From a virus, in IMG/VR virus record IMGVR_UViG_3300034152_001291, positions 60,704-124,703 of that record: a DNA stretch of 64,000 nucleotides, one strand, 5' to 3'. The notes under the pieces were generated by a model. It did not search any database. It was not told where the DNA came from and saw only the letters and a program-made list of their open reading frames with translations. A program made the position numbers and the translations under genes. Below, one piece after another: positions 1 to 64,000 of the stretch (its first letter is position 1; each line of letters starts with the position of its first letter).

Positions 1-567
1 TCCCAGATCACGGCTCCGCAGGCCGAGGCCCGCCAGGCCGCCACGCAGCGCCTGATGGAAAGCGGCTGGACCCCGGAGCAGGCTCAGCAGATGACCGCGT
101 TCATGGAGGGTCTGGGAGCCTTCCGGTCCACCGGAGTTCCGACCACACCGGCCCAGGGCCCTCCCGCCCCGGGAACTGCGCCCCCGGCCACCGGGGCCCC
201 CGCTCCGGGGCAGATTCCCGTCGAGGAACTTGGGCAGCTGATCGGAGGGGGAGTGCCTCCCGGGCTTCAGCAGGCATTCGAGCAGGCCGGGGTCCGCCAA
301 CCCTCGGGGATAATGCGGACCGTTCTCGATATCGCTCCCTACATCGGTCTCCCGATGGCGGCTTCCATGCTCGGGCTGGAGGGAATCGTTCCCCAGCTCG
401 GAGCCTTCGCGCTCGCTCCCTACGCCGGAGGCCGGCTCCAGTCCATGATGGGGTACGACCCGGCGATGGCGGAGCAGGTCAGGCAGCAGTATGCTCAACA
501 GCTCCTTCAGGGATTTCAGCAGGGGATGGGAAGGCAACGGACACTTCCCCCTCCTTCCATGAGTTAG
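1..567 (+). CDS. Hypothetical virion-region protein, 5' end missing
   Basis: The reading frame is open from the first base and ends in TAG at 567, so only the last 188 residues are visible. An internal ATG at 55 exists but is unlikely to be the true start, because the upstream codons (SQITAPQAEARQ) read as normal protein. Residues after about 55 form a Pro/Ala/Gly-rich linker. A hydrophobic Gly/Ala/Leu stretch follows (around IAPYIGLPMAASMLG), and the tail is Gln-rich. It lies 7 bases before the prohead protease gene, so a role in the head (portal tail, scaffold or similar) is plausible. No family was recognised. Confidence 0.6.
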   Translation, partial: SQITAPQAEARQAATQRLMESGWTPEQAQQMTAFMEGLGAFRSTGVPTTPAQGPPAPGTAPPATGAPAPGQIPVEELGQLIGGGVPPGLQQAFEQAGVRQPSGIMRTVLDIAPYIGLPMAASMLGLEGIVPQLGAFALAPYAGGRLQSMMGYDPAMAEQVRQQYAQQLLQGFQQGMGRQRTLPPPSMS

Positions 568-574
568 AGGGAAA

Positions 575-3187
575 ATGATCACCGACGAAGGTCTTCTGAT
601 CACGCCTCTGGGGATGGACGTTCCCGAGTGGGGCCCGACGGCCATCCCGCTCCACCCCCGCGCCATGGAGAAGATCGCGTCGGGCATCTACATCCCGGAT
701 CGTCTCCTGGAGTTCATGGACCAGGTTCGGCCGAGGGATGACGGCCGCTACGTTCTTTTGCACGCGATCGGGGCGGGAGAGTATTGGGGATGTTTTCTGC
801 CGGGCTCCCCTGTATTGACGGAAAGCGGTAGGTACCTTCCCATCGAAAAGATCTCTAAGGGGATGCGGGTGATGGGCCGCAGCGGCCTTTTCAGGGAAGT
901 CCTCACTACATGGGAATACCGTCATCACCGTAGCGGTGTCCGGATCTCGGTGGAAGGTCTTGTCGATGATATAGGAACAACCCCAAACCACGAATTTCTC
1001 TCCCTCTCACATGAGGAGATTCTGTGCGCAAGAGATCGGACTGCGAGGTGTATTCCGGAGACGCAGGGCGCTCAAGGTATCTGCAAACGCCCCCAGTCGG
1101 TCGCTTGCGCCAAGAAGCCCAGGATCCTGACCGGGAAGTGGAGGCGTGCCGATAGCCTTGCCTTGAAGGATTTTCTGCTGTGCTCCATTCCGAAGCACGA
1201 CGCGCCTGCAATCTTCACCGAGGCGGAGGCTCGAGTAGTCGGTCTCTGGGTTGCTGACGGCAATTTCGTGTCGAATGGTGGTAGTGTCGACCTGGAGTTC
1301 TCAGTCTCCGATTCCGAGGCCTATCTGATCGACGACCTTCGGGCTCTCGGGTCTCCCCAGGTTTATAGAGGGCATGGGGCTTGTAAGTCTGTCCGGTTGA
1401 GGAACCACGAATTAGTGTCCAGAATCTATCGGCTGTTCGGCGAGTATTCTCATGGTAAACGGATTCCCGGAGACTTCGCCCGTCAGCCGGAGAACGTCAT
1501 ACTGGCTTTCCTTTCCGGCTACTTCGACGGCGATGGTTCTCAAAATCTGAAGGATGGCAGCGCCTACGCCCACACTGTCTCGAAGGATCTGGCTCTCGGA
1601 GTTCAGAGGCTTCTTTGGTCCGTCAGGATTCCGTCCACTGTCTGTCCCGCTCCGAAGGCCTATCATGTTCATTTCTCGCTCAGTAGAGGTAGAAGTCTGG
1701 CCGAGAAGTGTCGGAAATTCCGGAGGCACGCTCCGAAAGGACGGCCGCGTTACAGGCAGTTTTTCATCGATGACTACGTTTGTCTTCCGATTCGAAAGAT
1801 GGAGAGATTCGAGATCGACGGCCCGGTCTACGATCTCGAAGTGGAAGAAGAGCACACTTATAACGTGGCTCAAGTCGTCTGTCACAACAGCAACAAAAAT
1901 TCGGACTACTTCCCCGAGTGGAGTCTGAAGGGCGAGGAGATGCCTCCGGATGTGAAGGAGTACATCCGGGAGCACCGTCTGCCGATTCCGATCGAGTACG
2001 GGCACAAGACGTTCGAGAGGTACGGGTATCCTTACTTCCATCACAACAACCACGACCCGATCCATTCGATCGGCGAGCGAGTCTGCTGCTCGGCCTACAA
2101 CGACAGGATGCACCGGGTCGAGCTGATCGTTTTCATCCTGAAGAGAAAGGCCCCAGATGTGATTCGAAGGATCGACCGGGGCGAGCCGGTTCCCTGGTCA
2201 ATGGGGGCCAAGTTGCCTTTCGACGTGTGCGTGGTTTGCCGCCACCCGGCCCGGAAGAGGAGCGACTACTGTGAGCACCTTCGAAGCATGCTGGGGAGGA
2301 TTCTTCCTGACGGTCAGAGGGTTTTCTCCCTGAACTACTTCCCCAGGTTCTTCGACATCAGCGTGGTGAGCGTTCCGGCGGACCGCAGTGCCTACTCCTT
2401 GAAGAAGGTCGCCTCCTATCTCCAGGAAGGGAAGGCCAGGGTGGTCTGGACCCCGGGCATGGACCACGCGTCGGTAGAGCCGGTCCCCGTGGGAGGTTCA
2501 GAAGAGATGGAAAAGTTCGCCGGCATGCTCGACTACCTGGCGAGCGGAGGGGAGAAGTCCGCGGACATCGAGAAAGAGGTTCCGGCCCAGGAGCCCGCCA
2601 AGGACCTCGGAGAGAGTCCGATCCACCCTGATCTCTGGAAGGTCCTCTACGACATGGCGGCCAAGGATCGCGCCGGGACCCCCGAGATGGAGGGCGGTCT
2701 CCTCTCCAGCCTGAGGAGCGAACCCCTGAGAAAGGCCCTGACCGCCCTCACCTCCCTGGGGATCATGTTGAAGCCCAGGGAGGCTGACAGCCTGATCGGG
2801 GATCAGGAAATGCCAGACGGACTTGACGAAGAGGAACCTTCCTCTAAACTGTTAGATGAGTTGACGGGGCTGGTTCCGGAGCGATCCATGGTCGAGCCTC
2901 ATTTCTCGATCAGGATCATCCGGATTCGACGTCCGGATTCGTCCCCTTCGGACATCGTCAAGGAAGGGGGCGCCTACGACAGGTACCTGAAGTGGCTGAG
3001 ATCGATCGACCTCGAGAAGTTCGCGGAACTGGCGGAGCGTCCCGAGGTCGAGGCCGCGATGGCCGGGAAGGCGCTGAAAGAGAAAAGCCTGAACTTCCTG
3101 GACAAGACGGCCGGAAGGGACTTCGGTCCTTTCCTTCCTTTCGTCGCAGCCATGATGGTCGAGTCGGATCTCCGACCAACCCCGTAG
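575..3187 (+). CDS. Prohead (HK97-type) protease interrupted by an intein
   Basis: 870-residue precursor; removing the 366-residue intein leaves a 504-residue protein. The exteins resemble the HK97 prohead-protease family (peptidase S78). A His-rich strand at about H489-H490 (HHNNHDP followed by SIGERV) fits the catalytic His region, PWSMGA with S542 fits the nucleophile, and DISVVSVPAD matches the conserved D/E-x-S-x-V-x-x-PA end of the domain. A small metal-binding insert (C552-x2-C555, then Cys and His in DYCEHL) sits after the Ser, as in some large phages. The C-terminal 250 residues are acidic and may be a scaffold-like or delivery region. It lies four to six genes before the probable capsid gene, as expected for a maturation protease. 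The fold assignment is by motif only. Confidence 0.75.
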   Translation: MITDEGLLITPLGMDVPEWGPTAIPLHPRAMEKIASGIYIPDRLLEFMDQVRPRDDGRYVLLHAIGAGEYWGCFLPGSPVLTESGRYLPIEKISKGMRVMGRSGLFREVLTTWEYRHHRSGVRISVEGLVDDIGTTPNHEFLSLSHEEILCARDRTARCIPETQGAQGICKRPQSVACAKKPRILTGKWRRADSLALKDFLLCSIPKHDAPAIFTEAEARVVGLWVADGNFVSNGGSVDLEFSVSDSEAYLIDDLRALGSPQVYRGHGACKSVRLRNHELVSRIYRLFGEYSHGKRIPGDFARQPENVILAFLSGYFDGDGSQNLKDGSAYAHTVSKDLALGVQRLLWSVRIPSTVCPAPKAYHVHFSLSRGRSLAEKCRKFRRHAPKGRPRYRQFFIDDYVCLPIRKMERFEIDGPVYDLEVEEEHTYNVAQVVCHNSNKNSDYFPEWSLKGEEMPPDVKEYIREHRLPIPIEYGHKTFERYGYPYFHHNNHDPIHSIGERVCCSAYNDRMHRVELIVFILKRKAPDVIRRIDRGEPVPWSMGAKLPFDVCVVCRHPARKRSDYCEHLRSMLGRILPDGQRVFSLNYFPRFFDISVVSVPADRSAYSLKKVASYLQEGKARVVWTPGMDHASVEPVPVGGSEEMEKFAGMLDYLASGGEKSADIEKEVPAQEPAKDLGESPIHPDLWKVLYDMAAKDRAGTPEMEGGLLSSLRSEPLRKALTALTSLGIMLKPREADSLIGDQEMPDGLDEEEPSSKLLDELTGLVPERSMVEPHFSIRIIRIRRPDSSPSDIVKEGGAYDRYLKWLRSIDLEKFAELAERPEVEAAMAGKALKEKSLNFLDKTAGRDFGPFLPFVAAMMVESDLRPTP
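791..1888 (+). other. Intein with LAGLIDADG endonuclease (in prohead protease)
   Basis: Residues 73-438 of the precursor. Block A begins with Cys (CFLPGSPVL), block B is TTPNHEF, and the two LAGLIDADG motifs are VGLWVADGNF and LSGYFDGDGSQ, both keeping the acidic residue. Block F is VYDLEVEEEHTYNV and block G is VVCHN, followed by Ser as the +1 extein residue. All splicing residues are present, so it should be active. Splicing joins GAGEYWG to SNKNSDYFP, a Gly/Asn-rich conserved stretch of the protease. The insertion lies at the codon level with no frame change. Confidence 0.93.
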
Positions 3188-3227
3188 AACGGAGGTGAGA
3201 AGGTCTCAACCTTCACAAGGAGGACCC

Positions 3228-3635
3228 ATGAAACTGGACTTCGAAAAGCTGATGACCGAGATCAGGACCAAAGGCCTCGACAAGAAGGCCGAGGCCCAGG
3301 GAGGTCTCGCCGGGGAAGACGAAGCGATGCAGAAGATCGCCGAGGACCTGGTCCATTCCGGCAAAATCTTCGGCCGCGCCCTGGTCGACGGTCTCCTCGA
3401 GAAGGCCGCGGAAGCCCCCGTCGGCGCGACGGGAGCGGCGTCCTCGTCCGAAGGCGACCCGGGGAACGACGACAGCCTCTGGAAGAAGATCTCCGACAAG
3501 GTGATGAACTTCCAGGGCCACGAGTCGGCGGGCTCCGCTCCTTCGGTGCCAGGCACCAATCCCAACGTGGTCGCCGAGAGCACCCAGCCGGCCCAGGAGA
3601 AGAAACCGAATCCGCCGGAACCCACCGGGGGGTAG
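3228..3635 (+). CDS. Hypothetical head-region protein
   Basis: 135 residues from the ATG at 3228, chosen because AAGGAGGACCC lies just before it; an upstream in-frame codon at 3195 has no such site and reads as non-protein. The N-terminal half is charged and helical, with many Lys, Glu and Ala. The C-terminal half is a Ser/Pro/Gly-rich, probably disordered tail ending in EPTGG. Its place between the protease and capsid genes suggests a scaffold or internal head protein, but no family is recognised. Confidence 0.7.
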   Translation: MKLDFEKLMTEIRTKGLDKKAEAQGGLAGEDEAMQKIAEDLVHSGKIFGRALVDGLLEKAAEAPVGATGAASSSEGDPGNDDSLWKKISDKVMNFQGHESAGSAPSVPGTNPNVVAESTQPAQEKKPNPPEPTGG

Positions 3636-3669
3636 GTTCTCTTCCCCGCGAACCGGGAGGACTGGCTGC

Positions 3670-3882
3670 ATGATCGACATGAAGAAATTGGCGGAAGCGT
3701 TCAAGTCCGGGTCTCGTTTTCTGGACGACGACGAGACCGTCCTTCTCGGCTCCGCCGTCGAGACGATCGCCCTCGAGAAGAAGGCAGGAAGACTGGAGGG
3801 GTTCGAATCGATCGATGAGAAGGGGATCGTGCTGCTGGGAGCGGCAGTCATGGACGACGTTCTGAGGAGTGTCTCAACATGA
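3670..3882 (+). CDS. Hypothetical small protein
   Basis: 70 residues starting MIDMKKLAEAFKSG, with GGGAGG upstream. It is helical and charged, with no recognised motif. Its stop overlaps the next start (ATGA at 3879), indicating translational coupling within the head operon. Confidence 0.65.
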   Translation: MIDMKKLAEAFKSGSRFLDDDETVLLGSAVETIALEKKAGRLEGFESIDEKGIVLLGAAVMDDVLRSVST

Positions 3883-4289
3883 GCCTCAAAGACATCTACA
3901 ACGACATGATCACCAAGGAGGCCGAGTACAAGATGGACCACGTGCGCGAGTTGTACGGCGAGGACCAGGAGCGGATCCAGGTCTTCGACCGGGCCCTCGA
4001 CCTCCTGAAGGAAGCGGAGGAAAAGGGAACCATCCGCTCCCTTTCGCCCTCCGAGAAGATCTCGCTGGCCTTCGAGGTCACCGAGGAGGAGATGGCGGAA
4101 AAGGACGCCGAGGCCTGGCGTCAGATCGGGGAGACGGTCTCCGAGCTGCTTCGGGACGAGTTCGACATCACCAAGGAGGACATCGAGAAGATGTCCGACG
4201 AGGAGGCCGAGGAGTTCGGCGTGTTCTGCGCCCGCCTCTACGCCACCGCGGTGACGGGGGACAACTACATCGGCGACTACGCGAAGTAG
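3879..4289 (+). CDS. Hypothetical acidic protein
   Basis: 136 residues, strongly acidic and almost entirely predicted helix (many Glu, Asp and Lys), without Cys clusters or membrane segments. The start overlaps the previous stop by four bases. An acidic helical protein between protease and capsid gene could be a scaffolding or core protein, but this is only positional inference. Confidence 0.65.
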   Translation: MSLKDIYNDMITKEAEYKMDHVRELYGEDQERIQVFDRALDLLKEAEEKGTIRSLSPSEKISLAFEVTEEEMAEKDAEAWRQIGETVSELLRDEFDITKEDIEKMSDEEAEEFGVFCARLYATAVTGDNYIGDYAK

Positions 4290-4314
4290 GAACGCCGTTT
4301 CGAGGAGACCCTCG

Positions 4315-4581
4315 ATGGATCAGGTCGAGCTGCACAAGATGATCGAAGACGCGAAAAAGCAGGCCGAGGAAGTCGGACTTCCGAAGCCGAGGCAGGACCA
4401 GGCGCCCGAGGAGGAGATCACCTCAGAGGCCTCTGCCCTGGCCGACCTGATCGACCAGACCGCACAGGACGCGGAGATGGCCGACGAACTCAAGAAGCAG
4501 GCTCAGGAGGATCGTGCCCGCAACCTTTGCGTGGCGAAACTTCTGACCGCCTTCGACGTTCTTTCGGAGGTGGGTCGATGA
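4315..4581 (+). CDS. Hypothetical small helical protein
   Basis: 88 residues from ATG 4315 with GAGGAGA upstream. It is rich in Glu, Gln, Ala and Lys with a heptad-like pattern in the second half. It ends in TGA overlapping the ATG of the next gene (4578). No family recognised; probably part of the head assembly set. Confidence 0.65.
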   Translation: MDQVELHKMIEDAKKQAEEVGLPKPRQDQAPEEEITSEASALADLIDQTAQDAEMADELKKQAQEDRARNLCVAKLLTAFDVLSEVGR

Positions 4582-4952
4582 GCAACGAGAAAGAAATCGT
4601 TTCTCGGATCGGGAATCTCATCCGACGCCAGGAGAACATGATCAAGGAAGCGGGGTTTCGCGAAACGGACCTCAGGACCAAGGTCGCCTCCTTGACGGGA
4701 GAGAATCAGATCCTCCGGGACGTTCTGGGTCTCGTCGCCGACGGGATGATCGATCCGAGGGATGCCGCCGAGAAGGCAGCCGAGTTCATCGAAGAACCGG
4801 ACCAACTGCAAGCGCTCAAGGCGGCGGTCGCCATGGGATTCAACCAACTGCCGGCTGTGGGAGTCCCCACCGGCGAGGAACCGAGACTGGACGAGGACGA
4901 TCCCATCGGGAGAGTCCTCTCCGACCACGAAAGCCAGCTGCGGGGACTCTGA
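4578..4952 (+). CDS. Hypothetical protein
   Basis: 124 residues from the ATG at 4578 (GGAGGTGGGTCG upstream, ATGA overlap with the previous stop). An in-frame start at 4527 exists but lies inside the previous gene and is less likely. The N-terminal 50 residues look like a coiled coil (RQENMIKEAGFRE). No known domain seen. Confidence 0.65.
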   Translation: MSNEKEIVSRIGNLIRRQENMIKEAGFRETDLRTKVASLTGENQILRDVLGLVADGMIDPRDAAEKAAEFIEEPDQLQALKAAVAMGFNQLPAVGVPTGEEPRLDEDDPIGRVLSDHESQLRGL

Positions 4953-4981
4953 AACAGCGGCCCTTGTGATGGGAGGAAATC

Positions 4982-5494
4982 ATGCCTCAGTCCGACTACG
5001 ACGCGCGGAAGACCACGTCGATCGTTCGTCTGAACTCGAAGCTGTCCGCGGCCAACCTGGAGCACCTGGAGGACGGCGGGGTCGACATCGACGAGGGGAT
5101 CTTCATCGCCGAGGACACCAACGGGAAAGCGAAGATCGCCGTGTCCACGGACCAGGCGGTCTTCATGAACTTCCTGGACACCGACAACCAGACGGTCCGG
5201 GACGTCCAGAAGGACCACTTCGACGACACCGCCCCGGAGCTCCCGGCCCAGGGCGGCGGTCTCACGGGCATCATCGGGAGCGACATACCCATCGGCCTCC
5301 ACAAGAGCCGCTGGGACGTCCAGGGAACCCCCGTGCGGGGCGACCTGGTCATCGTGGGCACCGGGGGAAAACCGAAGAACCAGCCCTACGCGAGCATCGG
5401 CGCGAACACCCCGTACTTCGGGGTGGTTCACAGGATCCGGGGGGAGTACCTCTGGTTCCTCTTCAGCTCGGCCGGACGCGTGAAGGGGTCGTAG
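4982..5494 (+). CDS. Candidate capsid decoration/stabilisation protein
   Basis: 170 residues, good ribosome site (GGGAGGAAATC). Predicted mostly beta, Gly/Asp rich, with the middle portion resembling small head decoration proteins in composition only. It sits directly before the probable major capsid gene, the usual position for a decoration protein. No diagnostic motif, so the role is inferred from position. Confidence 0.5.
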   Translation: MPQSDYDARKTTSIVRLNSKLSAANLEHLEDGGVDIDEGIFIAEDTNGKAKIAVSTDQAVFMNFLDTDNQTVRDVQKDHFDDTAPELPAQGGGLTGIIGSDIPIGLHKSRWDVQGTPVRGDLVIVGTGGKPKNQPYASIGANTPYFGVVHRIRGEYLWFLFSSAGRVKGS

Positions 5495-5582
5495 GGACGA
5501 CCTTTCTCGGAGTGAGGGCTGAGCGTGGTGAGCAAGCCCTATTCTGAGGGCGAACAGGCCCCAATCTGAGAAGGAGAAAGCC

Positions 5583-6761
5583 ATGGACATGACTCCCGAA
5601 CGGTTCAACGCCCTCTTCGGCGAGGCCGTGCGCAGGGGCGGAGAGCTCCTGGAGAAGGTCGCCGATGCCGGCGATCTCTACGTGCAGAAGAAGCTGCGCG
5701 AGAACGCGTTCTGCCGGCGCATCGTCCCTCCGAAAACGGTAACGGAGCGCGAGTGTCAGCGCTCCCTGGTCCACGATTCGCTGGAATACGTGGACGACAT
5801 CGAGCCCGATTCCGTCGCCATGCACATCAACTGGCGGGGGGAGCCGGAGAAGTCGTGGATCCGCGGAGACCGCTACGCGATCCGCTTCCACACCATCTCC
5901 TCCGACATCTTCCAGAAGACGGAGTCGGAGCTCCGGGCATACCGCATGCCCATCACCAAGATCATCGAGCAGAACACCATCCGGGACATCCAGGAGCAGG
6001 AGGACGTGGCCTTCATGAGCCATGTCTACGCGGCCCTGTTCCTCGCCACGCGCGCCCGCTACAACAAGCTGGTCGCCCGCGGCGTCCTCTCCACGTCCAA
6101 GAACTTCACCGACGAGCTGGAGCTCGCCAACTTCCTGTTCACGCAGAACAAGGCGTACCAGGGGGTGTGGGCGGCGATCCCGAACAACGCCCTCAACCGG
6201 GCGAAGGCCTTCCACTCGAACATCCTCTTCTCGGACCAGACCGAGTTCTCCCGCATCGTGCTGCGGGACCTCACCCGTGTCGGGTCCGCGCGGGAGATGG
6301 ACTCGAAGGTCTTCCTGATGCACAAGTACGACCACGACGCGACCATCGCGTGGTCGCTGAACGAGGCGGGTCTCGAGATCACCTCGGAGATCGTCCGGGA
6401 CGGGTTCAAGTACACGACGATCGCGGGGTTCACCTACGTGACCACGATCCGCGACAACCCCGACCTCGTCCAGCCCGGGCAGATCTTCTCCTTCCCGAGC
6501 CCGCAGTTCCTGGGGAAGATCCTGATCCTGGACAACACCAAGTTCTACATCAACCGGCGCGGGCGCTTCATCGAGATGGAGGCCTGGGAAGAGATCGGGG
6601 CCGGCTTCGGCAACATCCTGGGCATCGGCTGCATCCTCCTGAAGGGTGCTGAGCTGACCATCCCGGTGCAGTTCCAGGACCCCGACGACTCGCTGACGGG
6701 CAAGGGGAGTCTCCGGATCATCAACGACAACACCCTCTCGTCCATCCCGTCGCCGGTGTAG
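5583..6761 (+). CDS. Probable major capsid protein
   Basis: 392 residues behind AGAAGGAGAAAGCC. Mixed alpha/beta, no low-complexity regions or transmembrane segments, and of a length typical for HK97-fold capsid subunits. It has an N-terminal helical arm (about residues 1-45) that the protease could trim. It follows the protease and decoration candidates and is the last gene before a strong terminator, as expected for the most abundant late product. Assignment rests on length, composition and gene order, not on a sequence signature. Confidence 0.7.
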   Translation: MDMTPERFNALFGEAVRRGGELLEKVADAGDLYVQKKLRENAFCRRIVPPKTVTERECQRSLVHDSLEYVDDIEPDSVAMHINWRGEPEKSWIRGDRYAIRFHTISSDIFQKTESELRAYRMPITKIIEQNTIRDIQEQEDVAFMSHVYAALFLATRARYNKLVARGVLSTSKNFTDELELANFLFTQNKAYQGVWAAIPNNALNRAKAFHSNILFSDQTEFSRIVLRDLTRVGSAREMDSKVFLMHKYDHDATIAWSLNEAGLEITSEIVRDGFKYTTIAGFTYVTTIRDNPDLVQPGQIFSFPSPQFLGKILILDNTKFYINRRGRFIEMEAWEEIGAGFGNILGIGCILLKGAELTIPVQFQDPDDSLTGKGSLRIINDNTLSSIPSPV

Positions 6762-6788
6762 TAGCCGCATGACGGCCGGAAAAACAGG

Positions 6789-6827
6789 AGCAGGCCCGCC
6801 CGCCGCCCGGCGGCGGGCCTGCTTTTG
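6789..6827 (+). terminator. Rho-independent terminator after the capsid gene
   Basis: A 12-bp perfect stem (AGCAGGCCCGCC pairing with GGCGGGCCTGCT) closes an 11-base GC-rich loop and is followed by TTTGTTA. It sits 28 bases past the capsid stop codon. Confidence 0.88.
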
Positions 6828-6864
6828 TTAGAATCGAGGTGGAGCAGGAGAAAGGTAGGAGATC

Positions 6865-7419
6865 ATGGAACAGGTACAGGTCTACTCGATGGAAGGGAAG
6901 AAGATCGATCTGACCACCCTGGAGCTGTATCCCGGGAAGGTCACCGAGACCCAGAAGGACCAGCTCAACGAGAACGTCATGGCCGACCACGGGAAATCCC
7001 TGGTGGTGGCGGACATGGACGGGCGGGTGGTGCACCTCGGCAGCGCGGTCAGCGCGAAGTTCGTGGTCGAGCGCCTGGGCTGGCACGTGGAAGGCTACGT
7101 CGCCGAAAAGGCCAGGCCGTCCAAGACCGACGAGGCCAAGAAGGCCATGCCCGAGGTGGTGAGCAGAAGCGTGGAGGCCGAGAAGGAAGACAAGACGGAG
7201 ATGACCTCGACCGACGGCAACCGCGTGGAGAAGATCACGCCGGTCAAGGCCCGGGAGATGGCGGCGGCCACGGTCAGCGCAGCCGTCGAAACCGACGCGC
7301 CCAAGAAGGAGACCGACGAGGTTTCCGAAAAGGTCGAGGAGGAGGTCGAGGAGAAGGCCGAGGAGGTCCCCGAGGACAAGTCCAAGACCAAGAAGACGAA
7401 GAAGAACAAGAAGTCCTGA
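6865..7419 (+). CDS. Hypothetical protein with Lys/Glu tail
   Basis: 184 residues. The first 90 form a compact mixed domain (VYSMEGKKIDLTTLELYPGK). From about residue 95 the protein is charged and low complexity, ending in Glu/Val/Lys repeats and KKTKKTKKNKKS. It starts a new + unit after the capsid terminator. No family recognised; a structural or internal head protein is possible. Confidence 0.65.
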   Translation: MEQVQVYSMEGKKIDLTTLELYPGKVTETQKDQLNENVMADHGKSLVVADMDGRVVHLGSAVSAKFVVERLGWHVEGYVAEKARPSKTDEAKKAMPEVVSRSVEAEKEDKTEMTSTDGNRVEKITPVKAREMAAATVSAAVETDAPKKETDEVSEKVEEEVEEKAEEVPEDKSKTKKTKKNKKS

Positions 7420-7429
7420 GGACAGCCCG

Positions 7430-7921
7430 ATGGAGATTCGGGTACCCAAGCCGCTCGTCAGGGAGATGAGGGCCATGACCCGGGATTATCCCGAGGTCAA
7501 CTACATCGAGAAGAAGGAGGAGTCCCGGGATACGCAGCTCGCCAGGATTCTCTTCGAGGCCCTGGAAGAGCTGAACCTGGTTCCTCCCGTCTTCGACGAT
7601 CTCTGGACTTTCGAGGCCCTGCCGGTCAAGGCGGTCCGACCGCTCTTGGATTTGGCGAGGCTTCGGCTTCTCAACGAGCTCTGTCAATGGATGGTCCGGA
7701 ACGACTTCCGGTGGCAGGCTGGGGATGTTCAGGTGAACCTGTACGATCGGTGGAGGAGTTACCTCCAACTGTCCGCGCAGCTGGCGCCCCAGGCCCAGGC
7801 CATGGCCGCCAACATGAAGACGGCCGAAAACATGGGGAGGGCCTGGGGCGAGAACCTGACGGAGATGTACGACGCCTGGCGCGGGCTCCAGAACGCCGAC
7901 TGGCTCGTCGTGAACGTGTGA
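7430..7921 (+). CDS. Hypothetical neck-region protein
   Basis: 163 residues, ten bases after the previous stop. Starts MEIRVPKPLVREMRAM; largely helical with Trp/Leu-rich segments in the middle and Ala/Met-rich helices near the end. No motif recognised. Its position after the capsid gene suggests a head-tail connector role. Confidence 0.6.
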   Translation: MEIRVPKPLVREMRAMTRDYPEVNYIEKKEESRDTQLARILFEALEELNLVPPVFDDLWTFEALPVKAVRPLLDLARLRLLNELCQWMVRNDFRWQAGDVQVNLYDRWRSYLQLSAQLAPQAQAMAANMKTAENMGRAWGENLTEMYDAWRGLQNADWLVVNV

Positions 7922-7931
7922 GGACGATCCC

Positions 7932-8261
7932 ATGCAATACGAGGTCAACGGAAGAGACGATGTCGAGGCGGCCGGAACCGACGCCAACGACGTTCACGTC
8001 ACGGGGATCGGGTCCACCCATGCCAAAATCCGGAATCGGGACACGACCCAACACGTCATCTTCTCCCTGGGTCTCGCACCGACCTTTCCGGCAAGCTGGT
8101 CGAGGGTCGAACCGGAGAAGGAAGTTGAAGTCTTTCTGAACGGCGCGACCCAGATAAACCTTCGGAAGAAGGTGTACTACAGGAACATCGGCTGGAATCC
8201 GGACGAGACGACGAGGCTGAATGACGTGCCCGTCACCATCGAGGTGGAAGAGAAGGACTGA
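7932..8261 (+). CDS. Hypothetical protein, tandem paralogue A
   Basis: 109 residues, beta-rich. It is clearly homologous to the next gene: both open MQYE.(H/N)GRDDVEAAGTDA and close LRKKVYYRNI.WNPDETTR..DVPVT.EVE. Products of this size with beta pattern near capsid genes are often decoration or neck proteins. Family not recognised. Confidence 0.7.
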   Translation: MQYEVNGRDDVEAAGTDANDVHVTGIGSTHAKIRNRDTTQHVIFSLGLAPTFPASWSRVEPEKEVEVFLNGATQINLRKKVYYRNIGWNPDETTRLNDVPVTIEVEEKD

Positions 8262-8266
8262 TCGTC

Positions 8267-8626
8267 ATGCAGTACGAACTCCACGGAAGAGACGACGTCG
8301 AGGCGGCTGGAACCGATGCCGATGACCTCCAAATCACGGGGATTGCAACGGATTACGTGCGAATTACAAACATGGACGGAACTCAGCACGTGATCTATTC
8401 GCTCGGACCCTACGACGTCGGTCCTCCCATCACTCCGAAATTTCCTGACGACTGGACTCGAGTGGAGCCCGGCGCCAACATCAAGGTCCCCATGGGAGCC
8501 GAGACCCAGCTGAATCTTCGGAAGAAAGTGTATTACCGAAACATCGATTGGAATCCGGACGAGACGACGCGAGTGCTCGATGTGCCCGTCACCGTCGAGG
8601 TGGAGCAGGTCAACGACCCCGCGTGA
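8267..8626 (+). CDS. Hypothetical protein, tandem paralogue B
   Basis: 119 residues, five bases after paralogue A. It carries a roughly ten-residue insertion after HVIYSLG compared with copy A and a short extra tail. The DNA of the two copies is still visibly similar, so the duplication is moderately recent. Function unknown. Confidence 0.7.
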   Translation: MQYELHGRDDVEAAGTDADDLQITGIATDYVRITNMDGTQHVIYSLGPYDVGPPITPKFPDDWTRVEPGANIKVPMGAETQLNLRKKVYYRNIDWNPDETTRVLDVPVTVEVEQVNDPA

Positions 8627-8801
8627 GAGTTCTTCTTCTGCTCTTTCGTAAAAGTTCCGGGTCTACTCGGTCAGAAGGATGCGAGGAGGATCGAGCCCTG
8701 CGGGACATACTGCTCCTCGGCGTGTGGCGCTGTAAGCGTGAGTGCAGTCGCCCAGGCCGGTAGCGAGTGAGAGCCGGAAACCCCTCACGCGCGGTGACCG
8801 A

Positions 8802-9680
8802 ATGCAGACGGATCAGGTCCAGTTCGAAGACTTCAAGGTCTACCGCCCGTCCCCCGGGATGCTGGTGGCGTACTGGACCTTTCGTCCCACCATTCACAGC
8901 CTCGAAGAAGTATCGGTCAAGGTCTTCCGCTCGGATCATCCGGAAAGCGGTTTCGAGGAGGTCGGGGAGATCGCCTACCCGCAGACCTACTTCGTGGACC
9001 AGACCGCGAACCAGTACGACTTCTGGAGGCAGTTCTACTACAAGGTCACTGTTGTGGTGGACGACCGCACGATCGAGGCAGGGCCTGCGAAGGTGGGCTC
9101 CGACGCGGCGCCGATGACCGAGGAGATGGTGCGTCAAATCTCCATCACCCTTCGTTTCGGCGGCGAGCCTGTTTTCGTCTACATGAAGATTCATGGCGAG
9201 GTCCGCTGCCCGAATTGCTGGGATCCCGCCCTGAAAAAGGTGACGAGGAGCAAGTGCCCGACGTGTTTCGCTACCGGCTGGCTGGGCGGGTTCCGGCCCC
9301 CCGTCCTGACTTGCGGGCTTTTGATCAGCGAGGCGGAGACAGATCATCCCGATCAGACGAGCCGCCAGCCCGCTCAGACGACACTCCGAATCTCGAACTT
9401 TCCAGAGGTGAGATCGAGGGACATTATCCGGGAAGTGAACTCGGGAGAGATATGGAGGATCGTGAATGTCTCTCCCGTCAGGATGCACGACTATGTCACC
9501 CACCAGAATCTTACCTTGAAACGACTCGTGGCCTCCGAGGTGGAGCACTCGCTCCCCATCCCGGAGAACCTCGACTTCGTCATAACTCCTCATTGGGCCC
9601 ACGTGATTCGGCCCAACGTGGACAAGATCGCTCTCAATGACCCGGAAAAACCCATCGAAGACCGGAGGATTTGGCGATGA
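8802..9680 (+). CDS. Neck/tail structural protein with zinc-ribbon
   Basis: 292 residues from the ATG at 8802; a GTG at 8742 is possible but its extension reads poorly, and GGTGA lies just before 8802. Residues 10-95 show a beta-sandwich, fibronectin-III-like pattern (PGMLVAYWTFRP, YYKVTVVVDD). A zinc ribbon follows: CPNC, then CPTC about 16 residues later. The C-terminal half is beta-rich. The 175 bases before it carry no gene. Its position among connector genes suggests a neck or head-tail joining role. Confidence 0.65.
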   Translation: MQTDQVQFEDFKVYRPSPGMLVAYWTFRPTIHSLEEVSVKVFRSDHPESGFEEVGEIAYPQTYFVDQTANQYDFWRQFYYKVTVVVDDRTIEAGPAKVGSDAAPMTEEMVRQISITLRFGGEPVFVYMKIHGEVRCPNCWDPALKKVTRSKCPTCFATGWLGGFRPPVLTCGLLISEAETDHPDQTSRQPAQTTLRISNFPEVRSRDIIREVNSGEIWRIVNVSPVRMHDYVTHQNLTLKRLVASEVEHSLPIPENLDFVITPHWAHVIRPNVDKIALNDPEKPIEDRRIWR

Positions 9681-10039
9681 AAGACGCAAACGCGAACCCC
9701 GAAGTCCATCTGCCCAAGATCATCGAGGAAAAGATCAAGAAGCAGATCGACGAATCGGCGAAAGAGCCTGAGGGCGCCCACGAGGACGCTCGGGTGGAAC
9801 GAGAGCCCACGATCACGAAGATGTCCTCGTCACAGTTCTACGCCGAGGCCGGCCAGGCTCTGAGAAATCTGGTCGAGAAGGTCGCGGCCGAGAAGCCGTG
9901 CCCCGGAGGAAAGATCCGCTCCAAGGGGAAGGGAAGAGGGGCTGGAGTCGGGGGCGGGAAGGGGCCTCTCGGCGTCCCCATCGGGAAGAAGGGAGTCCTG
10001 ACCCTCGAGGACATCAAGAAGAAACTCAAGGAGAAGTAG
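9677..10039 (+). CDS. Hypothetical basic protein
   Basis: 120 residues; ATG 9677 overlaps the previous TGA and follows CCGGAGGAT. The middle is Gly/Lys rich (SKGKGRGAGVGGGKG) and the end is a Lys-rich helix. No family recognised. Confidence 0.65.
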   Translation: MKDANANPEVHLPKIIEEKIKKQIDESAKEPEGAHEDARVEREPTITKMSSSQFYAEAGQALRNLVEKVAAEKPCPGGKIRSKGKGRGAGVGGGKGPLGVPIGKKGVLTLEDIKKKLKEK

Positions 10040-10048
10040 AGGGAGACG

Positions 10049-10486
10049 ATGCCCGTTGCTGTGATCGAGATGACCGAGGGGGTGGATCCTGAGATCATGC
10101 AGGAGTTCGCCTCCGAGGTGGTGACGGGGATGCGGGAGGTGATCTACCGCACGGCCAAGCACAGATCAGGCCGGCTGGAGGAGAGTCTCAGGGCGATTGT
10201 GTACGGGAGAACCATCGTGGTGGAGTCGAGCGAGCCGTACGCGGAGGTCCTGAACAAAGGCACGCACTGGTCCAGGGTGATGTGGGATTTGATTGGAAAA
10301 GTCATCCCGATAAAATTAGATGACGGTCGGATCATCTTCAGGAAAGCGACCCTGGACAGTGTTCTGAGGGGAAAGTGGAGAACCAAGCCCCGGACCGGCA
10401 CCGAGTTCGTCCGGAAGGGGGCGGAGATAGCGAGATCGAGAATGTCCGCCAGGGCGTTCCTGAATTTTTCGGTCCGCGCAGTCTAA
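10049..10486 (+). CDS. HK97 gp10-like neck/tail-completion protein
   Basis: 145 residues. It carries the pattern of the HK97 gp10 family: SGRLEESLRA early in the domain followed by VVESSEPYAEVLNKGTHW, where the conserved pYA-x-x-l-x-x-Gt motif is clear. Members act at the head-tail interface or tail completion. Gene order (after connector candidates, before the sheath) agrees. Confidence 0.65.
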   Translation: MPVAVIEMTEGVDPEIMQEFASEVVTGMREVIYRTAKHRSGRLEESLRAIVYGRTIVVESSEPYAEVLNKGTHWSRVMWDLIGKVIPIKLDDGRIIFRKATLDSVLRGKWRTKPRTGTEFVRKGAEIARSRMSARAFLNFSVRAV

Positions 10487-10496
10487 GGAGGAGAAG

Positions 10497-10778
10497 ATGC
10501 CTTACGATCAGTTCGACGAAGCGGAACAGGCTTTCGGAGAGGATCTCGCCGGCTTGCTCGGCGTGTCCGACCTCTCCAAGCTAGCGGAGTTCTCGACCCC
10601 TGTCGGGACCCCGCAGGAGAAGGAGATCCCCAAGACGGCATCGGGACCGAGGTCAGTCGCCGGGATGTCGCTCCGGGAAGTCTTCGACAACCCCTACTTC
10701 CGTCAGGGCCTGGCGGAGGAGTGGGACAGTCTCCGTTCCATCTGGGAACCGGTTTTGCTGAACCTCCTGGGAAGGTAG
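10497..10778 (+). CDS. Hypothetical protein
   Basis: 93 residues behind AAGGAGGAGAAG. Acidic N-terminal half, then SLREVFDNPYFRQG and a short hydrophobic end. No recognised family; it belongs to the neck gene run by spacing. Confidence 0.6.
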   Translation: MPYDQFDEAEQAFGEDLAGLLGVSDLSKLAEFSTPVGTPQEKEIPKTASGPRSVAGMSLREVFDNPYFRQGLAEEWDSLRSIWEPVLLNLLGR

Positions 10779-10781
10779 CGG

Positions 10782-11444
10782 ATGTCGTCCACCCCCGATT
10801 ACGGCGACAAGTTCACCAGGGTCGGGGACTATATCCGCTACCCGAAGAGGGTCCTACTCCAGGCGCTGACGGAAGGCTTCAAGCAGGAATACCTCTTCAC
10901 GGACGGGAATTCGGGTGAGCGGTTCCCAAATCCGTACCTCTACAAGGAAACGCCTGACGGCGAGACGGCCCCGGAGAGTGAGATTGAACTGGCAGACGCG
11001 TGGACCGACGAGCTGAACAAGACCGATCCGAGACCCATGGTCATCGTGAGACGGGACCAGTTCGTCTGGACCGAGTCTTCCATCAACAGCCTGCGGGATC
11101 CGGACGTTCCGAGGGGCAGGATTCAGAAGTTCAACGACCTCGTGAACATGCCGCTCGTCTTCAACTGTTTCGCCAGGGAGGACGTGGAGTCGGAAGAGTT
11201 GGCTCTCGTGGTCGGGATGTTCCTCCGGCTTTTCCGGGACATTCACATGCAGCGTACCCGGCTCCAGAAGATGTCCGTTCCGATCATCGGGTCGACCACG
11301 CCCGTGCTCTCGGACTCCGAAATCGAACTGTTCGTGACGCCGGTCAGCCTGACCACTTACATGACCATCGCCTGGCAGGTCCAGTACCAGGAACTTCGGG
11401 AGGTGAAGTCCTTCCAGGTGAACATCTCTACAGAGGGAGATTGA
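10782..11444 (+). CDS. Hypothetical neck / tail-terminator candidate
   Basis: 220 residues, starting three bases after the previous stop. Mixed alpha/beta with a long helix (FLRLFRDIHMQRTRLQKM) and a C-terminal beta stretch. It lies immediately before the sheath gene, where myoviruses often encode a tail terminator. No signature, so the role is positional. Confidence 0.5.
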   Translation: MSSTPDYGDKFTRVGDYIRYPKRVLLQALTEGFKQEYLFTDGNSGERFPNPYLYKETPDGETAPESEIELADAWTDELNKTDPRPMVIVRRDQFVWTESSINSLRDPDVPRGRIQKFNDLVNMPLVFNCFAREDVESEELALVVGMFLRLFRDIHMQRTRLQKMSVPIIGSTTPVLSDSEIELFVTPVSLTTYMTIAWQVQYQELREVKSFQVNISTEGD

Positions 11445-11445
11445 G

Positions 11446-14400
11446 ATGAGCCTCAGAACTTCGGTCGAGATCACCCAGCGGTTCGTGACGCCCGCGCCCA
11501 TCGTGGAGGACGCGCAGAATCCTCTCGTCCTGATCGGTGTCAATCGCCAGATGGTCTGGAGAGGAAACGCTGGCTACTACGAGGGCGGCCAGTCCAACAG
11601 CCCCTTCAACTTCCCAGGCCTGGAGGCCGGCGCCAAGGTGGAACAGCCGTCCGCGGTCGACGAGATCTTGCGGCCCCACGTCTTCATCTCGAACCGATTC
11701 GGGGTGGCCGAGGTCTCTCCCTCGTACAACTTCAGCGTGGACCCCCCGGTCTACACTCTCTCCCCGACCCTCTCAGCCACCTTCGAGGTTTCGGAAGGAG
11801 CCACGGGGGCCTACTCCTCGACCTCCGGGAAGTTCATCGACGCCAACGCCGACTTCATCATCGACGAGGTGGCCGCGGGTGACGTGATCCTGGTGGATGG
11901 GTACCCCACCTTCGACGTCGACGCCATCGTCTCGGACACGGAGCTCGACGTCACCCGAATCAACAAGGGCGCGGACACCTGGACCGGGGATCTCGGCGAC
12001 GAGGACGCCAGCCTGGACCGGACTTTCGTCGACCTCACCTTCGATTTCGAGGCCTCCGGGGTCGTCGCCGGCGACGTCCTCACCGTCGAGGGGTGGGACA
12101 TCCTGATCCAGGGGGACGGGATCGACTACTCGGTGGAGACGGGCGGCGTCCGCACGATCACGGGAACCCAGTACGACTTCACCGCCGCGGGCATTCAGCC
12201 CCCGATCACGGGCCCTCCCTACCAGGTGGACATCGTTTGGGTCCAGGACGCGGATCTCGACTGGGTGCCGGCCTTCAAGGTGAGCGCCAACGTCGGGACG
12301 ACGACGATGGACGCCGTGAACCTGATCACCTCTCCGGCGTGGCCTGCGTCGACGGCCGAGGAGACCGACAAGGTCTTCGAGGTCTTCCACTACACGCAGA
12401 TCGATCTCACGGGCGGCTCGCTCTACTCGGACTCCAACGGCGCCTACACCGCCGAGACGGGAGGGAACCGCACCTTCAACATCGGCGGCGGGAACCCGAA
12501 CGCCATCGACCTCACGACCCTGGGACTGGTTCCCGGCCAGCACAGCGTGGTGGTGCACGGGATCAACGACGCGGGAGGGACGACGAACGCCCGGCCGATC
12601 TTCAAGATCGTCTCCGTGGATTCGGCGACCCAGCTGACGGTTCAGAACTGGGATCCCGACCGCCCGCAGTCGTCTGCGACGGGCACGGGTGTGACCTGGG
12701 AGATCTGGAATGACGGGGGATCCCCGCTCCTGAGCTCTCTCGGCGCCTCGATCACGGCCGAGAGCGTCCCGAACGTGCCGGCGGGAGAGCGGTACATGAC
12801 GGCCGTCAACAAGGACTTCGAGGCTGCGGGCGTGGCCGTGGGCGACACGGTCTACAGCGCCTCGGGGCAGGCCATGTTCGAGGTCACGGTCGTCGGCGCC
12901 AGCACCAACCCCGGTTTCCCCGGGGCCCTGAACCAGTACGAGATGTTCATCAAGAACCTGGTTCCCGGGACGCCTCCCTCGAGCTGGACGGATTCGAACT
13001 TCGCCTTCTACGTGGCCGATCAGACGGAGGCCGACCTGACGGTGAGCCGGGTCGTCGACGCCAACAACCTGATCGTCCGGAATCTCAACGCCGGGACGCC
13101 TCCGGACCAGGCCTTCACCGACCTGAAGTACACCATCACCGCCTACGACAACCTCTCGAACCTGGACTACACGATCGAGAAGACGATCTCGGGCTCCAGC
13201 CTGGCTGGAACCGTTCTGACCACGTTCACCGCGCGCCGGAACGTCTACGCCTCCAACCCGGTCCAGGTGAACGACGACACCTGGGAGGACCTATTGGGGT
13301 TCCCCGTGCCCGCCAATCCTCTCGGGATGGCAGCCCGAATCGCGACCCTGAACTCGACCTTCCCGGTCTACGCCCTCCAGGTCGAGGACGACACCGTGCA
13401 GTCCTGGACGGACGCGATCGAGCACCTGAAGAGCGACCTCTTCTACATCCTGGTCCCGCTGACGCAGAACGAAAGCGTCCTCTCGGCCTTCCGCAACCAC
13501 GTGGACGAGCAGTCCACGCCGGAGGTGAAGCGCGACCGGATCATGTTCCAGAACCATCTCTTCGAGCGCCAGACCACCCGGGCCACGGGAAGCACGTCCA
13601 CCTTCAACAAGACCACGACGACCACGACCGTCACCGTGGCGGAAGATCTCGTGGCGCAGGGCGTGATCGTCGGGGACCTGATGGAAGGCACCGCCGACGT
13701 GTCCGGAACCGAGTACGACTTCTCGGCCCGGATCATCTCGATCCAGTCGGGAGCGACCACGATCCTGACCGTGGTCAACGACAACGGAATCGGAGGGGCG
13801 CCTCCGGTCAGTGGAACGATCGACGACTGGACGATCAAGTCCAGGTCCCTGACCGACGCCGAGTACGCCGGAGAGATCGCCGAATACGCGGAGGGCATCG
13901 CGAACCGGCGCATCCGGAACGTCTTCCCCTACAACATCGAGGTGGAGTTCACCGACGAAACCGACCCAACCGAGCAGTCCGGTTTCTACGGGGGCGGCGA
14001 CGTCATCCAGCAGGTTCCGGCCTACTTCCTGGCCGCGATGTTCGGCGCCATGCGCGCGACCGAGAAACCGGCGCAGTCTCTCACCAAGATTCCCGGCACG
14101 GGGATCTACCGTCTCCTGAATCCCTTCGGGGACTTCTACGGCGGAAACGAGGAGTTGAACGACGTCGTCCTCGACGGCGGGAACTGGGTGGCCTCCCAAG
14201 CCCAGGCGGGCGGGGATGTCATCGCGGGGCGCGCCGTGACCACGGACACGAGCGACGTCCTCAAGCTCGAGGATTCGGTCACCGTCCAGATCGACAACCT
14301 GGCCCGCTTCCTGCGCAGGCAGATGGACCCCCTCCTCGGCCCGTACAACATCGAGGGGAGCTATTTCGACATCGTGAGCGCCAACGTGGAGAGTGTCCGG

Positions 14401-14550
14401 ACCAAGGTCGTGGACGAGGACAGGGATCTCCGGGAACTCGATTTCCTGGACATCCGGGAGGTCGAGAACCTTCCCAACACGATCGCCCTGGATTTCGACG
14501 CAACTCCGTTCGTGGGCGCCGCGTCCATGAAGATCACGATCTACATCTGA
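11446..14550 (+). CDS. Tail sheath protein (enlarged)
   Basis: 1034 residues, larger than most sheath proteins. The C-terminal 330 residues match sheath organisation: YFLAAMFGAMRATEKPAQSL, a central strand/helix set, then VTVQIDNLARFLRRQMDPL and a beta C-terminus (TIALDFDATPFVGAASMKI), the part that links neighbouring subunits. Residues about 125-760 are occupied by repeated beta modules with the pattern D-F-x-x-x-G-V-x-x-G-D-x-(L/V), seen near residues 137, 200, 458 and 732, probably surface-exposed insertions. The tube gene follows after 15 bases, as in contractile tails. Confidence 0.75.
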   Translation: MSLRTSVEITQRFVTPAPIVEDAQNPLVLIGVNRQMVWRGNAGYYEGGQSNSPFNFPGLEAGAKVEQPSAVDEILRPHVFISNRFGVAEVSPSYNFSVDPPVYTLSPTLSATFEVSEGATGAYSSTSGKFIDANADFIIDEVAAGDVILVDGYPTFDVDAIVSDTELDVTRINKGADTWTGDLGDEDASLDRTFVDLTFDFEASGVVAGDVLTVEGWDILIQGDGIDYSVETGGVRTITGTQYDFTAAGIQPPITGPPYQVDIVWVQDADLDWVPAFKVSANVGTTTMDAVNLITSPAWPASTAEETDKVFEVFHYTQIDLTGGSLYSDSNGAYTAETGGNRTFNIGGGNPNAIDLTTLGLVPGQHSVVVHGINDAGGTTNARPIFKIVSVDSATQLTVQNWDPDRPQSSATGTGVTWEIWNDGGSPLLSSLGASITAESVPNVPAGERYMTAVNKDFEAAGVAVGDTVYSASGQAMFEVTVVGASTNPGFPGALNQYEMFIKNLVPGTPPSSWTDSNFAFYVADQTEADLTVSRVVDANNLIVRNLNAGTPPDQAFTDLKYTITAYDNLSNLDYTIEKTISGSSLAGTVLTTFTARRNVYASNPVQVNDDTWEDLLGFPVPANPLGMAARIATLNSTFPVYALQVEDDTVQSWTDAIEHLKSDLFYILVPLTQNESVLSAFRNHVDEQSTPEVKRDRIMFQNHLFERQTTRATGSTSTFNKTTTTTTVTVAEDLVAQGVIVGDLMEGTADVSGTEYDFSARIISIQSGATTILTVVNDNGIGGAPPVSGTIDDWTIKSRSLTDAEYAGEIAEYAEGIANRRIRNVFPYNIEVEFTDETDPTEQSGFYGGGDVIQQVPAYFLAAMFGAMRATEKPAQSLTKIPGTGIYRLLNPFGDFYGGNEELNDVVLDGGNWVASQAQAGGDVIAGRAVTTDTSDVLKLEDSVTVQIDNLARFLRRQMDPLLGPYNIEGSYFDIVSANVESVRTKVVDEDRDLRELDFLDIREVENLPNTIALDFDATPFVGAASMKITIYI

Positions 14551-14565
14551 GAAAAGGAGCAGAAC

Positions 14566-15312
14566 ATGGCCCGCACCAGCTTCGTCAACTGGAACTTCGC
14601 CTCGGAGCATGTCCAGGCGGAACTCCAGAACGGTGAGTACGTCACGGCGGAGTCCGCCCTGATCTTGGCGGGCCCCTCGCGCCTGGCCATGGTCCAGGAC
14701 GACAACGCGGACGCCTTGGCCGCCAAGAGCTACTTCTATCCGATCGGTCTCTTGCAGACCTTGCAGGTGGCCCAGAACCGCCAGGTAGCTCGTCTTTTCG
14801 AGATCGGATCGAAGCGGTCCTACTTCGTCCCTGGGCGCCTCTTCGCCAACTTCCAGGTCAACCGCATCCTCTTCTACGGGCCGAGCCTCCTGCGGCTTAT
14901 GTACGCCGTGGCGCCCAGAAGGGGCTACGGGCAGCCGTTCAACTTCGCCGCGGACGGAACGACTCCCCGGCAGCAGGACCAGCTGCGAACGCCGCCGAGC
15001 TACGAGAGCCTCTTTCCGGCGGCCGGGAGCCGGTTCCAGCTCGCTCCTGGTTTCGGGGCGCGTTCGAACAACGACAACCGGGACTTCTTCATCAACCTGG
15101 CGAGCGAGCTCTTCAACATCCCGACCGGCCTCTGCCCGTTCTTCAAGGACGCCCGGAACCGTCCCTATGGGGCGTTCTACATGGAGGACTGCATGATCGA
15201 GGCGCACTCGATCGGCGTCGACTCCAACAACGTGATCATCGCCGAGGGTGTGAACGGGCAGTTCGACATGGTCCGCCCGATCCAGGTGTACGACTTGAGA
15301 CAGGCGGCGTAG
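14566..15312 (+). CDS. Tail tube protein
   Basis: 248 residues behind AAAAGGAGCAGAAC. Contains FEIGSKRSYFVPGR and NRILFYGPSLLR, a pattern typical of tube proteins of large myoviruses, with a beta-dominated middle. It directly follows the sheath gene and is the last gene of this + block. Confidence 0.7.
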   Translation: MARTSFVNWNFASEHVQAELQNGEYVTAESALILAGPSRLAMVQDDNADALAAKSYFYPIGLLQTLQVAQNRQVARLFEIGSKRSYFVPGRLFANFQVNRILFYGPSLLRLMYAVAPRRGYGQPFNFAADGTTPRQQDQLRTPPSYESLFPAAGSRFQLAPGFGARSNNDNRDFFINLASELFNIPTGLCPFFKDARNRPYGAFYMEDCMIEAHSIGVDSNNVIIAEGVNGQFDMVRPIQVYDLRQAA

Positions 15313-15320
15313 AAACTCGC

Positions 15321-16172
15321 CTATTCCTCTTCATCCTGCGGACCCCCTGGTTTTTCCGGGGGGTTCGCTCTCATTTCCGGGGGGATATCAGATTCCTTGA
15401 GAAGGATGAAGAGTTTTCTCAAAGCAGTCGATTCGATCTGGCGGATCCTCTCCCTCGATTTCTTGTAGACCAGGGATATGTCCGCCAGTGTCTGTTCCTG
15501 GCAGCCGATTCCGTAGCGCCGGCGGATGACGTCCTCTTCAAGCGTGGTGAGCCTCTTTAGAACACGCCCTATGCTCTCTCTTACTTCCTTTCCGACAGAC
15601 TGGCTGATGGGGCTCTCCTGGGTATCGGCCGGGATCTCGCCGGAAAGATTGTGGGCAATCATGGCTCGGTCTTCCTTGTACTTCTGGAAGACCCGCGTTT
15701 TGTAGGAGGACCACCCGAGGTACTCGGCCACTTCCCTGTCCGTCGGGGATCGTCCGAGCATTTCCGTCAGGTCTCTCTTGCCCGTCTTGTAGGCGTGAGC
15801 CATGTTGGTGAGGGACGCCACGGTTTCCTTCTCGAAGAACTTCAGTCCCTTCCGTATCCCGGACTCTATCCAGCAGACCGCGTAGGTAGAGAACTTGAAA
15901 CCGAGCTCGACCTTGAACCGGTCTATCGCCGTGAACAGGCCTCGGATCCCGTCGCTGATGAGAGTCATGGTGCGGGGGTCGTTCGGGGAGCAGAAGCGAA
16001 GGACTCTCGAGATGACCAACCGGATGTTGGCTTTGATGAAGTGCTCTTTTGCTTCTTGGTCTCCCTTCTTGATTCGGAGGAGGAGGCGCTTCTCCTCTGC
16101 GGGAGTTAGAACTTCGACCCCCTCGAACATCCTGCAAAAGTCTCCGAAGTCGGAGTCTTCGTACTTCTTCAT
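15321..16172 (-). CDS. Sigma-70 family RNA polymerase sigma factor (1)
   Basis: 283 residues. Region 1.2/2.1 pattern at 22-60, region 2.2-2.4 at about 72-110 (ISDGIRGLFTAIDRF, FSTYAVCWIESGIRKGL), region 3 near 115-160, and region 4 at 207-255 with the helix-turn-helix KKSRERIRQIESTALRKL. It is RpoD/RpoH-like but lacks region 1.1, as phage and alternative sigmas do. It should direct host RNA polymerase to phage promoters. The start overlaps the preceding gene by four bases. A second sigma is encoded at 60418. Confidence 0.9.
   Translation of the reverse strand: MKKYEDSDFGDFCRMFEGVEVLTPAEEKRLLLRIKKGDQEAKEHFIKANIRLVISRVLRFCSPNDPRTMTLISDGIRGLFTAIDRFKVELGFKFSTYAVCWIESGIRKGLKFFEKETVASLTNMAHAYKTGKRDLTEMLGRSPTDREVAEYLGWSSYKTRVFQKYKEDRAMIAHNLSGEIPADTQESPISQSVGKEVRESIGRVLKRLTTLEEDVIRRRYGIGCQEQTLADISLVYKKSRERIRQIESTALRKLFILLKESDIPPEMRANPPEKPGGPQDEEE
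15342..15364. terminator. Hairpin between convergent operons (possible terminator)
   Basis: A 9-bp stem (ACCCCCTGG with CCGGGGGGT, one G-T pair) and a TTTTT loop lie inside the last codons of the sigma gene, 30 bases past the tail-tube stop. The following bases are not a clean T run, so termination is only probable. Confidence 0.35.
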
Positions 16173-16630
16173 TTCCTGAAGTCTTCGAAGTGGTCAACCT
16201 GGGAGAGGATGCGGTTCCTCAGCATGGGTGCTTCGAACTTGGTGGTGAAGATGATCAGGTCCCACTGGGATCTGTAGACCGGACTTCTTCCAGCCTCTGC
16301 CTGCACCGACATCGACGTCCCCTGAAGTGTCCGGTAGACCACCTCGCCGAGCGTCTCCATGTCTTGGGGGCTGATCTTCTTGAAGTGCATTACGATTTTT
16401 GACTGGGTCGGCGAGAGGTCCATGATGGTGTGGTTCAGGTGGAATCGAGGGTACTCCCTGTGGACCCACGTAGGCTCGAGTCCTGAGGGTTCGTCGCCCA
16501 TGCTCTCGAGCCCCCCGCTGTCCTTCAGGTAGCTTTTGAAGGCGCCTGGCGCGTAGGTCTCGAGGGCCTTCTTGAACTTGGGGTCGGTCGGGAGGATTAT
16601 CTTGTGCTCGCTTTTCTTCTCCTCACTCAT
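16169..16630 (-). CDS. Hypothetical protein, sigma operon
   Basis: 153 residues from the ATG at 16630 (MSEEKKSEHKI), behind GGAGGGCGGCGAGG; a longer frame to 16681 reads as an out-of-frame copy of the upstream gene. Mixed alpha/beta, no motif recognised. It overlaps the zinc-ribbon gene upstream by eight bases and the sigma gene downstream by four, so the three are likely co-translated. Confidence 0.65.
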   Translation of the reverse strand: MSEEKKSEHKIILPTDPKFKKALETYAPGAFKSYLKDSGGLESMGDEPSGLEPTWVHREYPRFHLNHTIMDLSPTQSKIVMHFKKISPQDMETLGEVVYRTLQGTSMSVQAEAGRSPVYRSQWDLIIFTTKFEAPMLRNRILSQVDHFEDFRK

Positions 16631-16976
16631 CCTCGCCGCCCTCCATGATCTTCTTGTGGACGATGTCCTTGATCGCGGCACGGGCGTTGTCCAGGGCCAT
16701 GTTGTAGGCGATCTTGCGGTGCTCGACTTTGTTGTTCTCCCGCATCTCCCCGCGAATTTGATCGAGCTTCCCGCTCAAATCCTCGAGAGTCTTGTTCAGC
16801 GTCTCGACTCCCTTTATCGCTCGAACCGCCAGGGACATCACCCCGTTCATCAGCGAGCCGAGGTCTCCCCCCTCGCCGATCGTGATCAGGTCATTTCCGC
16901 AGGTGGGGCAGACGGGCTTTCCCGTTTCGGTGGGAAACTTGATTCTCGATTCGCACGCCTCGCAGTAGTAGTACAT
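16623..16976 (-). CDS. Zinc-ribbon coiled-coil protein
   Basis: 117 residues. The N-terminus is a rubredoxin-like zinc ribbon (YYYCEACESRIKF then CPTCGND). The rest is a long amphipathic helix (VETLNKTLEDLSGKLDQI), suggesting oligomerisation. Possible transcription-associated adaptor given its place upstream of the sigma gene, but the function is unknown. Confidence 0.7.
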   Translation of the reverse strand: MYYYCEACESRIKFPTETGKPVCPTCGNDLITIGEGGDLGSLMNGVMSLAVRAIKGVETLNKTLEDLSGKLDQIRGEMRENNKVEHRKIAYNMALDNARAAIKDIVHKKIMEGGEDE

Positions 16977-17443
16977 TCGATCGTCTCCAGAATTCTCGCC
17001 TGTCGGTCGACCTGCTCTCTAAAAACCGAGACAAGCGTTTCAAATGGGACCCTGGCGAAGATAGCCTCCGCCAGGGCCCCGAGAAAGTGATTACGCCTGA
17101 TTCTTCGATGCCACGCCCAGTCAAGGGAGAGGTCCGCGTCGCGCTGGCTCAGTCGGACCGAAACGGTCACAGGGCGGTGTCTTTTGACGGCAGGAAGATA
17201 CTCCGGGTACGCTTCATAGACGGCCAGGAATACCCTGAAAATGTCCTGGCTGGTGCGTCCGGAGAGGCGGGAAAGGAGGGTCAGTTTCGCGTGAGTCAGC
17301 CGGTCGAAGGCCGCCCGGACGAGAAATCCGAACCGGACATCCTTCAGTCCGGAATCGAGGATGTCCGACCGCAGGACTGACAGAGGTACTTCGTTCCTTT
17401 CTGTTTGATCCCGTCCGTCTCGATGTCTGTGGTCTTCAAGCAT
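16886..17443 (-). CDS. Possible protein gene overlapping both neighbours
   Basis: 185-codon frame. The middle (FRVFLAVYEAYPEYLPAV, FLGALAEAIFARVPFETL) looks like genuine amphipathic protein and fills the space between two zinc-ribbon genes. The first 33 codons overlap the 54-residue zinc-ribbon gene, and the last 30 are an Arg/Pro-rich out-of-frame reading of the next gene. No ATG/GTG/TTG suits a shorter start. Real but mis-bounded, or affected by a frameshift, are both possible. Confidence 0.35.
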   Translation of the reverse strand: MLEDHRHRDGRDQTERNEVPLSVLRSDILDSGLKDVRFGFLVRAAFDRLTHAKLTLLSRLSGRTSQDIFRVFLAVYEAYPEYLPAVKRHRPVTVSVRLSQRDADLSLDWAWHRRIRRNHFLGALAEAIFARVPFETLVSVFREQVDRQARILETIECTTTARRANRESSFPPKRESPSAPPAEMT

Positions 17444-17508
17444 CTGAGGATCGTGGACCCGCAGTAAGGACAGCGTACGGCCCCGTCTTTGAATAGTTCC
17501 TGCTCCAC
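17344..17508 (-). CDS. 54-residue zinc-ribbon protein
   Basis: GTG start at 17508. Two paired knuckles, CPYCGS and CQSCGRTSS, separated by about 30 residues, form a complete zinc ribbon in a very short protein ending SSIPD. It is the first gene after the promoter-like site at 17517-17543, so its message would be nearly leaderless. It resembles small phage zinc-ribbon proteins that bind nucleic acid or polymerase, though this is inference. Confidence 0.6.
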   Translation of the reverse strand: MEQELFKDGAVRCPYCGSTILRCLKTTDIETDGIKQKGTKYLCQSCGRTSSIPD

Positions 17509-17516
17509 GCTTTGAG

Positions 17517-17543
17517 CCTATATTGTCGGTGCCTCCGTGTCAA
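17517..17543 (-). promoter_or_regulatory. Sigma-70-like promoter for the sigma/zinc-ribbon operon
   Basis: On the - strand a perfect TTGACA (17543-17538) is followed after 15 bases by TATAGG (17522-17517). Spacing is short but usable. A 7-bp inverted repeat (TTGGACC / GGTCCAA, 17548-17570) lies just upstream and could be an operator. Confidence 0.5.
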
Positions 17544-17780
17544 CGACTTGGACCGGGATTCCGGGTCCAAAGATCAGAGGAACCTGAGGATGAACTTACC
17601 ATCAACCAAAAGCAGAGTTGGTCCATGAATAGTCACCTATTTCACCGACCTTTGAGGCCTGGGGGACTCTACGCTCCCCAGGGTCGCTAGTGTGCGAGCG
17701 AGGATGTTCTGCGCGCCGATCGTGTACCCACCCTTTAGCGCGACAAAACTCCAACGAGAGATCCTGGTTTACGGAACCTC
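17544..17780. other. Non-coding intergenic region with hairpins
   Basis: No credible gene. It contains the 7-bp inverted repeat at 17548-17570 and an 8-bp hairpin (CCTGGGG / CCCCAGG with one bulge) at 17658-17682, which may end the long - strand operon that stops at 17781. I looked for a tRNA and found no acceptor/T-loop pattern. A small RNA cannot be excluded. Confidence 0.4.
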
Positions 17781-18053
17781 CTACCCAAGATGACTCTTCT
17801 CGATCTCTTCCCATGTAGGGCCGTCCTCGTCCGGGACTTCCTCGACTTCAATTCTTCGAGGTTTTCGGGATCTCTTTTCCTGAGGCACGCCGTAGAAGGG
17901 ATGATTCATTCCCTTCTTGAAGGCTCGCGTTTTTTGACACTGAGGGCAGTCGACGTCGCAGAACCTCATGGTGGCCTCAGAGTCCTTCAGATTCTTGGCG
18001 CCGCACTCTCCGACGGCTTTCTTGTCCTCGTAGTCCCTGAGAAGGTGCATCAT
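17781..18053 (-). CDS. Hypothetical small Cys-containing protein
   Basis: 90 residues from the ATG at 18053, overlapping or abutting the resolvase stop. Contains GECGAK and CDVDCPQCQK, a likely metal site, then a basic stretch and an acidic end (VEEVPDEDGPTWEEIEK). It is the last gene of the long replication operon. Function unknown. Confidence 0.6.
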   Translation of the reverse strand: MMHLLRDYEDKKAVGECGAKNLKDSEATMRFCDVDCPQCQKTRAFKKGMNHPFYGVPQEKRSRKPRRIEVEEVPDEDGPTWEEIEKSHLG

Positions 18054-18054
18054 G

Positions 18055-18588
18055 TCAGGGCCCGGTCCTTTCCGTTTGAGCCTTTCTGAGACGTCCGGCA
18101 CCCACGATCGCCACCGCCACCGCATCTCCCTCGTCGTCGTTCTCCACCTCTACGCCGTAGTCGTCCCGCAAGATCCGCATGATCTCTTCCTTCGCTTCCT
18201 TCCTCGTCCTTGGGACGCACCCCAGGACGCTTCGGATGGTCTCCTGATTGATCTCGTCGACCTCGCGGCTGGTCGCCGCCGCGGCCTCCGTGATGGCTAC
18301 GCCGGCGAACTTGAAAAGAGTCTGGGCCGTCTTCACGAACCGGAGGTGGTGGCGCTCGATCGCGGCTGTGTCCGGCTTGTTCCTCTCGAGGATGCGCCGG
18401 ATCTCCTTTTGGAACCGGACGAGCCGCTCCCCGATTCCGCCCTTGCCGACCTGAAATGAGCCATGGTCGAGGAACTCGATCTTCTTTCGCTTCCTCAGAT
18501 CGATCTGGACCACGGCATACCCTGTTCTCACCGACGACGTGTCGAGACCCAGGATCTTCGGCCGGTCAATTTTCTTCTTCTTCGGCAT
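18055..18588 (-). CDS. RuvC-like Holliday junction resolvase
   Basis: 177 residues, close to RuvC length. RNase H-fold catalytic positions are visible: LGLDTSS near the N-terminus, AIERHH around residue 77, and a final acidic pair in DEGDAVAVAI. It should resolve branched DNA before packaging, with the PD-(D/E)XK nuclease at 22460 as a possible second activity. The start overlaps the upstream gene by 23 bases. Confidence 0.85.
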   Translation of the reverse strand: MPKKKKIDRPKILGLDTSSVRTGYAVVQIDLRKRKKIEFLDHGSFQVGKGGIGERLVRFQKEIRRILERNKPDTAAIERHHLRFVKTAQTLFKFAGVAITEAAAATSREVDEINQETIRSVLGCVPRTRKEAKEEIMRILRDDYGVEVENDDEGDAVAVAIVGAGRLRKAQTERTGP

Positions 18589-19003
18589 CGGGAGGCCTCT
18601 CGATCAAATCGGCGTTCTGCTGCTTGAGCAGCTTGCTGATGATCTCCTTCCGCTTGGAGGGAGGGAGTTTGTGCCAAGGCAGATCCAGCGGCCGCGGGGG
18701 GATGACCTCGACGGGGACCTTCATGAGACGGATGAACTGGTTCACCACGTCCCGCGCAGTGATCTTGTCGACCGTCTTGTCCTCGAAGAACCAGGAAGGG
18801 ACGTCGAACTCGAACGGACGGTCTCTCGGCGTCAGGTAGTGATAGTTGAGGGACCGGTTGTTTTTCCCCGCCCTCATGATGACGTAGATGAACCAGCCGA
18901 GAACCCGCGCTCGAATGCCCATCTGGGCAGTTGGGGAGATCTCGATTTTATTGATGATGATCGACCAGAACTTCTTCACCTTTGCCGGATTCGGCTGGTC
19001 CAT
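18566..19003 (-). CDS. Hypothetical protein
   Basis: 145 residues, start at ATG 19003 with GAGG upstream. Helical, with an aromatic-rich middle (GWFIYVIMRAG, LNYHYLTPRDRPFEF) and an acidic C-terminus (PPDAEEEEN). It lies between RNase H and the resolvase. Not recognised. Confidence 0.65.
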   Translation of the reverse strand: MDQPNPAKVKKFWSIIINKIEISPTAQMGIRARVLGWFIYVIMRAGKNNRSLNYHYLTPRDRPFEFDVPSWFFEDKTVDKITARDVVNQFIRLMKVPVEVIPPRPLDLPWHKLPPSKRKEIISKLLKQQNADLIERPPDAEEEEN

Positions 19004-19422
19004 GCGAACCTCGCTTCTACGGCTGGGTCGTGCGCCAGGTTCTCCCCGCTCTTCAAGGGCTCGATTCTCCAGCCGCTGAAGATTCCTTTCTCGACGGACT
19101 TGTTCAGTTCCTTGACAGCGGTCCGGATCACGGCCTCGGCCGTCCTGGGCCTCTTCTCAGAGTCGTACACTCCTTCGATCAGGGAGAGACAGTCCGTGTG
19201 GATTATAAGGGATTGGGTCTTTTTCGGGGGACGAATACGTGCCTCCGATATCGCGAGATCGAGGCCGAAGAGCACGGCGCAAGCCTCCGCTTCGATACTC
19301 GATCTCGAGAGGGAGGAGGGGACCGTGCCCTCCGCGCGCTGGTAGATCTTCTTGTTCTTCAGGATCACCACCCCAACCCCGGACCGGTGCTTGGTGAACG
19401 CTGCATCCACATGGATGATCAT
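18976..19422 (-). CDS. RNase H-like protein (1)
   Basis: 148 residues from the ATG at 19422 (ATGA overlap with the upstream gene). RNase HI-type acidic residues: IIHVDAAF, IEAEACAVLFGL, SLIIHTDCLS, and a C-terminal NLAHDP. It would remove RNA primers or RNA-DNA hybrids in phage replication. A second RNase H lies at 40195. The two are not close copies. Confidence 0.8.
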   Translation of the reverse strand: MIIHVDAAFTKHRSGVGVVILKNKKIYQRAEGTVPSSLSRSSIEAEACAVLFGLDLAISEARIRPPKKTQSLIIHTDCLSLIEGVYDSEKRPRTAEAVIRTAVKELNKSVEKGIFSGWRIEPLKSGENLAHDPAVEARFAWTSRIRQR

Positions 19423-20762
19423 CCGCGGCTCGCCTCCAACGTGTAGAGCCACGCGAGGATGGCGCGGTTGACGTGAAGTCCCTGGGGACGCTTGTTCTCG
19501 AGGATGCGCTTGTGCGTCTCGTAGACGTCCTGGGTCACGCCCATCTTCTTGACCATCTCGGCGATCTTCTTGTTGACGGCCGGGCTCGACTTGATCGCCT
19601 GGGCCTGCTGGATCGCCTTCTCGGAGAGGTCCACCTGGTCGGTGCGCAGCGGGACGTACTCGCCCATCTTGATGCCTTCCCCGACGATGATGGGGAACTC
19701 GCGGACGTGCTTCACGCCCATCGTCTTCTTGGCATGCGCGACCGAGTTGGCCAGGCACATGAGCGGCTCCTTCTCGCCGTCCTTGTAGCCCTGGTAGATG
19801 AGGGAGGTGGGGGCGACGCCGATGCGCTCGGCGGTGATCTCGTCGGAGAGGGGGATGAACACGCAGACGACGGGGGCGGCGCGCTCCGCCACCTCCTTGA
19901 GGACCGTGAGGCCGCGCGACTTCCAGTACAAGTGGTCCTTCCCCTCGAGGGTGTTGGCGTAGTTGGACGCGAACTCGGTCAGAGCCTGGAGATACCACTC
20001 CCCGCGGGCGTCCGACTCGAGGGCCTTGGAGGCGACGTCCTCGAAGGTGTGGATGAGGTGCATCTCGTTCCCGGGGATCTTGAAGCTCACGCTCTTGAGC
20101 TTGTCCGGCATCTCCTTGGCGTCCTTGCCCTCCTTGTCCCTGAGCTGGCGTTCGAGGCTCTCCAGGGTCGTGTACCCCCGCGCCTTGGGATCGGCGATGC
20201 ACTTCCCGAGCCACAGGTCGATGGTGGACGCGTTGATGAGGTCCTTGGCGATCCCGCGCTTCACGATCTTCAGCTTCTCCCACGAGAGGCCGATCAGGCG
20301 CTTCACGTTCTTCACGCCGACCAGGATCAGCATCTCCCAGGTCTTGATCATCTCGAAGGCGCGGGTGTGGCTGATCCCGATCTGCTCCCGGAAGTAGTCC
20401 TTGGGATCGAATCCGTGGGAGACCGGGATGTTCTTCTTCTCGATGGCGTAGAGGGTCGCCGCCAGCTCCGCGTCGTTCTGGGAGCGGTCTCGCACGAGCT
20501 TGATCGCCTTCTCCTCGAGGTCCATCGAGGACAGGGTCATGGGGTCCTTGAAGGCCTTGATGCCGACGTCGATGCCCAGCTCCGTGATCAGGGACTCGGA
20601 GTCGGACATGGGGGTGGTCTCGATTTCGACCTTCTCCGGTTTGGCCGGTTTCTTCGCCGGTTTCTTCGCCGGTTTCTTCGCCGGTTTCTTCGCTGCCTTT
20701 TTCGAGGCCTTCTTCTTTGACGTCTTCTTCGAGGGCTTCTTTGGCGTCTTCTTTCCCTTCAT
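19419..20762 (-). CDS. Protein with histone H1-like Lys/Pro/Ala N-tail
   Basis: 447 residues from the ATG at 20762 (overlapping the upstream TGA). The first 45 residues are KKTPKKPSKK and KKPA repeats, like histone H1 or AlgP tails, suggesting non-specific DNA binding. The rest is a folded region with a possible helix-turn-helix near FREQIGISHTRAFEMIKTW and a beta/alpha region (APVVCVFIPLSDE) later. It could be a DNA-organising or ParB-like factor, which would fit the PRTRC-like genes upstream, but there is no firm signature. Confidence 0.6.
   Translation of the reverse strand: MKGKKTPKKPSKKTSKKKASKKAAKKPAKKPAKKPAKKPAKPEKVEIETTPMSDSESLITELGIDVGIKAFKDPMTLSSMDLEEKAIKLVRDRSQNDAELAATLYAIEKKNIPVSHGFDPKDYFREQIGISHTRAFEMIKTWEMLILVGVKNVKRLIGLSWEKLKIVKRGIAKDLINASTIDLWLGKCIADPKARGYTTLESLERQLRDKEGKDAKEMPDKLKSVSFKIPGNEMHLIHTFEDVASKALESDARGEWYLQALTEFASNYANTLEGKDHLYWKSRGLTVLKEVAERAAPVVCVFIPLSDEITAERIGVAPTSLIYQGYKDGEKEPLMCLANSVAHAKKTMGVKHVREFPIIVGEGIKMGEYVPLRTDQVDLSEKAIQQAQAIKSSPAVNKKIAEMVKKMGVTQDVYETHKRILENKRPQGLHVNRAILAWLYTLEASRG
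20645..20692. repeat. Four 12-base tandem repeats
   Basis: Unit CCGGTTTCTTCG repeated four times with no change. On the - strand it encodes the KKPA repeats of the H1-like tail. It is coding low complexity, prone to copy-number change. Confidence 0.9.
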
Positions 20763-21652
20763 TTCTTCCTTCCTCCACGCTTCTTGGGGAAGCACAGATC
20801 CCGTCCGCCGCAGGTCGGTGCTTTCCCGCTGTTCCGTGACTTGCAGATCCCAGGCGCCAGCATGGGATTCCCGCCGGTCGCTTCCATGATCGAGGCCAGA
20901 ATGGCGGTGTTCTGGGTTACCAGGGTTATGCCCCCATCCGTTGCCTTCCGGATGAAGGGCTTGAAGTCCCACGACCCTCGGTCGATGTACCCCACCAGGA
21001 TTCTTTTGATGCCCCAGATCCAGGAGTAGATCTCAGCCTGATGAACATCTCTCGGGCGCGCTTTCTTGGTCTCTTCCCAGAGATTCGTCTTCATGGACTT
21101 CAGCTCGAGGAGAGTATCCTCGGAGAGTAGGAGCACGCCGTCGGAATATCCTACCAGGGGTATGCCGTTGATCTCCATCTCCAAGCGAACTTCCTTGAAC
21201 TTCCACTCGGCCTTGAGATCGTTGCAGGTCTTGACCTCTGGTTCCCAGGTTTTCAGACCCTCTTCGGGTACGAGAGAGTGCTCCGTCATGCAGGGTTCGG
21301 TCGGCATCGTCCCGCGGACGATCCTCTTGCAGCAGGAGCACTCCCAGTCTCCGTGGAGGATGCCCATGGGGCCGAAGTATCGGTTTTGCCACCATTCATG
21401 GCACGCCGTCCCCGCGTTGAACATCTTCTGGCTTTTGGGAGGGCCCATCGGATCGGTGAGACTGTCCTTGAGCTTGAACATCATCCTTCTGTAGCAGGGG
21501 TAGAGGAGGTCGCTGACCGAGACGCGCTTGCTCGATCTGCGGTTGGTTCTTCCCGAGAGGAAAGACGAGAGAAGCTTGGTGACTTCCTTGTCCGTCTCGT
21601 CGAACAGGATGCTTCGATTGAAGTTTCCCAGTAACTCTGCCAGAGCATTCAT
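20759..21652 (-). CDS. Cas4/RecB-like PD-(D/E)XK nuclease with Fe-S cysteines
   Basis: 297 residues. SVSDLLYPCYRRMMF near residue 50 matches the first Cys and motif of Cas4/AddB-type nucleases. GTACHEWW gives the His motif, VGYSDGVLLL and LLELKSMKT give the D...ExK catalytic set, and QAEIYSW follows as in RecB. Three C-terminal Cys (GICKSRN, PTCGGRDLC) complete a likely 4Fe-4S site. Expected activity is single-strand exonuclease in recombination or end processing. No CRISPR is near it, so an adaptation role is unlikely. Confidence 0.8.
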   Translation of the reverse strand: MNALAELLGNFNRSILFDETDKEVTKLLSSFLSGRTNRRSSKRVSVSDLLYPCYRRMMFKLKDSLTDPMGPPKSQKMFNAGTACHEWWQNRYFGPMGILHGDWECSCCKRIVRGTMPTEPCMTEHSLVPEEGLKTWEPEVKTCNDLKAEWKFKEVRLEMEINGIPLVGYSDGVLLLSEDTLLELKSMKTNLWEETKKARPRDVHQAEIYSWIWGIKRILVGYIDRGSWDFKPFIRKATDGGITLVTQNTAILASIMEATGGNPMLAPGICKSRNSGKAPTCGGRDLCFPKKRGGRKK

Positions 21653-21849
21653 GCAGGTTCCCCTTCCTTCAGGCGATCGCCCAGTTCGAGGAGGCTCATC
21701 CTGGGCAAGGCCTCCTTGGGAATTTCGGTGTCAGGCTTGCCGGGCCTTTTCACAGTCACTTTTTCTTCACCGATCGTGATCCTTCCGAGATCGGTATCGG
21801 CGAAGAAGGCGGCCAGCAGAAACATCTGATGGATCTCGGTGTCGCTCAT
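21649..21849 (-). CDS. Hypothetical small protein
   Basis: 66 residues from ATG 21849 (overlaps the glycosylase stop). MSDTEIHQMFLLAAFFADTD opens with a hydrophobic helix; a basic strand follows. Both ends overlap neighbours by four bases. Function unknown. Confidence 0.6.
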   Translation of the reverse strand: MSDTEIHQMFLLAAFFADTDLGRITIGEEKVTVKRPGKPDTEIPKEALPRMSLLELGDRLKEGEPA

Positions 21850-22463
21850 CCGGGCTGGCTCTCGGTCCATTCTCTTATCCTTCTGAACAAATCGACATAC
21901 TTGATTCGGAGGTCCCGGTCTCCTTGACGGTACCCGAGGTATTGGGGGTGGTAAGTGATGACGGAGGGGATGATTTCTCCGCTCAATGTGGTGTAGGGGA
22001 TCTGGCGCCCGAACCAGGGACTGAAGGGCCTGGCTTCGACGCCGAAGAGCCCGAAGAGCGGAACCCGCCCCAGGACAATGATGATTCTCGGCCTGATGAT
22101 GTCGATCTGCCTGTGCAGGAATGGAAGACAGTTCTGGATCTCGACCGGGTCGGGTGCCCTATTTCCCGACGGGGGCGTGAGTTCCTTCGGCGGGTGGCAT
22201 TTCACGCAGTTCGTTATGAAGATGGTCCGGCGATCGATCCCGGCTTCGGAGAGGCATGACGTCAGCGTGACGCCGGCGCGGCCAATGAAGGGGTGGCCGG
22301 AGGCGTCCTCGCCCTCTCCAGGAGCCTCTCCCACGGCCACGATCCGGGCTTTTGCGTTGCCGTCTCCGAATACCTTGTTCCTGGCGTACTGCGAGATGGC
22401 GCACGAGTTGCAAGCCACCACCTCGGGCCACATCGCCAGGAGTCGTTGTTTTTCTTCGCTCAT
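21846..22463 (-). CDS. Uracil-DNA glycosylase, family 4 (Fe-S)
   Basis: 205 residues. Motif 1 is GEAPGEGED with GHPFIGRAG, motif 2 is TYHPQYL. The Fe-S ligands fit C18, C21, C86 (or C89) and C112. It removes uracil from DNA. In a phage this protects the genome during replication, and the presence of the enzyme argues that this phage does not use uracil as its base. Overlaps neighbours by four bases at both ends. Confidence 0.92.
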   Translation of the reverse strand: MSEEKQRLLAMWPEVVACNSCAISQYARNKVFGDGNAKARIVAVGEAPGEGEDASGHPFIGRAGVTLTSCLSEAGIDRRTIFITNCVKCHPPKELTPPSGNRAPDPVEIQNCLPFLHRQIDIIRPRIIIVLGRVPLFGLFGVEARPFSPWFGRQIPYTTLSGEIIPSVITYHPQYLGYRQGDRDLRIKYVDLFRRIREWTESQPG

Positions 22464-22762
22464 CTCTCCTCGATCCAGTCCCCCAGAGGAACCGCCACGA
22501 AAACCCTCGAGGGCGTGAAGACCCCATTCTCCTCGAATCCGATGATGAAGAGCGGAGATCTTCCTGCCCTTTCGGCGTTCTGTACGAGCTTCTTCAGGGC
22601 GGACGACTTGACCTGCATGGATGCCTTGGAGGTGGCCTTCAGCTGGCAGAGAAAGTCGTCTCCGAGGATCAGGTCCTCCCTGTCGATCAGGCCTGACCCG
22701 GACCCCCTCTGAATCTCGGCGCCGAGGTAATTGGAGAGGAACCGCTCGAATGCGTTTCCCAT
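22460..22762 (-). CDS. PD-(D/E)XK nuclease, Holliday-resolvase-like
   Basis: 100 residues from ATG 22762 (MGNAFERFLSNYLG), 22 bases after the RecA stop. A longer frame to 22906 is an Arg-rich out-of-frame reading of the RecA tail, so I reject that start. GSGSGLIDREDLIL and CQLKATSK match the GSG...D...(E/Q)xK pattern of Hjc/VRR-type nucleases; the usual Glu of ExK is Gln here. It sits between RecA and uracil glycosylase, consistent with recombination or repair. Confidence 0.65.
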   Translation of the reverse strand: MGNAFERFLSNYLGAEIQRGSGSGLIDREDLILGDDFLCQLKATSKASMQVKSSALKKLVQNAERAGRSPLFIIGFEENGVFTPSRVFVAVPLGDWIEER

Positions 22763-22784
22763 CTCCCTGTTCTTCCTCGAGGTC

Positions 22785-24314
22785 TCACGACTCCTGTCCG
22801 ATGTTTCCCCAATCCGGGCCTTCTCCCTCGCCAGGATCTCCTCCTTCCGGTCCGCTCTCACTTTCGTCAACGGAAGTCGAATCCGCCTCTTCGATCTGTT
22901 CGACATAGGGATCGAGCCCCCAAGGTGAATAGTTGTAGTGTTCGAGCCTGAGATGATCTTTCGCGCTGGTCTGGAGCATCTCCCTGAAGATGAGGTACCT
23001 GGAGAGGTAGGCGATGTCGTCCCGCATGAGGAACTGCTTCATGTCCGAGACGCGGGAGAACTTCCGGCCCATGAGAACGTGGGATCCCTTCTCCTGCTTG
23101 TAGTGCCCGAGATCGTGGAGGTACGCGAACAGGCGGTCGTAGTCGTCGGTCTGCCCCGCGTGCATGAAGTCGTGCCGGGTCTTGGTGGTGTCCAGGTAGA
23201 GGCGGAACTGCCCTTCTCCGAGAGGAGGTCCTCCTCCCTTGGACTTTCTTCCTTGGAACGTGACGTCCACGTAGCGGGCTGATCTGTCGTGCCCCACCCG
23301 GCTCTTCCTGGCGTCCATGTCGTACCGGGCACTCGTGATTCTCATTTCGTAGTCGGCCGTGTACTTCGCCTTGAGCCCCGCCGAGAGCCTGTTGGGGTTC
23401 TGCCTCGGGTTCTTCGTCGGGCCCTGGTAGAACTGGTTTGTCCAGATCGTGGTGGCTCTCGCGTTGAAGGACTGGCGGGCGATGATCTGGGCATTCACGA
23501 TTCGGCGGAGCCCGTCGGAGGCAAGCCGCGCCAGGGGCGAGATCCGGCCCTCGCCCGTCCCTGTCTCGGTGGACTCCCTCGGCATCAGCATGGCCAGGGA
23601 GTCGAAGATCACCACGTCGACCGCGTTGCACTTGATGGCGTCAACGGCGAAATCGAACGCGAAGTTCCCGTCGCTCGGGAGGCAGACCCAGAAGGACTCG
23701 TCCTTGCTCTTCATGATCTCGAAGCCCTGCCTCTTGATCTTCTTGTCCTCCACGCGGACTCCCCATCTCCTGGCCCACGGAGGATCGAAGGAGTCCTCGA
23801 CATCCAGGTGCAGAACGACCATCGGCTGGCACTTTCCACACTTGCAGGCAGCCTTGATCTCCCCCGTTTCCTCGTTGGTCCAGTTGATGATGGGGAGGAA
23901 GCAGTGGCGGCAGGTTCTCTGCGCTGCGCCGGCGATGATGTGGCAGAGAACCGTCTTACCCACGGACTCATCGCCACTGATGCAGATCCTCTTTCCGAAG
24001 GCGAGCTTCATGACGAAGTCCACTTCGAAGATCGAGGTGTAGATCCTGTTCATCGAGAAGACGTCGAAATCTTCGGAGCCGACCAGGAAGTTGTCCCCGT
24101 ATGTTGCCTGGTACTTCTTGGCGAGTTCCGACATCTCCATCCGCACGACGGTCTTGGGAGCCTCCTTCTTTCCCTTGAACTTCGAACAGGTCTCGGCGTG
24201 GTCGTACGTCCGGCCGGTCTTTTCGCCGCCGCACTCCGGGCATACCTTCTTCTTCGCCTTCTTTTTCTTGGAGGTCTTTGCCGCGGCCTTCTTGAGGGTC
24301 TTCTTTTTTGCCAC
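22785..24314 (-). CDS. recA-like: RecA/UvsX-like recombinase with zinc insertions
   Basis: 509 residues, GTG start at 24314 with GGGAGAGAAG before it. Walker A GDESVGKT (114-121), Walker B DVVIFD (233-239). Residues 1-22 are Lys-rich, followed by a zinc finger (C25, C28, H39, C43). A second Cys cluster (C135, C138, C157, C159, C162) is inserted soon after Walker A, unusual for RecA. NQFYQGPTKNPRQNP lies in the L2 region. The acidic C-terminal tail is as in RecA. It should drive strand exchange and recombination-dependent replication. Confidence 0.85.
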   Translation of the reverse strand: MAKKKTLKKAAAKTSKKKKAKKKVCPECGGEKTGRTYDHAETCSKFKGKKEAPKTVVRMEMSELAKKYQATYGDNFLVGSEDFDVFSMNRIYTSIFEVDFVMKLAFGKRICISGDESVGKTVLCHIIAGAAQRTCRHCFLPIINWTNEETGEIKAACKCGKCQPMVVLHLDVEDSFDPPWARRWGVRVEDKKIKRQGFEIMKSKDESFWVCLPSDGNFAFDFAVDAIKCNAVDVVIFDSLAMLMPRESTETGTGEGRISPLARLASDGLRRIVNAQIIARQSFNARATTIWTNQFYQGPTKNPRQNPNRLSAGLKAKYTADYEMRITSARYDMDARKSRVGHDRSARYVDVTFQGRKSKGGGPPLGEGQFRLYLDTTKTRHDFMHAGQTDDYDRLFAYLHDLGHYKQEKGSHVLMGRKFSRVSDMKQFLMRDDIAYLSRYLIFREMLQTSAKDHLRLEHYNYSPWGLDPYVEQIEEADSTSVDESESGPEGGDPGEGEGPDWGNIGQES

Positions 24315-24380
24315 GTCTTCTCTCCCAGACCGGTTACGACGGGCCCAAGCAGGGCTTGGACCCGTCGCTCCGGACCAACG

Positions 24381-24878
24381 CTACGACTGGGTAAATCCCG
24401 GAGGGGTCGTCGGCGGGACCTGTCCCTGCTGTCCCTGCTGTCCCTGCTGTCCCTGCTGGGGCTGCCCCTGGCCGTACTGCTGCTGTCCGAACTGGGGGCG
24501 GCCTCCCTGGGGGCCAAACTGCGGGCCGCCCGCGGGGGTCGCCGGCGCGGGCCCGAAGTTCTGGCCCTGCGGCGGCTGGGGCTGCGTGGCCTGCTGCCCC
24601 CACGGGGCGGGCCAGCCGGATCCCTGGACGATCTGGTTCATGGTCGTCTGGATCTTCTGGACGATCCTGGGCATGAGGTCGTCGACCGCCTTCTCGAAGT
24701 CCTTTCCCGCGTAGATCGGGATGTCGAACCCGACTTCCAGACTCGAGTAGTCGCCGAACACGTTGGCGAGCTTCTCGTTGATCCGGAAGTACATGGGCAT
24801 CGCGAAGGGCGCCGACACCGGGGGAGCCTCCTGTTTCTTCTCCGTCGTTTTCTTCTTGCCTGCCGATTTCTTCGCCAT
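24381..24878 (-). CDS. Hypothetical protein with Gln/Gly/Pro-rich tail
   Basis: 165 residues from ATG 24878 (GGAGGAAGTG upstream). A Lys-rich start, one folded segment (PMYFRINEKLANVFGDYS, GFDIPIYAGKDFEKAVDDLM), then a long Gln/Gly/Pro tail. The tail composition resembles that of the SSB-like protein at 32507 and SSB linkers generally, so a single-strand DNA or recombination accessory role next to RecA is possible. Confidence 0.55.
   Translation of the reverse strand: MAKKSAGKKKTTEKKQEAPPVSAPFAMPMYFRINEKLANVFGDYSSLEVGFDIPIYAGKDFEKAVDDLMPRIVQKIQTTMNQIVQGSGWPAPWGQQATQPQPPQGQNFGPAPATPAGGPQFGPQGGRPQFGQQQYGQGQPQQGQQGQQGQQGQVPPTTPPGFTQS
24421..24456. repeat. Four 9-base tandem repeats
   Basis: Unit TGTCCCTGC repeated four times, encoding Gln-Gly-Gln repeats of the overlapping - strand gene. 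Coding low complexity. Confidence 0.85.
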
Positions 24879-24930
24879 CACTTCCTCCATGTCGATTTCC
24901 TGTTCGAAAAGGACGCGCTCCCGAATGACT

Positions 24931-26514
24931 TCATCGGGACGTCCCCGAACATGCTTGACGAACCTGAGCGATCCAACGAGCGGCATCGCCAGGGTCGCAC
25001 TGGACGATTTCATAGCCTCTGCTCCTATAGAACTTGACGTGGTTCTGGTGCTGGTGAACGAAGGTCTCCGTGCCCCGAATGATCGGATCGATGAGGATGG
25101 GACGGGACTTTCCCTCGACGTACCGCTCGATCCTGCCCCCGACCTGCTCCACCCTGTTGATGGGCATGCAGAACAGCGCCGCGTCCTTGTGCGGGGCGTT
25201 TATCGCATGCTCGGTGTTCTTGTAGGTCGTGAAGGTCATCTGCTTGGCGAGGCACGATGTCTTTTCCATCCCTCCAAAGAACAGGGAAGTCATCTCCTCC
25301 GGGATGCCCCGTCGCACGGACTCGTTTCGCAGGTCCTCCAGGTGGGCCTTGAACTTGGAGAAGATGAGAGCCTGGCGGCCATTCTCGTACAAGGCCCTGA
25401 TCAGGTAGAGCAGGCCCTCCCGGTAGAGAGGGTCCTCGACGAGGGCGTGCCACATGTCGTTGTAGTGGATCGAGTTTCCGGTTCCTTGCCACTCGCATTT
25501 CCCGTCGAGGGCGCAGAAGTCCCTGCATCGGGACTTGGTCATCGTCTTGTAGAGGTTCTGGCAAAAGAAGATCTTGTGATCCTCCTCGCTGATCCTGGCT
25601 TGGAGAGGAGTGTCCACCAAGAGGACGAAGGGGCTCATCCGTCTTCCTTCCACCTCGACGACGTTGGGTCCGAGCGTGTACTTGAAGATCCAGGAGAGCC
25701 TGTCGGGACGCTCGTCGGTCGCGGTGAGCCCGACCGAGTAGGAGAAGCAGAAATTGAAGATGCTTCTGATGAAGCTGTTGGCCGAGAATTTGTGGGCCTC
25801 GTCCACCACCAGGAGCCCGCACTCCACCGGGTTCGCCGGGTTCAGGTGCTTGAAGGCCGTCTGAGCCATGACAATGACGATGTTGCCTGAGAAGTCGACG
25901 TTGGACGGGGCCTCCCCTTCGATGCCGATTTTCTTTCTGATCCTGTTTTGGGTCGCCTTTGGCATCACGAACGAGATACGCGCCTGGGGAAGGAACCGCG
26001 TGATCTCCTCGGCCCACTGCTCCGCTACGTGGTTCTGGTCCACCAGGACGACCGACCGTCTCGATCCGAGTCTGGCAAGGAGATAGACGCCGATCACGGT
26101 TTTTCCGGAGCCGCACTTCCCACGGATGATCGCTCCCCTCCATTTCCGGAGCATCTCTACCGCGGCGTTCACGCCGGGAATCTGCTCGTCCCTGAGGCTT
26201 CCCTTGAACTCGATGGGCCTGTCGAGGTCGAGGCCCCGGAAGCAGACGGAGTCCGTCTCGTTCCTGATCTTGGTTTTGTTCCTGAGGTAGAGGTACTTGG
26301 GGACCAGACACCGGGTCTCGTCGAGGCTGTAGAAGACGGGAAAGGTCGTGGCCTTGCCGGGGGCCCGCTTGGATCGTCTTGGCTTGGCCACGAAGTGATC
26401 CATCCTCTGCTCGATACGTTTCCGAGGTACCTCGGCAAGGCCCCGGAATACGATCACTTGGTCAGGAGGGAGAGGATCGGAATTATCCCAGAGGGTTTTC
26501 TGTCTTTGACCCAT
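24931..26514 (-). CDS. SF2 DEAH helicase (UvsW-like)
   Basis: 527 residues. Walker A GKCGSGKT (132-139), DEAH (238-241), motif III-like GLTAT (262-266), and a C-terminal helicase domain ending with INRVEQVGGRIERY, the QxxGRxxR motif. A cysteine-rich insert (CRDFCALDGKCEW) lies between the domains. It is similar in layout to T4 UvsW or type III restriction-like helicases, and probably remodels branched DNA or recombination intermediates. The start overlaps the next upstream gene by 61 bases. Confidence 0.88.
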   Translation of the reverse strand: MGQRQKTLWDNSDPLPPDQVIVFRGLAEVPRKRIEQRMDHFVAKPRRSKRAPGKATTFPVFYSLDETRCLVPKYLYLRNKTKIRNETDSVCFRGLDLDRPIEFKGSLRDEQIPGVNAAVEMLRKWRGAIIRGKCGSGKTVIGVYLLARLGSRRSVVLVDQNHVAEQWAEEITRFLPQARISFVMPKATQNRIRKKIGIEGEAPSNVDFSGNIVIVMAQTAFKHLNPANPVECGLLVVDEAHKFSANSFIRSIFNFCFSYSVGLTATDERPDRLSWIFKYTLGPNVVEVEGRRMSPFVLLVDTPLQARISEEDHKIFFCQNLYKTMTKSRCRDFCALDGKCEWQGTGNSIHYNDMWHALVEDPLYREGLLYLIRALYENGRQALIFSKFKAHLEDLRNESVRRGIPEEMTSLFFGGMEKTSCLAKQMTFTTYKNTEHAINAPHKDAALFCMPINRVEQVGGRIERYVEGKSRPILIDPIIRGTETFVHQHQNHVKFYRSRGYEIVQCDPGDAARWIAQVRQACSGTSR

Positions 26515-27152
26515 CTATTCATTTCCTGAACGGCTCTGATCAACCAGTCCTCGATTGTGGTCCCGGACTCCGGAGGGATCGTATCGTTGAACTCGGGGTG
26601 TTGATTTCCGAATCGGAGAACCTGACGGATTCCCTCGTTGGCCATCTCAGGGATCGGAGCAGGAGTCCTGTGCTTGAAGGGACGGCACACCTGGTAAGCG
26701 CCGACTCGACAGAAGATGGGGCGGCTTTTGTAGACGAGGCAGTGTCCCAGGAAAAAGGGACACCATTCGTTCTCTTCGGTCCACTCGAACTGGAAGAGGT
26801 CCGATTTCGGGGGATGGGCCCACGGCACGCCGTAGTCCCCGCAGAACCTCTTCCACTTCTCGAGCAAAGCGGCCGCCCGGTCCTCCACATGCTCGCGGAC
26901 CGGCCTGACCATCTTGGCGATCTCGTTTTCGAGGATGATCTTCTCGATCGGAGCGTAGAGGATGGGCATGCGCTTGCAGCAGTCCACGCACAGGCCACAA
27001 GAGTAGCCCATGCCCGCCAGGTCGTTCCGGCGCCAGTCCTCCGCCGTGGAGACGGCCGACAAGAACTCCTTGCGAATCTTGCTGAGGCGCTTGCCGGCGA
27101 TGTATTTGTACATCTTCTGGAGGGCGCGCGTCGTTTTCTTGATGTCGCTCAT
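26454..27152 (-). CDS. YkgJ-type Cys-cluster protein
   Basis: 232 residues. CGLCVDCC followed by CPFFLGHCLVY and RPIFCRV matches the YkgJ/UPF0153 metal-binding (zinc or Fe-S) family. These are often fused to or near flagellar or radical enzymes; the role in phages is unknown. N-terminus Lys/Arg-rich helix. Overlaps the helicase start by 61 bases and the gene upstream by four. Confidence 0.7.
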   Translation of the reverse strand: MSDIKKTTRALQKMYKYIAGKRLSKIRKEFLSAVSTAEDWRRNDLAGMGYSCGLCVDCCKRMPILYAPIEKIILENEIAKMVRPVREHVEDRAAALLEKWKRFCGDYGVPWAHPPKSDLFQFEWTEENEWCPFFLGHCLVYKSRPIFCRVGAYQVCRPFKHRTPAPIPEMANEGIRQVLRFGNQHPEFNDTIPPESGTTIEDWLIRAVQEMNRWVKDRKPSGIIPILSLLTK

Positions 27153-27406
27153 CCGATCTCCGGGAAGTAGACGTGGCAGTAGGTCGACTTCCTTCGAAGG
27201 TTCTCGATGAATTCCTTCGTCTTTTTGTCGTCCTCGGCCGCCTCCAGGAAGTGGAAGTCGTCGCAGTTTCGGGCGAATACGACGCCCTCAGGAAGATTCC
27301 CTTCGTCGTGGTACAGGAGGCCCTCGTCGCTCGCGATGGCTTCGGCCTCCTCGAGTGTCATGAGGCGCGTCTGGACGGATGTTACCCGCACCGTTTTCTT
27401 GGCCAT
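27149..27406 (-). CDS. Hypothetical small protein
   Basis: 85 residues, MAKKTVRVTSVQTRLMTLEEAE. A beta start, then an acidic helix, ending CHVYFPEIG. No family recognised. Its stop overlaps the next start by four bases. Confidence 0.6.
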   Translation of the reverse strand: MAKKTVRVTSVQTRLMTLEEAEAIASDEGLLYHDEGNLPEGVVFARNCDDFHFLEAAEDDKKTKEFIENLRRKSTYCHVYFPEIG

Positions 27407-27425
27407 TTCAGTCCTCCCCTGACGA

Positions 27426-27459
27426 CCCTCCCGAGGAGCATGGGGGCTCCCCGGGAGGG
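27426..27459. terminator. Strong hairpin between operon segments
   Basis: 13-bp stem (CCCTCCCGAGGAG with CTCCCCGGGAGGG, one G-T pair) and an 8-base loop. No clear U run follows on either strand, so it may be a partial terminator or an mRNA-stabilising structure downstream of the DUF932-like gene. Confidence 0.5.
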
Positions 27460-27469
27460 CGGGTTCTTC

Positions 27470-28702
27470 TCACTTCACTTCCACGTCGATGGTTTTGGCG
27501 AAGTCCCTCTGCGCCATCCGCAGGAGGTTCGAGCCGATCTCCTGAAGACCGACGGCCCTCTCGAAGTCGGTTTCCGCGACCTCGCGGCCCTCGGCGGTGA
27601 ACGCCTGTGCCAGCGCGAACCGGCTGTTGCCGACCTCGTCCGCCTCCTTCACGAACCGGTCCAGGATGCTGGTCCCCGTCGATTCGGGGAGGGAGAACTT
27701 CTTCGAGACGTTCTCGATGGTGAAGCGGGGGTTTTCCACCGGGTAGCCCGCGTTCTCGGAGAAGATCTCGACGACCTTGTCGAACTCGTCCTTGACCATC
27801 GTCGCCCTGACGACGTCTCGGAGACGCGCGAACAGGGACTCGTTCATCTTCCTGATCGTGCTCTCGGACAGGACCGTCAGGTCCGAGTAGTCGGCGCCGA
27901 TGTGGATCTGCCTCAGCTCTTCGGTACTGACCAGCAGGTTGGAGCAGGAGTAGACCATGAGGAGGGGGCAGGCGACCAGCGTGGAGAGCCCCACGTCCGA
28001 ACCCTTCAGACGCAGCCCGGCCCCGCAGGGGACACGGATCATCTTGTGCCCCCGTCCCTTCTCGGGGAAGGTGATTTCGGAGCGGACATCCGTCATGATG
28101 TCGAGGAACATCGTCCGGTCGGACAGAGCGCCCGAGACCGTCAGGTTGTTCCCGGTCTTCGCGGCTTCGTCCAGGCCCACGCTCGCCACGTCGTGGTTGT
28201 CGATGATCCTGTACGAGCTCGAGAGGATCGCCCGCATGACACCGCCGTCTCCGTTGGTCGGAAGGAAGTTCCGGATCAGCTGGCGATGGATGTTCGGATC
28301 CACCTTCTTCTTCCTCTGACGGGCCGTTCCGGTCCGGTTGAGGATGTCCGCGTCGTGCCACCAGGTGTTGAAGATGTCGGCCGCGAGCGCGGGATAGCGC
28401 GCCGCGGTCCGCCGGAAGTCATCCAGGTGGACCTTCGTCAGGCTGGCGGCCTGCGAGAGTCCGACCCCGGTGGGGCGGAAGGGATCGCCCTGCCCCGACA
28501 CCTTGAAGCCGAATCGGGGGCCGTCCCCCGTCTCGACCACGGCCGCCTCGAAGTCGCGGCGCCTGAGGATCAGGTCGAGGCGGGCCCGGCTCCTCTTGAC
28601 GAGGGTTCCGGCCAGGTCCTCCGCGTTCAGGATCCTGTTGGACCGGTTGCCGTAGGGCTGGACGACCGCGTCGTCCAGGTTGATTCCGTTGGTCTGGACC
28701 AT
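27470..28702 (-). CDS. DUF932-like phage/plasmid protein
   Basis: 410 residues with SD AAGGAG. The central part (LSSSYRIIDNHDV) and the order of beta and alpha segments, with CGAGLRLKGSDVG, resemble DUF932/TIGR03299 proteins common in phages and plasmids, whose function is not established. It sits between small genes and the polymerase. Family match by pattern only. Confidence 0.5.
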   Translation of the reverse strand: MVQTNGINLDDAVVQPYGNRSNRILNAEDLAGTLVKRSRARLDLILRRRDFEAAVVETGDGPRFGFKVSGQGDPFRPTGVGLSQAASLTKVHLDDFRRTAARYPALAADIFNTWWHDADILNRTGTARQRKKKVDPNIHRQLIRNFLPTNGDGGVMRAILSSSYRIIDNHDVASVGLDEAAKTGNNLTVSGALSDRTMFLDIMTDVRSEITFPEKGRGHKMIRVPCGAGLRLKGSDVGLSTLVACPLLMVYSCSNLLVSTEELRQIHIGADYSDLTVLSESTIRKMNESLFARLRDVVRATMVKDEFDKVVEIFSENAGYPVENPRFTIENVSKKFSLPESTGTSILDRFVKEADEVGNSRFALAQAFTAEGREVAETDFERAVGLQEIGSNLLRMAQRDFAKTIDVEVK

Positions 28703-28706
28703 GTGC

Positions 28707-29117
28707 TCACTCCTTCTTGTTCATCTTCCCGTCCAGGGTGTCCCGGAGGACTTGGCCGAGACGATTCAGAACTGACCTCATCATGATCTTGTCTTTTCCC
28801 AGCACGATCCTCAGGAACGGGAAATCGTACTTCAGGCAGCGCCAGGTCACGCCGGCGTCTCCGTCTTCAGGGGTGAAGACGACGTCATCCATGGAGAGAT
28901 GAGGGGCGAACCGGTCGAGGACGAGGGATAGATCTTCGAGAAGAGGTTCTACGTCGTACCACATTGTGGATTGTGTAGGCTTCGGGCGCTTGTCATCGAT
29001 CTTCTCGAATCTCGAGAGGCCGATATTCCTCTGGTAGCGGAACGTGTTGATGGTCACGCTTCCGCCGGTCTGGATGTGGGCCCCGCACAGAGCCAGGAAG
29101 AGATCCTTCTCCATCAT
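28707..29117 (-). CDS. Hypothetical protein
   Basis: 136 residues, start overlapping the polymerase stop (ATGA). Contains a central TMWYDVEPLLEDLSL helix and an acidic FTPEDGDAGVTW turn. No recognised family. Confidence 0.6.
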   Translation of the reverse strand: MMEKDLFLALCGAHIQTGGSVTINTFRYQRNIGLSRFEKIDDKRPKPTQSTMWYDVEPLLEDLSLVLDRFAPHLSMDDVVFTPEDGDAGVTWRCLKYDFPFLRIVLGKDKIMMRSVLNRLGQVLRDTLDGKMNKKE

Positions 29118-32100
29118 CGCCCTCCAGTTCTCAGGTACTCCTCAACCGACATCGTGTCGGGCTCGGATCGGGCCGTCCGATACTGCCGGTAGTCGGAGAC
29201 GTACTTTGACGCCCAGACCCTCTGGGCATCGGACAGCATCGCGACGGAAGGCTTGATTCCGGTCTCGGCCGGAGGGACGGATCCTACCTCGGGAACGTCA
29301 TCGTTGTCCTTCTCGCTCCAGTCGTCGCAGACCTTCACGGATGCGAGAACCGGAACGACGATGTCGAACCAAGGAAGCTCCATGATGTACTTGGTCAGGA
29401 CGGCGATGTCTTCTGCCAGACTCTCCGGCACGTCGAGCATGATCTCGTCGTGAACCTGGAGGACGATCTTGGAATCGCCGAACGCCCCTGACCTCACGAT
29501 GTTCGCGTAGACCGACGAGATGATGCACTTCAAGAAATCGGCCGCGCTTCCCTGGATGATCGAGTTGAAGATCTTACCAGGCTGCACGTCGTCCTTCGGA
29601 TTGAAGTGGCGCTGCCGGCCGGATACGAGCGTGAACTTATGGACACCCCTGAGCCACTGCTCCTCGAGGTCCTCGATCGTCTCGGGGATTTTCACGTACA
29701 GACGCATGAATGCGTTTATGAACTTCGTCGACGATTGAACGTCGTAGCTCATGTCCGGGAGGAAGAGTCCCGCGTACCGTGCGAAGCCTTCGGCACCCAA
29801 GCCGTACATCAACCCGAAATTCAGATTGTTGTGGCCCAGGAGACCTCCTTGGAGATAGAGGTGGTCATCGTTTTCGATGTGAAAATCGTAGACGGTCCGC
29901 CTGCCCGCATCGATGACAAGTCGAACTTCGTCTTCGATCTTTCGAGCCCGCTTACAGACCTTGGCGGCTCGTGCCTCGAGTCTCGCTTTCTTGTTCTGCT
30001 CTCGAAGGGGGATTTCGTCGTTTGCAGTTTCAAACCCGGGAGCAAGAAGATGCAGACGGTAGTACCACCGTCTGTACGTCTTGTTCCATGACGGTTCGAT
30101 GCTTATCGGGCAGCCGATGGATCGGAGCAGAACGGCGATCTGTCCGATGAAGATGGGATCCTTCTGGGTGATGCTCACGTCGACGCCTACCGTCCCATCC
30201 GTGTCTATGAGTCCGGCCAGATAGGCGCAGATGATTCGGCGCCCTCCTTCGACGACCCACCAGGGAACACGCATGTCCTTGTTCCTGCCCTTGACGAGGC
30301 CGAGATCGGCCAGAAGGCGCACGACCGTTCTTGATCCGAGGTAGGTGTATCTGAGATCCCCTGAACGGGAAGGATTCAAGCCGATCTTCTTGCATGCTTC
30401 GCTCACGGTGCATCGCCACGGCGCGTACCTGTCGTCGCTCCCATGGGTGATGCAGCAGGCATGATCATTGGTCATGGACCCATCCCCGTGGAACAAGCCG
30501 GCGAAGTAGGCCCAGTCCTCGTTCAGAGCCAGGGATGCTCCTCGTTCTTCGATTCGTCGGGTGAACGGATTGACGCGAACCGTCCTGGGGTGCGTGTCTC
30601 TGATGATCGGAATTTCCGCGACGGGAATCTTCATGCCCGGCTTGAGATGCCTGGCCTCGATGAGATAGCCGTCCTCGGTTTTCCAGCGGTGGTCGTCCGT
30701 ACAGCATACGACGCCTCTTTTGGTGACGACGATTCTGCACGGCCTGTCGTGTCGGACCAGGCCCTGCCTGGACTTCACGAATCCGCCGCGGCCGTCTGCG
30801 AGGTCGATCGGAGGTATGGATCGGTGTTCGTCGGGCTCGATTCCTACGAGGATCGATTCGATCAATCGAAGCGTCCCGTCGGCGTGGACAATCGTGGAGC
30901 CGTCCAGACATTTTGCCAGCTTCCTTCCGATGTCGAAACCGACGATCTCGGAGACGGCTCGGCGCGTTGTTTCGTGGACGTCACCCGTGTAGTAGAGGAT
31001 GTTGTTGTGGACCGCCCGCTCGCTGTAGATCTTCAGGAAGACAGGGTCCCTCGTTACGTAGGCGATGAGCCTGAGTTCGATCTGGGAGAGGTCGGCACAG
31101 ATGAGCTTCCGCCCTTTCGCCGCGTTGAACACCCACCGAATCTTCGGGCCTAGGCCCTGGATCCTCTCGTCGTATTCCTTCGGTTTCTTCCGCGACGGGA
31201 TATTCTGGAGGTTCGGGTTGCTCGAGGAGGCGCGGCCCGTGACGGCCCCCACCGGGTTGAACCTGGCGAAGATCCGATGTTCCGGGTCCTGGAGGGATCT
31301 CTCGAGCAGTTTCACGACGTAGGTCGACCGCAACTTCGTGATCGACCTGTAGTTCAGGATCGCCTGGGCGATCGGGTGCTTGAGCCTCGATAAGATGTGG
31401 ACGTTCGTCTTGCGCTTTCCGCCGCTGTAGTCCGGGAGCCGGAGAACGTCATAGAGGATGTGCCCGACCTGGTCGGTCGAGTTGGGGTTGAACTCCGTGT
31501 GGGCGAGGTTGAACAGGTCCGCCTCGAATTCCTCGATCAGAGGATCGAAGACCGCGTCGAGTTCCTGGAGACGCTCGGGCTCCACGTGGATGCCGGCAGC
31601 CTCCATCGCAGCGGCGCCGAAGACCGACTGGATCTCCCGCTCGGCCCAGTCGGGGATCCCCTCCTCGTAGATCCTGTTTCGGCAGTAGTAGTAGAGCCGC
31701 AGGGTTTGCTTGGCGTCGTCACAGGCGTAGGTCCTCTTGTCCCGGTCGGCCTCGGCTCTCAGGTGGACGATCGATCCCTGAAGGTCGTCGATTTGGTTTT
31801 GGATCTTCTCGCGGAGTGCCTCCCGCACCTGCTCCCCGTACCCGCTCTCCACGTAGAGATCGATCTTTTCCTTGAGGTTCGCGATCTTCTCGCGGTTCTC
31901 TTTTTTCCGGGCGTTGTACTTGCTCTTGAGCTCCGCGAGAAGCCGCCGTCTTTCGGCCTCTCCCTCTTTCCTCAGACGGTCGTCGATCTCGCCCTTCTGC
32001 CTCTCGGCGTCTGCGATGACGCGCTCGGCAGCCTGCATCTGCCGGATAGCGTTCGAGTAGAGGAATGCCTCCTCGTACTCGACCATGTCGTGCCGGAAGA

Positions 32101-32497
32101 CCTTCTTCACGAGAAATTTCAGGCCGTGGGGAATCTCCTCGTTCAGGAGCCAGGAGAGTACCAGAGTGTCAATGACCTTGGCTCTCACCTGATGGATGTC
32201 GTAGATGCCGCGGTGGTGGAGAACTCTGAGGTCGAACTGGACGATGTTGTGGCCGACGACCCGGAGACCGGGATTGGCCAGGCACTGCCTGGTGAAGTCC
32301 ACGGCCTCCGGTGTCGGGTCCACGGCGATGGAGTAGTAGTCGCTCCCCCGTCCCGCCGCAAGGGCGATGAGCTCGAGATGGGCCTTGCGGGGGTTCTTGC
32401 TTTCCTTGGGATCTTCCCCGGGGGGAGCTTTGGTCTCGAGGTCGATCGAGACGACCCCGTGGCGTTCGATTCTTTTTCTGAGCTCTCCGAACTTCAT
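29114..32497 (-). CDS. polA-like: DNA polymerase I (family A), intein-containing
   Basis: 1127-residue precursor; 766 without the intein. 3'-5' exonuclease motifs: VSIDLET (19-21), HNIVQFDL (83-90), YACDDAK (257-263). Between Exo II and Exo III lies a 100-residue charged coiled coil (about 148-252), absent from typical PolA. Palm motif A is ADLSQIELRLI, motif B is RKLAK-NLNFGLMYG (split by the intein), motif C is VHDEIML. There is no 5' nuclease domain. It should be the replicative polymerase together with the adjacent primase and DnaB-like helicase. Confidence 0.93.
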   Translation of the reverse strand: MKFGELRKRIERHGVVSIDLETKAPPGEDPKESKNPRKAHLELIALAAGRGSDYYSIAVDPTPEAVDFTRQCLANPGLRVVGHNIVQFDLRVLHHRGIYDIHQVRAKVIDTLVLSWLLNEEIPHGLKFLVKKVFRHDMVEYEEAFLYSNAIRQMQAAERVIADAERQKGEIDDRLRKEGEAERRRLLAELKSKYNARKKENREKIANLKEKIDLYVESGYGEQVREALREKIQNQIDDLQGSIVHLRAEADRDKRTYACDDAKQTLRLYYYCRNRIYEEGIPDWAEREIQSVFGAAAMEAAGIHVEPERLQELDAVFDPLIEEFEADLFNLAHTEFNPNSTDQVGHILYDVLRLPDYSGGKRKTNVHILSRLKHPIAQAILNYRSITKLRSTYVVKLLERSLQDPEHRIFARFNPVGAVTGRASSSNPNLQNIPSRKKPKEYDERIQGLGPKIRWVFNAAKGRKLICADLSQIELRLIAYVTRDPVFLKIYSERAVHNNILYYTGDVHETTRRAVSEIVGFDIGRKLAKCLDGSTIVHADGTLRLIESILVGIEPDEHRSIPPIDLADGRGGFVKSRQGLVRHDRPCRIVVTKRGVVCCTDDHRWKTEDGYLIEARHLKPGMKIPVAEIPIIRDTHPRTVRVNPFTRRIEERGASLALNEDWAYFAGLFHGDGSMTNDHACCITHGSDDRYAPWRCTVSEACKKIGLNPSRSGDLRYTYLGSRTVVRLLADLGLVKGRNKDMRVPWWVVEGGRRIICAYLAGLIDTDGTVGVDVSITQKDPIFIGQIAVLLRSIGCPISIEPSWNKTYRRWYYRLHLLAPGFETANDEIPLREQNKKARLEARAAKVCKRARKIEDEVRLVIDAGRRTVYDFHIENDDHLYLQGGLLGHNNLNFGLMYGLGAEGFARYAGLFLPDMSYDVQSSTKFINAFMRLYVKIPETIEDLEEQWLRGVHKFTLVSGRQRHFNPKDDVQPGKIFNSIIQGSAADFLKCIISSVYANIVRSGAFGDSKIVLQVHDEIMLDVPESLAEDIAVLTKYIMELPWFDIVVPVLASVKVCDDWSEKDNDDVPEVGSVPPAETGIKPSVAMLSDAQRVWASKYVSDYRQYRTARSEPDTMSVEEYLRTGGR
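29828..30910 (-). other. Intein in DNA polymerase, +1 residue Asn
   Basis: 361 residues (530-890 of the precursor), inserted after the motif B Lys (RKLAK). Block A CLDGSTIVHADG; block B CCTDDHRW; LAGLIDADG motifs YFAGLFHGDG and YLAGLIDTDG with both acids; block F VYDFHIENDDHLY; block G GLLGHN. All expected except that the first C-extein residue is Asn (codon AAT, 29825-29827) rather than Cys, Ser or Thr. Canonical trans-esterification is therefore impossible as written. Confidence 0.9.
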
Positions 32498-32506
32498 CGC
32501 TCCTCG

Positions 32507-34066
32507 TTAGAGAGGTTTCTGTTCGAACGGGTTGTAGGCATTCGACTCGTTCAGGTCTTCCAGGTCCTCGATGGAGGGCTGGCCCTGCATCTGGGTGGGC
32601 GTGGGGGCCTGCTGAGGCATCTGGCCCTGCTGGGGCTGTTGCTGCCCCTGGGAGGTCTGGAACATGGTCCCACGGGGCCCTGCCATATTGGCAGAGGAGG
32701 GACCGGCCTGCTGGCCGAACTGCGGCTGGGCGGGGCCGAATCCTTGCGCGTGGGCGGGCGCAGGCCGCTGCTGGGACTGGTTCTGGCCCTGGAAGGACTG
32801 GTTGCCGGGGCCGGGGCCCTGAAAACCGCTCTGAGGGGCAAAACCTTGTTGACCCTGGTCGACATTCTGCCCGAACCCGGGCCCGGAGAGTCCTTGCTGG
32901 GTCGGCTGTTGGCCGAAGGGATTCTGCCCCGTCTGCGGCCTCTGCTGAGGCTGGAAGCCCTGCTGGGACTGGGGGCCCTGCGGGGACTGCTGGAAGCCGC
33001 CCTGGCTCTGCTGCTGAGGGTTCTGGGAGAAGCCGCCTTGGCTCTGCTGCTGGAAACCCTGCTGGGAACCGCCCTGGAACATCGTCCCCCTGGAGCTCTG
33101 GGCCTGGTTCATGGGGCGGCCGAAGACCTCGAGAGCGCCATCCTCGGAGTAGGTCCACCGCCCGCCGGTGTCGTGGGTGTTGCAGAGGTTGATGTGGGTC
33201 GTCAGGATCTGCTTCAGGGATTCATCGTCCATCAGAGGCCACCCCTGCTCCAGATCGGGGATCTGGTTGAGGAGGGGCTGGCAGTTCGCCGGATTCTCGT
33301 AGCCCCTGAAGATCCAGGAGTCTCCGATTCTCGGCGTCCGGTCCCCCTGCGAGCGGCTGACCGAGAAGCGCGCGAACTGGCGCGTCGAGCGCCCGCCGGT
33401 CTGGCTCGCGTAGGCGTCGATGCTCTTCCCGATGTGGGCGAGCGTCCCGCTGTCGGAGCAGACGAGCAGCCGGATCATGTAGGAATACTGTTGGCCGCTG
33501 ATGATGGCGGGTCGGAGGTCGACGACCGGCCAGACCATGTAGAAGCGGGGGTCCCGCGTCAGGACCTTGCAGACCGGACACGGACGACCCTGGGGATTCC
33601 GGATGTACTGGGTCCCGTCGGCGCTGAGCATCCAGTAGACGCACCGAACGGTCTCGACATCGGGGAAGCTGTGCCCGCCGGCCTGGACCCACTTGCGGAA
33701 GACCTCATGGGCCAGGATTCTGCTGCCCTCCGTCAGGAGGATGAGGTCGGTGCTCTGTCCTTTCTTGAGGTAGAAGTCCCGGAGGTTCCCCCTGAGCCTC
33801 CAGATCTGGTTCCAGATCGCGCTGCCAGTCGAGACGTTGCGTCGCTTCGACTCCTCGCTTGCCGCCAGCATCGCTTGGGTCTCGGGGGACACCTGGGCCT
33901 GGGTCGAGAACTGCGGGCCGCCCTGCTGGGGTTGCGGGCCGCCCTGCTGGAACTGCCCGGCCTGCTGGAACTGACCTCCCTGCGGAGAGCCGTGTCCCTG
34001 GAACTGGCCCTGCTGATTCGGAAAGGGCTGGCCCTGTCCGAAGCTCTGGTTGGGATTTCCGTTCAT
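32507..34066 (-). CDS. Putative single-stranded DNA-binding protein
   Basis: 519 residues. A Gln/Gly/Pro-rich N-tail (1-65), a folded core (about 70-330) with GRPCPVCKVLTRD, a possible metal site as in T4 gp32, and a long Gln/Gly/Pro tail ending in an acidic segment (IEDLEDLNES) and NPFEQKPL, like the acidic C-termini of SSBs. It lies between polymerase and primase. The OB-fold was not verified, so this is a contextual call. Confidence 0.5.
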   Translation of the reverse strand: MNGNPNQSFGQGQPFPNQQGQFQGHGSPQGGQFQQAGQFQQGGPQPQQGGPQFSTQAQVSPETQAMLAASEESKRRNVSTGSAIWNQIWRLRGNLRDFYLKKGQSTDLILLTEGSRILAHEVFRKWVQAGGHSFPDVETVRCVYWMLSADGTQYIRNPQGRPCPVCKVLTRDPRFYMVWPVVDLRPAIISGQQYSYMIRLLVCSDSGTLAHIGKSIDAYASQTGGRSTRQFARFSVSRSQGDRTPRIGDSWIFRGYENPANCQPLLNQIPDLEQGWPLMDDESLKQILTTHINLCNTHDTGGRWTYSEDGALEVFGRPMNQAQSSRGTMFQGGSQQGFQQQSQGGFSQNPQQQSQGGFQQSPQGPQSQQGFQPQQRPQTGQNPFGQQPTQQGLSGPGFGQNVDQGQQGFAPQSGFQGPGPGNQSFQGQNQSQQRPAPAHAQGFGPAQPQFGQQAGPSSANMAGPRGTMFQTSQGQQQPQQGQMPQQAPTPTQMQGQPSIEDLEDLNESNAYNPFEQKPL

Positions 34067-34074
34067 GTCTCCTC

Positions 34075-35070
34075 CTAAAATCCTAAGAGGTTCCTGAGAT
34101 CGTCCTTGGTCATCAGTTTGGGGTCCTTCGGAGGAACGATGTTCTGCGCCGCGACTCCATGAGCTACGAGCTCCTTCACGACTGTCGTTGCGGCGTTCTG
34201 CCCCTCTTGATCCGGATCGAGCATGACGTACACCACTCTCGGGGCCGCCTGGATGATCTTCCGGATCTTGCTCTTACCCAGGAAAAGTCCGATGAGGGCG
34301 ACTGCTCTTTCTCCCAGAGACAGGAAGTGCGCTGCGTCGAACGAGCCCTCGTGTACGAAGAGCCGCTCGCCCCTGGCGTAGTCGAGGAGGTGCTCTCCGT
34401 AGAGAAAGTGGCCCGAACTGAATTTGAAGAACGTCCCGTACTTCGCTCGTTTTCCCTCACGCTGGAGCGGTCGGTACTGGGCGCCGACGCATATCGTCCG
34501 TCCCTGAATTCTCGAAAGAACCGGGATGAGGACGGCATTCCTGATCTCGTAGGGTTCCTTGTCGTACCGGTAGCGGGTGGCCTGCTCGATCCACGAAAAT
34601 TTGAGCCAGCGAGCCACGCCGATCGGGACGCCTTTCGACTCGATGAACGAGACGCCTTCCGGCGGGATCCCCGTTCGGAAATACTGGGTCAGTTCGTTGT
34701 TGTAGTTGTTGATCTTGACTTTCTTTTCGACCTTCGGAGCAGGCGGCCTCGCCTTCCGGGTCTCGTCCTCGATCGTTCGGCTCGTGTCGAGGAGATTCAG
34801 AACCGCTCCCTGTGTGAGCGCGTTCAGGTCTTCCAGGGCGGTGACGAATTTCTTCCTGTAGCCGCAGGCGAAGCACTTCACGGAGGACGGTCCGTCCGGG
34901 CATATGTATGCGGTCATGGAAGGAGAGCGGTCATCTCCGTCGTCGTGGCGGTAGGCGGCCATGAAGCAGGAGAACTTGAAGTGGCTCTCCCCGGATTCGT
35001 GAATGTGACTCCTGATGATTCCGAGGTTCCGGAGTCCCTCGAGAATCGAGTACAGAGAATTTCGGTCCAT
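34075..35070 (-). CDS. DnaG-type primase
   Basis: 331 residues from ATG 35070 (GATAGGAAG upstream); an ATG at 35088 is also possible. N-terminal region with CPDGPSSVKCFACG, a zinc-binding motif related to CHC2. The TOPRIM domain shows FVHEGSFDAAHFL with its Glu and VYVMLDPDQEGQ with the DxD pair. The C-terminus is short with no helicase domain, consistent with a separate DnaB-like helicase at 38231. Confidence 0.87.
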   Translation of the reverse strand: MDRNSLYSILEGLRNLGIIRSHIHESGESHFKFSCFMAAYRHDDGDDRSPSMTAYICPDGPSSVKCFACGYRKKFVTALEDLNALTQGAVLNLLDTSRTIEDETRKARPPAPKVEKKVKINNYNNELTQYFRTGIPPEGVSFIESKGVPIGVARWLKFSWIEQATRYRYDKEPYEIRNAVLIPVLSRIQGRTICVGAQYRPLQREGKRAKYGTFFKFSSGHFLYGEHLLDYARGERLFVHEGSFDAAHFLSLGERAVALIGLFLGKSKIRKIIQAAPRVVYVMLDPDQEGQNAATTVVKELVAHGVAAQNIVPPKDPKLMTKDDLRNLLGF

Positions 35071-35078
35071 GAGACTTC

Positions 35079-38000
35079 CTATCCGCATGTTCCTTCCGTG
35101 AACAGACAGACCGCACACCTCTTGCAGGTTCCGTTGACCCGGATCATGAGGCTTCCGCATTGAGGACAGACGTCGCCGAGCGTTTGGGAGTTCGTTTCCG
35201 GCGCGGGATTTTTCTTGGGCATCTTTTCCTGGGAGGAGGTGCCTCCGCCGAGAAGTGCCGAGGACTCCTCGTCGAACTGCGCGAGGAACTTGAAGATGTA
35301 ATCCACCACCGAGGAGGCGCTGCGGATGTTGTCGTTGTCGGTCCAGCCCTTGGGGTCGAAGTTCATGTCGATCATCTTCTCGACGTAGACGATCAGCGGA
35401 ATTTGGTGCTGAAGGCCGATGCTGACGGACAGGGAAAGCGCCTCGAGAAGGCCGCGGAGAGACGAACCCTGCTTGGCCATGGAGACGAAGATCTCCCCGA
35501 CCTTCCTGTCTTCGGGGTAGAACCCCACGTCGAGGTAGCACTTCGACATGCCGAGTCTGAACGCGTGGTTGATCGCCGGGCGCGTCCTGGGAAGCTTCTT
35601 CTTCTGGGATCGGACCAGGTACTCGCCGGGAGATCCCGCGGCGGCCTTGCCCGCACCGCTGATGGGTTGATGGACTTTCGATCCGTCCCGGTAGACCGTG
35701 ATGCCTTTCAGCCCGAGCTTCCAGGACCGGACGATCAGACGCCGGAACTCTTCCTTGATCGTGTCCTTCGGGCATCCGATCGTGTTGGAGATCCCACCCG
35801 AGACGAATCCCTGGACGGCCGCAAGCATGAGAAGATGTCCATCCGAAGAGATGACCCTCTTCCCTTTGCCGTTAGGATAGGTCGTGTCGAAGACCGCCAG
35901 ATCCGTCTCCTTCAGGCCCGGCGCACCCTCGATCATGTGGTGGGTCTTGACGTGTTCGAGGATCTTCTCCTTCTCGAGGTCCTCGTAGCCCAAGGCGTCC
36001 AGGCCGAGAGGGATGGAGGTCAGCGGCATGAAGAGATGGCCGCCGTCCACGAGGGTCTTCTCGGTTGTCAGCCAGAAGCCGGCTTCGATTCCCGTGGTCG
36101 CGCAGTCCATCATGATCGACACGGTTCCCGTGGGCGCCATGAGTGTGACCTGGGAGTTGCGCACGCCGGATTTCGGGGCCCGCTTGAGGATCTCTTCCCA
36201 GATCTCCCTGGCCTTGTCGAGGAGGCTGCCGATCTCCGTCCCTTCGCGGGCGATCATATCGCTGACCTTCTCAGCGTGCATCTTGAGGACCCTGATCACA
36301 TCGCGCCTGTTCGAGGTGAACGACTCGAAGGGTCCGAGAGTCTCCGCCATGTCGATCGACGTGAGATAGGCCGCGCCCGTCATGAGCGCCGAGATCGTTC
36401 CCGCCCAGTTCCTCGCCTCGGGTGAGTCGTAAGGGAGACCCATCGACATGACGAGGCCGCCGAGGTTCGCGAAGTTCAATCCGAGCGGCCGGATCTTGTG
36501 GGAGTTCTCGGTGATCTCCGGGGTGGGGTACCCGCACAGGTCGACCAGGATGTCCTGGGCGATCAGCATGAGCCGCACGGCCTGGCTGAATTCCATCTCG
36601 AAGAAGAGGCCCTCCGGCAGCTCGAAGAACGCCATGAGGTTGATGGAGGCGAGATTGCACGCGGAGTCCGGGATCGAAAAGAACTCGCCGCAAGGGTTCG
36701 AGCTCAGGATTTCCCCCTCCTTCGGCACCGTGTGCCACTCGTTGATCGTGGAGTGGAACTGGATTCCCGGATCACCGCAGAAGTGCATGTTGCTGATGAT
36801 GCTGTCGAGGATCTTGTCAGCCTTGTGGGTGGCGACGGCGGCGCCGCTGATCACGGATTGGAGAGGCCACTCCCTTCCTTCGATCGCGGCCTTCATGAAG
36901 TCGTCGCTGAGACCGACGCTGAGGTTGGCGTTCTGACCGCGCACCGTCCGGTAGGCCTCGTCCGGCGTGTAGCCGGCCATGACGAGGCTTCGGGCCTTGC
37001 GCTCTTCCTGAGCCTTGAAGGAGATGAAGTCCGATCCGTCTTCCTTTCCGTTGTAGACGTCGGGGTGCCAGATGTCCAGGCGCTGGAGCTTCGAGGCTCT
37101 GCGCAGGATTCCCCCCGAGCGGATCACTCCCGCCCAGGCGTCGTATCCCAGGAAGAAGGACATAGGGCCCGACGCAAAGCCGCCTTTGGACAGGGGGTGG
37201 CCCGCCTCTCTCAGGGTGGAGAGGTTGACGCCGGAACCGGAGCCGCGGCTGAAGATTTTGACCTCGCTTCTCTGGATATCGGAGATGCTTTCGAGGTTGT
37301 CTTCGATCCCGAGGATGAAGCAGTTGTGAACAAGCACCCCCTCGCTGAGGTACCTACCGCTGCGCGTCTGTATGTCGTAAACCTTCTGCTCGCCCACCGA
37401 ATGAACGCCCACGATCTCTGGAAAGCGGATCTCCGGGCACTTCTTTCCCGGCAACCCGATGGAACGAAACAGCGCATGCGGATAAAGCCGCATCACCATC
37501 CCTGGCCGCAGACGATCGACCCTCTGCCATTCGATGCGTTTCGTTCGTCTGGAGGCATGGGCGCACACAAGATGGTCGGCGGTCGCCTCAACGCTGGTCC
37601 CGTCGCTCAGGTCGATGCGGAACACGGGCTTCGTCCCGTTGCACTTCACCGCGACAACCTGCGTCAGGCCATCGCCGTCATACACCGAAAGACCGATGAT
37701 GTTCTTGTCGACGATCTCGCCAATCGGCATAGGCCCCCTGGCGGTCGTAACCCTCGCATGATAGGGCTGGCAAGCCGACCCCTGGGGCTTGTCCATCGCC
37801 CCGACGTTGAAGAAGACCGGGGAGCTGAAGGCGGCCCGCTGACCGACGAGGAGGGCCTTGATCTCGTGGTTGAAGATCTCGGCATTCTTCTCATCGAAAT
37901 AACCTCCCTCGATTCCCTTCGCCGTGATCGTGTCGACGACCCTGTCGAACAGGGCCTTTATGCTGGCTTCCCGGCCGGGCTGGTTGAGGTGGCCCCGGAA

Positions 38001-38231
38001 GTATTTGGAGGCCGCGATGAATGCCGCTCGATCGCTCCACGCGGCTGGGACCTCTACGTCTTTCTGCTCGAAGACGATCTTCTCCTTGGTCCGGTGGACG
38101 ATGTCTCGCCTTTCCCAGGTGACCGCGTCGTAGGGGTGGACGGCTCGTCCGTCTCCGAGATTCCTCGTGAAGATACGATCGATCCGCAAGCCTTTCGACT
38201 TTCCTGGTTTCCTGCGAGCGTTTTTCTTCAT
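35079..38231 (-). CDS. nrdJ-like: Class II (B12-dependent) ribonucleotide reductase with mini-intein
   Basis: 1050-residue precursor, 900 after splicing, start ATG 38231 overlapping the helicase stop by one base. Catalytic landmarks: the Cys of GSAC/F, GSGSGVNLSTLR, SSNPCGEFF, and PTGTVSIMMD with GIEAGF. The C-terminal region has a zinc ribbon (CPQCGSL, CKRCAVC). Layout matches NrdJ. It makes dNTPs without oxygen or a small subunit but needs adenosylcobalamin, so the host must supply or import it. No nrdB or nrdD gene is seen nearby. Confidence 0.9.
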   Translation of the reverse strand: MKKNARRKPGKSKGLRIDRIFTRNLGDGRAVHPYDAVTWERRDIVHRTKEKIVFEQKDVEVPAAWSDRAAFIAASKYFRGHLNQPGREASIKALFDRVVDTITAKGIEGGYFDEKNAEIFNHEIKALLVGQRAAFSSPVFFNVGAMDKPQGSACQPYHARVTTARGPMPIGEIVDKNIIGLSVYDGDGLTQVVAVKCNGTKPVFRIDLSDGTSVEATADHLVCAHASRRTKRIEWQRVDRLRPGMVMRLYPHALFRSIGLPGKKCPEIRFPEIVGVHSVGEQKVYDIQTRSGRYLSEGVLVHNCFILGIEDNLESISDIQRSEVKIFSRGSGSGVNLSTLREAGHPLSKGGFASGPMSFFLGYDAWAGVIRSGGILRRASKLQRLDIWHPDVYNGKEDGSDFISFKAQEERKARSLVMAGYTPDEAYRTVRGQNANLSVGLSDDFMKAAIEGREWPLQSVISGAAVATHKADKILDSIISNMHFCGDPGIQFHSTINEWHTVPKEGEILSSNPCGEFFSIPDSACNLASINLMAFFELPEGLFFEMEFSQAVRLMLIAQDILVDLCGYPTPEITENSHKIRPLGLNFANLGGLVMSMGLPYDSPEARNWAGTISALMTGAAYLTSIDMAETLGPFESFTSNRRDVIRVLKMHAEKVSDMIAREGTEIGSLLDKAREIWEEILKRAPKSGVRNSQVTLMAPTGTVSIMMDCATTGIEAGFWLTTEKTLVDGGHLFMPLTSIPLGLDALGYEDLEKEKILEHVKTHHMIEGAPGLKETDLAVFDTTYPNGKGKRVISSDGHLLMLAAVQGFVSGGISNTIGCPKDTIKEEFRRLIVRSWKLGLKGITVYRDGSKVHQPISGAGKAAAGSPGEYLVRSQKKKLPRTRPAINHAFRLGMSKCYLDVGFYPEDRKVGEIFVSMAKQGSSLRGLLEALSLSVSIGLQHQIPLIVYVEKMIDMNFDPKGWTDNDNIRSASSVVDYIFKFLAQFDEESSALLGGGTSSQEKMPKKNPAPETNSQTLGDVCPQCGSLMIRVNGTCKRCAVCLFTEGTCG
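37323..37772 (-). other. Mini-intein in ribonucleotide reductase
   Basis: 150 residues (154-303 of the precursor), no endonuclease. Begins with the Cys of SAC (CQPYHARVTTARG), block B ATADHLVCA, block F VYDIQTRSGRYL, block G GVLVHN, +1 Cys (CFILGIEDN). Splicing restores GSACFILG, the active-site segment. Canonical and probably active; it cannot home by itself. Confidence 0.92.
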
Positions 38232-39535
38232 CACAGATGTCCCTCCAGGGTTTTTCCTCGGCCCGGTTTCGTGGCCTTGGGTTCTATGAAGACGGACACG
38301 GGATCCCACTTCATGTCGTAGAAGCTCCAGTTGTGGGTCCAGGGCCTCTGATCGCCGGCGTTCCGGGCCTTGCCGATCTTTATGACGACCTTGCCGTTCC
38401 TCTTCATTCTGAGGTCCTGGACGAGGTAGATGACGTTGTTGGAGATGTGGTTGAACTTGTCGCTCCCGCCCATCGAGAATTCATCGGCGCCCCAGTACCC
38501 CCTGCCCGACTTGTTGAGCTGCGCCGTGAGAAACCAGTGGCGGTGCGTGCGGAGGGAGACCCTCCGTACCTGTCTCAGGTTTTCGTTGATCTTCTCGAAG
38601 TCCTTCTGGGAGGAAGTCTCCGGGAAGTCGTAGAAGGCGTCGGCCACGACGAGGTGAGCCCCGAAGGCGCCTGCCTCCGCCTCTACCGCGTCGATGGTCA
38701 TGTCGGAGCCCGGATTCAGGTACAGGATGTTGGCCCAGTAGCCCGTGTTATTGTGCTGATCCGAAATGGTCTGCATGAAGCGTTCGCGCTGATCGGTCAG
38801 CAGGGTCCCCTTCAGGGTACGGTCGAAGTTCACCATGGCCGCCAGGGCGGCGAGCCTCTGGTTGATTTCCTCGTCCGTCATTTCCATCGAGGCGATGAAG
38901 ACCCGGAAGCCCAGCAGAGCCGCGTAGAGGGCGTGAATGAGCGAGAACCAGGTCTTGCCTACGCCCGACCGGGACACGATCGTAGTAATGTTTGCGGGGC
39001 GCCACTTGACGAGCGCTTCGTTGAGGGACAGGAAGTTGGGTTCGATGGGGATGCCGGGGTGTTCCCCGCGCTCGGTCTGGCAGTAGTAGTGCCACAGACC
39101 CATCGCGAGGTCTCTCGGTCTCGAGGGTCTGTTCTGGTAGTCGTAGGTCTCGCGGATGTTCTGGAGTCGGTCGATGCAGAACGCGAGAAAGGCGTGATGC
39201 TTCAAGGCCCCGGCGTTGAATTTCTGGGTGACCTCTTCGAGCGCATTGAAGATCTCCTGCCCGAGGTACGACTCCACGAGCTGCTCGAGGTAAACCGACG
39301 CCGCGGAGGTGCATTCGGAAGCGGGAGGAAGGGTCACGCCGAGATCGTTCACGAGAGTGTGAAATCGATCCGTGGACGGCATCTCGTTATGGTTCCGGTA
39401 GAAGGTCACCAGCCGGTCGAAGGCTGTCTTGTACGGCTCGGCCAGCATCTCCACCCGGAAACCGAGCTGGAAGAGTGTCTGGAAGTTCCCGTCGATCGCC
39501 TTCCTGAGAAGGCGCGCCTCGGTCGGGATGTTCAT
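38231..39535 (-). CDS. DnaB-like replicative helicase
   Basis: 434 residues. N-terminal helical domain, linker, then the RecA-like domain: Walker A SRSGVGKT (188-195), MEMTDEEINQR, LVVADAFYDF as Walker B, and TAQLNKSG (motif H3-like). It is a hexameric 5'-3' helicase and should partner with the primase and the O-like initiator. Confidence 0.85.
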   Translation of the reverse strand: MNIPTEARLLRKAIDGNFQTLFQLGFRVEMLAEPYKTAFDRLVTFYRNHNEMPSTDRFHTLVNDLGVTLPPASECTSAASVYLEQLVESYLGQEIFNALEEVTQKFNAGALKHHAFLAFCIDRLQNIRETYDYQNRPSRPRDLAMGLWHYYCQTERGEHPGIPIEPNFLSLNEALVKWRPANITTIVSRSGVGKTWFSLIHALYAALLGFRVFIASMEMTDEEINQRLAALAAMVNFDRTLKGTLLTDQRERFMQTISDQHNNTGYWANILYLNPGSDMTIDAVEAEAGAFGAHLVVADAFYDFPETSSQKDFEKINENLRQVRRVSLRTHRHWFLTAQLNKSGRGYWGADEFSMGGSDKFNHISNNVIYLVQDLRMKRNGKVVIKIGKARNAGDQRPWTHNWSFYDMKWDPVSVFIEPKATKPGRGKTLEGHL

Positions 39536-40026
39536 GCGATCCTCTTCACTCGGGGTCCGTAGGCCTTGATCAAAAGGTCGACCTCGCCCGCCTGTTCACC
39601 GAGAAGGATCGTCACCTTCCCGGCGTCCGCCGCCCGGATCATCAGGTGACTTCCCAGGTCCCGGAGCTCCTGCACCGTCAGGTCCGAGATCTGGGACACG
39701 ATCAGCACGTCCGTCGCCTCGACCATCTCCTCGACCGTCATCTCGGCGGGCTCGTACCAGATGTTCCTTCTCAACCAGGCGAGGGCCTGACGCGCAGTCA
39801 AAGAATCCGCCGTTTCCGCGTGGTTCGCCAGCGCCGCGAGAACCCTTGCGACGTCGTTTGCGGGGTCTTCTTTTTCGACGACGACGAGGCTTCCGTCCAT
39901 CAGGAAGCCCGGCTGCGTCCTCGGGAGGGCCTCCACGGCTTCGGCGATACCAATCGGATGTCGAACGTCCAGCAACCAGAGCTCCACCGCCCTGGTCTCG
40001 AACAGGGGGTCTTTCCGGATGACCAT
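39532..40026 (-). CDS. Hypothetical protein
   Basis: 164 residues, ATG 40026 directly after GAGGAGGGAGT, an excellent ribosome site. Mixed alpha/beta, beginning MVIRKDPLFETRAVELW, with LIVSQISDLTVQELRDLG later. No family found. It overlaps the helicase start by four bases. The upstream small gene runs through it in another frame. Confidence 0.65.
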   Translation of the reverse strand: MVIRKDPLFETRAVELWLLDVRHPIGIAEAVEALPRTQPGFLMDGSLVVVEKEDPANDVARVLAALANHAETADSLTARQALAWLRRNIWYEPAEMTVEEMVEATDVLIVSQISDLTVQELRDLGSHLMIRAADAGKVTILLGEQAGEVDLLIKAYGPRVKRIA

Positions 40027-40198
40027 ACTCCCTCCTCAGAATTTCGACCGTCTTCTCCACCAGGCCCTTCGCGACGAGCAGGTCCTTCGGGGGCGTTTCT
40101 CCCCGCTCGGCGATCTTCCGCATCTCCGTCTCGAGGCTCGCCGCGAGAGCGGACGCGTGGATGATCGCCGCCGCATCGTCGTCGATGCCTTGTTTCAT
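39596..40198 (-). CDS. Small gene with unclear end
   Basis: ATG 40198 overlaps the RNase H stop (ATGA), and the first 57 residues (MKQGIDDDAAAIIHASALAA, VEKTVEILRREYG) look real. After 40026 the frame continues for 144 codons as an Arg/Gly-rich out-of-frame reading of the next gene. A TGA is present in the +1 frame just before 40026, so a one-base insertion/deletion or a programmed shift would give a 55-60 residue protein. Confidence 0.45.
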   Translation of the reverse strand: MKQGIDDDAAAIIHASALAASLETEMRKIAERGETPPKDLLVAKGLVEKTVEILRREYGHPERPPVRDQGGGALVAGRSTSDWYRRSRGGPPEDAAGLPDGRKPRRRRKRRPRKRRRKGSRGAGEPRGNGGFFDCASGPRLVEKEHLVRARRDDGRGDGRGDGRADRVPDLGPDGAGAPGPGKSPDDPGGGRREGDDPSR

Positions 40199-40890
40199 CT
40201 CCTGGCCTCCTCCCTTGAACCCGGAAGTCCGGTCCAAGCCATTTGAACGTAGGGCGTGAAAAGAGGACACACCCGGTACTTCTTGCGCTTGAGGTACGAG
40301 AAGCCGAGCGTCCAGTCCTTCTTGTTGACGCGCTTCCCCGCCTTGCAGGGATAGTTGGCGCAGAGAAGACATTTCGTTTCCGTTTCCGGATGGGCGGGGA
40401 CGTCCAGATGAATCGTCTTCTGCTGGGCCCTTGCCCTGAGCGCAGCGTAGTCGGCGAGCACGTTCAGGAAGGATCCCGCGTGCCCCTTCACGTGAAGACC
40501 GACGACTTTCTGCTCGGAGGATTCGATCCGCTCCTTGAGGAGGTTGACGAGATCCAGGTTCTTCTTCACCGTCCATTCCGGATTGAACAGCGCGCCGAGG
40601 CACCACTGCGAGTCCGAGAAGAAGGTGACCTGCTGCTCGTCGAAGAAGGTCATGGCTGAGGTGAGCAGAAGGATGGCGCTGAGCTCCATCCGGTTGTTCG
40701 TGACGCTCTCCCTTCCGATCTGGTGCTCTGCGTAGACGACGACGCGGTCCACGACGGGTTCCGGCGAGGAGGGAAGAGCCCTCCTCGACCGGACAATCAC
40801 CGCCGCGCAGGAACCGACGGAGAGGTCCTCCGTCTTGTTGTTGTCGATGCTACCATCGACGAAAGCGAGAAGGGGAAGAGACCCGGTCAT
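40195..40890 (-). CDS. RNase HI-like protein (2)
   Basis: 231 residues, start overlapping the upstream stop. RNase HI residues: LLAFVDGSI, NNRMELSAILL, VTFFSDSQW and VKGHAGSFLNVLAD, giving D-E-D-D. A C-terminal extension of about 90 residues has CLLCANYPCKAGK, a possible zinc knuckle. Probably primer removal. It differs clearly from the RNase H at 18976. Confidence 0.87.
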   Translation of the reverse strand: MTGSLPLLAFVDGSIDNNKTEDLSVGSCAAVIVRSRRALPSSPEPVVDRVVVYAEHQIGRESVTNNRMELSAILLLTSAMTFFDEQQVTFFSDSQWCLGALFNPEWTVKKNLDLVNLLKERIESSEQKVVGLHVKGHAGSFLNVLADYAALRARAQQKTIHLDVPAHPETETKCLLCANYPCKAGKRVNKKDWTLGFSYLKRKKYRVCPLFTPYVQMAWTGLPGSREEARR

Positions 40891-41864
40891 GACTTCTCCT
40901 GGAGCATCTGTGTGTACAGGTTCTCCTCGGGGGCACCGAAGCCCTTCCTGATCTGACTGCACGAGATCTCCGGCTCGGACCCGGTGAGGTCGACGTAGAT
41001 CTCGTGGTGAAGGGCATCCCCTCCGTCTTTCAGGAAGGAGAGGATGTACTTGATCAGCTTCGGGGACTCGGGCTTGGGATTGTTGAGGACGAAGATGAAC
41101 TCCGGTTTCTTCTCTTTCGCGAAGGACTTGATCGCCTCGGCGCGCTGAGCGTTCCGGGGATCGGGACCTCCCCAGGCGGGAGCCAGCATGAGCCAGACGG
41201 TCAGGCCGCCTGCTTCCGTGGGAGCGGTCTCGAACCCGAAGATGCTCGAGAGGTGCGGGCGCTTCTTGAGAAGATTCGTCACCGCTTCCAGGAACATCTC
41301 GTAGGAAGCCTCCTCGGCCTTCTCCACGTTCACGAGGATCGGCTGGAACTCGAGGTCCTTGTTCAGCCGCACGTCGACGGTGATCTTCCCCAGGATCTTG
41401 GCGAGGTCGACCACGGGCATGAGGGGCTCGATACCGATCATGGCCCGGATCCGGGGGGCCGTGTAGTTCAGGGACTCCGAGTCCATCCGCAAGGGGCGGA
41501 CGATGAGGCTCGAGAGGTCCTTCTCGAGTCGAACCGGGATCTGGCCGCCGATCCGGTCCTGGAGGCGGTTGACCAGGGAGAAGATCTGGCTCTTGGTTTC
41601 GTTCCCGAGCCAGCTCAGGCGATGGGCGCTCCTGGCGATCTCGATCGCGGTTTCCCGGTCGGTCTGGATCAGGAAGTCGACGAGACGCTGCCTGATCTCG
41701 ACGGATTCCTCTTCGGCGTCCCGCACCCACCTCAGGATCTCTTCCTCCGCCTCCGTGAGCTCGACCTTGTCGCCGGACTCGTAAATCTTGTCTCCGATCT
41801 TGAAGGTCTTCTGATCGACGATGCCCGTGAACAGAGGAGGCTGTTGTTCCGGTTGCTGGGTCAT
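40887..41864 (-). CDS. Hypothetical replication-region protein
   Basis: 325 residues from ATG 41864 (ATGA overlap with the initiator stop). The N-terminal 120 residues are acidic helices; the C-terminal half has a beta/alpha pattern (PILVNVEKAEEASYEMFLE, LTVWLMLAPAWGG, EFIFVLNNPKPE). No recognised motif. Position directly behind the initiator suggests a helicase-loading or other replication role, unproven. Confidence 0.6.
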   Translation of the reverse strand: MTQQPEQQPPLFTGIVDQKTFKIGDKIYESGDKVELTEAEEEILRWVRDAEEESVEIRQRLVDFLIQTDRETAIEIARSAHRLSWLGNETKSQIFSLVNRLQDRIGGQIPVRLEKDLSSLIVRPLRMDSESLNYTAPRIRAMIGIEPLMPVVDLAKILGKITVDVRLNKDLEFQPILVNVEKAEEASYEMFLEAVTNLLKKRPHLSSIFGFETAPTEAGGLTVWLMLAPAWGGPDPRNAQRAEAIKSFAKEKKPEFIFVLNNPKPESPKLIKYILSFLKDGGDALHHEIYVDLTGSEPEISCSQIRKGFGAPEENLYTQMLQEKS

Positions 41865-42967
41865 TTTTCTTCTCCAAACATCTCGTCTGCGCTTTCGAAC
41901 GTGGGGATATCCGTGGGCATCCTGCCCCGGGGATCCCTTCTTTTCTTCCCGGGCTTGTGGAAGGTCTCGACCAGGTAGTCGACGTGGCGTCGGATCATGT
42001 AGATCGAAAGCCTCCCGTCGTGGCTGATGACCTCGGACGTCCTGGACCAGGACTCGACCGCCTTGTGAAGGACGGCGGCGACCTCGGTCTTGGAAAGACC
42101 GTGCCCGTCCATGAACTTCTCGAGGGCGTCGTTCATGAGCTTGGCGTAGCGGGGAGGGACGTGGCGGACCTGGGGATTGATGAAGTCCGCGAACTCGACG
42201 TTGTAGAACCCGCACATCGTCTGGACGAACTTGCAGAATCCCTTGCCCCTAAAGGTTTCTGCCTTGTTCATGTGGCTGCGGACCTGGAGGCGTAGGCGCC
42301 TCTTGGCCTCCGCCTTCTCTTTCTTCCGCTGAACTTCGTCCGCGATATCGAGGAGGTTTCTCCGGCTCTCCGAGCCTCCGTGAGTCTGGTCCTTTTCCAT
42401 TTCTTCACACCCCCCACACTCCGTCACGTTTCGTGACGGAGTATCTGTATCCTTTGTCTCTTTCCTTTGTCTTATTATGTCCGCCATATGTGGCGGGGGT
42501 GGTCCGCCACCGGTGGCGGGGGGTCCCGCCATATGTGGCGGGGGTAGCTCTTCTGGAGATAGGGGGGCGCCGTCCATCTGGCGGATCCCGCTCCGGTCCC
42601 GGAGGCCCCCTGCGGAGGTCAGAGTCGGGTCGATTTCAGCGATGACCTTGCTGTCGATCGGGCGCGGGATCGTGTAGGTCCGCTCATCGACGGTCCAGCG
42701 GTCGATGAGGCCGACGCTCTTGAGGGTGGCGAGGTGGCGCTCCACCGATCTCCGTCCCAGGCCGAGGTCCGCTGCCATCCTTCTCACCGAGAACCAGATG
42801 GGCTTCTCCTCGAAAGGCCACCCGGTCCGGAAGATGACGTAGGCGTACAGGAGGCGGGCCGGGAAGGGAAGGTTGCGGGCGGTCATGACCTCGACGGGGA
42901 GGCGGCTGAAGCGCAGGGCCTGGTCGGGGCAAAAATACCCCTCGCCCAATTTTTCAACTGGGTCCAT
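41861..42967 (-). CDS. Lambda O-like replication initiator with wHTH
   Basis: 368 residues from ATG 42967 (GGGGGATCGAC upstream). A winged-helix domain at about 33-90 (FSVRRMAADLGLGRRSVERHLATLKSVGLIDRW) matches the HTH_36 / phage O N-terminal type. A Pro/Gly-rich linker (143-183) is encoded by the iteron and AT-rich DNA. The C-terminal domain is helical and basic. The arrangement of DNA-binding N-domain, origin inside the gene, and DnaB-like helicase in the same operon follows the lambda O logic. Confidence 0.75.
   Translation of the reverse strand: MDPVEKLGEGYFCPDQALRFSRLPVEVMTARNLPFPARLLYAYVIFRTGWPFEEKPIWFSVRRMAADLGLGRRSVERHLATLKSVGLIDRWTVDERTYTIPRPIDSKVIAEIDPTLTSAGGLRDRSGIRQMDGAPLSPEELPPPHMAGPPATGGGPPPPHMADIIRQRKETKDTDTPSRNVTECGGCEEMEKDQTHGGSESRRNLLDIADEVQRKKEKAEAKRRLRLQVRSHMNKAETFRGKGFCKFVQTMCGFYNVEFADFINPQVRHVPPRYAKLMNDALEKFMDGHGLSKTEVAAVLHKAVESWSRTSEVISHDGRLSIYMIRRHVDYLVETFHKPGKKRRDPRGRMPTDIPTFESADEMFGEEK
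42418..42541. other. Candidate replication origin inside the initiator gene
   Basis: Left part: an inverted repeat with 11-base arms (ACTCCGTCACG / CGTGACGGAGT, 3-base loop) at 42418-42442. Middle: a T-rich, 32% GC stretch at 42443-42480 in GC-rich surroundings, suitable for unwinding. Right: three 16-base palindromic iterons starting at 42481, 42504 and 42526, period 22-23. This matches the make-up of phage origins such as ori-lambda in gene O. Confidence 0.72.
42481..42541. repeat. Three palindromic iterons
   Basis: Units CCGCCATATGTGGCGG, CCGCCACCGGTGGCGG, CCGCCATATGTGGCGG at 42481-42496, 42504-42519 and 42526-42541. The outer two are identical; only the four central bases differ in the middle one. 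Spacing of about two helical turns fits cooperative binding of a dimer. Confidence 0.9.
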
Positions 42968-43052
42968 GTCGATCCCCCATTTTTCCGGCAGAAGCTTTCG
43001 CGGCGTTGCACCGCCGAAGCAACCCGGAGTGTAAGCCGGGGGAGAGTGGCCG

Positions 43053-43721
43053 TCAATCCTTTTCGGAAAAAAGAATCGAGACGTACTCATTCCAGACGAA
43101 CATGCGGTGTCCACCCAGCACCTTGAGGTAGGTTGCCTGCGCCGTTTCGGAGTCCTTGAGAAGGAGAAGATGATCGGCGAAGACCGTGGTTCGGATCGAC
43201 TTCTCGACCGCCTTGTTCGTGAGCTGGAACGCGGCCTCGTCCGTGCCGGTTGTCGTCTTCTGTCGGAAGAAGAAGACGTAGCGCTCCGGGCCCGATTTCC
43301 GGCTCAGTGTTCTCGGGATTTCTCCCAGCACTCGGCGGGGATTGAACACGAGACCCTTCCTCTTCCTCCTCATGAGGGGGCAGGCCTTCTTGAGCGTGGG
43401 AGGAAGGGGGTCGTCCAGCGCCCGCTGGGACGGGCTGAAGAATTCGGGGCTCCAGAGTCGCACCGCGCCTCTCCCTTCGTTCAGGAACCAACCCTTGTGG
43501 CGGTAGACGTCGGTTTGGAAGAGGGATCGGACGGCCTTGGACATCGTGGCCATGTTTTCGAATCCGACATCCGCCTCCTGGCGCCCGGGTTTCAGGCGCC
43601 AGGAGAGGATGCGGAGGTACTTTTCCAGCTCGTCCTCCAGGTTCTCAGGGACCCGGCATCCCTCCTCCTCGAGAGTTTTCTTGAGATTGTCGAGGTCGAG
43701 AGAATCGACGAGTCTCTTCAT
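43053..43721 (-). CDS. Hypothetical protein
   Basis: 222 residues from ATG 43721 (TGATG overlap with the previous stop). Begins with helices (MKRLVDSLDLDNLKKTLEEE), then a basic middle (LMRRKRKGLVF) and a beta/alpha end. No family recognised. It is the last gene before the initiator and may belong to either module. Confidence 0.6.
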   Translation of the reverse strand: MKRLVDSLDLDNLKKTLEEEGCRVPENLEDELEKYLRILSWRLKPGRQEADVGFENMATMSKAVRSLFQTDVYRHKGWFLNEGRGAVRLWSPEFFSPSQRALDDPLPPTLKKACPLMRRKRKGLVFNPRRVLGEIPRTLSRKSGPERYVFFFRQKTTTGTDEAAFQLTNKAVEKSIRTTVFADHLLLLKDSETAQATYLKVLGGHRMFVWNEYVSILFSEKD

Positions 43722-44869
43722 CACGAGTCTCCTGAGATGATCTGCGTCTTGAGGTCAGCGCCCTTTCCCGTTCTTGCGTCGAGGAGGTTCATGACCGGTT
43801 CGGCGAGTTCGATCTCCTTCGCTTTCTCTTCGATCTGCTTCGCGATACCGGCCAGGACTTTCTGCCGGACCGATCCCTTGATGGCGAGCATGACGGCGGG
43901 GTTGTAGGTGTGCTCCTTCATCGGGAGCTTGCAATGCGCGCACGGGACCGAGACGTCGATGCCGGTGCCGGTGCTCTTGAAGTGCTGAGGGCCTATTACG
44001 AAGGGGTGGGGACGGATGTGTCCGGAATACGAAGTAGGACCTGAGTAGGCCTGACGGACGCCGCGGAACTCCAGGTTCTCGGGCATCTCGACTTCGTGGC
44101 GGAGGATCACCTCGAAGTCTTGGTCGGTCATTTTCTTCTTGAGGGGACGGAGTCCCTCCTCCTTTCTCCTCTTTTGGTAGAGGTACCAGGCAAGGGAATC
44201 GTTGGTGAAGATCTCGATCTGCTTCTCCGTCTGCAAGCGGCGCACCCAGTCGAATGCCTTCGGGTCCTCGGCGATGCGCGTGGCGCGGCAATGGCGGTAG
44301 AGGAGCCCCGGCCCGGCGTTCACGTGGAGATTGCCGATACAGACGCCGGCGATTTCGAGGCGCCCCGAGATCCCGACTTGCAGACACGATTCGACCGCCT
44401 GCATGAGCCTCTCGGGTTCCCAGGATGGATCGACGGGCGTCGGGCTGTCGAAGTATCCCATCCACCAGGTCCGGTAGGGGGCGGGGGTTTTTCCGGTGTC
44501 GTGGCCGTAGAGGTTGAGGTCGAGGACGACTCCGTTCTTCTCCGCGTAGTCGCTCATCACGTTGACGGCCCAGGCCACGACTTCGTCGGGAAACGAGGAT
44601 CCCCTCGGATCCTCGTCCCTGACTCCGAGGTGCTGCTCGTAGAGGTCGAGGCAGTTGCCGGACGCACCGCAGGAGCTAAGGGAGAAGTAGTTTGCCATGA
44701 TCTGCATCTCCCCTTCGATCTCCACGCTGTTTTCGCTCTTCAGGACGGCCTTTGTCTCGCCTCTGTCCCCGACCCACACCCCGGATCTTTGCGTCAGAGA
44801 GGGCCTGTCGTCGGGCGGGATCGGGTGCTGCCAGACCAGCGTGCTGGCGTTGAGGTGATATTTCTTCAT
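43721..44869 (-). CDS. Hypothetical protein of the Ubl cassette
   Basis: 382 residues behind CAAGGAGGAAACTC. Cys-containing start (SSCGASGNCLDLYEQHL), a middle with NLYGHDTGK and LHVNAGPGLLYRHC, a CAHCKLPMKEHTYNP zinc-like motif near 325, and a basic helical end. It follows the ubiquitin-like gene after 36 bases. It may correspond to the divergent PRTRC protein F of plasmid cassettes, or be a substrate or ligase-like partner; neither is shown by sequence. Confidence 0.5.
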   Translation of the reverse strand: MKKYHLNASTLVWQHPIPPDDRPSLTQRSGVWVGDRGETKAVLKSENSVEIEGEMQIMANYFSLSSCGASGNCLDLYEQHLGVRDEDPRGSSFPDEVVAWAVNVMSDYAEKNGVVLDLNLYGHDTGKTPAPYRTWWMGYFDSPTPVDPSWEPERLMQAVESCLQVGISGRLEIAGVCIGNLHVNAGPGLLYRHCRATRIAEDPKAFDWVRRLQTEKQIEIFTNDSLAWYLYQKRRKEEGLRPLKKKMTDQDFEVILRHEVEMPENLEFRGVRQAYSGPTSYSGHIRPHPFVIGPQHFKSTGTGIDVSVPCAHCKLPMKEHTYNPAVMLAIKGSVRQKVLAGIAKQIEEKAKEIELAEPVMNLLDARTGKGADLKTQIISGDS

Positions 44870-44905
44870 GAGTTTCCTCCTTGGATCAGGACTACGGGTC
44901 CAAGC

Positions 44906-45160
44906 CTATCCCTTCTCGTTGGCCGCCATCTTGAAGTGGACGTGCTGGCCGTCCTCGAGGACGGTGGAGCCGGACACGACGTCGCCGTCCACCAGGGCGA
45001 CCATCGACGCGGAGAGGTTCAGCTGGTCCGAGAGCCGGTTGCGGAGCTTCGAGACCGTGACGATTTCGCCCTCTTCGAACTCGACCGGGATTTCGGGGTA
45101 TTTCCGGAGGTCGTGGTCCTGCTCTCGGCCGACGGTGACTTTTCTGAGGAAGTCCGACAT
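44906..45160 (-). CDS. Ubiquitin-like (beta-grasp) protein
   Basis: 84 residues behind TTGAGGAGAAAGAAGAA. Pattern of a beta-grasp fold: VTVGREQDHDL as strands 1-2, TVSKLRNRLSDQLNL as the helix, MVALVDGDVVSGSTVLEDGQHVHF as the later strands with the ubiquitin/ThiS-like LxdG turn. It ends ANEKG, so a C-terminal Gly is exposed without processing, like the Lys-Gly ends of PRTRC protein C. Likely activated by the adjacent E1-like enzyme. Confidence 0.75.
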   Translation of the reverse strand: MSDFLRKVTVGREQDHDLRKYPEIPVEFEEGEIVTVSKLRNRLSDQLNLSASMVALVDGDVVSGSTVLEDGQHVHFKMAANEKG

Positions 45161-45873
45161 TTCTTCTTTCTCCTCAAGGAAGGACGTCTGAACGCCGTCA
45201 TCCTGGCACGCGCCAGGTCGAGGGCGATCTCGTTCTCCTTCGGTTTTTCTTCGGGATTCTCTTCCACGCGTTGGAGCATGATGGCCATGGCCAGGGCGGT
45301 GCCCCAGTTAGCCATCGCCGTCTGGCCCCCCGACGACACCAGGCATCCCCCGTCGCCGGGAAGCGCGCCGCTGTTCTGGAGGATTTCGGGAGCGATGTCC
45401 GAGATCTTGGGGGTTCTGTTCCTGTTTTTCCGGCGCCAGAAGATCTGGGCCTGGCCCGAGGTCTCCTCGTTGCCGCCGCAGATGAGGACGGCGTCCTTGA
45501 GCTTCTCGACCTCGGACTCGAGGAACACGCGGGTGGAGTTGTTGTCCACGCAGGCCAGGACGATGACGCCCTCCTTGAGCCAGACGGCCCGGTGGGTTTC
45601 GACGGTCCTCGTGTTCAGGAAGACCGGGACGGCGTGGATCAGGAGCGTTGTCGTTGAGAGCCGGGACTCGATGGCGCTCTTGGCGGCCTCGGCCTTGTTG
45701 GATCCGATCATGCTCTCGAACCACTGCCGGGACATGTTGGAGACTTCGATCTCGTCGCCGTCGATCAGGTACAGGTTGCAGGGCTCGTTCTTGGAGATCA
45801 GGTATCGCACCAGCCAGTCGTAGAGGTAGTTCGTGATCCCGCCACAGCCCACGATGGCGTACGAGTTCGGCAT
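45019..45873 (-). CDS. ThiF/E1-like ubiquitin-activating enzyme
   Basis: 284 residues. Adenylation signature: IVGCGGITNYL (GxGGxG-like, 7-17), LYLIDGDEIEVSNMSRQ (D38, D40, N46, R49), K60. GGNEETSGQ (133-141) and the later Cys C177 in GDGGCLVSS match the PRTRC-type ThiF pattern, C177 being a candidate catalytic Cys. The last 47 codons overlap the ubiquitin-like gene in another frame and read as Ser/Arg-rich, so the true C-terminus may be nearer residue 235. Confidence 0.83.
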   Translation of the reverse strand: MPNSYAIVGCGGITNYLYDWLVRYLISKNEPCNLYLIDGDEIEVSNMSRQWFESMIGSNKAEAAKSAIESRLSTTTLLIHAVPVFLNTRTVETHRAVWLKEGVIVLACVDNNSTRVFLESEVEKLKDAVLICGGNEETSGQAQIFWRRKNRNRTPKISDIAPEILQNSGALPGDGGCLVSSGGQTAMANWGTALAMAIMLQRVEENPEEKPKENEIALDLARARMTAFRRPSLRRKKKCRTSSEKSPSAESRTTTSGNTPKSRSSSKRAKSSRSRSSATGSRTS

Positions 45874-45888
45874 GGTATTCCTTTCAAG

Positions 45889-47424
45889 TCAGGGTTCTTC
45901 GAGTTCGATGACCGTTCGGTACCTTTCGCACTGCGGACAGCCGTCTGTGTTTCCCAGGTAGTCCCAGCACGCCGGGCAGAATTCCGGAGGACCCTTGCGC
46001 TCGTTGCATGCCAGACAGAATCCGTCCTCGAGATGCTCGAGACAGAAGGCGCAGATGTTGCAGTGCCGGCAGTAGGTCGTCATCCCGTCGATCTCTTCGA
46101 AGGGCTCTCCGCACTTTGGGCAGACGCACTCGTTCTCGCATTTCCCGTCCTGCATCGGGAGGCCGCAGACAGGACATTCTTCCCACTCCTCGGTTTCGTC
46201 CTCGTCTTCCTCCTCTTCGGGAATGTCACGGTCGAGAACGTCCGTGTCCCTGTCCCACTCGTCGAGGTCGCTCTCGTCTTCGGGGACGTCGCGGTCGAGA
46301 ATATCCGCTGACATATTCCCGAGGAGGATGAGGCCCGAGGAGTGCCGGGTCTCGTGCTGGCGTCTCGTCAGCAGGCTCAGGATCTCGCTGTGGATCTCCC
46401 AGGCGAACTCTGCCGCGTCGCTGCCCTTGTCTTTCACCAGGTATTCCGCGATCTCGTAGGGGGAGGCTCCCCAGAGGACCTGACGGAGGCTTGCCTGGGC
46501 CGGGCTGGAGGATTCCGTCCTTCTGTACCCCAGGAACTCCTCCACATGGGCCGAGAATGAGTGCCTCTCTTGGAGGCTCTGGCAGGCCGCCTGGACGCGC
46601 CCGTAGGTGTTGCGCCAGTCCCCGGTCTTTTTCCTGGGAGGCTTGACCTCTTCGATGTCGAGAGTCTTTCCGGCCAACTCCTCCGCCTCTGCCCGGGTCT
46701 CGGTCCACTGGAGGATTCTGCCGCTGCCGTTCTTCACGAGGTAGCCCTTCTTCTTGGACCTGGCGAAGTCGAGGGTCTGGAATCCCTTGGTGAAGAAGGC
46801 GAACTCCTCGTCTTCCACCTTCACGGATTCGACCTCTTCTTTCGTGAAGGGCTGGACGTTGACGGAGATGCGCTGCCCTTCTCCGGCGAAAGAGGCCACG
46901 GCTTGCGGAATCTCGTTGCAGACGTATCCGAAGACGATGTGGATTCCGAGGCTTTCGAGATCGTCCCTGTCGTCCGTCGACGAGAAGAAGGCGCCCATGT
47001 GCGCGCCGTGGGAGTGGATCGTGCCGACGATGCTCCCAGAGATGTGGTAGTTGAGATCGCCGGGTCCGATTGCTCCGAAGTCCGCCTTGTCGAGCACGTA
47101 CCCGCCGTTCCGCCAGCGGAGGACGAGAATGAACTCGCTGTTCCATGTCTCAGCCGCTCTCCGGCAAACGTCGAGCGCCTTCAGGATGGTCTCGCGGGGA
47201 ACCGGGTCCGCCCTCTTGAGGAAGAGTCCGGGATTGATCTCGGGAAGGTCGGGGTTGAAGGTCTTCCGGACCGCGTAGGCCTCGACCGGAAGATCGGGCC
47301 CGCCGATCTTCACGATCTTGAAGACGCCGTTCGATCCGAGTGTGTAGTGGAGAGGACCTGCCGTCTTCTGGGCCTGCGAGACCGAAGAGACGATTGAGGG
47401 AGCATCCGGAAGGACGACTTTCAT
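45889..47424 (-). CDS. JAMM/JAB protease with zinc-ribbon array
   Basis: 511 residues from ATG 47424 (ATGA overlap). JAMM motif: Glu E97 in NSEFILVL, H137-S-H139, then Ser148/149 and Asp151/152 (FFSSTDD). This is the zinc-dependent isopeptidase fold that removes ubiquitin-like proteins. Residues about 395-425 repeat ILDRDVPE / VLDRDIPE with acidic runs. The last 90 residues hold seven Cys pairs (CPVCG, CPKCG, CRHCNICAFC, CLAC, CPAC, CPQC), a RING- or ribbon-like array unusual for JAB proteins. Confidence 0.85.
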   Translation of the reverse strand: MKVVLPDAPSIVSSVSQAQKTAGPLHYTLGSNGVFKIVKIGGPDLPVEAYAVRKTFNPDLPEINPGLFLKRADPVPRETILKALDVCRRAAETWNSEFILVLRWRNGGYVLDKADFGAIGPGDLNYHISGSIVGTIHSHGAHMGAFFSSTDDRDDLESLGIHIVFGYVCNEIPQAVASFAGEGQRISVNVQPFTKEEVESVKVEDEEFAFFTKGFQTLDFARSKKKGYLVKNGSGRILQWTETRAEAEELAGKTLDIEEVKPPRKKTGDWRNTYGRVQAACQSLQERHSFSAHVEEFLGYRRTESSSPAQASLRQVLWGASPYEIAEYLVKDKGSDAAEFAWEIHSEILSLLTRRQHETRHSSGLILLGNMSADILDRDVPEDESDLDEWDRDTDVLDRDIPEEEEDEDETEEWEECPVCGLPMQDGKCENECVCPKCGEPFEEIDGMTTYCRHCNICAFCLEHLEDGFCLACNERKGPPEFCPACWDYLGNTDGCPQCERYRTVIELEEP

Positions 47425-47648
47425 GAGAATGCCTCCGTGAATTTCGAGTAGCAGGGGTCGTGACTGCGCTTTCGCCCGAGAACGATGCGCAGATGGGAGA
47501 CGAAGCTCCTTCCATGGAGAGCGTTTCCGAGGGGGCCCCTGGGCGGGCGTCCCTCCATGGCGCGACAGATCTCCGCCAGGGCATCGGACTCGTACTCGAT
47601 CTGCTCGCACTCCTGCATGGCGATCGCGAAGAGGTTGAAGTTTTTCAT
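47421..47648 (-). CDS. Hypothetical small protein in the Ubl cassette
   Basis: 75 residues from ATG 47648 (overlaps the E2-like stop). MKNFNLFAIAMQECEQIEYE helix, then a basic segment (SFVSHLRIVLGRKRSHDP). Both ends overlap neighbours by four bases, so it is locked into the cassette. No family recognised. Confidence 0.6.
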   Translation of the reverse strand: MKNFNLFAIAMQECEQIEYESDALAEICRAMEGRPPRGPLGNALHGRSFVSHLRIVLGRKRSHDPCYSKFTEAFS

Positions 47649-48313
47649 ATGAGTTCTCCGAACTTCAGGCTTGTCTGTAGCCACGACCACTGGCAGCACT
47701 GATGGGGGTCGTGGATGAGGTTCGACTCCTCCTCCCACTTGTCCATGATTTCTCCGACTCCTCTCGGACCTGCGTCCGGGGCGTACTCCCTTCCGAAGGG
47801 GTTGTAGGACAGGCTCTGGAGAATGTCCGAGTTGTATTTGGACGTGTCGAACTGGTGAATGACGACGAGAGGACGCTCGGCGAGCGGATAGGACTTCGTG
47901 GCCGACCCGAGATTGTCGGGCATGCAGACCTTTCCGCTTCTCTCCACGTTGGGGAGCGGGGCGTAGTAGAGGGGGTCCGACAGGTCCGACGCGAACTTCT
48001 TCATGAAGCGCAGGGTCGTCGACTGGCAGAAGCCGCCCGTAAACGACATCCGGAAGACGCGCCAGGGGACCGCGATGCGCCAGGAGCGGCTGCCGTAGAC
48101 CACCTCTATGAACTTCGGCGGGGTCATGACGGCGAAGATTTCTTCGGAGTTCGTCTTCTGGTAGGCCACGGTTCCGTATGGCAGGAGCGGGACGTGCACG
48201 CGTCTGGTCTGAATCTTTGCGAACAGGTGGGAGATGGATGTCTTCCTGACCCGGGTTACCGACAGCATTTCTGCGCTGTCTTCGTCCTCGGAGAGGAGGA
48301 TGATGTTCGGCAT
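47645..48313 (-). CDS. E2-like ubiquitin-conjugating protein
   Basis: 222 residues from ATG 48313 with AAGGAGG upstream. YYAPLPNVERSGKVCMPDN (117-134) closely matches the E2 active-site pattern HPNv-x-x-x-G-k-(I/V)-C, with C130 as catalytic Cys. The overall order of strands before this site fits the UBC fold as in Prok-E2 family D / PRTRC protein B. It would take the ubiquitin-like protein from the E1-like enzyme. The start lies within the reverse transcriptase 3' end (58-base overlap). Confidence 0.73.
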   Translation of the reverse strand: MPNIILLSEDEDSAEMLSVTRVRKTSISHLFAKIQTRRVHVPLLPYGTVAYQKTNSEEIFAVMTPPKFIEVVYGSRSWRIAVPWRVFRMSFTGGFCQSTTLRFMKKFASDLSDPLYYAPLPNVERSGKVCMPDNLGSATKSYPLAERPLVVIHQFDTSKYNSDILQSLSYNPFGREYAPDAGPRGVGEIMDKWEEESNLIHDPHQCCQWSWLQTSLKFGELI

Positions 48314-49359
48314 CGTTCGTTGGCCTCCTTCACCTGGTTGAACAAGGAGAGCAGGCGCTCGCCCTTCCTCGGGCTGAGCATGCTCACGTGGGCGATCTTG
48401 CCGCGCCACGTTTGGAAGGGGATCTCGCGGACCCGGTCCTTCATGAGGTTTCTCACCTCGTCGGCCTCGGGAGGCAAGGGATCCCCCACCCTGTGCCCTC
48501 GATACAGCGCGGACCTGATCATTTTCCGCGCCCCGTCCTCCAGGTAAAAACCTGCGGGAGAATTCCCCTCCCGCAGGTCGCACAGGGCGTTGAACATGTC
48601 GGCGCGCAGCGTGCGCCAGAATCTCCTCGGAGGTCCGATCCCCTCCTCGCTGATCTGGGCACCGCACACGACTCGAGAGGCCGGGCGCCGCTTGAATCTC
48701 GTTTTCTTCTCGTTGACGTAGAACCCGATCTCCTCGAGCACGTACTTGAGGATGAACTGGAGGTGGCGGACGTCGGGGTCATCCGACGCCAGCGTGATGT
48801 TGTCGCAGTAGATGGATAGTTTCGTCTGGTAGAGCGGGTTCGTCCGGGAGTTCACGGCGCCGATCAGCCGCGGCAGCATCTGCCACAGGACGGAGTGGGC
48901 CAGGACGGGAGAGGTCGGCGCTCCTTGGGGAAGGTACGTCGTTCTCCAAATCCGGGAGGCTCGGTAGGTCGACACCCGCACGGGAGTCTTCTTTTTCGTC
49001 CGGAAGCAGGTTCGGCTGATCTCCTCGATGAGTCCGTCCGGGACGGACAGGTGTACCAGCGCGGCCGTCACCATGGATCTCGTGACCGATCCGAAGAAGT
49101 CCTTGATGTCCATCTGCAAGATGCAGGAGGGGACGTGCTGCCCTTCAGGGTCGTCGAGGAGAAGCGCCTCCGCGTTGGTCCGGATGTTCTTCTTCCTGGA
49201 GTAGGCGTGCAGGTACTTCGAGTACCTGACGTAGGGTTGGAGCCTCTTGGCGAGCTCCTTTTGTCGGTTCTTGAGATCTCGGGACGGGACCTCGATCACT
49301 CGTCGTCCGCCCCCTTTCTTGGGGATCTCGATTCTGCGGTACCGGTTTCGAGTTGCCAT
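48256..49359 (-). CDS. Retron-like reverse transcriptase (YCDN active site)
   Basis: 367 residues. RT motifs in order: EIPKKGGGRRVIEVPSRDLK, IRTNAEALL (NAxxH-like but H replaced), LQMDIKDFFGS with the first catalytic Asp, LPQGAPTSPVLAHS, SIYCDNITLAS (YxDD with Asn for the second Asp), and a VVCGAQIS segment at the place of the retron VTG motif. This is retron-type, not group II intron or DGR type. The 3' end overlaps the E2-like gene. The D-to-N change may lower or alter activity. Confidence 0.85.
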   Translation of the reverse strand: MATRNRYRRIEIPKKGGGRRVIEVPSRDLKNRQKELAKRLQPYVRYSKYLHAYSRKKNIRTNAEALLLDDPEGQHVPSCILQMDIKDFFGSVTRSMVTAALVHLSVPDGLIEEISRTCFRTKKKTPVRVSTYRASRIWRTTYLPQGAPTSPVLAHSVLWQMLPRLIGAVNSRTNPLYQTKLSIYCDNITLASDDPDVRHLQFILKYVLEEIGFYVNEKKTRFKRRPASRVVCGAQISEEGIGPPRRFWRTLRADMFNALCDLREGNSPAGFYLEDGARKMIRSALYRGHRVGDPLPPEADEVRNLMKDRVREIPFQTWRGKIAHVSMLSPRKGERLLSLFNQVKEANERCRTSSSSPRTKTAQKCCR

Positions 49360-49360
49360 G

Positions 49361-49402
49361 CTACAACGCTGCCAACAGGGCCTTGAGAACCGCCAGGATC
49401 AT
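49361..49402 (-). CDS. 13-residue hydrophobic leader peptide
   Basis: MILAVLKALLAAL with a perfect AGGAGG (49413-49408) five bases before the ATG. Its TAG ends one base before the ATG of the reverse transcriptase, so the two should be translationally coupled. Could be a regulatory leader or a small membrane-active peptide like type I toxins. It is too short for statistical support. Confidence 0.55.
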   Translation of the reverse strand: MILAVLKALLAAL

Positions 49403-49562
49403 CGCCGCCTCCTTTCTTCAAAAACCGTGGAAAGCCAGAGGTGGACAAGGGGGAGGGAGACACGGTGCCATTCGGTCGCGTCTCCTCCCCCTTGTCCTTG
49501 GAGGAGTAAAAGCCCAGAGAGGAAGAGGCGGGGGCCCACAGATGTGAGCCCCCGCCCGCCGT
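49403..49562 (-). ncRNA. Hairpin-rich RNA before the reverse transcriptase (retron-like candidate)
   Basis: 160 non-coding bases. Hairpin 1 (49527-49556): GGCGGGGGC pairs with GCCCCCGCC and is extended by CACA/TGTG, seven bases past the upstream gene stop, so it may be an attenuator. Hairpin 2 (49443-49497): an 18-bp stem (GGACAAGGGGGAGG arm) with one bulge and an 18-base loop. A long stem just upstream of a retron-type RT is the layout of msr-msd. No branching guanosine or a1/a2 pair could be proven. Confidence 0.45.
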
Positions 49563-50063
49563 CTAGTCCTCGATCTCCTCCTCGACCTCCTCCTCGACCT
49601 CCTCCTCGACCTCCTCCTCGACCTCCTCCTCGGCCCCTCCTCGGCGGTAGAAGGCCTTTTCGGCCCTCTCCCACCGTTTGGAGGCCCGTCTCTCCGCGCC
49701 CTTCGGGACGCGGAAGCCGGCCTCCTCGAGGAGGCTCTTGGCCTCCTCGACCGAAGCGGGAATCTCGAGCGAGACGTCGTCCCACTCGAAATCCGAGGGG
49801 ATTTTGAGGTTATAGGCCGTCAGGGCGACCGCGAGCGCGGCGGCCCTGACGGGGTTTTCGTCGACGCCTGGGACGGCGTCGACGCGGGCGAGGGCGGCGG
49901 GGGAGGGCTCGAAGGGAGCCCCCTCTCCCCGACGCCATGCGTCGAGGACGAAGCCGGCTGTGAAGCCGGCTCCGAGGCCAACTCCGAGGCCGATTGCGGC
50001 TCCGACCGCGCCCATGTTGGCGCGGTCCTCCTCTGTGTCCTTTTTGAATTTGAAGAGTCTCAC
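49563..50063 (-). CDS. Membrane-segment protein with Glu-repeat tail
   Basis: 166 residues, GTG start at 50063 behind AAAGGAGGAGTC (VRLFKFKKDTEEDR). One hydrophobic Gly-rich segment (AVGAAIGLGVGLGAGFTAGF, about 18-40) is a likely membrane span. A soluble middle follows and the tail is EEEV repeated five times. First gene of the long - strand operon, so expressed earliest and strongest. Function unknown. Confidence 0.6.
   Translation of the reverse strand: MRLFKFKKDTEEDRANMGAVGAAIGLGVGLGAGFTAGFVLDAWRRGEGAPFEPSPAALARVDAVPGVDENPVRAAALAVALTAYNLKIPSDFEWDDVSLEIPASVEEAKSLLEEAGFRVPKGAERRASKRWERAEKAFYRRGGAEEEVEEEVEEEVEEEVEEEIED
49573..49632. repeat. 12-base tandem repeat in the Glu tail
   Basis: CTCCTCCTCGAC repeated about five times; on the - strand it encodes EEEV units. 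Coding low complexity. Confidence 0.85.
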
Positions 50064-50076
50064 GACTCCTCCTTTC

Positions 50077-50096
50077 TGCCGGCTCCTCAGCCGGCA
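50077..50096 (-). promoter_or_regulatory. Leader hairpin next to ribosome site
   Basis: Perfect 8-bp stem TGCCGGCT/AGCCGGCA with a 4-base loop, ending four bases before the AAAGGAGG of the 49563-50063 gene. It could gate translation of the first operon gene. Confidence 0.5.
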
Positions 50097-50104
50097 CCTC
50101 TGGC

Positions 50105-50148
50105 GAACAGGGATCCGCTGCGCACACGCGCAAATTACGACCCTGTTC
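50105..50148. promoter_or_regulatory. Long-spaced inverted repeat in divergent region
   Basis: GAACAGGG and CCCTGTTC separated by 28 bases, with a smaller TGCGC/GCGCA repeat inside. In the leader of the - strand operon it could form a stem in RNA or be a two-site operator. Confidence 0.4.
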
Positions 50149-50154
50149 ACTCTT

Positions 50155-50182
50155 CTTATGACAAAGAGGCGAGGATTTTTTG
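50155..50182 (-). promoter_or_regulatory. Candidate promoter of the long - strand operon
   Basis: Read on the - strand: CAAAAAA, 15 bases, CATAAGAAGA. The same elements with 14-base spacing occur at 62763-62789 before the other - strand unit, in an equivalent divergent region. This does not match host sigma-70 consensus well. Confidence 0.5.
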
Positions 50183-50208
50183 CTCCTTTGTGGGATGGAG
50201 CTTATACT
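50180..50208 (+). promoter_or_regulatory. Candidate late promoter for tail genes
   Basis: TTGCTC (50180-50185), 17 bases, TATACT (50203-50208), 42 bases before the ATG at 50250. The same -35 and spacing occur at 63761-63789 (CATACT). Confidence 0.55.
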
Positions 50209-50249
50209 TGCCTGTGAGAGCAGGAGGATAATCACAAGGGGAGGACATC

Positions 50250-50909
50250 ATGCCCAACGAGCCCAAGGTGACGGGCGGGCCCCGCGGCTCTTTCATCTCC
50301 GAGGCCAAGGTGAAAGAGGCGATTCAGGCGGGGAAGGCCGCCGAGGAAGAGAAGCCCCCCTCCCAGGAGGAGGACGCGCCCGAGGAAGAGGAGAAGGACG
50401 AGAACATCCCGGAGAAGGTGAACTCGGCCCTCGGGTTCATTCCCTACAAGACCTTCAAGAAGGTCTACAAAGAAGTCTGGGAGCAGGTGAAGAGCAAGCA
50501 GCACCTGGCCCAAGGCTACTGCCTGTACACCGAGGAGATGGCCGGCGGCGTCGAGGTCACCATGCGGACCTTCCGGACCGGGGAGATGAAGATCCTGCGC
50601 CGTCTCGCGCCCGCCGCCAACCCCGACACCGACTTCCAGAAGTATCTCGACGAGGACATGGAGCACCGGTCGTTCCAGATCATCCTGGGCCTCGTCCGAT
50701 TCGACGGGCAGGACCTCCCCGAGATTCCTCTCCCGACGGGCGACATCGGCAAGTGGCGCAAGAGCGACGAAGTCCAGGCACGTCTCCGTTGGGTGGACGA
50801 CCTTCCCGAGGAGATGACGGCGTTGCTGGGGAGTGTCCTGGCCGACGTCACGATCGCCTACAGGTACGCCCTTCGGGAGAACCTAAAAAACCAATATGCA
50901 CTCCCTTAG
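50250..50909 (+). CDS. Tail assembly chaperone (G-like, zero-frame product)
   Basis: 219 residues behind GGGGAGGAC. A charged N-tail, then KVNSALGFIPYKTFKK and a folded middle; it ends ENLKNQYALP. The last codons contain the frameshift heptamer A_AAA_AAC. Two products from one start, upstream of the tape-measure gene, is the gpG/gpGT chaperone arrangement. Sequence similarity to G is not visible; the call rests on the frameshift and position. Confidence 0.7.
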   Translation: MPNEPKVTGGPRGSFISEAKVKEAIQAGKAAEEEKPPSQEEDAPEEEEKDENIPEKVNSALGFIPYKTFKKVYKEVWEQVKSKQHLAQGYCLYTEEMAGGVEVTMRTFRTGEMKILRRLAPAANPDTDFQKYLDEDMEHRSFQIILGLVRFDGQDLPEIPLPTGDIGKWRKSDEVQARLRWVDDLPEEMTALLGSVLADVTIAYRYALRENLKNQYALP

Positions 50910-50945
50910 CCTACCTTCGGGCGAGACTCGTCGCTAAGGGAGTGC
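50885..50945 (+). promoter_or_regulatory. Programmed -1 ribosomal frameshift site
   Basis: A_AAA_AAC (50885-50891) in the zero frame, six-base spacer, then a perfect 13-bp stem GCACTCCCTTAGC (50898-50910) / GCTAAGGGAGTGC (50933-50945) with a 22-base loop. The zero-frame stop TAG at 50907 lies inside the stem. Confidence 0.88.
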
Positions 50946-51244
50946 CGCTCTCAGACTACGATCTTCTCGAGCAGGTCGACCTGATCGAGGCCGAGAAACG
51001 GATGGTCCTGGCCGACTTCGGAAAGGAGGTCGTCCGGATCTACGCGATGGCGAAAGATCCCAAGGAGGCCGACAAGCTGGTCTCCCACCTCAGGAAGGTA
51101 TACTTTGTTGATGAGAGCGACGCCGAGAAGCATCGCCTCAAGAAGCAGGCGGATGAGCTGATCTCGATGACCCAGTCGGTCTTCAAGGTCCGGAAAACGG
51201 CTTTCGGCGCCGCCGTCGAAATCTCGAACAAGGAAGGGCAGTGA
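50891..51244 (+). CDS. Frameshift extension of the tail chaperone (GT-like)
   Basis: No usable start of its own. Entered by -1 slippage at 50891 it adds 117 residues (PICTPLAYLRARLVAKGVPL...) to the first 214 residues, giving a 331-residue fusion. The extension is helical and charged (DLIEAEKRMVLADFGKEVVR) and ends EISNKEGQ. Its codon use is that of real protein. The TGA overlaps the GTG of the next gene. Confidence 0.8.
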   Translation, partial: PICTPLAYLRARLVAKGVPLSDYDLLEQVDLIEAEKRMVLADFGKEVVRIYAMAKDPKEADKLVSHLRKVYFVDESDAEKHRLKKQADELISMTQSVFKVRKTAFGAAVEISNKEGQ

Positions 51245-51789
51245 GCGAGACCTACTACGCCGCGAACAAGACGGACCAGTTCATCGACATGGTCCGCGAG
51301 GGGGTGCGGGACCTCCGATCCGACAAGCTGCGCCCCTACTACGAGAGCGAGGAGGTCTCCCGGGACGAGGTCGAGGAGCGTGCCGCCGCCTCGACGGAGT
51401 TCCGGTCCGACAACGATCTCCCTCCCATCAGCCAGGCGCGGTTCGTCTCCCAGATCTCGGCTGCGGGAGCCAAGTCCTCCTTCATCCTTCTCGCCAATCA
51501 GATGGGCCTCGAGAGCCGGTATGTGGAGGACCTCTACGAAGAGGAGTCGGAGGGAAAGCTTCCCGAGATTCCCGGACTCGGGGATACGATCCAGATTCTC
51601 GTCCGCAAGGGATTCGCGATCGACCGGGAGGCTCTGGACGCTCTCTACCCCGGCGCCGACCTGTCGGGAGGGGAGAGGGTATTCCACCTCAGGGAAGAGA
51701 CGCCGACGGTCTGGGGAGAAGAGGATTCCCTGGTCGCGGCGAAGATGAGAAGGACCCGGACATTCGTTCGACTTTACGAAGGAGTTTGA
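51241..51789 (+). CDS. Hypothetical tail-region protein
   Basis: 182 residues, GTG start overlapping the frameshift product stop (GTGA). Acidic, mostly helical (FIDMVREGVRDLRSDKLRPY), with an AKSSFILLANQMGL segment. No family recognised. Confidence 0.65.
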   Translation: MSETYYAANKTDQFIDMVREGVRDLRSDKLRPYYESEEVSRDEVEERAAASTEFRSDNDLPPISQARFVSQISAAGAKSSFILLANQMGLESRYVEDLYEEESEGKLPEIPGLGDTIQILVRKGFAIDREALDALYPGADLSGGERVFHLREETPTVWGEEDSLVAAKMRRTRTFVRLYEGV

Positions 51790-51791
51790 AG

Positions 51792-52100
51792 ATGAGAAAG
51801 ACCGTTCTGGCCACGCTGCTTCTGCTGTTGCTGGTCTCGGGATGTTGCAGCGTCTTCTGCCCCGCGGGCATCGAGGGCGAGCGCCTCGCCGAGGTCAACC
51901 AGCAGTGGTGGGAGTTCTACACGTCCCACCGGAGACCGACTCCCGAGGAGGTCCAGGCGTACGACGCCCTGGACGACGCCGCCAAGGAGGAGTGGCGCCG
52001 GGCCGGCAAGCCGGTCGACCGTCCTCTCCTCGAGCTGAAGGTGGACGCCGTCCAGGACTTCAAGAAGGCCGTCGACATGGAGGCCGAGGCCGCGGACTGA
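51792..52100 (+). CDS. Small lipoprotein
   Basis: 102 residues from ATG 51792. Signal peptide MRKTVLATLLLLLLVSGC with lipobox LVSG|C at Cys18, then CSVFCPAG and a charged helical body. It should be anchored in a membrane as a lipoprotein; an outer spanin or superinfection-exclusion protein are possible. It lies next to the holin candidate, which supports a lysis role, but no separate inner spanin was seen. Confidence 0.72.
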   Translation: MRKTVLATLLLLLLVSGCCSVFCPAGIEGERLAEVNQQWWEFYTSHRRPTPEEVQAYDALDDAAKEEWRRAGKPVDRPLLELKVDAVQDFKKAVDMEAEAAD

Positions 52101-52181
52101 CCTGGATTCTTACGTGGACGATTCGAGAGAAGAAAATCCAGGCGTTTGTCCATCCGAACCCACCCCATAAGGAGACGAGAC

Positions 52182-52622
52182 ATGCCCGAGAAATCCGCAG
52201 CCAAGGAGGCCGCGCTGGCGCTGCTCGACGGACTCGCGAAGAAGGGTCTCGACGACGTCAAGGACGAGAACGTCCGGTCCTACCTCAAGGAGTGCTGGGG
52301 CGAAATCCACGACCAGATGCCCGAAATCTTCGAGGTCCTCGCCGGCGACGGGGAGGTGATTCTCCGGGGGAAGCATCTCGACGCCAGCAAGGAGGTCCTG
52401 GCGAAGATGGAGAAGGATCTCCTGATGTTCAAGGACAAGGAGATCGACCGGATCGACTTCGAGGAGCTCCTCAAGATCCGGAAGGCGACCCTGTACTCGC
52501 TGTACAACGCGGCGAGGATCCAGCAGGCGCAGCCGAGCGTCCAGAAGATCCTTCTGGCGGCCGAGAGGGTCGTGTCCATCCTGCTGACCAAGGCCGTCCC
52601 CTACATCCTGATGGCTCTCTGA
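52182..52622 (+). CDS. Hypothetical protein
   Basis: 146 residues from ATG 52182 behind ATAAGGAGACGAGAC. Helical throughout; the last 25 residues are hydrophobic (VVSILLTKAVPYILMAL), perhaps a membrane anchor. Upstream bases 52101-52181 hold nothing clear. Placed between lipoprotein and holin candidate, so a lysis-related role is conceivable. Confidence 0.6.
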   Translation: MPEKSAAKEAALALLDGLAKKGLDDVKDENVRSYLKECWGEIHDQMPEIFEVLAGDGEVILRGKHLDASKEVLAKMEKDLLMFKDKEIDRIDFEELLKIRKATLYSLYNAARIQQAQPSVQKILLAAERVVSILLTKAVPYILMAL

Positions 52623-52650
52623 GAGCCCGCTTTCCCGAAAGGAGAAGTCC

Positions 52651-52995
52651 ATGGACTGGCAACAGATCCTGTCGGCGGTCGTCACGGCCGTCGTGGGCAT
52701 CGCCCTTCCGCCGCTCTCGATCATGCTCCTGAACTGGTTGAAGAACCAGAGGTGGGTCCAGAAGGCCCACCTCGAGGACTTCTTCGCCGCGATGGTCCCT
52801 CAGGTCGTCCAGTGGGTGGAATTCTGGGCCGACCAGCTCGCCGCGAAGGGGGAGAAGCCCTCTGGCGAGGCGAAGATGGCGAAGTTCAAGGAACTGCTGA
52901 AGGAGCAGCTTCCGACGTCGGCGAAGATCACGGACGAGGAACTCATGCTGAGGGCGGAATCCGAGCTCGTCAAGATGAAGGCGAGTTTGAAATAG
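52651..52995 (+). CDS. Holin candidate (LL-H type)
   Basis: 114 residues. One N-terminal membrane span (about 8-28, SAVVTAVVGIALPPLSIMLL), then an amphipathic charged body ending in alternating Lys/Glu helices (DEELMLRAESELVKMK). This matches the LL-H holin layout. No endolysin is recognised in the window, so the lysis assignment is tentative. Confidence 0.6.
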   Translation: MDWQQILSAVVTAVVGIALPPLSIMLLNWLKNQRWVQKAHLEDFFAAMVPQVVQWVEFWADQLAAKGEKPSGEAKMAKFKELLKEQLPTSAKITDEELMLRAESELVKMKASLK

Positions 52996-53017
52996 GTTCC
53001 CAATTCCCTCTCCTTGG

Positions 53018-53052
53018 CCCCGCTCTTCGTTCGCGGAGGGCGGGGTTTTATT
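53018..53052 (+). terminator. Rho-independent terminator
   Basis: CCCCGC/GCGGGG stem with inner partial pairing and a following TTTTATT, 22 bases past the holin-candidate stop. Confidence 0.72.
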
Positions 53053-53069
53053 ATCCCGAGCCCGCGGCG

Positions 53070-53076
53070 TATACTT
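53070..53076 (+). promoter_or_regulatory. TATACTT element before the tape-measure gene
   Basis: TATACTT 37 bases before the tape-measure start and directly after the terminator. It matches the -10 of the other + strand candidates, but no TTGCTC-like -35 is present. Confidence 0.4.
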
Positions 53077-53112
53077 AGGGACGAAAGACCCTGAAGAGCC
53101 GGAGACCGTAGA

Positions 53113-56100
53113 ATGGCGGACGGGGACCTCAGCGATTTCGCAGAACAGGCTCGACAGCGCTCCGAGGCATTCATGCAGCGGAGCCGCGAGCAGATGTTTC
53201 AGAACGTGCAGATGCCTTCCCAGGGCATGGGAGGGCGCGCCGCTCCCGGGATCGCCGGGGGATTCGCGGCGGGGGAGGACCGGCCCATGCCGGGCACGCC
53301 GGCGGGGCGCCTGCTCGACACCATCACCGACCTGGTTCGCAGAGGGACGACGTTCGGTGTCGGCGCGGGAGGGGCGGCGGTCGGAGGCTTCGCGCAGCCC
53401 ATCGCCGGCGGCTACGGGGCAGCGACCCAGGCGGCCGGGGGCGGCCTCGCGTTCCTGGCGGGGGCCGGGGCGTTCGGTCCGGCGGGCACGGGTGGCGGCA
53501 CGCAACTCGATCTCCAGCAGCGGATGAACTTCTTCCAGTCGGCGTTCACCGCCTACGGCAGCGGCCTTCCTTTCGGTCTCGGCCGGTACGCTGCTCAGCG
53601 CACGGACATGGAGAGACTCCAGGCCCAAGTCATGGCCCGGGAGGACATGGCTTATAGCATGGCCGGAGGCGCGCAGCGGGGTCTGTTCGGCGCCTTGAAC
53701 CTCGCCAGCTTCGGTCTGTCCAACTTCATGATGCGTCGCGAGGGAATGCTCCTCGAGACGACGAGATCGCAGGAATTCTCGCGCCGTCTTCAGGGACAGC
53801 TCCGTTTCTTGACGCGAGACGCCCTCGAGGAGGCGGGTCTGGGAGAGTACGCAGGCGTCTTTGCCGCGGGCGTGAGCCGCCGTGGTGCAGAGGCTTTCGC
53901 GGCGCCGATGATGCGGCAGCTCGGCCGGCTCGAGAGGGAGATGGGTCTCGATCCTTCCGAAGTCATGGCCCTCCAGGGACGGGCGATGGGCATGATGGGT
54001 GTGATGGGGGTCGAGAGGGCTGTTCGGGCCGGAGGTGCGGGAGAGCTGGGGCGCCAGGTCGGGCGCCAGACCTTCGCTGTTCGTGACATCCAGCAGACCC
54101 TGAACCTGAGCGAGGACGAGGCGGAGGAATTCTTTCAGACGATCGGGCAGATGTATGGAACGGCTGAGCGCGTGGCGGGGATGGCCCGCCAGGCCCGGCA
54201 GGCGGCGGGGCGTTGGGGCATGAGCAAGCGCGAGGTCTTCGACATCATGCGGGAGTTCGAAGACGTCGGGAGGGGCATGGCTCTTGGACAGACGCGGGCC
54301 CGGGAAGCGGGGATGGATCTCGTCGGGGCCATGCGGGCGCAACAAAGGGCCGGTCTTCTGACGAGGGAAGAACTCCTGATGTACGGAGGTCGAACCGAGG
54401 AGGAAGCCCTCCGGATTCAGGCCCGTACCCGGTTCCAGGCGGGAGTCGGGCTCTACCAGCAGGGGGCCCTTCAGGGACTGGGCATGATGATGACCCAGAA
54501 CCGTCCCGCTTACATGCAGTTCCTGACGGGCGGCATGGGGGCCATGGACGTCCGGGCAGCCGTGGGTCAGACGCTTGCCAGGGATCCCTGGGCGGGGCTC
54601 ACGGCCCAGTATGACCCGAGAACGACGGCGATGGCGGGTCGCCTTGGCTGGATGACACAGTACCAGATGGTTGTGGCAGAGGAACGCGGCGGCTTCTTCC
54701 TGAGTCAGAATGAATCCGAGAGAATTCGAAGATTCCAGGACCTCACCGGTATGCAGAATCTCGAGGCGGCCAGGTGGTACCGGGTTTACGAGAGGGAGCA
54801 GAATCGGTTCCGGGAGATGGCACGAAATGACCTCGGGGCCCGAGACCCGGATCAGGCAGCCCTCGAGATTCAGGGAATCTATCATCGAATGCTCGGGGAA
54901 GGGATGGGCGAATTCGCGGAAACGGTGACAGGAAGAAGGGACCCTTACGCCGCCGCTACGCGGTTGTGGCAGCTTGCCGGGGGTGGAACGGACCGGTTTG
55001 ACCCCAACGCCCGACTTGAAGATGTGTTGCTTGGGTCTGCTCAGCGAACTATCAGTCCGGAATTCACTGAGAGAATTGGGCGGATTCTGGGGCGCTCGGA
55101 TCACATGGATCCGTACTATATTCGGGCGGTGGATCTCGCAAGAGGAATCGGTGACGATGAGGAAGCAATAAGGATAAGATTTAGAGGGGCTACGCATTTC
55201 TTCCAGAATCGTCTTGATATTACAGGGGCAATCGAATCTTTAGGCGTCCGGGGTGCCAGCGAGACTATGCTGACCGAGATGTTTTTAGGAGGGCCCGGGA
55301 GAGCGCCCGGAATTTTCGGAGGGCGGGAAGGAGAACATGTTCGTGTGCAGATCACGCCTCAAGGCAGGGTACGGGTGACGCACTCGAGTCTGGGGGGAGG
55401 GCCCAGAGAAGTCAGTCTTCAGGAGCTTCCCTCTACGATAGAATCTCTGAATCTGCCTGAAGGAGTGCGGAGCAGGGTTCTAACCAATATCTACGAAAGA
55501 CTGACGGGACGAATGCGGTGGCTGCGCCGTGGCGGACTCCAGGAGACTTTGCAGGGGGCAGTAGAGCGTGGAGATATTTCCGTCATGGCTCAGGCAGCCT
55601 ATGAGCGCCTGATCATGGGTCGACATCGAGGGCTTGCTGAGAATCTGTTTCCGGGGATAGAGATGGACGGGATAGAGGACCGGACATTGACGGCCTTTGG
55701 CGCTCCAGAAACCATGAGAGACTTGGTCGGAAGAACCGCAAACCTCGAGGTGATCGAGAAAAGTTACCCGTCAGAGTTTCGTCGTATCCAGGAGTATCTC
55801 AGAGGCCAAGGACTCGAGGGTGTTCTCGGGTTCACCCGGGCCTTTCACGGAAGGTCCGGAGGGGGACTGGCCGTCCAGGATTGGGGCCGTCTTTCCACGC
55901 TGTTCGGAACCACGTCGAACACGGCGGCCTCTCTTCGTGCCGCCGTGGAGACGGCTGGGATCGACATTGACGGCCTGAACATCGAGCAGGCACTCAAGGG
56001 AGCGGGGCAGGCGAGAAGCCGGCTGGAAAAGATTCTATCCATGTCTCCTGTTGCCACTCAGATCTTCAACCAGGTCGTCGGCAACCAGGAGAGGGAGGTG

Positions 56101-56172
56101 AACCAGATACGTGATGGCTCGTCTCCTGAAAAGGCTTTCTGGGTGGTGATCAAGAAGGAGGAGAAGCCCTGA
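53113..56172 (+). CDS. Tape-measure-like protein
   Basis: 1019 residues, Gly/Ala-rich near the N-terminus with hydrophobic segments (FGVGAGGAAVGGFAQPIAGG, LAFLAGAGAFGPAG), then long helical, Arg/Met/Gln-rich stretches without Cys clusters. Length and helical make-up fit a tape-measure protein, and it follows the frameshifting chaperone gene by 1.9 kb. The last 300 residues are less GC-rich at the DNA level than the rest, which may mark a recombined end. Confidence 0.62.
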   Translation: MADGDLSDFAEQARQRSEAFMQRSREQMFQNVQMPSQGMGGRAAPGIAGGFAAGEDRPMPGTPAGRLLDTITDLVRRGTTFGVGAGGAAVGGFAQPIAGGYGAATQAAGGGLAFLAGAGAFGPAGTGGGTQLDLQQRMNFFQSAFTAYGSGLPFGLGRYAAQRTDMERLQAQVMAREDMAYSMAGGAQRGLFGALNLASFGLSNFMMRREGMLLETTRSQEFSRRLQGQLRFLTRDALEEAGLGEYAGVFAAGVSRRGAEAFAAPMMRQLGRLEREMGLDPSEVMALQGRAMGMMGVMGVERAVRAGGAGELGRQVGRQTFAVRDIQQTLNLSEDEAEEFFQTIGQMYGTAERVAGMARQARQAAGRWGMSKREVFDIMREFEDVGRGMALGQTRAREAGMDLVGAMRAQQRAGLLTREELLMYGGRTEEEALRIQARTRFQAGVGLYQQGALQGLGMMMTQNRPAYMQFLTGGMGAMDVRAAVGQTLARDPWAGLTAQYDPRTTAMAGRLGWMTQYQMVVAEERGGFFLSQNESERIRRFQDLTGMQNLEAARWYRVYEREQNRFREMARNDLGARDPDQAALEIQGIYHRMLGEGMGEFAETVTGRRDPYAAATRLWQLAGGGTDRFDPNARLEDVLLGSAQRTISPEFTERIGRILGRSDHMDPYYIRAVDLARGIGDDEEAIRIRFRGATHFFQNRLDITGAIESLGVRGASETMLTEMFLGGPGRAPGIFGGREGEHVRVQITPQGRVRVTHSSLGGGPREVSLQELPSTIESLNLPEGVRSRVLTNIYERLTGRMRWLRRGGLQETLQGAVERGDISVMAQAAYERLIMGRHRGLAENLFPGIEMDGIEDRTLTAFGAPETMRDLVGRTANLEVIEKSYPSEFRRIQEYLRGQGLEGVLGFTRAFHGRSGGGLAVQDWGRLSTLFGTTSNTAASLRAAVETAGIDIDGLNIEQALKGAGQARSRLEKILSMSPVATQIFNQVVGNQEREVNQIRDGSSPEKAFWVVIKKEEKP

Positions 56173-56173
56173 T

Positions 56174-56842
56174 ATGGTTTTCGATCCTTCAAACTTCGTA
56201 TCCGGCGTGGAGGAGGCCTCCTCCGCAGTCACGCGGGGTATAGAGGATGTGAGCGCCCGCATCGAGGAGCGGATTCCGTACGAGGAGGCCTCCTCCGCAG
56301 TCACGCGGGGTATAGAGGATGTGAACGCCCGCATCGAGGAGCGGATTCCGGACGTGGTGCGGGCGGGAGGTGTGAACGTCTTCGATCCGTACGATGTCGA
56401 TCAGATCATCGTGGACGACTCGGAGGAGGAAGCATCCGTCCTTTCGATCCGCCGCCCGGACGGGGAGATCCTCTGTGCCACGGATCATTTCATCCTGACC
56501 TCGGTCAACGAACCCGACCAGGAGAAGATGTCCTTCTCCTTTTCGCTCGGGGAGCCTGTCTTGTTCGGGGGCGTGGGGCGTCGGCCTCGGGTCTTCTCGT
56601 ACTCGGGATTCCTGAAGGACTCCCGGTTGGCGGGGCCCGGGATCTCGGCGTGGCGGGAGATCTACGAGAGGTATCTTCGTGGCGAGCGGTGCGTCCAGTT
56701 GGGGGCCTCGGCCGTGCTGGAGTACAGGGATCAGTACCGCGAGGGGTACATCATGTCCACCTCGCTCGCCTACGAGTCGAGCAGGCCGACGACCGCCACG
56801 TTCTCCTTCAATCTTTTCTTGATCAATAGGGGACCGCTATGA
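56174..56842 (+). CDS. Baseplate/tail protein A with duplicated segment
   Basis: 222 residues. The N-terminal 55 residues contain two copies of a 24-residue unit (EEASSAVTRGIEDV...). The core from about 90 (SVLSIRRPDGEILCATDHFI, FSYSGFLKDSRLAG) shares its order of motifs with the next gene, so the two are paralogues. A baseplate or tail-hub adaptor role is likely by position. Confidence 0.6.
   Translation: MVFDPSNFVSGVEEASSAVTRGIEDVSARIEERIPYEEASSAVTRGIEDVNARIEERIPDVVRAGGVNVFDPYDVDQIIVDDSEEEASVLSIRRPDGEILCATDHFILTSVNEPDQEKMSFSFSLGEPVLFGGVGRRPRVFSYSGFLKDSRLAGPGISAWREIYERYLRGERCVQLGASAVLEYRDQYREGYIMSTSLAYESSRPTTATFSFNLFLINRGPL
56210..56353 (+). repeat. Two 72-base direct repeats
   Basis: Units 56210-56281 and 56282-56353 are nearly identical at the DNA level (only a few base changes, e.g. 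AGC to AAC), so the duplication is recent. In frame: 24 residues each. Confidence 0.92.
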
Positions 56843-57546
56843 GCCCCGTGATCGACTCGACCGATCTTGAGTCGAGGCGGATCTACTCCTCCTCGGCCGA
56901 GGATCTCGGGAAGGCAGTCCGTGCCACCCTGACCGCTCATCGCCTGGTCAACGGGGTTCTCGAGGACGAGCCCGTGGCGGTCGCGGACATGCTGCACATT
57001 CAGTCGATCAACATCGCGGACGAGGAGCGCGCCCAGGTGGTCTCCAACTCCGAGGACTCGGGCAAGGTCTACATCTACGGGAGGCAGCCACGCGTCTACA
57101 CCGTCTCGACCTTCCTGGTCGACAGCCGGCGAGACCGGGCTCTGCGTAGGTGGCTGAGGGCTTACGAGGATTACTTCAGGCTGACGGCCTGTTATAGGAA
57201 GGGCTACATCGACAGGCTGCGGTGGAGGACTTCGGAGTTCAGAGGCTTTCTTTTGAGCAACGTCGTGTCCATGGAGTCCCAGAACAAGAGCCTCTGGATC
57301 GTATCGTTCACCTTTGTCCATGTCAGCGGGTATGAGGACGTGGACGTTCCGAGAATCGTGGACCGGAACACCAGGAGAAGTCGCTGGCGTGCGGGCGCCA
57401 ACGAGAGGGATTTCGCCGGGTTCCTGAGCCAGGAAGGCATGAGAAGGGTGACTCCTTCGGACTACGACGAAGCCGCCCTTCTCGACCTTCCCGACCCTCC
57501 GGTTCTCGAGCACATAGACGCCAGGACGAGGGCCGCCCCGATTTAG
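56839..57546 (+). CDS. Baseplate/tail protein B (paralogue of A)
   Basis: 235 residues, ATGA overlap with A. RVYTVSTFLVDSRRDRALRR and FRLTACYRKGYIDRL correspond to FSYSGFLKDSRLAG and QYREGYIMSTS of protein A. It ends with a Pro-rich acid tail. Baseplate role by position. Confidence 0.6.
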   Translation: MSPVIDSTDLESRRIYSSSAEDLGKAVRATLTAHRLVNGVLEDEPVAVADMLHIQSINIADEERAQVVSNSEDSGKVYIYGRQPRVYTVSTFLVDSRRDRALRRWLRAYEDYFRLTACYRKGYIDRLRWRTSEFRGFLLSNVVSMESQNKSLWIVSFTFVHVSGYEDVDVPRIVDRNTRRSRWRAGANERDFAGFLSQEGMRRVTPSDYDEAALLDLPDPPVLEHIDARTRAAPI

Positions 57547-57548
57547 CC

Positions 57549-60431
57549 ATGACAAGAGTCGCTCGAAAGCAGGTGATCTACAAAGTCTTCCTCGACGGGG
57601 TTCAGGTCCCGTGGATCGGGCTGAACGTATCCGTCGGGATGAACAATCCGGGCCAGGCGCAGATCGTGATCGAGCCCGACCCGGTCCTTCGCAATCTCCG
57701 TCCGGACACGAGGGTGGCCATCTTCTTCTACGACGAGGAGGAGGAGGGGGACGAGGATCTCGACAAGCTGAAGCTCTTCTGGGAGGGGCGCGTGAGAGCC
57801 CCCGTTTTCCAGAAGACGCCGAACAGCCAATCGGTGTCTCTGACCGCCGAGGGGGACCTGGCACTTCTTGCGCACAGCAAGCTGTACGCCCACGGCTTCG
57901 GTCCTCTCCCCCAGACGCCGATCGTCTCGGGGTCGGTCCTGGCCCACACGGGATCCTACACGGCCAAGCAGCTCCTCAACTACGCCGTCTTCGGGAAGGC
58001 GCTCGATCTTTCGACACCCAACACGGGCGGGAAGGGAGGCCCGTACCGGGATCCCATCTCGCCCAACTATGCCGAACGGGTCCTGCGCCTGATGGCGTAC
58101 TTCTCGTCCTACAACGCCTTGTTCCGGATGCAGGCGGTGAGGACCCGGTTGTTCGGCAGGATTGCGGCGTTCTATGACGAAAGTCTGGGGCGTCTCATCC
58201 CTCGAGCTCTCTCGACGGCTTTCTTCGATCAAATGAACTCCGCGATCGAGCCCGGGTCCACGATCCTGGATTTGATGAGCCTGTTCAACAAGATGACCTT
58301 CTACTCCTACGCGAGCGTCGCGGGCCCCGTCGCACCCCTCGAGGGAGAGGGATCTCCCCTCCTATTCCCGGGCGTGGAGAGCGACGACCACATGTACGCC
58401 ATCCCGCGCCCCTATCTCCGGAATGACTATCTTCTTCTGCCTCAGACCTATTACGCCGTCCCTCCCTCCTGCAATCTGATCTTTCCAGAGTTCGTAGGAA
58501 ACTTCAGTCTCGAACGGGACTTCATGGCAGAGCCAACCCGTGCGATCGTCAGCACGACCCATCTTGGCGCTCAGCTGGTGACCGTCGCGCCGGACAGCCT
58601 CTTCCGCTTCGAAGAGACGCCAGACCCGGCCCAGTTCTGGTCCCTGAACAAGGACGGGATCAGAATGGAGGGGGCAGTCGAGAGCCCGTACCAATCCAAG
58701 GCCGACTCAGGGTCCACGTACAACCTCTTCGGAATCGTCAGCGACGATGAGGTCGAGAAGGGAATGGTCCCTCTTCTTGACCACCCTTCCTTCGAACTGT
58801 TCGCGGCCGTCTCGAATCTGTTCGATCTGAAGTCCGAGGACGGGCTTCGCTATCTTGCCTCGCTCATCCAGGAGAAGGACAAGATGGCCGCCAAGATCTT
58901 CAACGAGAACGCCCCGAGAGACCAGGCCTTCATCTACCTGATGAAGGCAATCGCGGATTACCGGTACGTTCTCGAGAAGTTCCGCCGCTCCGTGAGCATC
59001 AACCTGGTGGGGCACCGGTGGCTCGTCCCGGGGTTTCCGTTCGTCTACTTCAGCACCATCACGAGCTACATCGGAATCGTCACCACGTTCAGTCTGTCCG
59101 TCGACAACGACGGGAACGAGATGGCTTCCGCGGGGCTGGACTTCGTTCGTCCTCTTCCTCCCCTCAGCGAGGGCTCGGTCAGGAACGTCGAGGCGGTCGG
59201 AGAGGCGGCGCAAGCGGTGGAGGGGCATTTGACACGGCTCGAGAGCCAAATCGATCGGTTCATCGAGCAGGCGCGGAGCACGGCGGATCGTTTCGTCAAG
59301 GGTGACGGTGTGGCCTACATAACATTCCAGAGGATCTTCAGCCAGTTCTTCGATGTCGGAAGCCAGGACAAGAAGACGTTGAACGAAGCCAACATAAGTG
59401 CTTCGGACATTCGGAAGGTTCAGTACATCTTCCAGGAGAATACGGTTCTCGAGAAGAACGCTCTCGGCGTACCGGTCCCGAGGCAGGCCACGGAGAAGGA
59501 TCAGGAGGACGCGGTCCTCTCGGCGCTGACGATCATGGAGAAGTACGGCGCGGAGTTCAAGCGGCAAGCGCGCAACGCGGTCACGGATCTGGACTCGGAA
59601 TCCGTTCCGGGGAACAAGGCTCGCCCGGACTTCACACAGGATCTCAAGGATTCGATCCACCGTCTTTCCCTCAAGGAGGACCTTCCCGAGGAGTTCATGC
59701 CTCCTCCCGTCTTCGCCAACTTCGATCTCCTCAGCGCCGACACCGCCGAGGAGATCTACTCCGATCTGATCGGGGCCCGGAAGGTCTTCTCGGAGATCTA
59801 CGACTCGACGCCGAGCGAGGTCGGGAGCCCGAGGGGATCCTTGTCCCGTGTGTTCGAGCTGAGGCGGTCCGCCTACACGAAGTTCGTGAACCTCATGCGG
59901 GCGCTGGACAAGATCTTCCCCGTTCTTCGCGACGAGGCGTTCGGAAGCGAGGCCGCGGACGGCAATTCGGAGTGGGAGGTCAGGAAGAGGGATGAGGATT
60001 CGGAGGAGTCCGTTCGGTCCTGGGCCGAGTCCAAATATCTCCGCCGGGAGAGGCTGCTGAGCCTGAGGGAGTACCTGGAGAACAATCTTCTCAGGCTCAA
60101 GAAGAACGTCTCCGAGGATCCCACTCCTACGGTGTTTCTTCAGATGGAGCCTTCCGATACCCAGGTTCTCGATTCCAAGGTCGGGTCTTTGACCTGGGAC
60201 AACTCTATCCTTAGCAAGGTGGTGGACGAGTTCCAGATCGAAGGGAGATACGTGTCCATAAGACAGGCGGACGGTTCCGTCATCCGAGTGGCCAAGAAGA
60301 CCGGGGACGGCCTCGTCAGGGACCTCAGGAAATCCGTGAAGACGCCGTACCTCACCACCAAGGGACGGCAGGCGATCATCCTCGACTACGCTTCGAGGCA
60401 CTTCGGGGAGCGGGCGTATGGCGGCAAATGA
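57549..60431 (+). CDS. Large baseplate/tail-hub structural protein
   Basis: 960 residues. The N-terminal 100 residues are beta-rich with an acidic loop (DEEEEGDEDLDK), like the hub proteins that bind DNA-injection tubes; SINLVGHRWLVPGFPFVYF and TTFSLSVDNDG in the middle are strand-rich. Many charged helices follow to the end. It comes after the paralogous baseplate pair. Gene D/gp27-like hub is the best guess but unproved. Confidence 0.55.
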   Translation: MTRVARKQVIYKVFLDGVQVPWIGLNVSVGMNNPGQAQIVIEPDPVLRNLRPDTRVAIFFYDEEEEGDEDLDKLKLFWEGRVRAPVFQKTPNSQSVSLTAEGDLALLAHSKLYAHGFGPLPQTPIVSGSVLAHTGSYTAKQLLNYAVFGKALDLSTPNTGGKGGPYRDPISPNYAERVLRLMAYFSSYNALFRMQAVRTRLFGRIAAFYDESLGRLIPRALSTAFFDQMNSAIEPGSTILDLMSLFNKMTFYSYASVAGPVAPLEGEGSPLLFPGVESDDHMYAIPRPYLRNDYLLLPQTYYAVPPSCNLIFPEFVGNFSLERDFMAEPTRAIVSTTHLGAQLVTVAPDSLFRFEETPDPAQFWSLNKDGIRMEGAVESPYQSKADSGSTYNLFGIVSDDEVEKGMVPLLDHPSFELFAAVSNLFDLKSEDGLRYLASLIQEKDKMAAKIFNENAPRDQAFIYLMKAIADYRYVLEKFRRSVSINLVGHRWLVPGFPFVYFSTITSYIGIVTTFSLSVDNDGNEMASAGLDFVRPLPPLSEGSVRNVEAVGEAAQAVEGHLTRLESQIDRFIEQARSTADRFVKGDGVAYITFQRIFSQFFDVGSQDKKTLNEANISASDIRKVQYIFQENTVLEKNALGVPVPRQATEKDQEDAVLSALTIMEKYGAEFKRQARNAVTDLDSESVPGNKARPDFTQDLKDSIHRLSLKEDLPEEFMPPPVFANFDLLSADTAEEIYSDLIGARKVFSEIYDSTPSEVGSPRGSLSRVFELRRSAYTKFVNLMRALDKIFPVLRDEAFGSEAADGNSEWEVRKRDEDSEESVRSWAESKYLRRERLLSLREYLENNLLRLKKNVSEDPTPTVFLQMEPSDTQVLDSKVGSLTWDNSILSKVVDEFQIEGRYVSIRQADGSVIRVAKKTGDGLVRDLRKSVKTPYLTTKGRQAIILDYASRHFGERAYGGK

Positions 60432-61116
60432 CGAGAAGGATCTGATTCGGCGGGCGAAGGCGGGCGATCCCATCGCCAAGAACGAGCTGATCCAGAAGTA
60501 CCGGCCGATGCTTCGGCACAAGATCCAGGCCTACAGCCGGGCGCCGGTTCCCATGGCGGCGCTTCAGGGCGAAGCCATGCGTCTCCTTCTCCATGCCATC
60601 GAGCGGTTCGATCCCTCCAAGAACATCCAGTTCAAGACCTTCCTCGATCACAACCTCCGGGGGCTCTACCGCTACACCTCCCGGGCCAAGAACGTGGCTC
60701 GGATTCCCGAGCATCAGACGCTCCAGATCACGACGTTCAAGAACGTCAAGTCGATCCTCGAATCCAAGAAGGGGAGGGAGCCGACCGCGTACGAGGTCGC
60801 CGATGCGCTCGCCTGGTCTCCGGCCCAGGTCGTCAAGATGGAGACGGCGTTGAGCCGCAGGGATATCGCCGCTTCCGGCATCGAAGCCATGCACGGACGG
60901 GAGAAATTCGAGGAGAAGATGGAAGACCTGATGGAGTACGAATACTTCGAGATGATGCCCGAAGAGAAGATTGTCTTCGACTACACGCTCGGGCGGCACG
61001 GGAAGCCCCGTCTCGAGGACGTCAAGGCGATGTCCAGGAGGACGGGGCTGTCGATTGACAAGGTCTACGAGATCAAGAGAAACATCGCGCAGAGGATTTC
61101 CAAGAGGATAGGATGA
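60418..61116 (+). CDS. Sigma-70 family factor (2)
   Basis: 232 residues, start overlapping the hub gene by 14 bases. Region 2: LIQKYRPMLRHKIQAYSR, AMRLLLHAIERFDPSK, FKTFLDHNLRGLYRYT. Region 3: GREPTAYEVADALAWSPAQV. A short region 4 with TGLSIDKVYEIKRNIAQRI. It is shorter and different from the factor at 15321. Encoded at the end of the tail operon, it could switch on the last genes. Confidence 0.83.
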   Translation: MAANDEKDLIRRAKAGDPIAKNELIQKYRPMLRHKIQAYSRAPVPMAALQGEAMRLLLHAIERFDPSKNIQFKTFLDHNLRGLYRYTSRAKNVARIPEHQTLQITTFKNVKSILESKKGREPTAYEVADALAWSPAQVVKMETALSRRDIAASGIEAMHGREKFEEKMEDLMEYEYFEMMPEEKIVFDYTLGRHGKPRLEDVKAMSRRTGLSIDKVYEIKRNIAQRISKRIG

Positions 61117-61430
61117 GCAAGGACAGAAAGAAATCGATCGACGCCATGCGGGCGCTCGCCGTTCGCCTGCAAAAGAAGGTGGAAGAGGACGCTCCGGAAA
61201 GCGGGAGGCTCGCGAAGATCAGGGCGCTCATCTCTCGTTTCCTGCACAAGACCGACAAGAACCCCGTTCAGGTCATCAACGATTACGGGGGCTACTACAA
61301 GTACGGCATGTTGGACCCGGGCTTCCGGACCAAGCAGAGGAAGGACCATCTCGACAAGATGAGGGTGGCATGGCTACAGGGTGTAGGGGCTGCGCCCCAG
61401 AAACCGAAACGCGGAAAGTCCGGCTCATAA
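61113..61430 (+). CDS. Hypothetical basic protein
   Basis: 105 residues, ATGA overlap with the sigma gene. Lys/Arg-rich helices (MSKDRKKSIDAMRALAVRLQ), then VINDYGGYYKYGMLDPGF and a basic end. No family recognised. Confidence 0.6.
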   Translation: MSKDRKKSIDAMRALAVRLQKKVEEDAPESGRLAKIRALISRFLHKTDKNPVQVINDYGGYYKYGMLDPGFRTKQRKDHLDKMRVAWLQGVGAAPQKPKRGKSGS

Positions 61431-61663
61431 CTCCGAGGAACCGCCCCGACGATTGGGTGCGATCCGCGGCGCCGGGAGATCTCCTGCTCTTCGGCGGCCG
61501 GGACAAGGGCGGTATTCTTCGTCTCCAGACGGAGAGTGCGTTCATCACGCTCACGGCCCGGCAGGTTTGGATGGGGCGTCCGATTCCGTGGCCCTTCAGA
61601 AAGGGGGACGTGACGAACTTTCGCATCCGGGGAGCCTCGGACTTGATCTTCTTCTCGGCATAA
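61370..61663 (+). CDS. Hypothetical protein
   Basis: 97 residues overlapping the previous gene by 61 bases, beta-rich (LITPRNRPDDWVRSAAPGDLLLFGG, DVTNFRIRGASDLIFFSA). Looks like a small SH3-like or beta-barrel protein. Start uncertain. Confidence 0.5.
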   Translation: MATGCRGCAPETETRKVRLITPRNRPDDWVRSAAPGDLLLFGGRDKGGILRLQTESAFITLTARQVWMGRPIPWPFRKGDVTNFRIRGASDLIFFSA

Positions 61664-61688
61664 AAAAAGAGGCGGGGAGCGCCGCCTC
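61662..61688 (-). terminator. Terminator of the - strand small-gene unit
   Basis: GAGGCGG/CCGCCTC stem followed on the - strand by TTTTTTT. It lies 11 bases past the stop at 61700. On the + strand it can also slow the convergent transcript. Confidence 0.8.
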
Positions 61689-61699
61689 TTGTCCGGATG

Positions 61700-61885
61700 C
61701 TACAACACTGGGAGGTCGAGAACCTTGTCTTTGATCTCCGACTCGGTGAAGTAGACGCGCTTGTCGCTCGGGTCGAGGAACTTGTAGACGGTCGTCTTCT
61801 CTCCCTTCGGCTCCTTCTTGTCGATGCGCTCGATGAAGATGAGGTCGAATCCTCGGCAAAAGGCATTCAGAGTCGAGATCTTCAT
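61700..61885 (-). CDS. Hypothetical small protein
   Basis: 61 residues behind GAGGACGCC, MKISTLNAFCRGFDLIFIER. Beta/alpha mix, Lys/Asp-rich end. Seven bases after the upstream stop. Unrecognised. Confidence 0.6.
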   Translation of the reverse strand: MKISTLNAFCRGFDLIFIERIDKKEPKGEKTTVYKFLDPSDKRVYFTESEIKDKVLDLPVL

Positions 61886-61892
61886 GGCGTCC

Positions 61893-62270
61893 TCACGAGT
61901 CCGGTTGGAGCGTCTTGTGGAGGAGGTAGAAGATGTCGAACACGTCGACGTGCTCGACGCTCTCGTCCTTTTCGTCGATGACCACTTTCGTCGCCTCCTC
62001 CTTGCCCTTGGCGAAGACGAGCCGCGTCTCGCACCGGTACGGGCGCCGGCTTCCCTTCGGATTCTTTCTTCGGCAGTGAACCATGAAGGCCGAGGCGATC
62101 GTGGTTCCTTCGGGGCCCGTCTCGAGCTTCTCGACTTCCCACCGGTGCTGGCATCCGTCGCACCGAAAGGTCAGGCTCCCCACCGTGTCCTCGATCATTC
62201 TGACCTCGGTAGGGTGGAACTTGAAGGACCGGCATTGGGGGCAGAAGGACGGCCAGTTCCAGAGGATCAT
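61893..62270 (-). CDS. Zinc-ribbon protein
   Basis: 125 residues. CPQCRSF and CDGCQHRW form a zinc ribbon; a further Cys pair lies at HCRRK and RCETR. The C-terminal half is acidic. Possibly nucleic-acid or polymerase binding, as for other phage zinc ribbons. Confidence 0.65.
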   Translation of the reverse strand: MILWNWPSFCPQCRSFKFHPTEVRMIEDTVGSLTFRCDGCQHRWEVEKLETGPEGTTIASAFMVHCRRKNPKGSRRPYRCETRLVFAKGKEEATKVVIDEKDESVEHVDVFDIFYLLHKTLQPDS

Positions 62271-62274
62271 GACG

Positions 62275-62703
62275 CTACTCCGACAGGGTTTCGTTGAGTC
62301 TCATCTTCCCCACGTAGTCGCAGTCGAGGGCGTGGGTCTCGCCGAATCCGGCGTGGCAGATCGCACAGGCGGGTCCGTACCCGAAATCCGCCACCCCTTC
62401 CGGGACCGTTGCGGGTTTCGTCTCGGGGGTTTTGGGGACCTCTCTCCTCTCCTCCCTTTCGGGGGCGGGGTCGTCCTGGGAGACACCCCAGTAGGCCGTG
62501 TCCTTCTTTTTCGGGATCTCCTTCAGCCGCTCCTCTGGGCAGGTGTGACGTTTTCCGTCCTTGTCGGTCCAGCGCCAGGCCCTCTGGTCGAGGTCCATGG
62601 TGTAGAGAACGCCTTGTCGACCGTCCATGGAGGCCCTGCGCGTGGGGTTGCAGAGCTGGCAGTGCCCGCATGCGACCTCGATTTCCACTCCTCGTTCGAA
62701 CAT
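62275..62703 (-). CDS. Zinc-ribbon protein, first gene of unit
   Basis: 142 residues from ATG 62703 (AGGAG seven bases upstream; ATG 62709 is too close to it). CGHCQLCNP near residue 14, and CAICHAGFGETHALDC near 120, with an acidic Pro-rich linker between. Unrecognised family. Confidence 0.6.
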   Translation of the reverse strand: MFERGVEIEVACGHCQLCNPTRRASMDGRQGVLYTMDLDQRAWRWTDKDGKRHTCPEERLKEIPKKKDTAYWGVSQDDPAPEREERREVPKTPETKPATVPEGVADFGYGPACAICHAGFGETHALDCDYVGKMRLNETLSE

Positions 62704-62718
62704 GGTCATCTCCTAAAA

Positions 62719-62739
62719 AGAAAGGTGAAAGAAAGGTGA
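62719..62739. repeat. Direct repeat in leader
   Basis: AGAAAGGTGA twice with one base between, followed by GATC-GAAA-GATC (small hairpin with a GNRA-type loop). On the - strand this is the leader of the zinc-ribbon unit and may be a regulatory site. Confidence 0.55.
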
Positions 62740-62762
62740 TCGAAAGATCGTTCTGCATTCTT

Positions 62763-62789
62763 CTTATGACTCAAATGCTCTGTTTTTTG
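62763..62789 (-). promoter_or_regulatory. Candidate promoter of the zinc-ribbon unit
   Basis: Read on the - strand: CAAAAAA, 14 bases, CATAAGAAGA. Matches the site at 50155-50182. Confidence 0.5.
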
Positions 62790-62799
62790 GAGCGGATGG

Positions 62800-62827
62800 T
62801 TGTACTCCATTCTCCGTCAGGCATACT
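62800..62827 (+). promoter_or_regulatory. Candidate promoter before the HEXXH gene
   Basis: TTGTAC (62800-62805), 16 bases, CATACT (62822-62827). If used, the message for the gene at 62838 is nearly leaderless. Confidence 0.4.
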
Positions 62828-62837
62828 TTTGGATGCA

Positions 62838-63749
62838 ATGGCAAAGCGAAGAAAATCATCGGCGGGTGACGACCGAGGCAAGGCCCTTCTCGCCGGCCTT
62901 CTCGGGACTGCTCCGGCGACGGCGCTGACCGGGCTGCTTACGAGGGCTGTCCGTGGGAAGAAGGACTTTACACAGCAAGGTCCGTACATCTCGGTTTCCG
63001 AGGCCGAGAAGTTTCCCCGCAAGGCTTTCGGCAAGGACGTCCTCGTAGAGTTCGAGCGCGGGGTCTACCCGTCGGCGGGAAAGACGGTTCGCCTGCCGAG
63101 CATTCCGAAGGGAAAGAAGGAGGTAACGTCCCTGTCCGCGGCCGCCCACGAGTTCGGCCATGCGGCAGGGGGCACTCCTCAGAAGGTACTGGGCGGGCTG
63201 AGAAAGGCGCTGTTCGCCTCGCCGGAGCTGAGAGTACCGGGGGTCAAAGGGAAGTTCATCCCGCTGCCCCCGGTCTCGCCCGCCCACCTCCCTCTCATTC
63301 TCGCGGCGGCCTCCCCGAGAAAGAAGGATGAGAAGGGGGTGAAGGAGTTCGTGAAGAAGCACCCCGCCGCGTTGGCGGCCGCGCTCTCGGCCATTCCTCT
63401 CGCCGAGGAGGCTCACGCGAGCCTGAAGGGTCTGTCCGCCATCCGGAAGCTTCACGGGGGGAGGATGGCCACGAAGGCTCTTCCGTCGATGGCGAGAGGT
63501 TTCGGCACGCACGCACTCGCACACCTCCCGATCGTGGCAACGATCTGGGGGACGGGAAAGATCAGGGACTTTCTTCAAAGCAGGCGGGAGAAAACAGCCG
63601 GGGTCTTGGTGCGCGCCTTGAAGAGACCCCTTCTGTCTTCGCCGCGGTACTTCGCGAGGATAGACGAGCCGGGTCCGGTGTACCTCAGGAGGCGGCAAAA
63701 CACCTCCATCAATCCGGAGACTCGGCAGGTCGTTGAGAAGGGGCCGTAG
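62838..63749 (+). CDS. HEXXH zinc-protease-like protein
   Basis: 303 residues from ATG 62838; an in-frame ATG at 62766 would add 24 residues. SAAAHEFGHAAGGTPQK is a zinc-peptidase-type HEXXH motif. The N-terminus is basic with a hydrophobic Gly/Ala/Leu stretch (ALLAGLLGTAPATALTGLL). The rest is Lys/Ala/Pro rich with several hydrophobic helices. Similar motifs occur in phage structural or injected proteins, but no exact family was recognised. Confidence 0.6.
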   Translation: MAKRRKSSAGDDRGKALLAGLLGTAPATALTGLLTRAVRGKKDFTQQGPYISVSEAEKFPRKAFGKDVLVEFERGVYPSAGKTVRLPSIPKGKKEVTSLSAAAHEFGHAAGGTPQKVLGGLRKALFASPELRVPGVKGKFIPLPPVSPAHLPLILAAASPRKKDEKGVKEFVKKHPAALAAALSAIPLAEEAHASLKGLSAIRKLHGGRMATKALPSMARGFGTHALAHLPIVATIWGTGKIRDFLQSRREKTAGVLVRALKRPLLSSPRYFARIDEPGPVYLRRRQNTSINPETRQVVEKGP

Positions 63750-63760
63750 CGCGGGGTTGC

Positions 63761-63789
63761 TTGCTCTCGGCGTCTTTGACATCATACTT
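63761..63789 (+). promoter_or_regulatory. Candidate promoter before the last gene
   Basis: TTGCTC (63761-63766), 17 bases, CATACT (63784-63789), about 40 bases before the ATG at 63829. Identical -35 and spacing to the site at 50180. Confidence 0.5.
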
Positions 63790-63828
63790 TCAACGGATTC
63801 GAATCCCTTTACCTGAAGGAGGACCAGA

Positions 63829-64000
63829 TGAGCTCATTCATGGACGGGTTGAAGTCCGGACTCTCGGGGGAGGAGGGCACCCAGAAGACAGGCGTCTTCG
63901 CCAAGATCGCCCAGAAGATGAACGAGTACACGGGGGAGGAGGAAGAGGAGGAGAAGGAGAAGGAGAAGGAGAAGGAGAAGGAGAAGGAGAAGGAGAAGGA
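63829..64000 (+). CDS. Hypothetical Lys/Glu-repeat protein, 3' end missing
   Basis: ATG 63829 behind GAAGGAGGACCAG. First 40 residues (MSSFMDGLKSGLSGEEGTQK) then Glu/Lys repeats encoded by GAGAAG hexamers from 63951 to the window end. Runs out of the window. A helical single-alpha-helix or internal head protein is possible. Confidence 0.6.
63951..64000 (+). repeat. GAGAAG hexanucleotide repeat
   Basis: More than eight consecutive units reaching the window edge, encoding (Glu-Lys)n. The length is unstable by slippage, and the window end inside a simple repeat may reflect an assembly break. Confidence 0.85.

Follow-up and report, generated by a model that had tools for sequence, protein, structure and literature searches.

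The question raised by this locus is whether a phage encodes a complete system for the attachment and removal of a ubiquitin-like (Ubl) tag. By reading of the open reading frames, the minus strand of the 124.7 kb phage record was found to carry genes of an E2-like protein, a JAMM protein, an E1/ThiF-like protein and a Ubl, which the first-pass annotation had taken as a complete set for Ubl conjugation and deconjugation. That reading was well supported, since homology, the conservation of catalytic residues, the order of the genes and independent relatives all agree with it, and on this sequence evidence the locus is likely to be a complete and probably functional PRTRC-like phage cassette of this kind. 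The window is the whole stretch of DNA that was analysed, 64,000 nucleotides in length.

Layout of the cassette and its neighbours

The source is a large tailed phage, and the tagging cassette lies inside its DNA-replication gene cluster (Table 1). The coordinates, lengths and motifs given earlier for four adjoining minus-strand genes were correct, whereas the gene count was found to be five, with a 75-aa ORF present between the E2 and JAMM genes. None of the four cassette genes contained a frameshift or an internal stop, and the overlaps between them were tight. The gene run starts before the E2 gene with a reverse transcriptase (RT) gene, and every intergenic gap from the RT gene to the RNase H-like gene was ≤85 bp; the cassette heads the phage replication operon. 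The identities in the downstream part of the run were taken from family matches, except for the RNase H-like gene, which was recognised by sequence reading only. In the family-model scans, no convincing match was found for the 75-aa ORF or for the 382-aa ORF downstream of the Ubl gene, and the latter was not similar to the variable protein present between Ubl and E2 in related cassettes. No E3 or obvious substrate gene was found at the cassette.

Table 1. Features of the cassette and of the adjoining gene run, in window coordinates
Feature	Length	Coordinates	Strand	Remarks
Retron-like RT	367 aa	48256..49359	-	Neighbour; overlaps E2 gene by 58 bp
E2-like (Prok-E2_D / PRTRC_B-like)	222 aa	47645..48313	-	N122 and C130 in PNVERSGKVC
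ORF	75 aa	47421..47648	-	Between E2 and JAMM; 4-bp overlap with each neighbour
JAMM (Prok-JAB / PRTRC_A-like)	511 aa	45889..47424	-	E97, H137, H139, S148, D151
E1-like ThiF-family adenylyltransferase	284-aa ORF	45019..45873	-	C177, candidate catalytic Cys
Ubl (ThiS/MoaD-type beta-grasp)	84 aa	44906..45160	-	C-terminus ...NEKG
ORF	382 aa	43721..44869	-	Same operon; 36 bp downstream of Ubl gene
Rest of run		29114..43721	-	Replication-initiator-like, RNase H-like, DnaB-like helicase, ribonucleotide reductase, Toprim primase, DNA polymerase A

The RT was found to match PF00078 (E=1.3e-19) and, under the cut-offs, the retron models PADLOC RT_III-A (E=4e-36) and retron_St85 family (E=4e-32). In the alignment, motif C of the RT contained YCDN and not YADD. 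A long hairpin was present directly upstream of the RT, and no Rfam family near it was above threshold. Among the 11 virus records that carry an RT, 9 were found to contain it within 5 kb of a PRTRC-like cassette, in separate places of the ThiF tree. That Ubl conjugation and the retron-like RT work together as a unit in certain phages, in which the cascade would regulate the RT or its DNA product, or these would help to choose the targets, is a speculative and rather improbable reading.

Conserved residues of the four cassette proteins

The JAMM protein contained the residues E97, the H137 and H139 of an HSH motif, S148 and D151, as had been annotated, and these were invariant in the 18 aligned members. 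The spacing from H139 to S148 was 8 residues in the window protein and 7 in the relatives. The protein matched Pfam Prok-JAB above the cut-off (E=8e-6) and PRTRC_A (E=1.6e-8), the latter being matched also by all 18 aligned members, and a profile built from relatives, with the window left out, recovered it at E=3.7e-26. The C-terminal part, absent from the earlier description, was found to be long, CxxC-rich and zinc-ribbon-like.

The ThiF-family protein was found to contain G9, G11, G12, D38, D40, N46, R49, Q50, K60, D110 and C177, which were invariant in 19 ThiF sequences; the GCGG and DGD motifs, N46/R49 and the candidate C177 proposed from the first reading are among them. The marks of the E1/ThiF superfamily were present: the Gly-rich nucleotide loop, D-G-D, N-x-x-R-Q, the adenylation-site K and D, and the Cys. 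The matches were E=3.4e-16 for PF00899 (above the cut-off), E=7e-10 for PRTRC_ThiF and E=2.4e-40 for the window-free profile of relatives. The homology ended near residue 232, and the last ~50 residues are an out-of-frame overlap with the Ubl gene and not ThiF sequence. A programmed ThiF-Ubl frameshift fusion was considered because the two genes overlap by 142 bp; it was set aside, as the Ubl gene starts at a codon of its own, preceded by GAGGAG, and inspection by eye showed no slippery heptamer.

The E2-like protein contained the active-site motif PN-x4-G-x2-C, in which C130, the catalytic Cys proposed before, was invariant in 20 sequences, and N122 together with C130 in 34. Pfam Prok-E2_D was matched at E=0.008 and 16.4 bits, under the 25-bit cut-off, and 15 of the 20 aligned E2 members matched the same family (E≤0.01) and no other. 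A profile from relatives, with the window left out, gave E=4.4e-15. The AlphaFold2 model (pLDDT 55) contained a helix and a five-strand meander before the Cys followed by helices after it, and Foldseek returned no UBC match; no PDB chain was matched convincingly by an enlarged E2 profile. The putative assignment of the protein to the UBC/E2 fold (Prok-E2_D) comes from its relatives and its motif, as the model was too poor for Foldseek.

The Ubl had been annotated as a beta-grasp protein that ends in NEKG, and this was borne out by the predicted model and by its nearest relative. K83 and G84 were invariant in Ubl alignment A4. A first Ubl profile without the relatives L088, L089 and L049 gave only E=0.45 among all ORFs and a score of 25 against a shuffle maximum of 21, and the kinship was settled once these three had joined the profile: the KG-ending Ubls of related cassettes, with the window left out, gave E=2.6e-8 and 95% in hhalign, with an hhalign score of 45.5, whereas the shuffles reached at most 19.2. 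The L088 Ubl, which is the nearest relative, matched PF02597 (ThiS) at E=1e-6, above the cut-off. The AlphaFold2 model of the window Ubl (pLDDT 61) showed the beta-grasp order, and almost every one of its 50 best Foldseek matches was Ub, SUMO, MoaD or ThiS, with probabilities up to 0.99 but with E≥0.17. Kinship with the PRTRC_C-type (GTKG) Ubls was rejected, as hhalign was no better than with shuffles. A single Gly ends the Ubl, as it may in sulfur carriers, and this was counted against a conjugation reading.

With the window-free profiles, no other ORF of the window was found under E=0.6. The catalytic residues were invariant across 18-34 relatives at about 20% identity, which counts against chance.

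Related cassettes and known systems

Related cassettes were found in ~70 IMG/VR contigs. The JAMM scan of IMG/VR gave 35 loci, in which E2 adjoined in 35/35 and ThiF in 34/35, the remaining locus being cut by the contig end; the ThiF scan gave 45 loci, and E2 was nearby in 42. Single-protein searches of IMG/VR with the window E2 and ThiF found no close relative, and tblastn of JAMM and E2 in INPHARED found nothing significant. A weak JAMM match in the INPHARED phage Arash turned out to be real, and related cassettes were found in isolated phages of Salmonella (Arash), Vibrio (D69) and Bacillus (KLEB27-3). The order E2, JAMM, ThiF was the same in these three phages as in the window. In Arash and D69, unlike the window, a PRTRC_C-type Ubl (GTKG) was found upstream, as three tandem copies in D69, and a protein of 230-320 aa separated it from the E2. 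The records of all three contained no RT match, and they are not close relatives of the window. The E1 (gp246), JAMM (gp247) and E2 (gp248) of Arash were detected in purified virions (PMC10585845, Table 2) within a proteome of 116 proteins, for which the authors allow a carry-over of abundant non-structural proteins (PMC10585845).

The nearest cassette found was L088, on a 4.4 kb Lentisphaerae MAG contig (JANYBI010000548.1) that may be viral or chromosomal. It contained the order of the window, E2, a small ORF (103 aa), JAMM with zinc ribbon, ThiF and a ThiS-like Ubl, at only ~20-31% identity, and its Ubl contained GEKG followed by a 4-residue tail, CLAA, whereas the window Ubl ends at KG. The window Ubl and the window ThiF were independently grouped with the same subgroup. 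The Ubls of the relatives contained KG followed by 0-4 residues, or tandem copies (poly-Ubl) ending in GTKG, and these tails and tandem copies fit precursors cut by the JAMM. The cassette types were found to persist within phage clades. No publication describing such phage cassettes was found.

The likeness to plasmid PRTRC cassettes, noted at first reading, held for the kind of system and not for its identity. A ThiF-like E1, a JAB protein, a Prok-E2_D-type E2 and a small KG-ending Ubl are shared in one cluster, and the best NCBIfam models were PRTRC_A (TIGR03735), PRTRC_ThiF (TIGR03736) and PRTRC_B (TIGR03737); the scores were far under the cut-offs, with 34.4 of 101.8 bits for JAMM (A), 11.8 of 131.45 for E2 (B) and 38.7 of 144.75 for ThiF. 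The PRTRC_C model (TIGR03738) did not match the window Ubl, which is of another, ThiS-like type and whose gene comes last, whereas the Ubl gene of PRTRC comes first. The CxxC-rich JAMM tail and the phage-borne location also differ from PRTRC. Five window neighbours matched the profile of the PRTRC-type helical protein no better than shuffles did, and such a protein may have been missed because it diverges fast. The NCBIfam scan, which covered 10 proteins, gave no match to ParB-related or PRTRC D/E/F proteins. The locus is a system related to PRTRC and not PRTRC sensu stricto, because the scores are far under the cut-offs, the Ubl does not resemble PRTRC_C and no helical gene was found.

Bil is an anti-phage Ubl system. 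The Bil (BilABCD) and type II CBASS Cap2/Cap3 systems resemble the window set in their bacterial E1/E2/JAB scheme, by which a tag is attached covalently; in CBASS, unlike the window, E1 and E2 are fused and the tag goes to the CD-NTase. The corresponding models, PADLOC E1-E2 and BilD, were weakly matched by the window E1. Type 6d of Iyer, Burroughs and Aravind 2006 (PMC1779556) shares with the window a stand-alone C-terminal-Gly Ubl, a stand-alone JAB, a stand-alone E1 without rhodanese and a stand-alone E2 with a conserved Cys and no classical His. The taxa in row 6d of Table 1 of that work are bacteria, whereas the window is from a phage, has no identifiable helical protein and contains the retron-like RT and the 75-aa ORF in addition. 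Type 6d E2s contain an invariant downstream His (PMC1779556); this position was occupied by Ser in the window E2 (YNSDI), mostly by Asn in the phage relatives (SPFNNDL) and by His in the plasmid-like ones (FTHPN). Lambda-type tail assembly TAPI/TAPK (row 5 of Iyer 2006) also contains a phage Ubl and JAB, without E1/E2 and among tail assembly genes; this identity was ruled out because E1 and E2 are present.

Proposed cycle, alternatives and meaning

From the genes, families, conserved residues and gene order shown above, we infer a cycle that would be reversible and in which all catalytic steps are predicted. The ThiF-like E1 would bind ATP and adenylate Gly84, the last residue of the Ubl, which would be handed, probably via Cys177, to Cys130 of E2, followed by the joining of Gly84 to lysines of target proteins. 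The JAMM would cut the isopeptide bond with zinc on H137/H139/D151 and with E97 as base, and in the relatives may also mature precursors that contain residues past KG or tandem poly-Ubl. Phage replication or virion proteins are our tentative guess for the targets, with nearly even prospects, in view of the place of the cassette at the head of the replication operon and of the detection of E1, E2 and JAMM of Arash in purified particles; host proteins, among them defence factors, are a lesser possibility. Of the targets suggested at first reading, host polymerase and defence proteins gained no specific support.

A sulfur-carrier function is quite unlikely, in which the ThiF-like protein would thiocarboxylate a ThiS-like carrier for a phage-made cofactor or modified nucleotide and the JAMM would be a processing peptidase. 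It agrees with the ThiS match of the nearest Ubl relative, with ThiF/MoeB families that match the window E1 nearly as well as PRTRC_ThiF does, and with known ThiS-type operons that contain JAB and E1 without E2 (Iyer 2006, PMC1779556). The presence of an E2-like gene with an invariant Cys beside JAMM (35/35 loci) and ThiF (42/45) argues against it, as do the E1-like proteins of E1/E2/JAB operons, which lack a rhodanese domain (Iyer et al., PMC1779556), and the genes scanned around the cassette, which contained no recognised sulfur-metabolism family. Decay of an inactive plasmid passenger is very unlikely: the window ThiF branch is long (2.95 in the ThiF tree), the Ubl is divergent and motif C of the neighbouring RT is altered to YCDN, but the four genes were intact and tightly overlapping, with all catalytic residues kept.

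An anti-phage or superinfection-exclusion system, tagging a protein of a competitor or an immune enzyme in the manner of Bil or type II CBASS, is unlikely. Bacterial Ubl systems known to be built in a comparable way act against phages (Jenson 2023, PMC10097602), the window E1 weakly matched the defence models named above, and the E2 gene overlaps that of a retron-like RT, which is a common part of defence systems; the cassette was found in a phage replication run and not in an accessory island, no CD-NTase or toxin-like effector was present among the genes scanned, and the cassette types were kept within phage clades. Doubtful, too, is a counter-defence role, in which the cassette would tag host immune or replication proteins or strip tags off them. 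In principle the JAMM could take off the tags of host Ubl defences, and such cassettes occur in phages of very different hosts, but an entire cascade with its own Ubl exceeds the needs of an antagonist, and no specific evidence for this role was found. A phage-owned conjugation and deconjugation cassette is the preferred reading.

Bacterial Ubl conjugation has so far been known mainly as a weapon of the cell against phages (CBASS, Bil). If a phage has the entire cascade to itself, modifier and isopeptidase included, reversible protein tagging would be part of the phage life cycle, and polyubiquitin genes would have a viral counterpart in the poly-Ubl genes of phages. The target of PRTRC-like Ubl systems has been a question since the prediction of 2006, and it is now directly testable in lytic infection because isolated relatives exist (Arash, D69 and KLEB27-3); re-analysis of the existing virion proteome could partly answer it.

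Identification of the cassette proteins and their relatives

In the Pfam searches with single sequences, the ThiF-like E1 (E=3.4e-16) and the JAMM isopeptidase (E=8e-6) were found above the cut-off, followed by a weak match of the E2-like protein under the cut-off (E=0.008), and no match was found for the ubiquitin-like modifier (Ubl). Because this evidence was uneven, relatives were collected, and profiles made from them with the window left out were searched against all ORFs of the window. The profiles were found to score ThiF at E=2.4e-40, JAMM at E=3.7e-26, E2 at E=4.4e-15 and Ubl at E=2.6e-8, and no other ORF of the window had E <0.6. The four protein assignments of the first-pass annotation were borne out.

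The catalytic residues named there were among those found to be invariant across relatives of about 20% overall identity. The E2 contained conserved N122 and C130 in the motif PN-x4-G-x2-C (34 sequences), the JAMM contained conserved E97, H137, S138, H139, S148 and D151 (18 sequences), and the E1 contained a conserved Gly-rich loop followed by D38, D40, N46, R49, Q50, K60, D110 and C177 (19 sequences). A similar spacing separates the HPN asparagine from the catalytic cysteine in eukaryotic E2s.

Related cassettes on plasmids and in Salmonella phage Arash, Vibrio phage D69 and Bacillus phage KLEB27-3 came to light through the ThiF searches. The search of IMG/VR with the JAMM alignment yielded 35 loci, with an adjoining E2 in 35/35 and ThiF in 34/35, and the ThiF alignment yielded 45 loci, 42 of them with E2. 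Fourteen further loci were found in a scan of bacterial genomes, including the nearest relative, on a Lentisphaerae MAG contig. With two different models, a terminase match was found in 16/30 and 19/41 of the records searched; some of the short IMG/VR contigs with cassettes may be plasmids or chromosomal islands.

Two kinds of Ubl and their precursors

The cassettes of this group were found to contain two kinds of Ubl, the first PRTRC_C-like with C-terminal GTKG or GNKG, and the second with C-terminal EKG, ENKG or ESKG, at times followed by 1-4 extra residues. The window Ubl was assigned to the second kind because hhalign gave a probability of 95% and a score of 45.5, compared with at most 19.2 for 150 shuffled sequences in which the last three residues stayed in place; against the first kind it scored no better than shuffles. 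In the ThiF tree, the window was grouped with the same subgroup as its Ubl (92/90), on a long branch, so that Ubl and E1 agree. The Ubl of the Lentisphaerae relative contained a significant ThiS match (E=1e-6). The AF2 model of the window Ubl (pLDDT 61) was found to have the beta-grasp order, and its best Foldseek matches were nearly all FUBI, MoaD, SUMO, ubiquitin and ThiS (probabilities <=0.99, E-values >=0.17).

The Ubl gene of phage D69 contained three tandem Ubls, each with terminal GTKG. Five tandem copies were found in L031, and two each in L009, L011 and a Cytobacillus plasmid. These genes resemble polyubiquitin precursors. A short tail after KG was present in several single Ubls; both tandem copies and tails are expected if the cassette JAMM cleaves after KG. 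The window Ubl has no residues beyond KG and needs no maturation.

Gene order and the neighbouring reverse transcriptase

The window comprises bases 60704-124703 of a 124,703-base IMG/VR virus record, the source of which is a tailed phage and most likely a myovirus. Matches were found to a tail-sheath-like protein, a head-maturation-protease-like ORF, DNA polymerase A, ribonucleotide reductase, a DnaB-like helicase and a Toprim primase, and three of these core genes apparently contain inteins. From the reverse transcriptase (RT) to an RNase H-like gene, all gaps were <=85 bp and most genes overlapped, so the cassette heads a replication run and does not form a separate island.

Features of the window and of related cassette loci (L handles)
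Feature	Position	Strand	Remark
Protein with EEEVEEEVEEE run	49563-50063		upstream of RT; run C-terminal
Hairpin	49360-49562	-	just upstream of RT
RT	48256-49359	-	first in transcription order
E2-like	47645-48313	-	after RT; 58 bp overlap
75-aa ORF	47421-47648	-	no convincing family match
JAMM	45889-47424	-	after 75-aa ORF
ThiF-like E1	45019-45873	-	after JAMM
Ubl	44906-45160	-	after E1
382-aa ORF	43721-44869	-	downstream of Ubl; no convincing family match
222-aa ORF		-	followed 3' by replication-initiator-like, RNase H-like, then replication genes (-)
RNase H-like genes	40195-40890, 18976-19422		one in the cassette's run
LAGLIDADG or intein-splicing domains	29114-32497, 35079-38231, 575-3187		in DNA polymerase A, ribonucleotide reductase, head-maturation-protease-like ORF
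Tandem poly-Ubl genes	L003:379-1170, L031:4850-5956, L009:5132-5554, L011:5244-5669, L006:1550-1891		two to five Ubl copies per gene, all with terminal GTKG; adjoin E2-JAMM-ThiF cassettes of phages and a plasmid
RT near Ubl cassette	L021, L011, L030, L036, L071, L081, L097		L097: archaeal MAG contig, same neighbourhood
'Reverse transcriptase-like protein'	L006:6794-7468		Cytobacillus plasmid; 3' of ThiF
Arash Ubl	L002:107-307		without annotation

The window RT was found to match retron RTs, with YCDN as motif C. An RT was present in 11/67 cassette records searched whole, in nine of these <=5 kb from the cassette. RT-bearing records were scattered in the ThiF tree, with five label changes, at least two of them forced by well-supported branches, and the combined p for proximity was about 0.01 (one record per lineage, simple placement model). 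The closeness of RTs to Ubl cassettes across several phage lineages is suggestive, not proven. The long, nearly perfect hairpin (GGACAAGGGGGAGGAGACGCG ... CGTGTCTCCCTCCCCCTTGTCC) lies between the RT and the terminator-like hairpin of the upstream gene, from which it is distinct; it had no Rfam match and is a possible retron msd.

Relation to known cassettes and proposed function

Operons of this kind were predicted in 2006 (PMC1779556), and single cassette genes are already named in GenBank, as the 'PRTRC_A domain-containing protein' of KLEB27-3. No paper describing such cassettes in phages was found in the open literature, subscription journals and preprints being outside the scope; the phage distribution, second Ubl type, poly-Ubl genes and RT neighbourhood are new here. 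The window cassette was not accepted as PRTRC proper, since the PRTRC models stayed below their cut-offs (34.4/101.8, 11.8/131.45 and 38.7/144.75 bits) and the variable helical protein had no identifiable counterpart among five neighbours of the cassette. The downstream His that is described for type 6d E2s by Iyer et al. (PMC1779556) was absent from the window E2. The cassette is related to both, is predicted to work alike and should be called PRTRC-like.

From what is known of the families of these parts, the E1 most likely adenylates Gly84 of the Ubl, which would then be bound to C130 of the E2 by a thioester before its transfer to a target lysine, and the JAMM would most likely undo the attachment. 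The first-pass annotation was right in kind in reading a complete conjugation and deconjugation set; the host polymerase, replication and defence proteins it suggested as targets were unsupported. The 75-aa and 382-aa ORFs of the run are candidates for a substrate or adaptor. Among the 116 proteins listed for purified Arash particles, gp246 (E1), gp247 (JAMM) and gp248 (E2) were present with 5, 3 and 2 unique peptides, respectively; the same study concedes that abundant enzymes may be carried over (PMC10585845). The Arash Ubl gene may have been left out of that proteome search, since gp251c was called over the same place in another frame. As the cassette heads the replication run, and E1, JAMM and E2 were found in Arash particles, phage proteins are a first guess for the targets.
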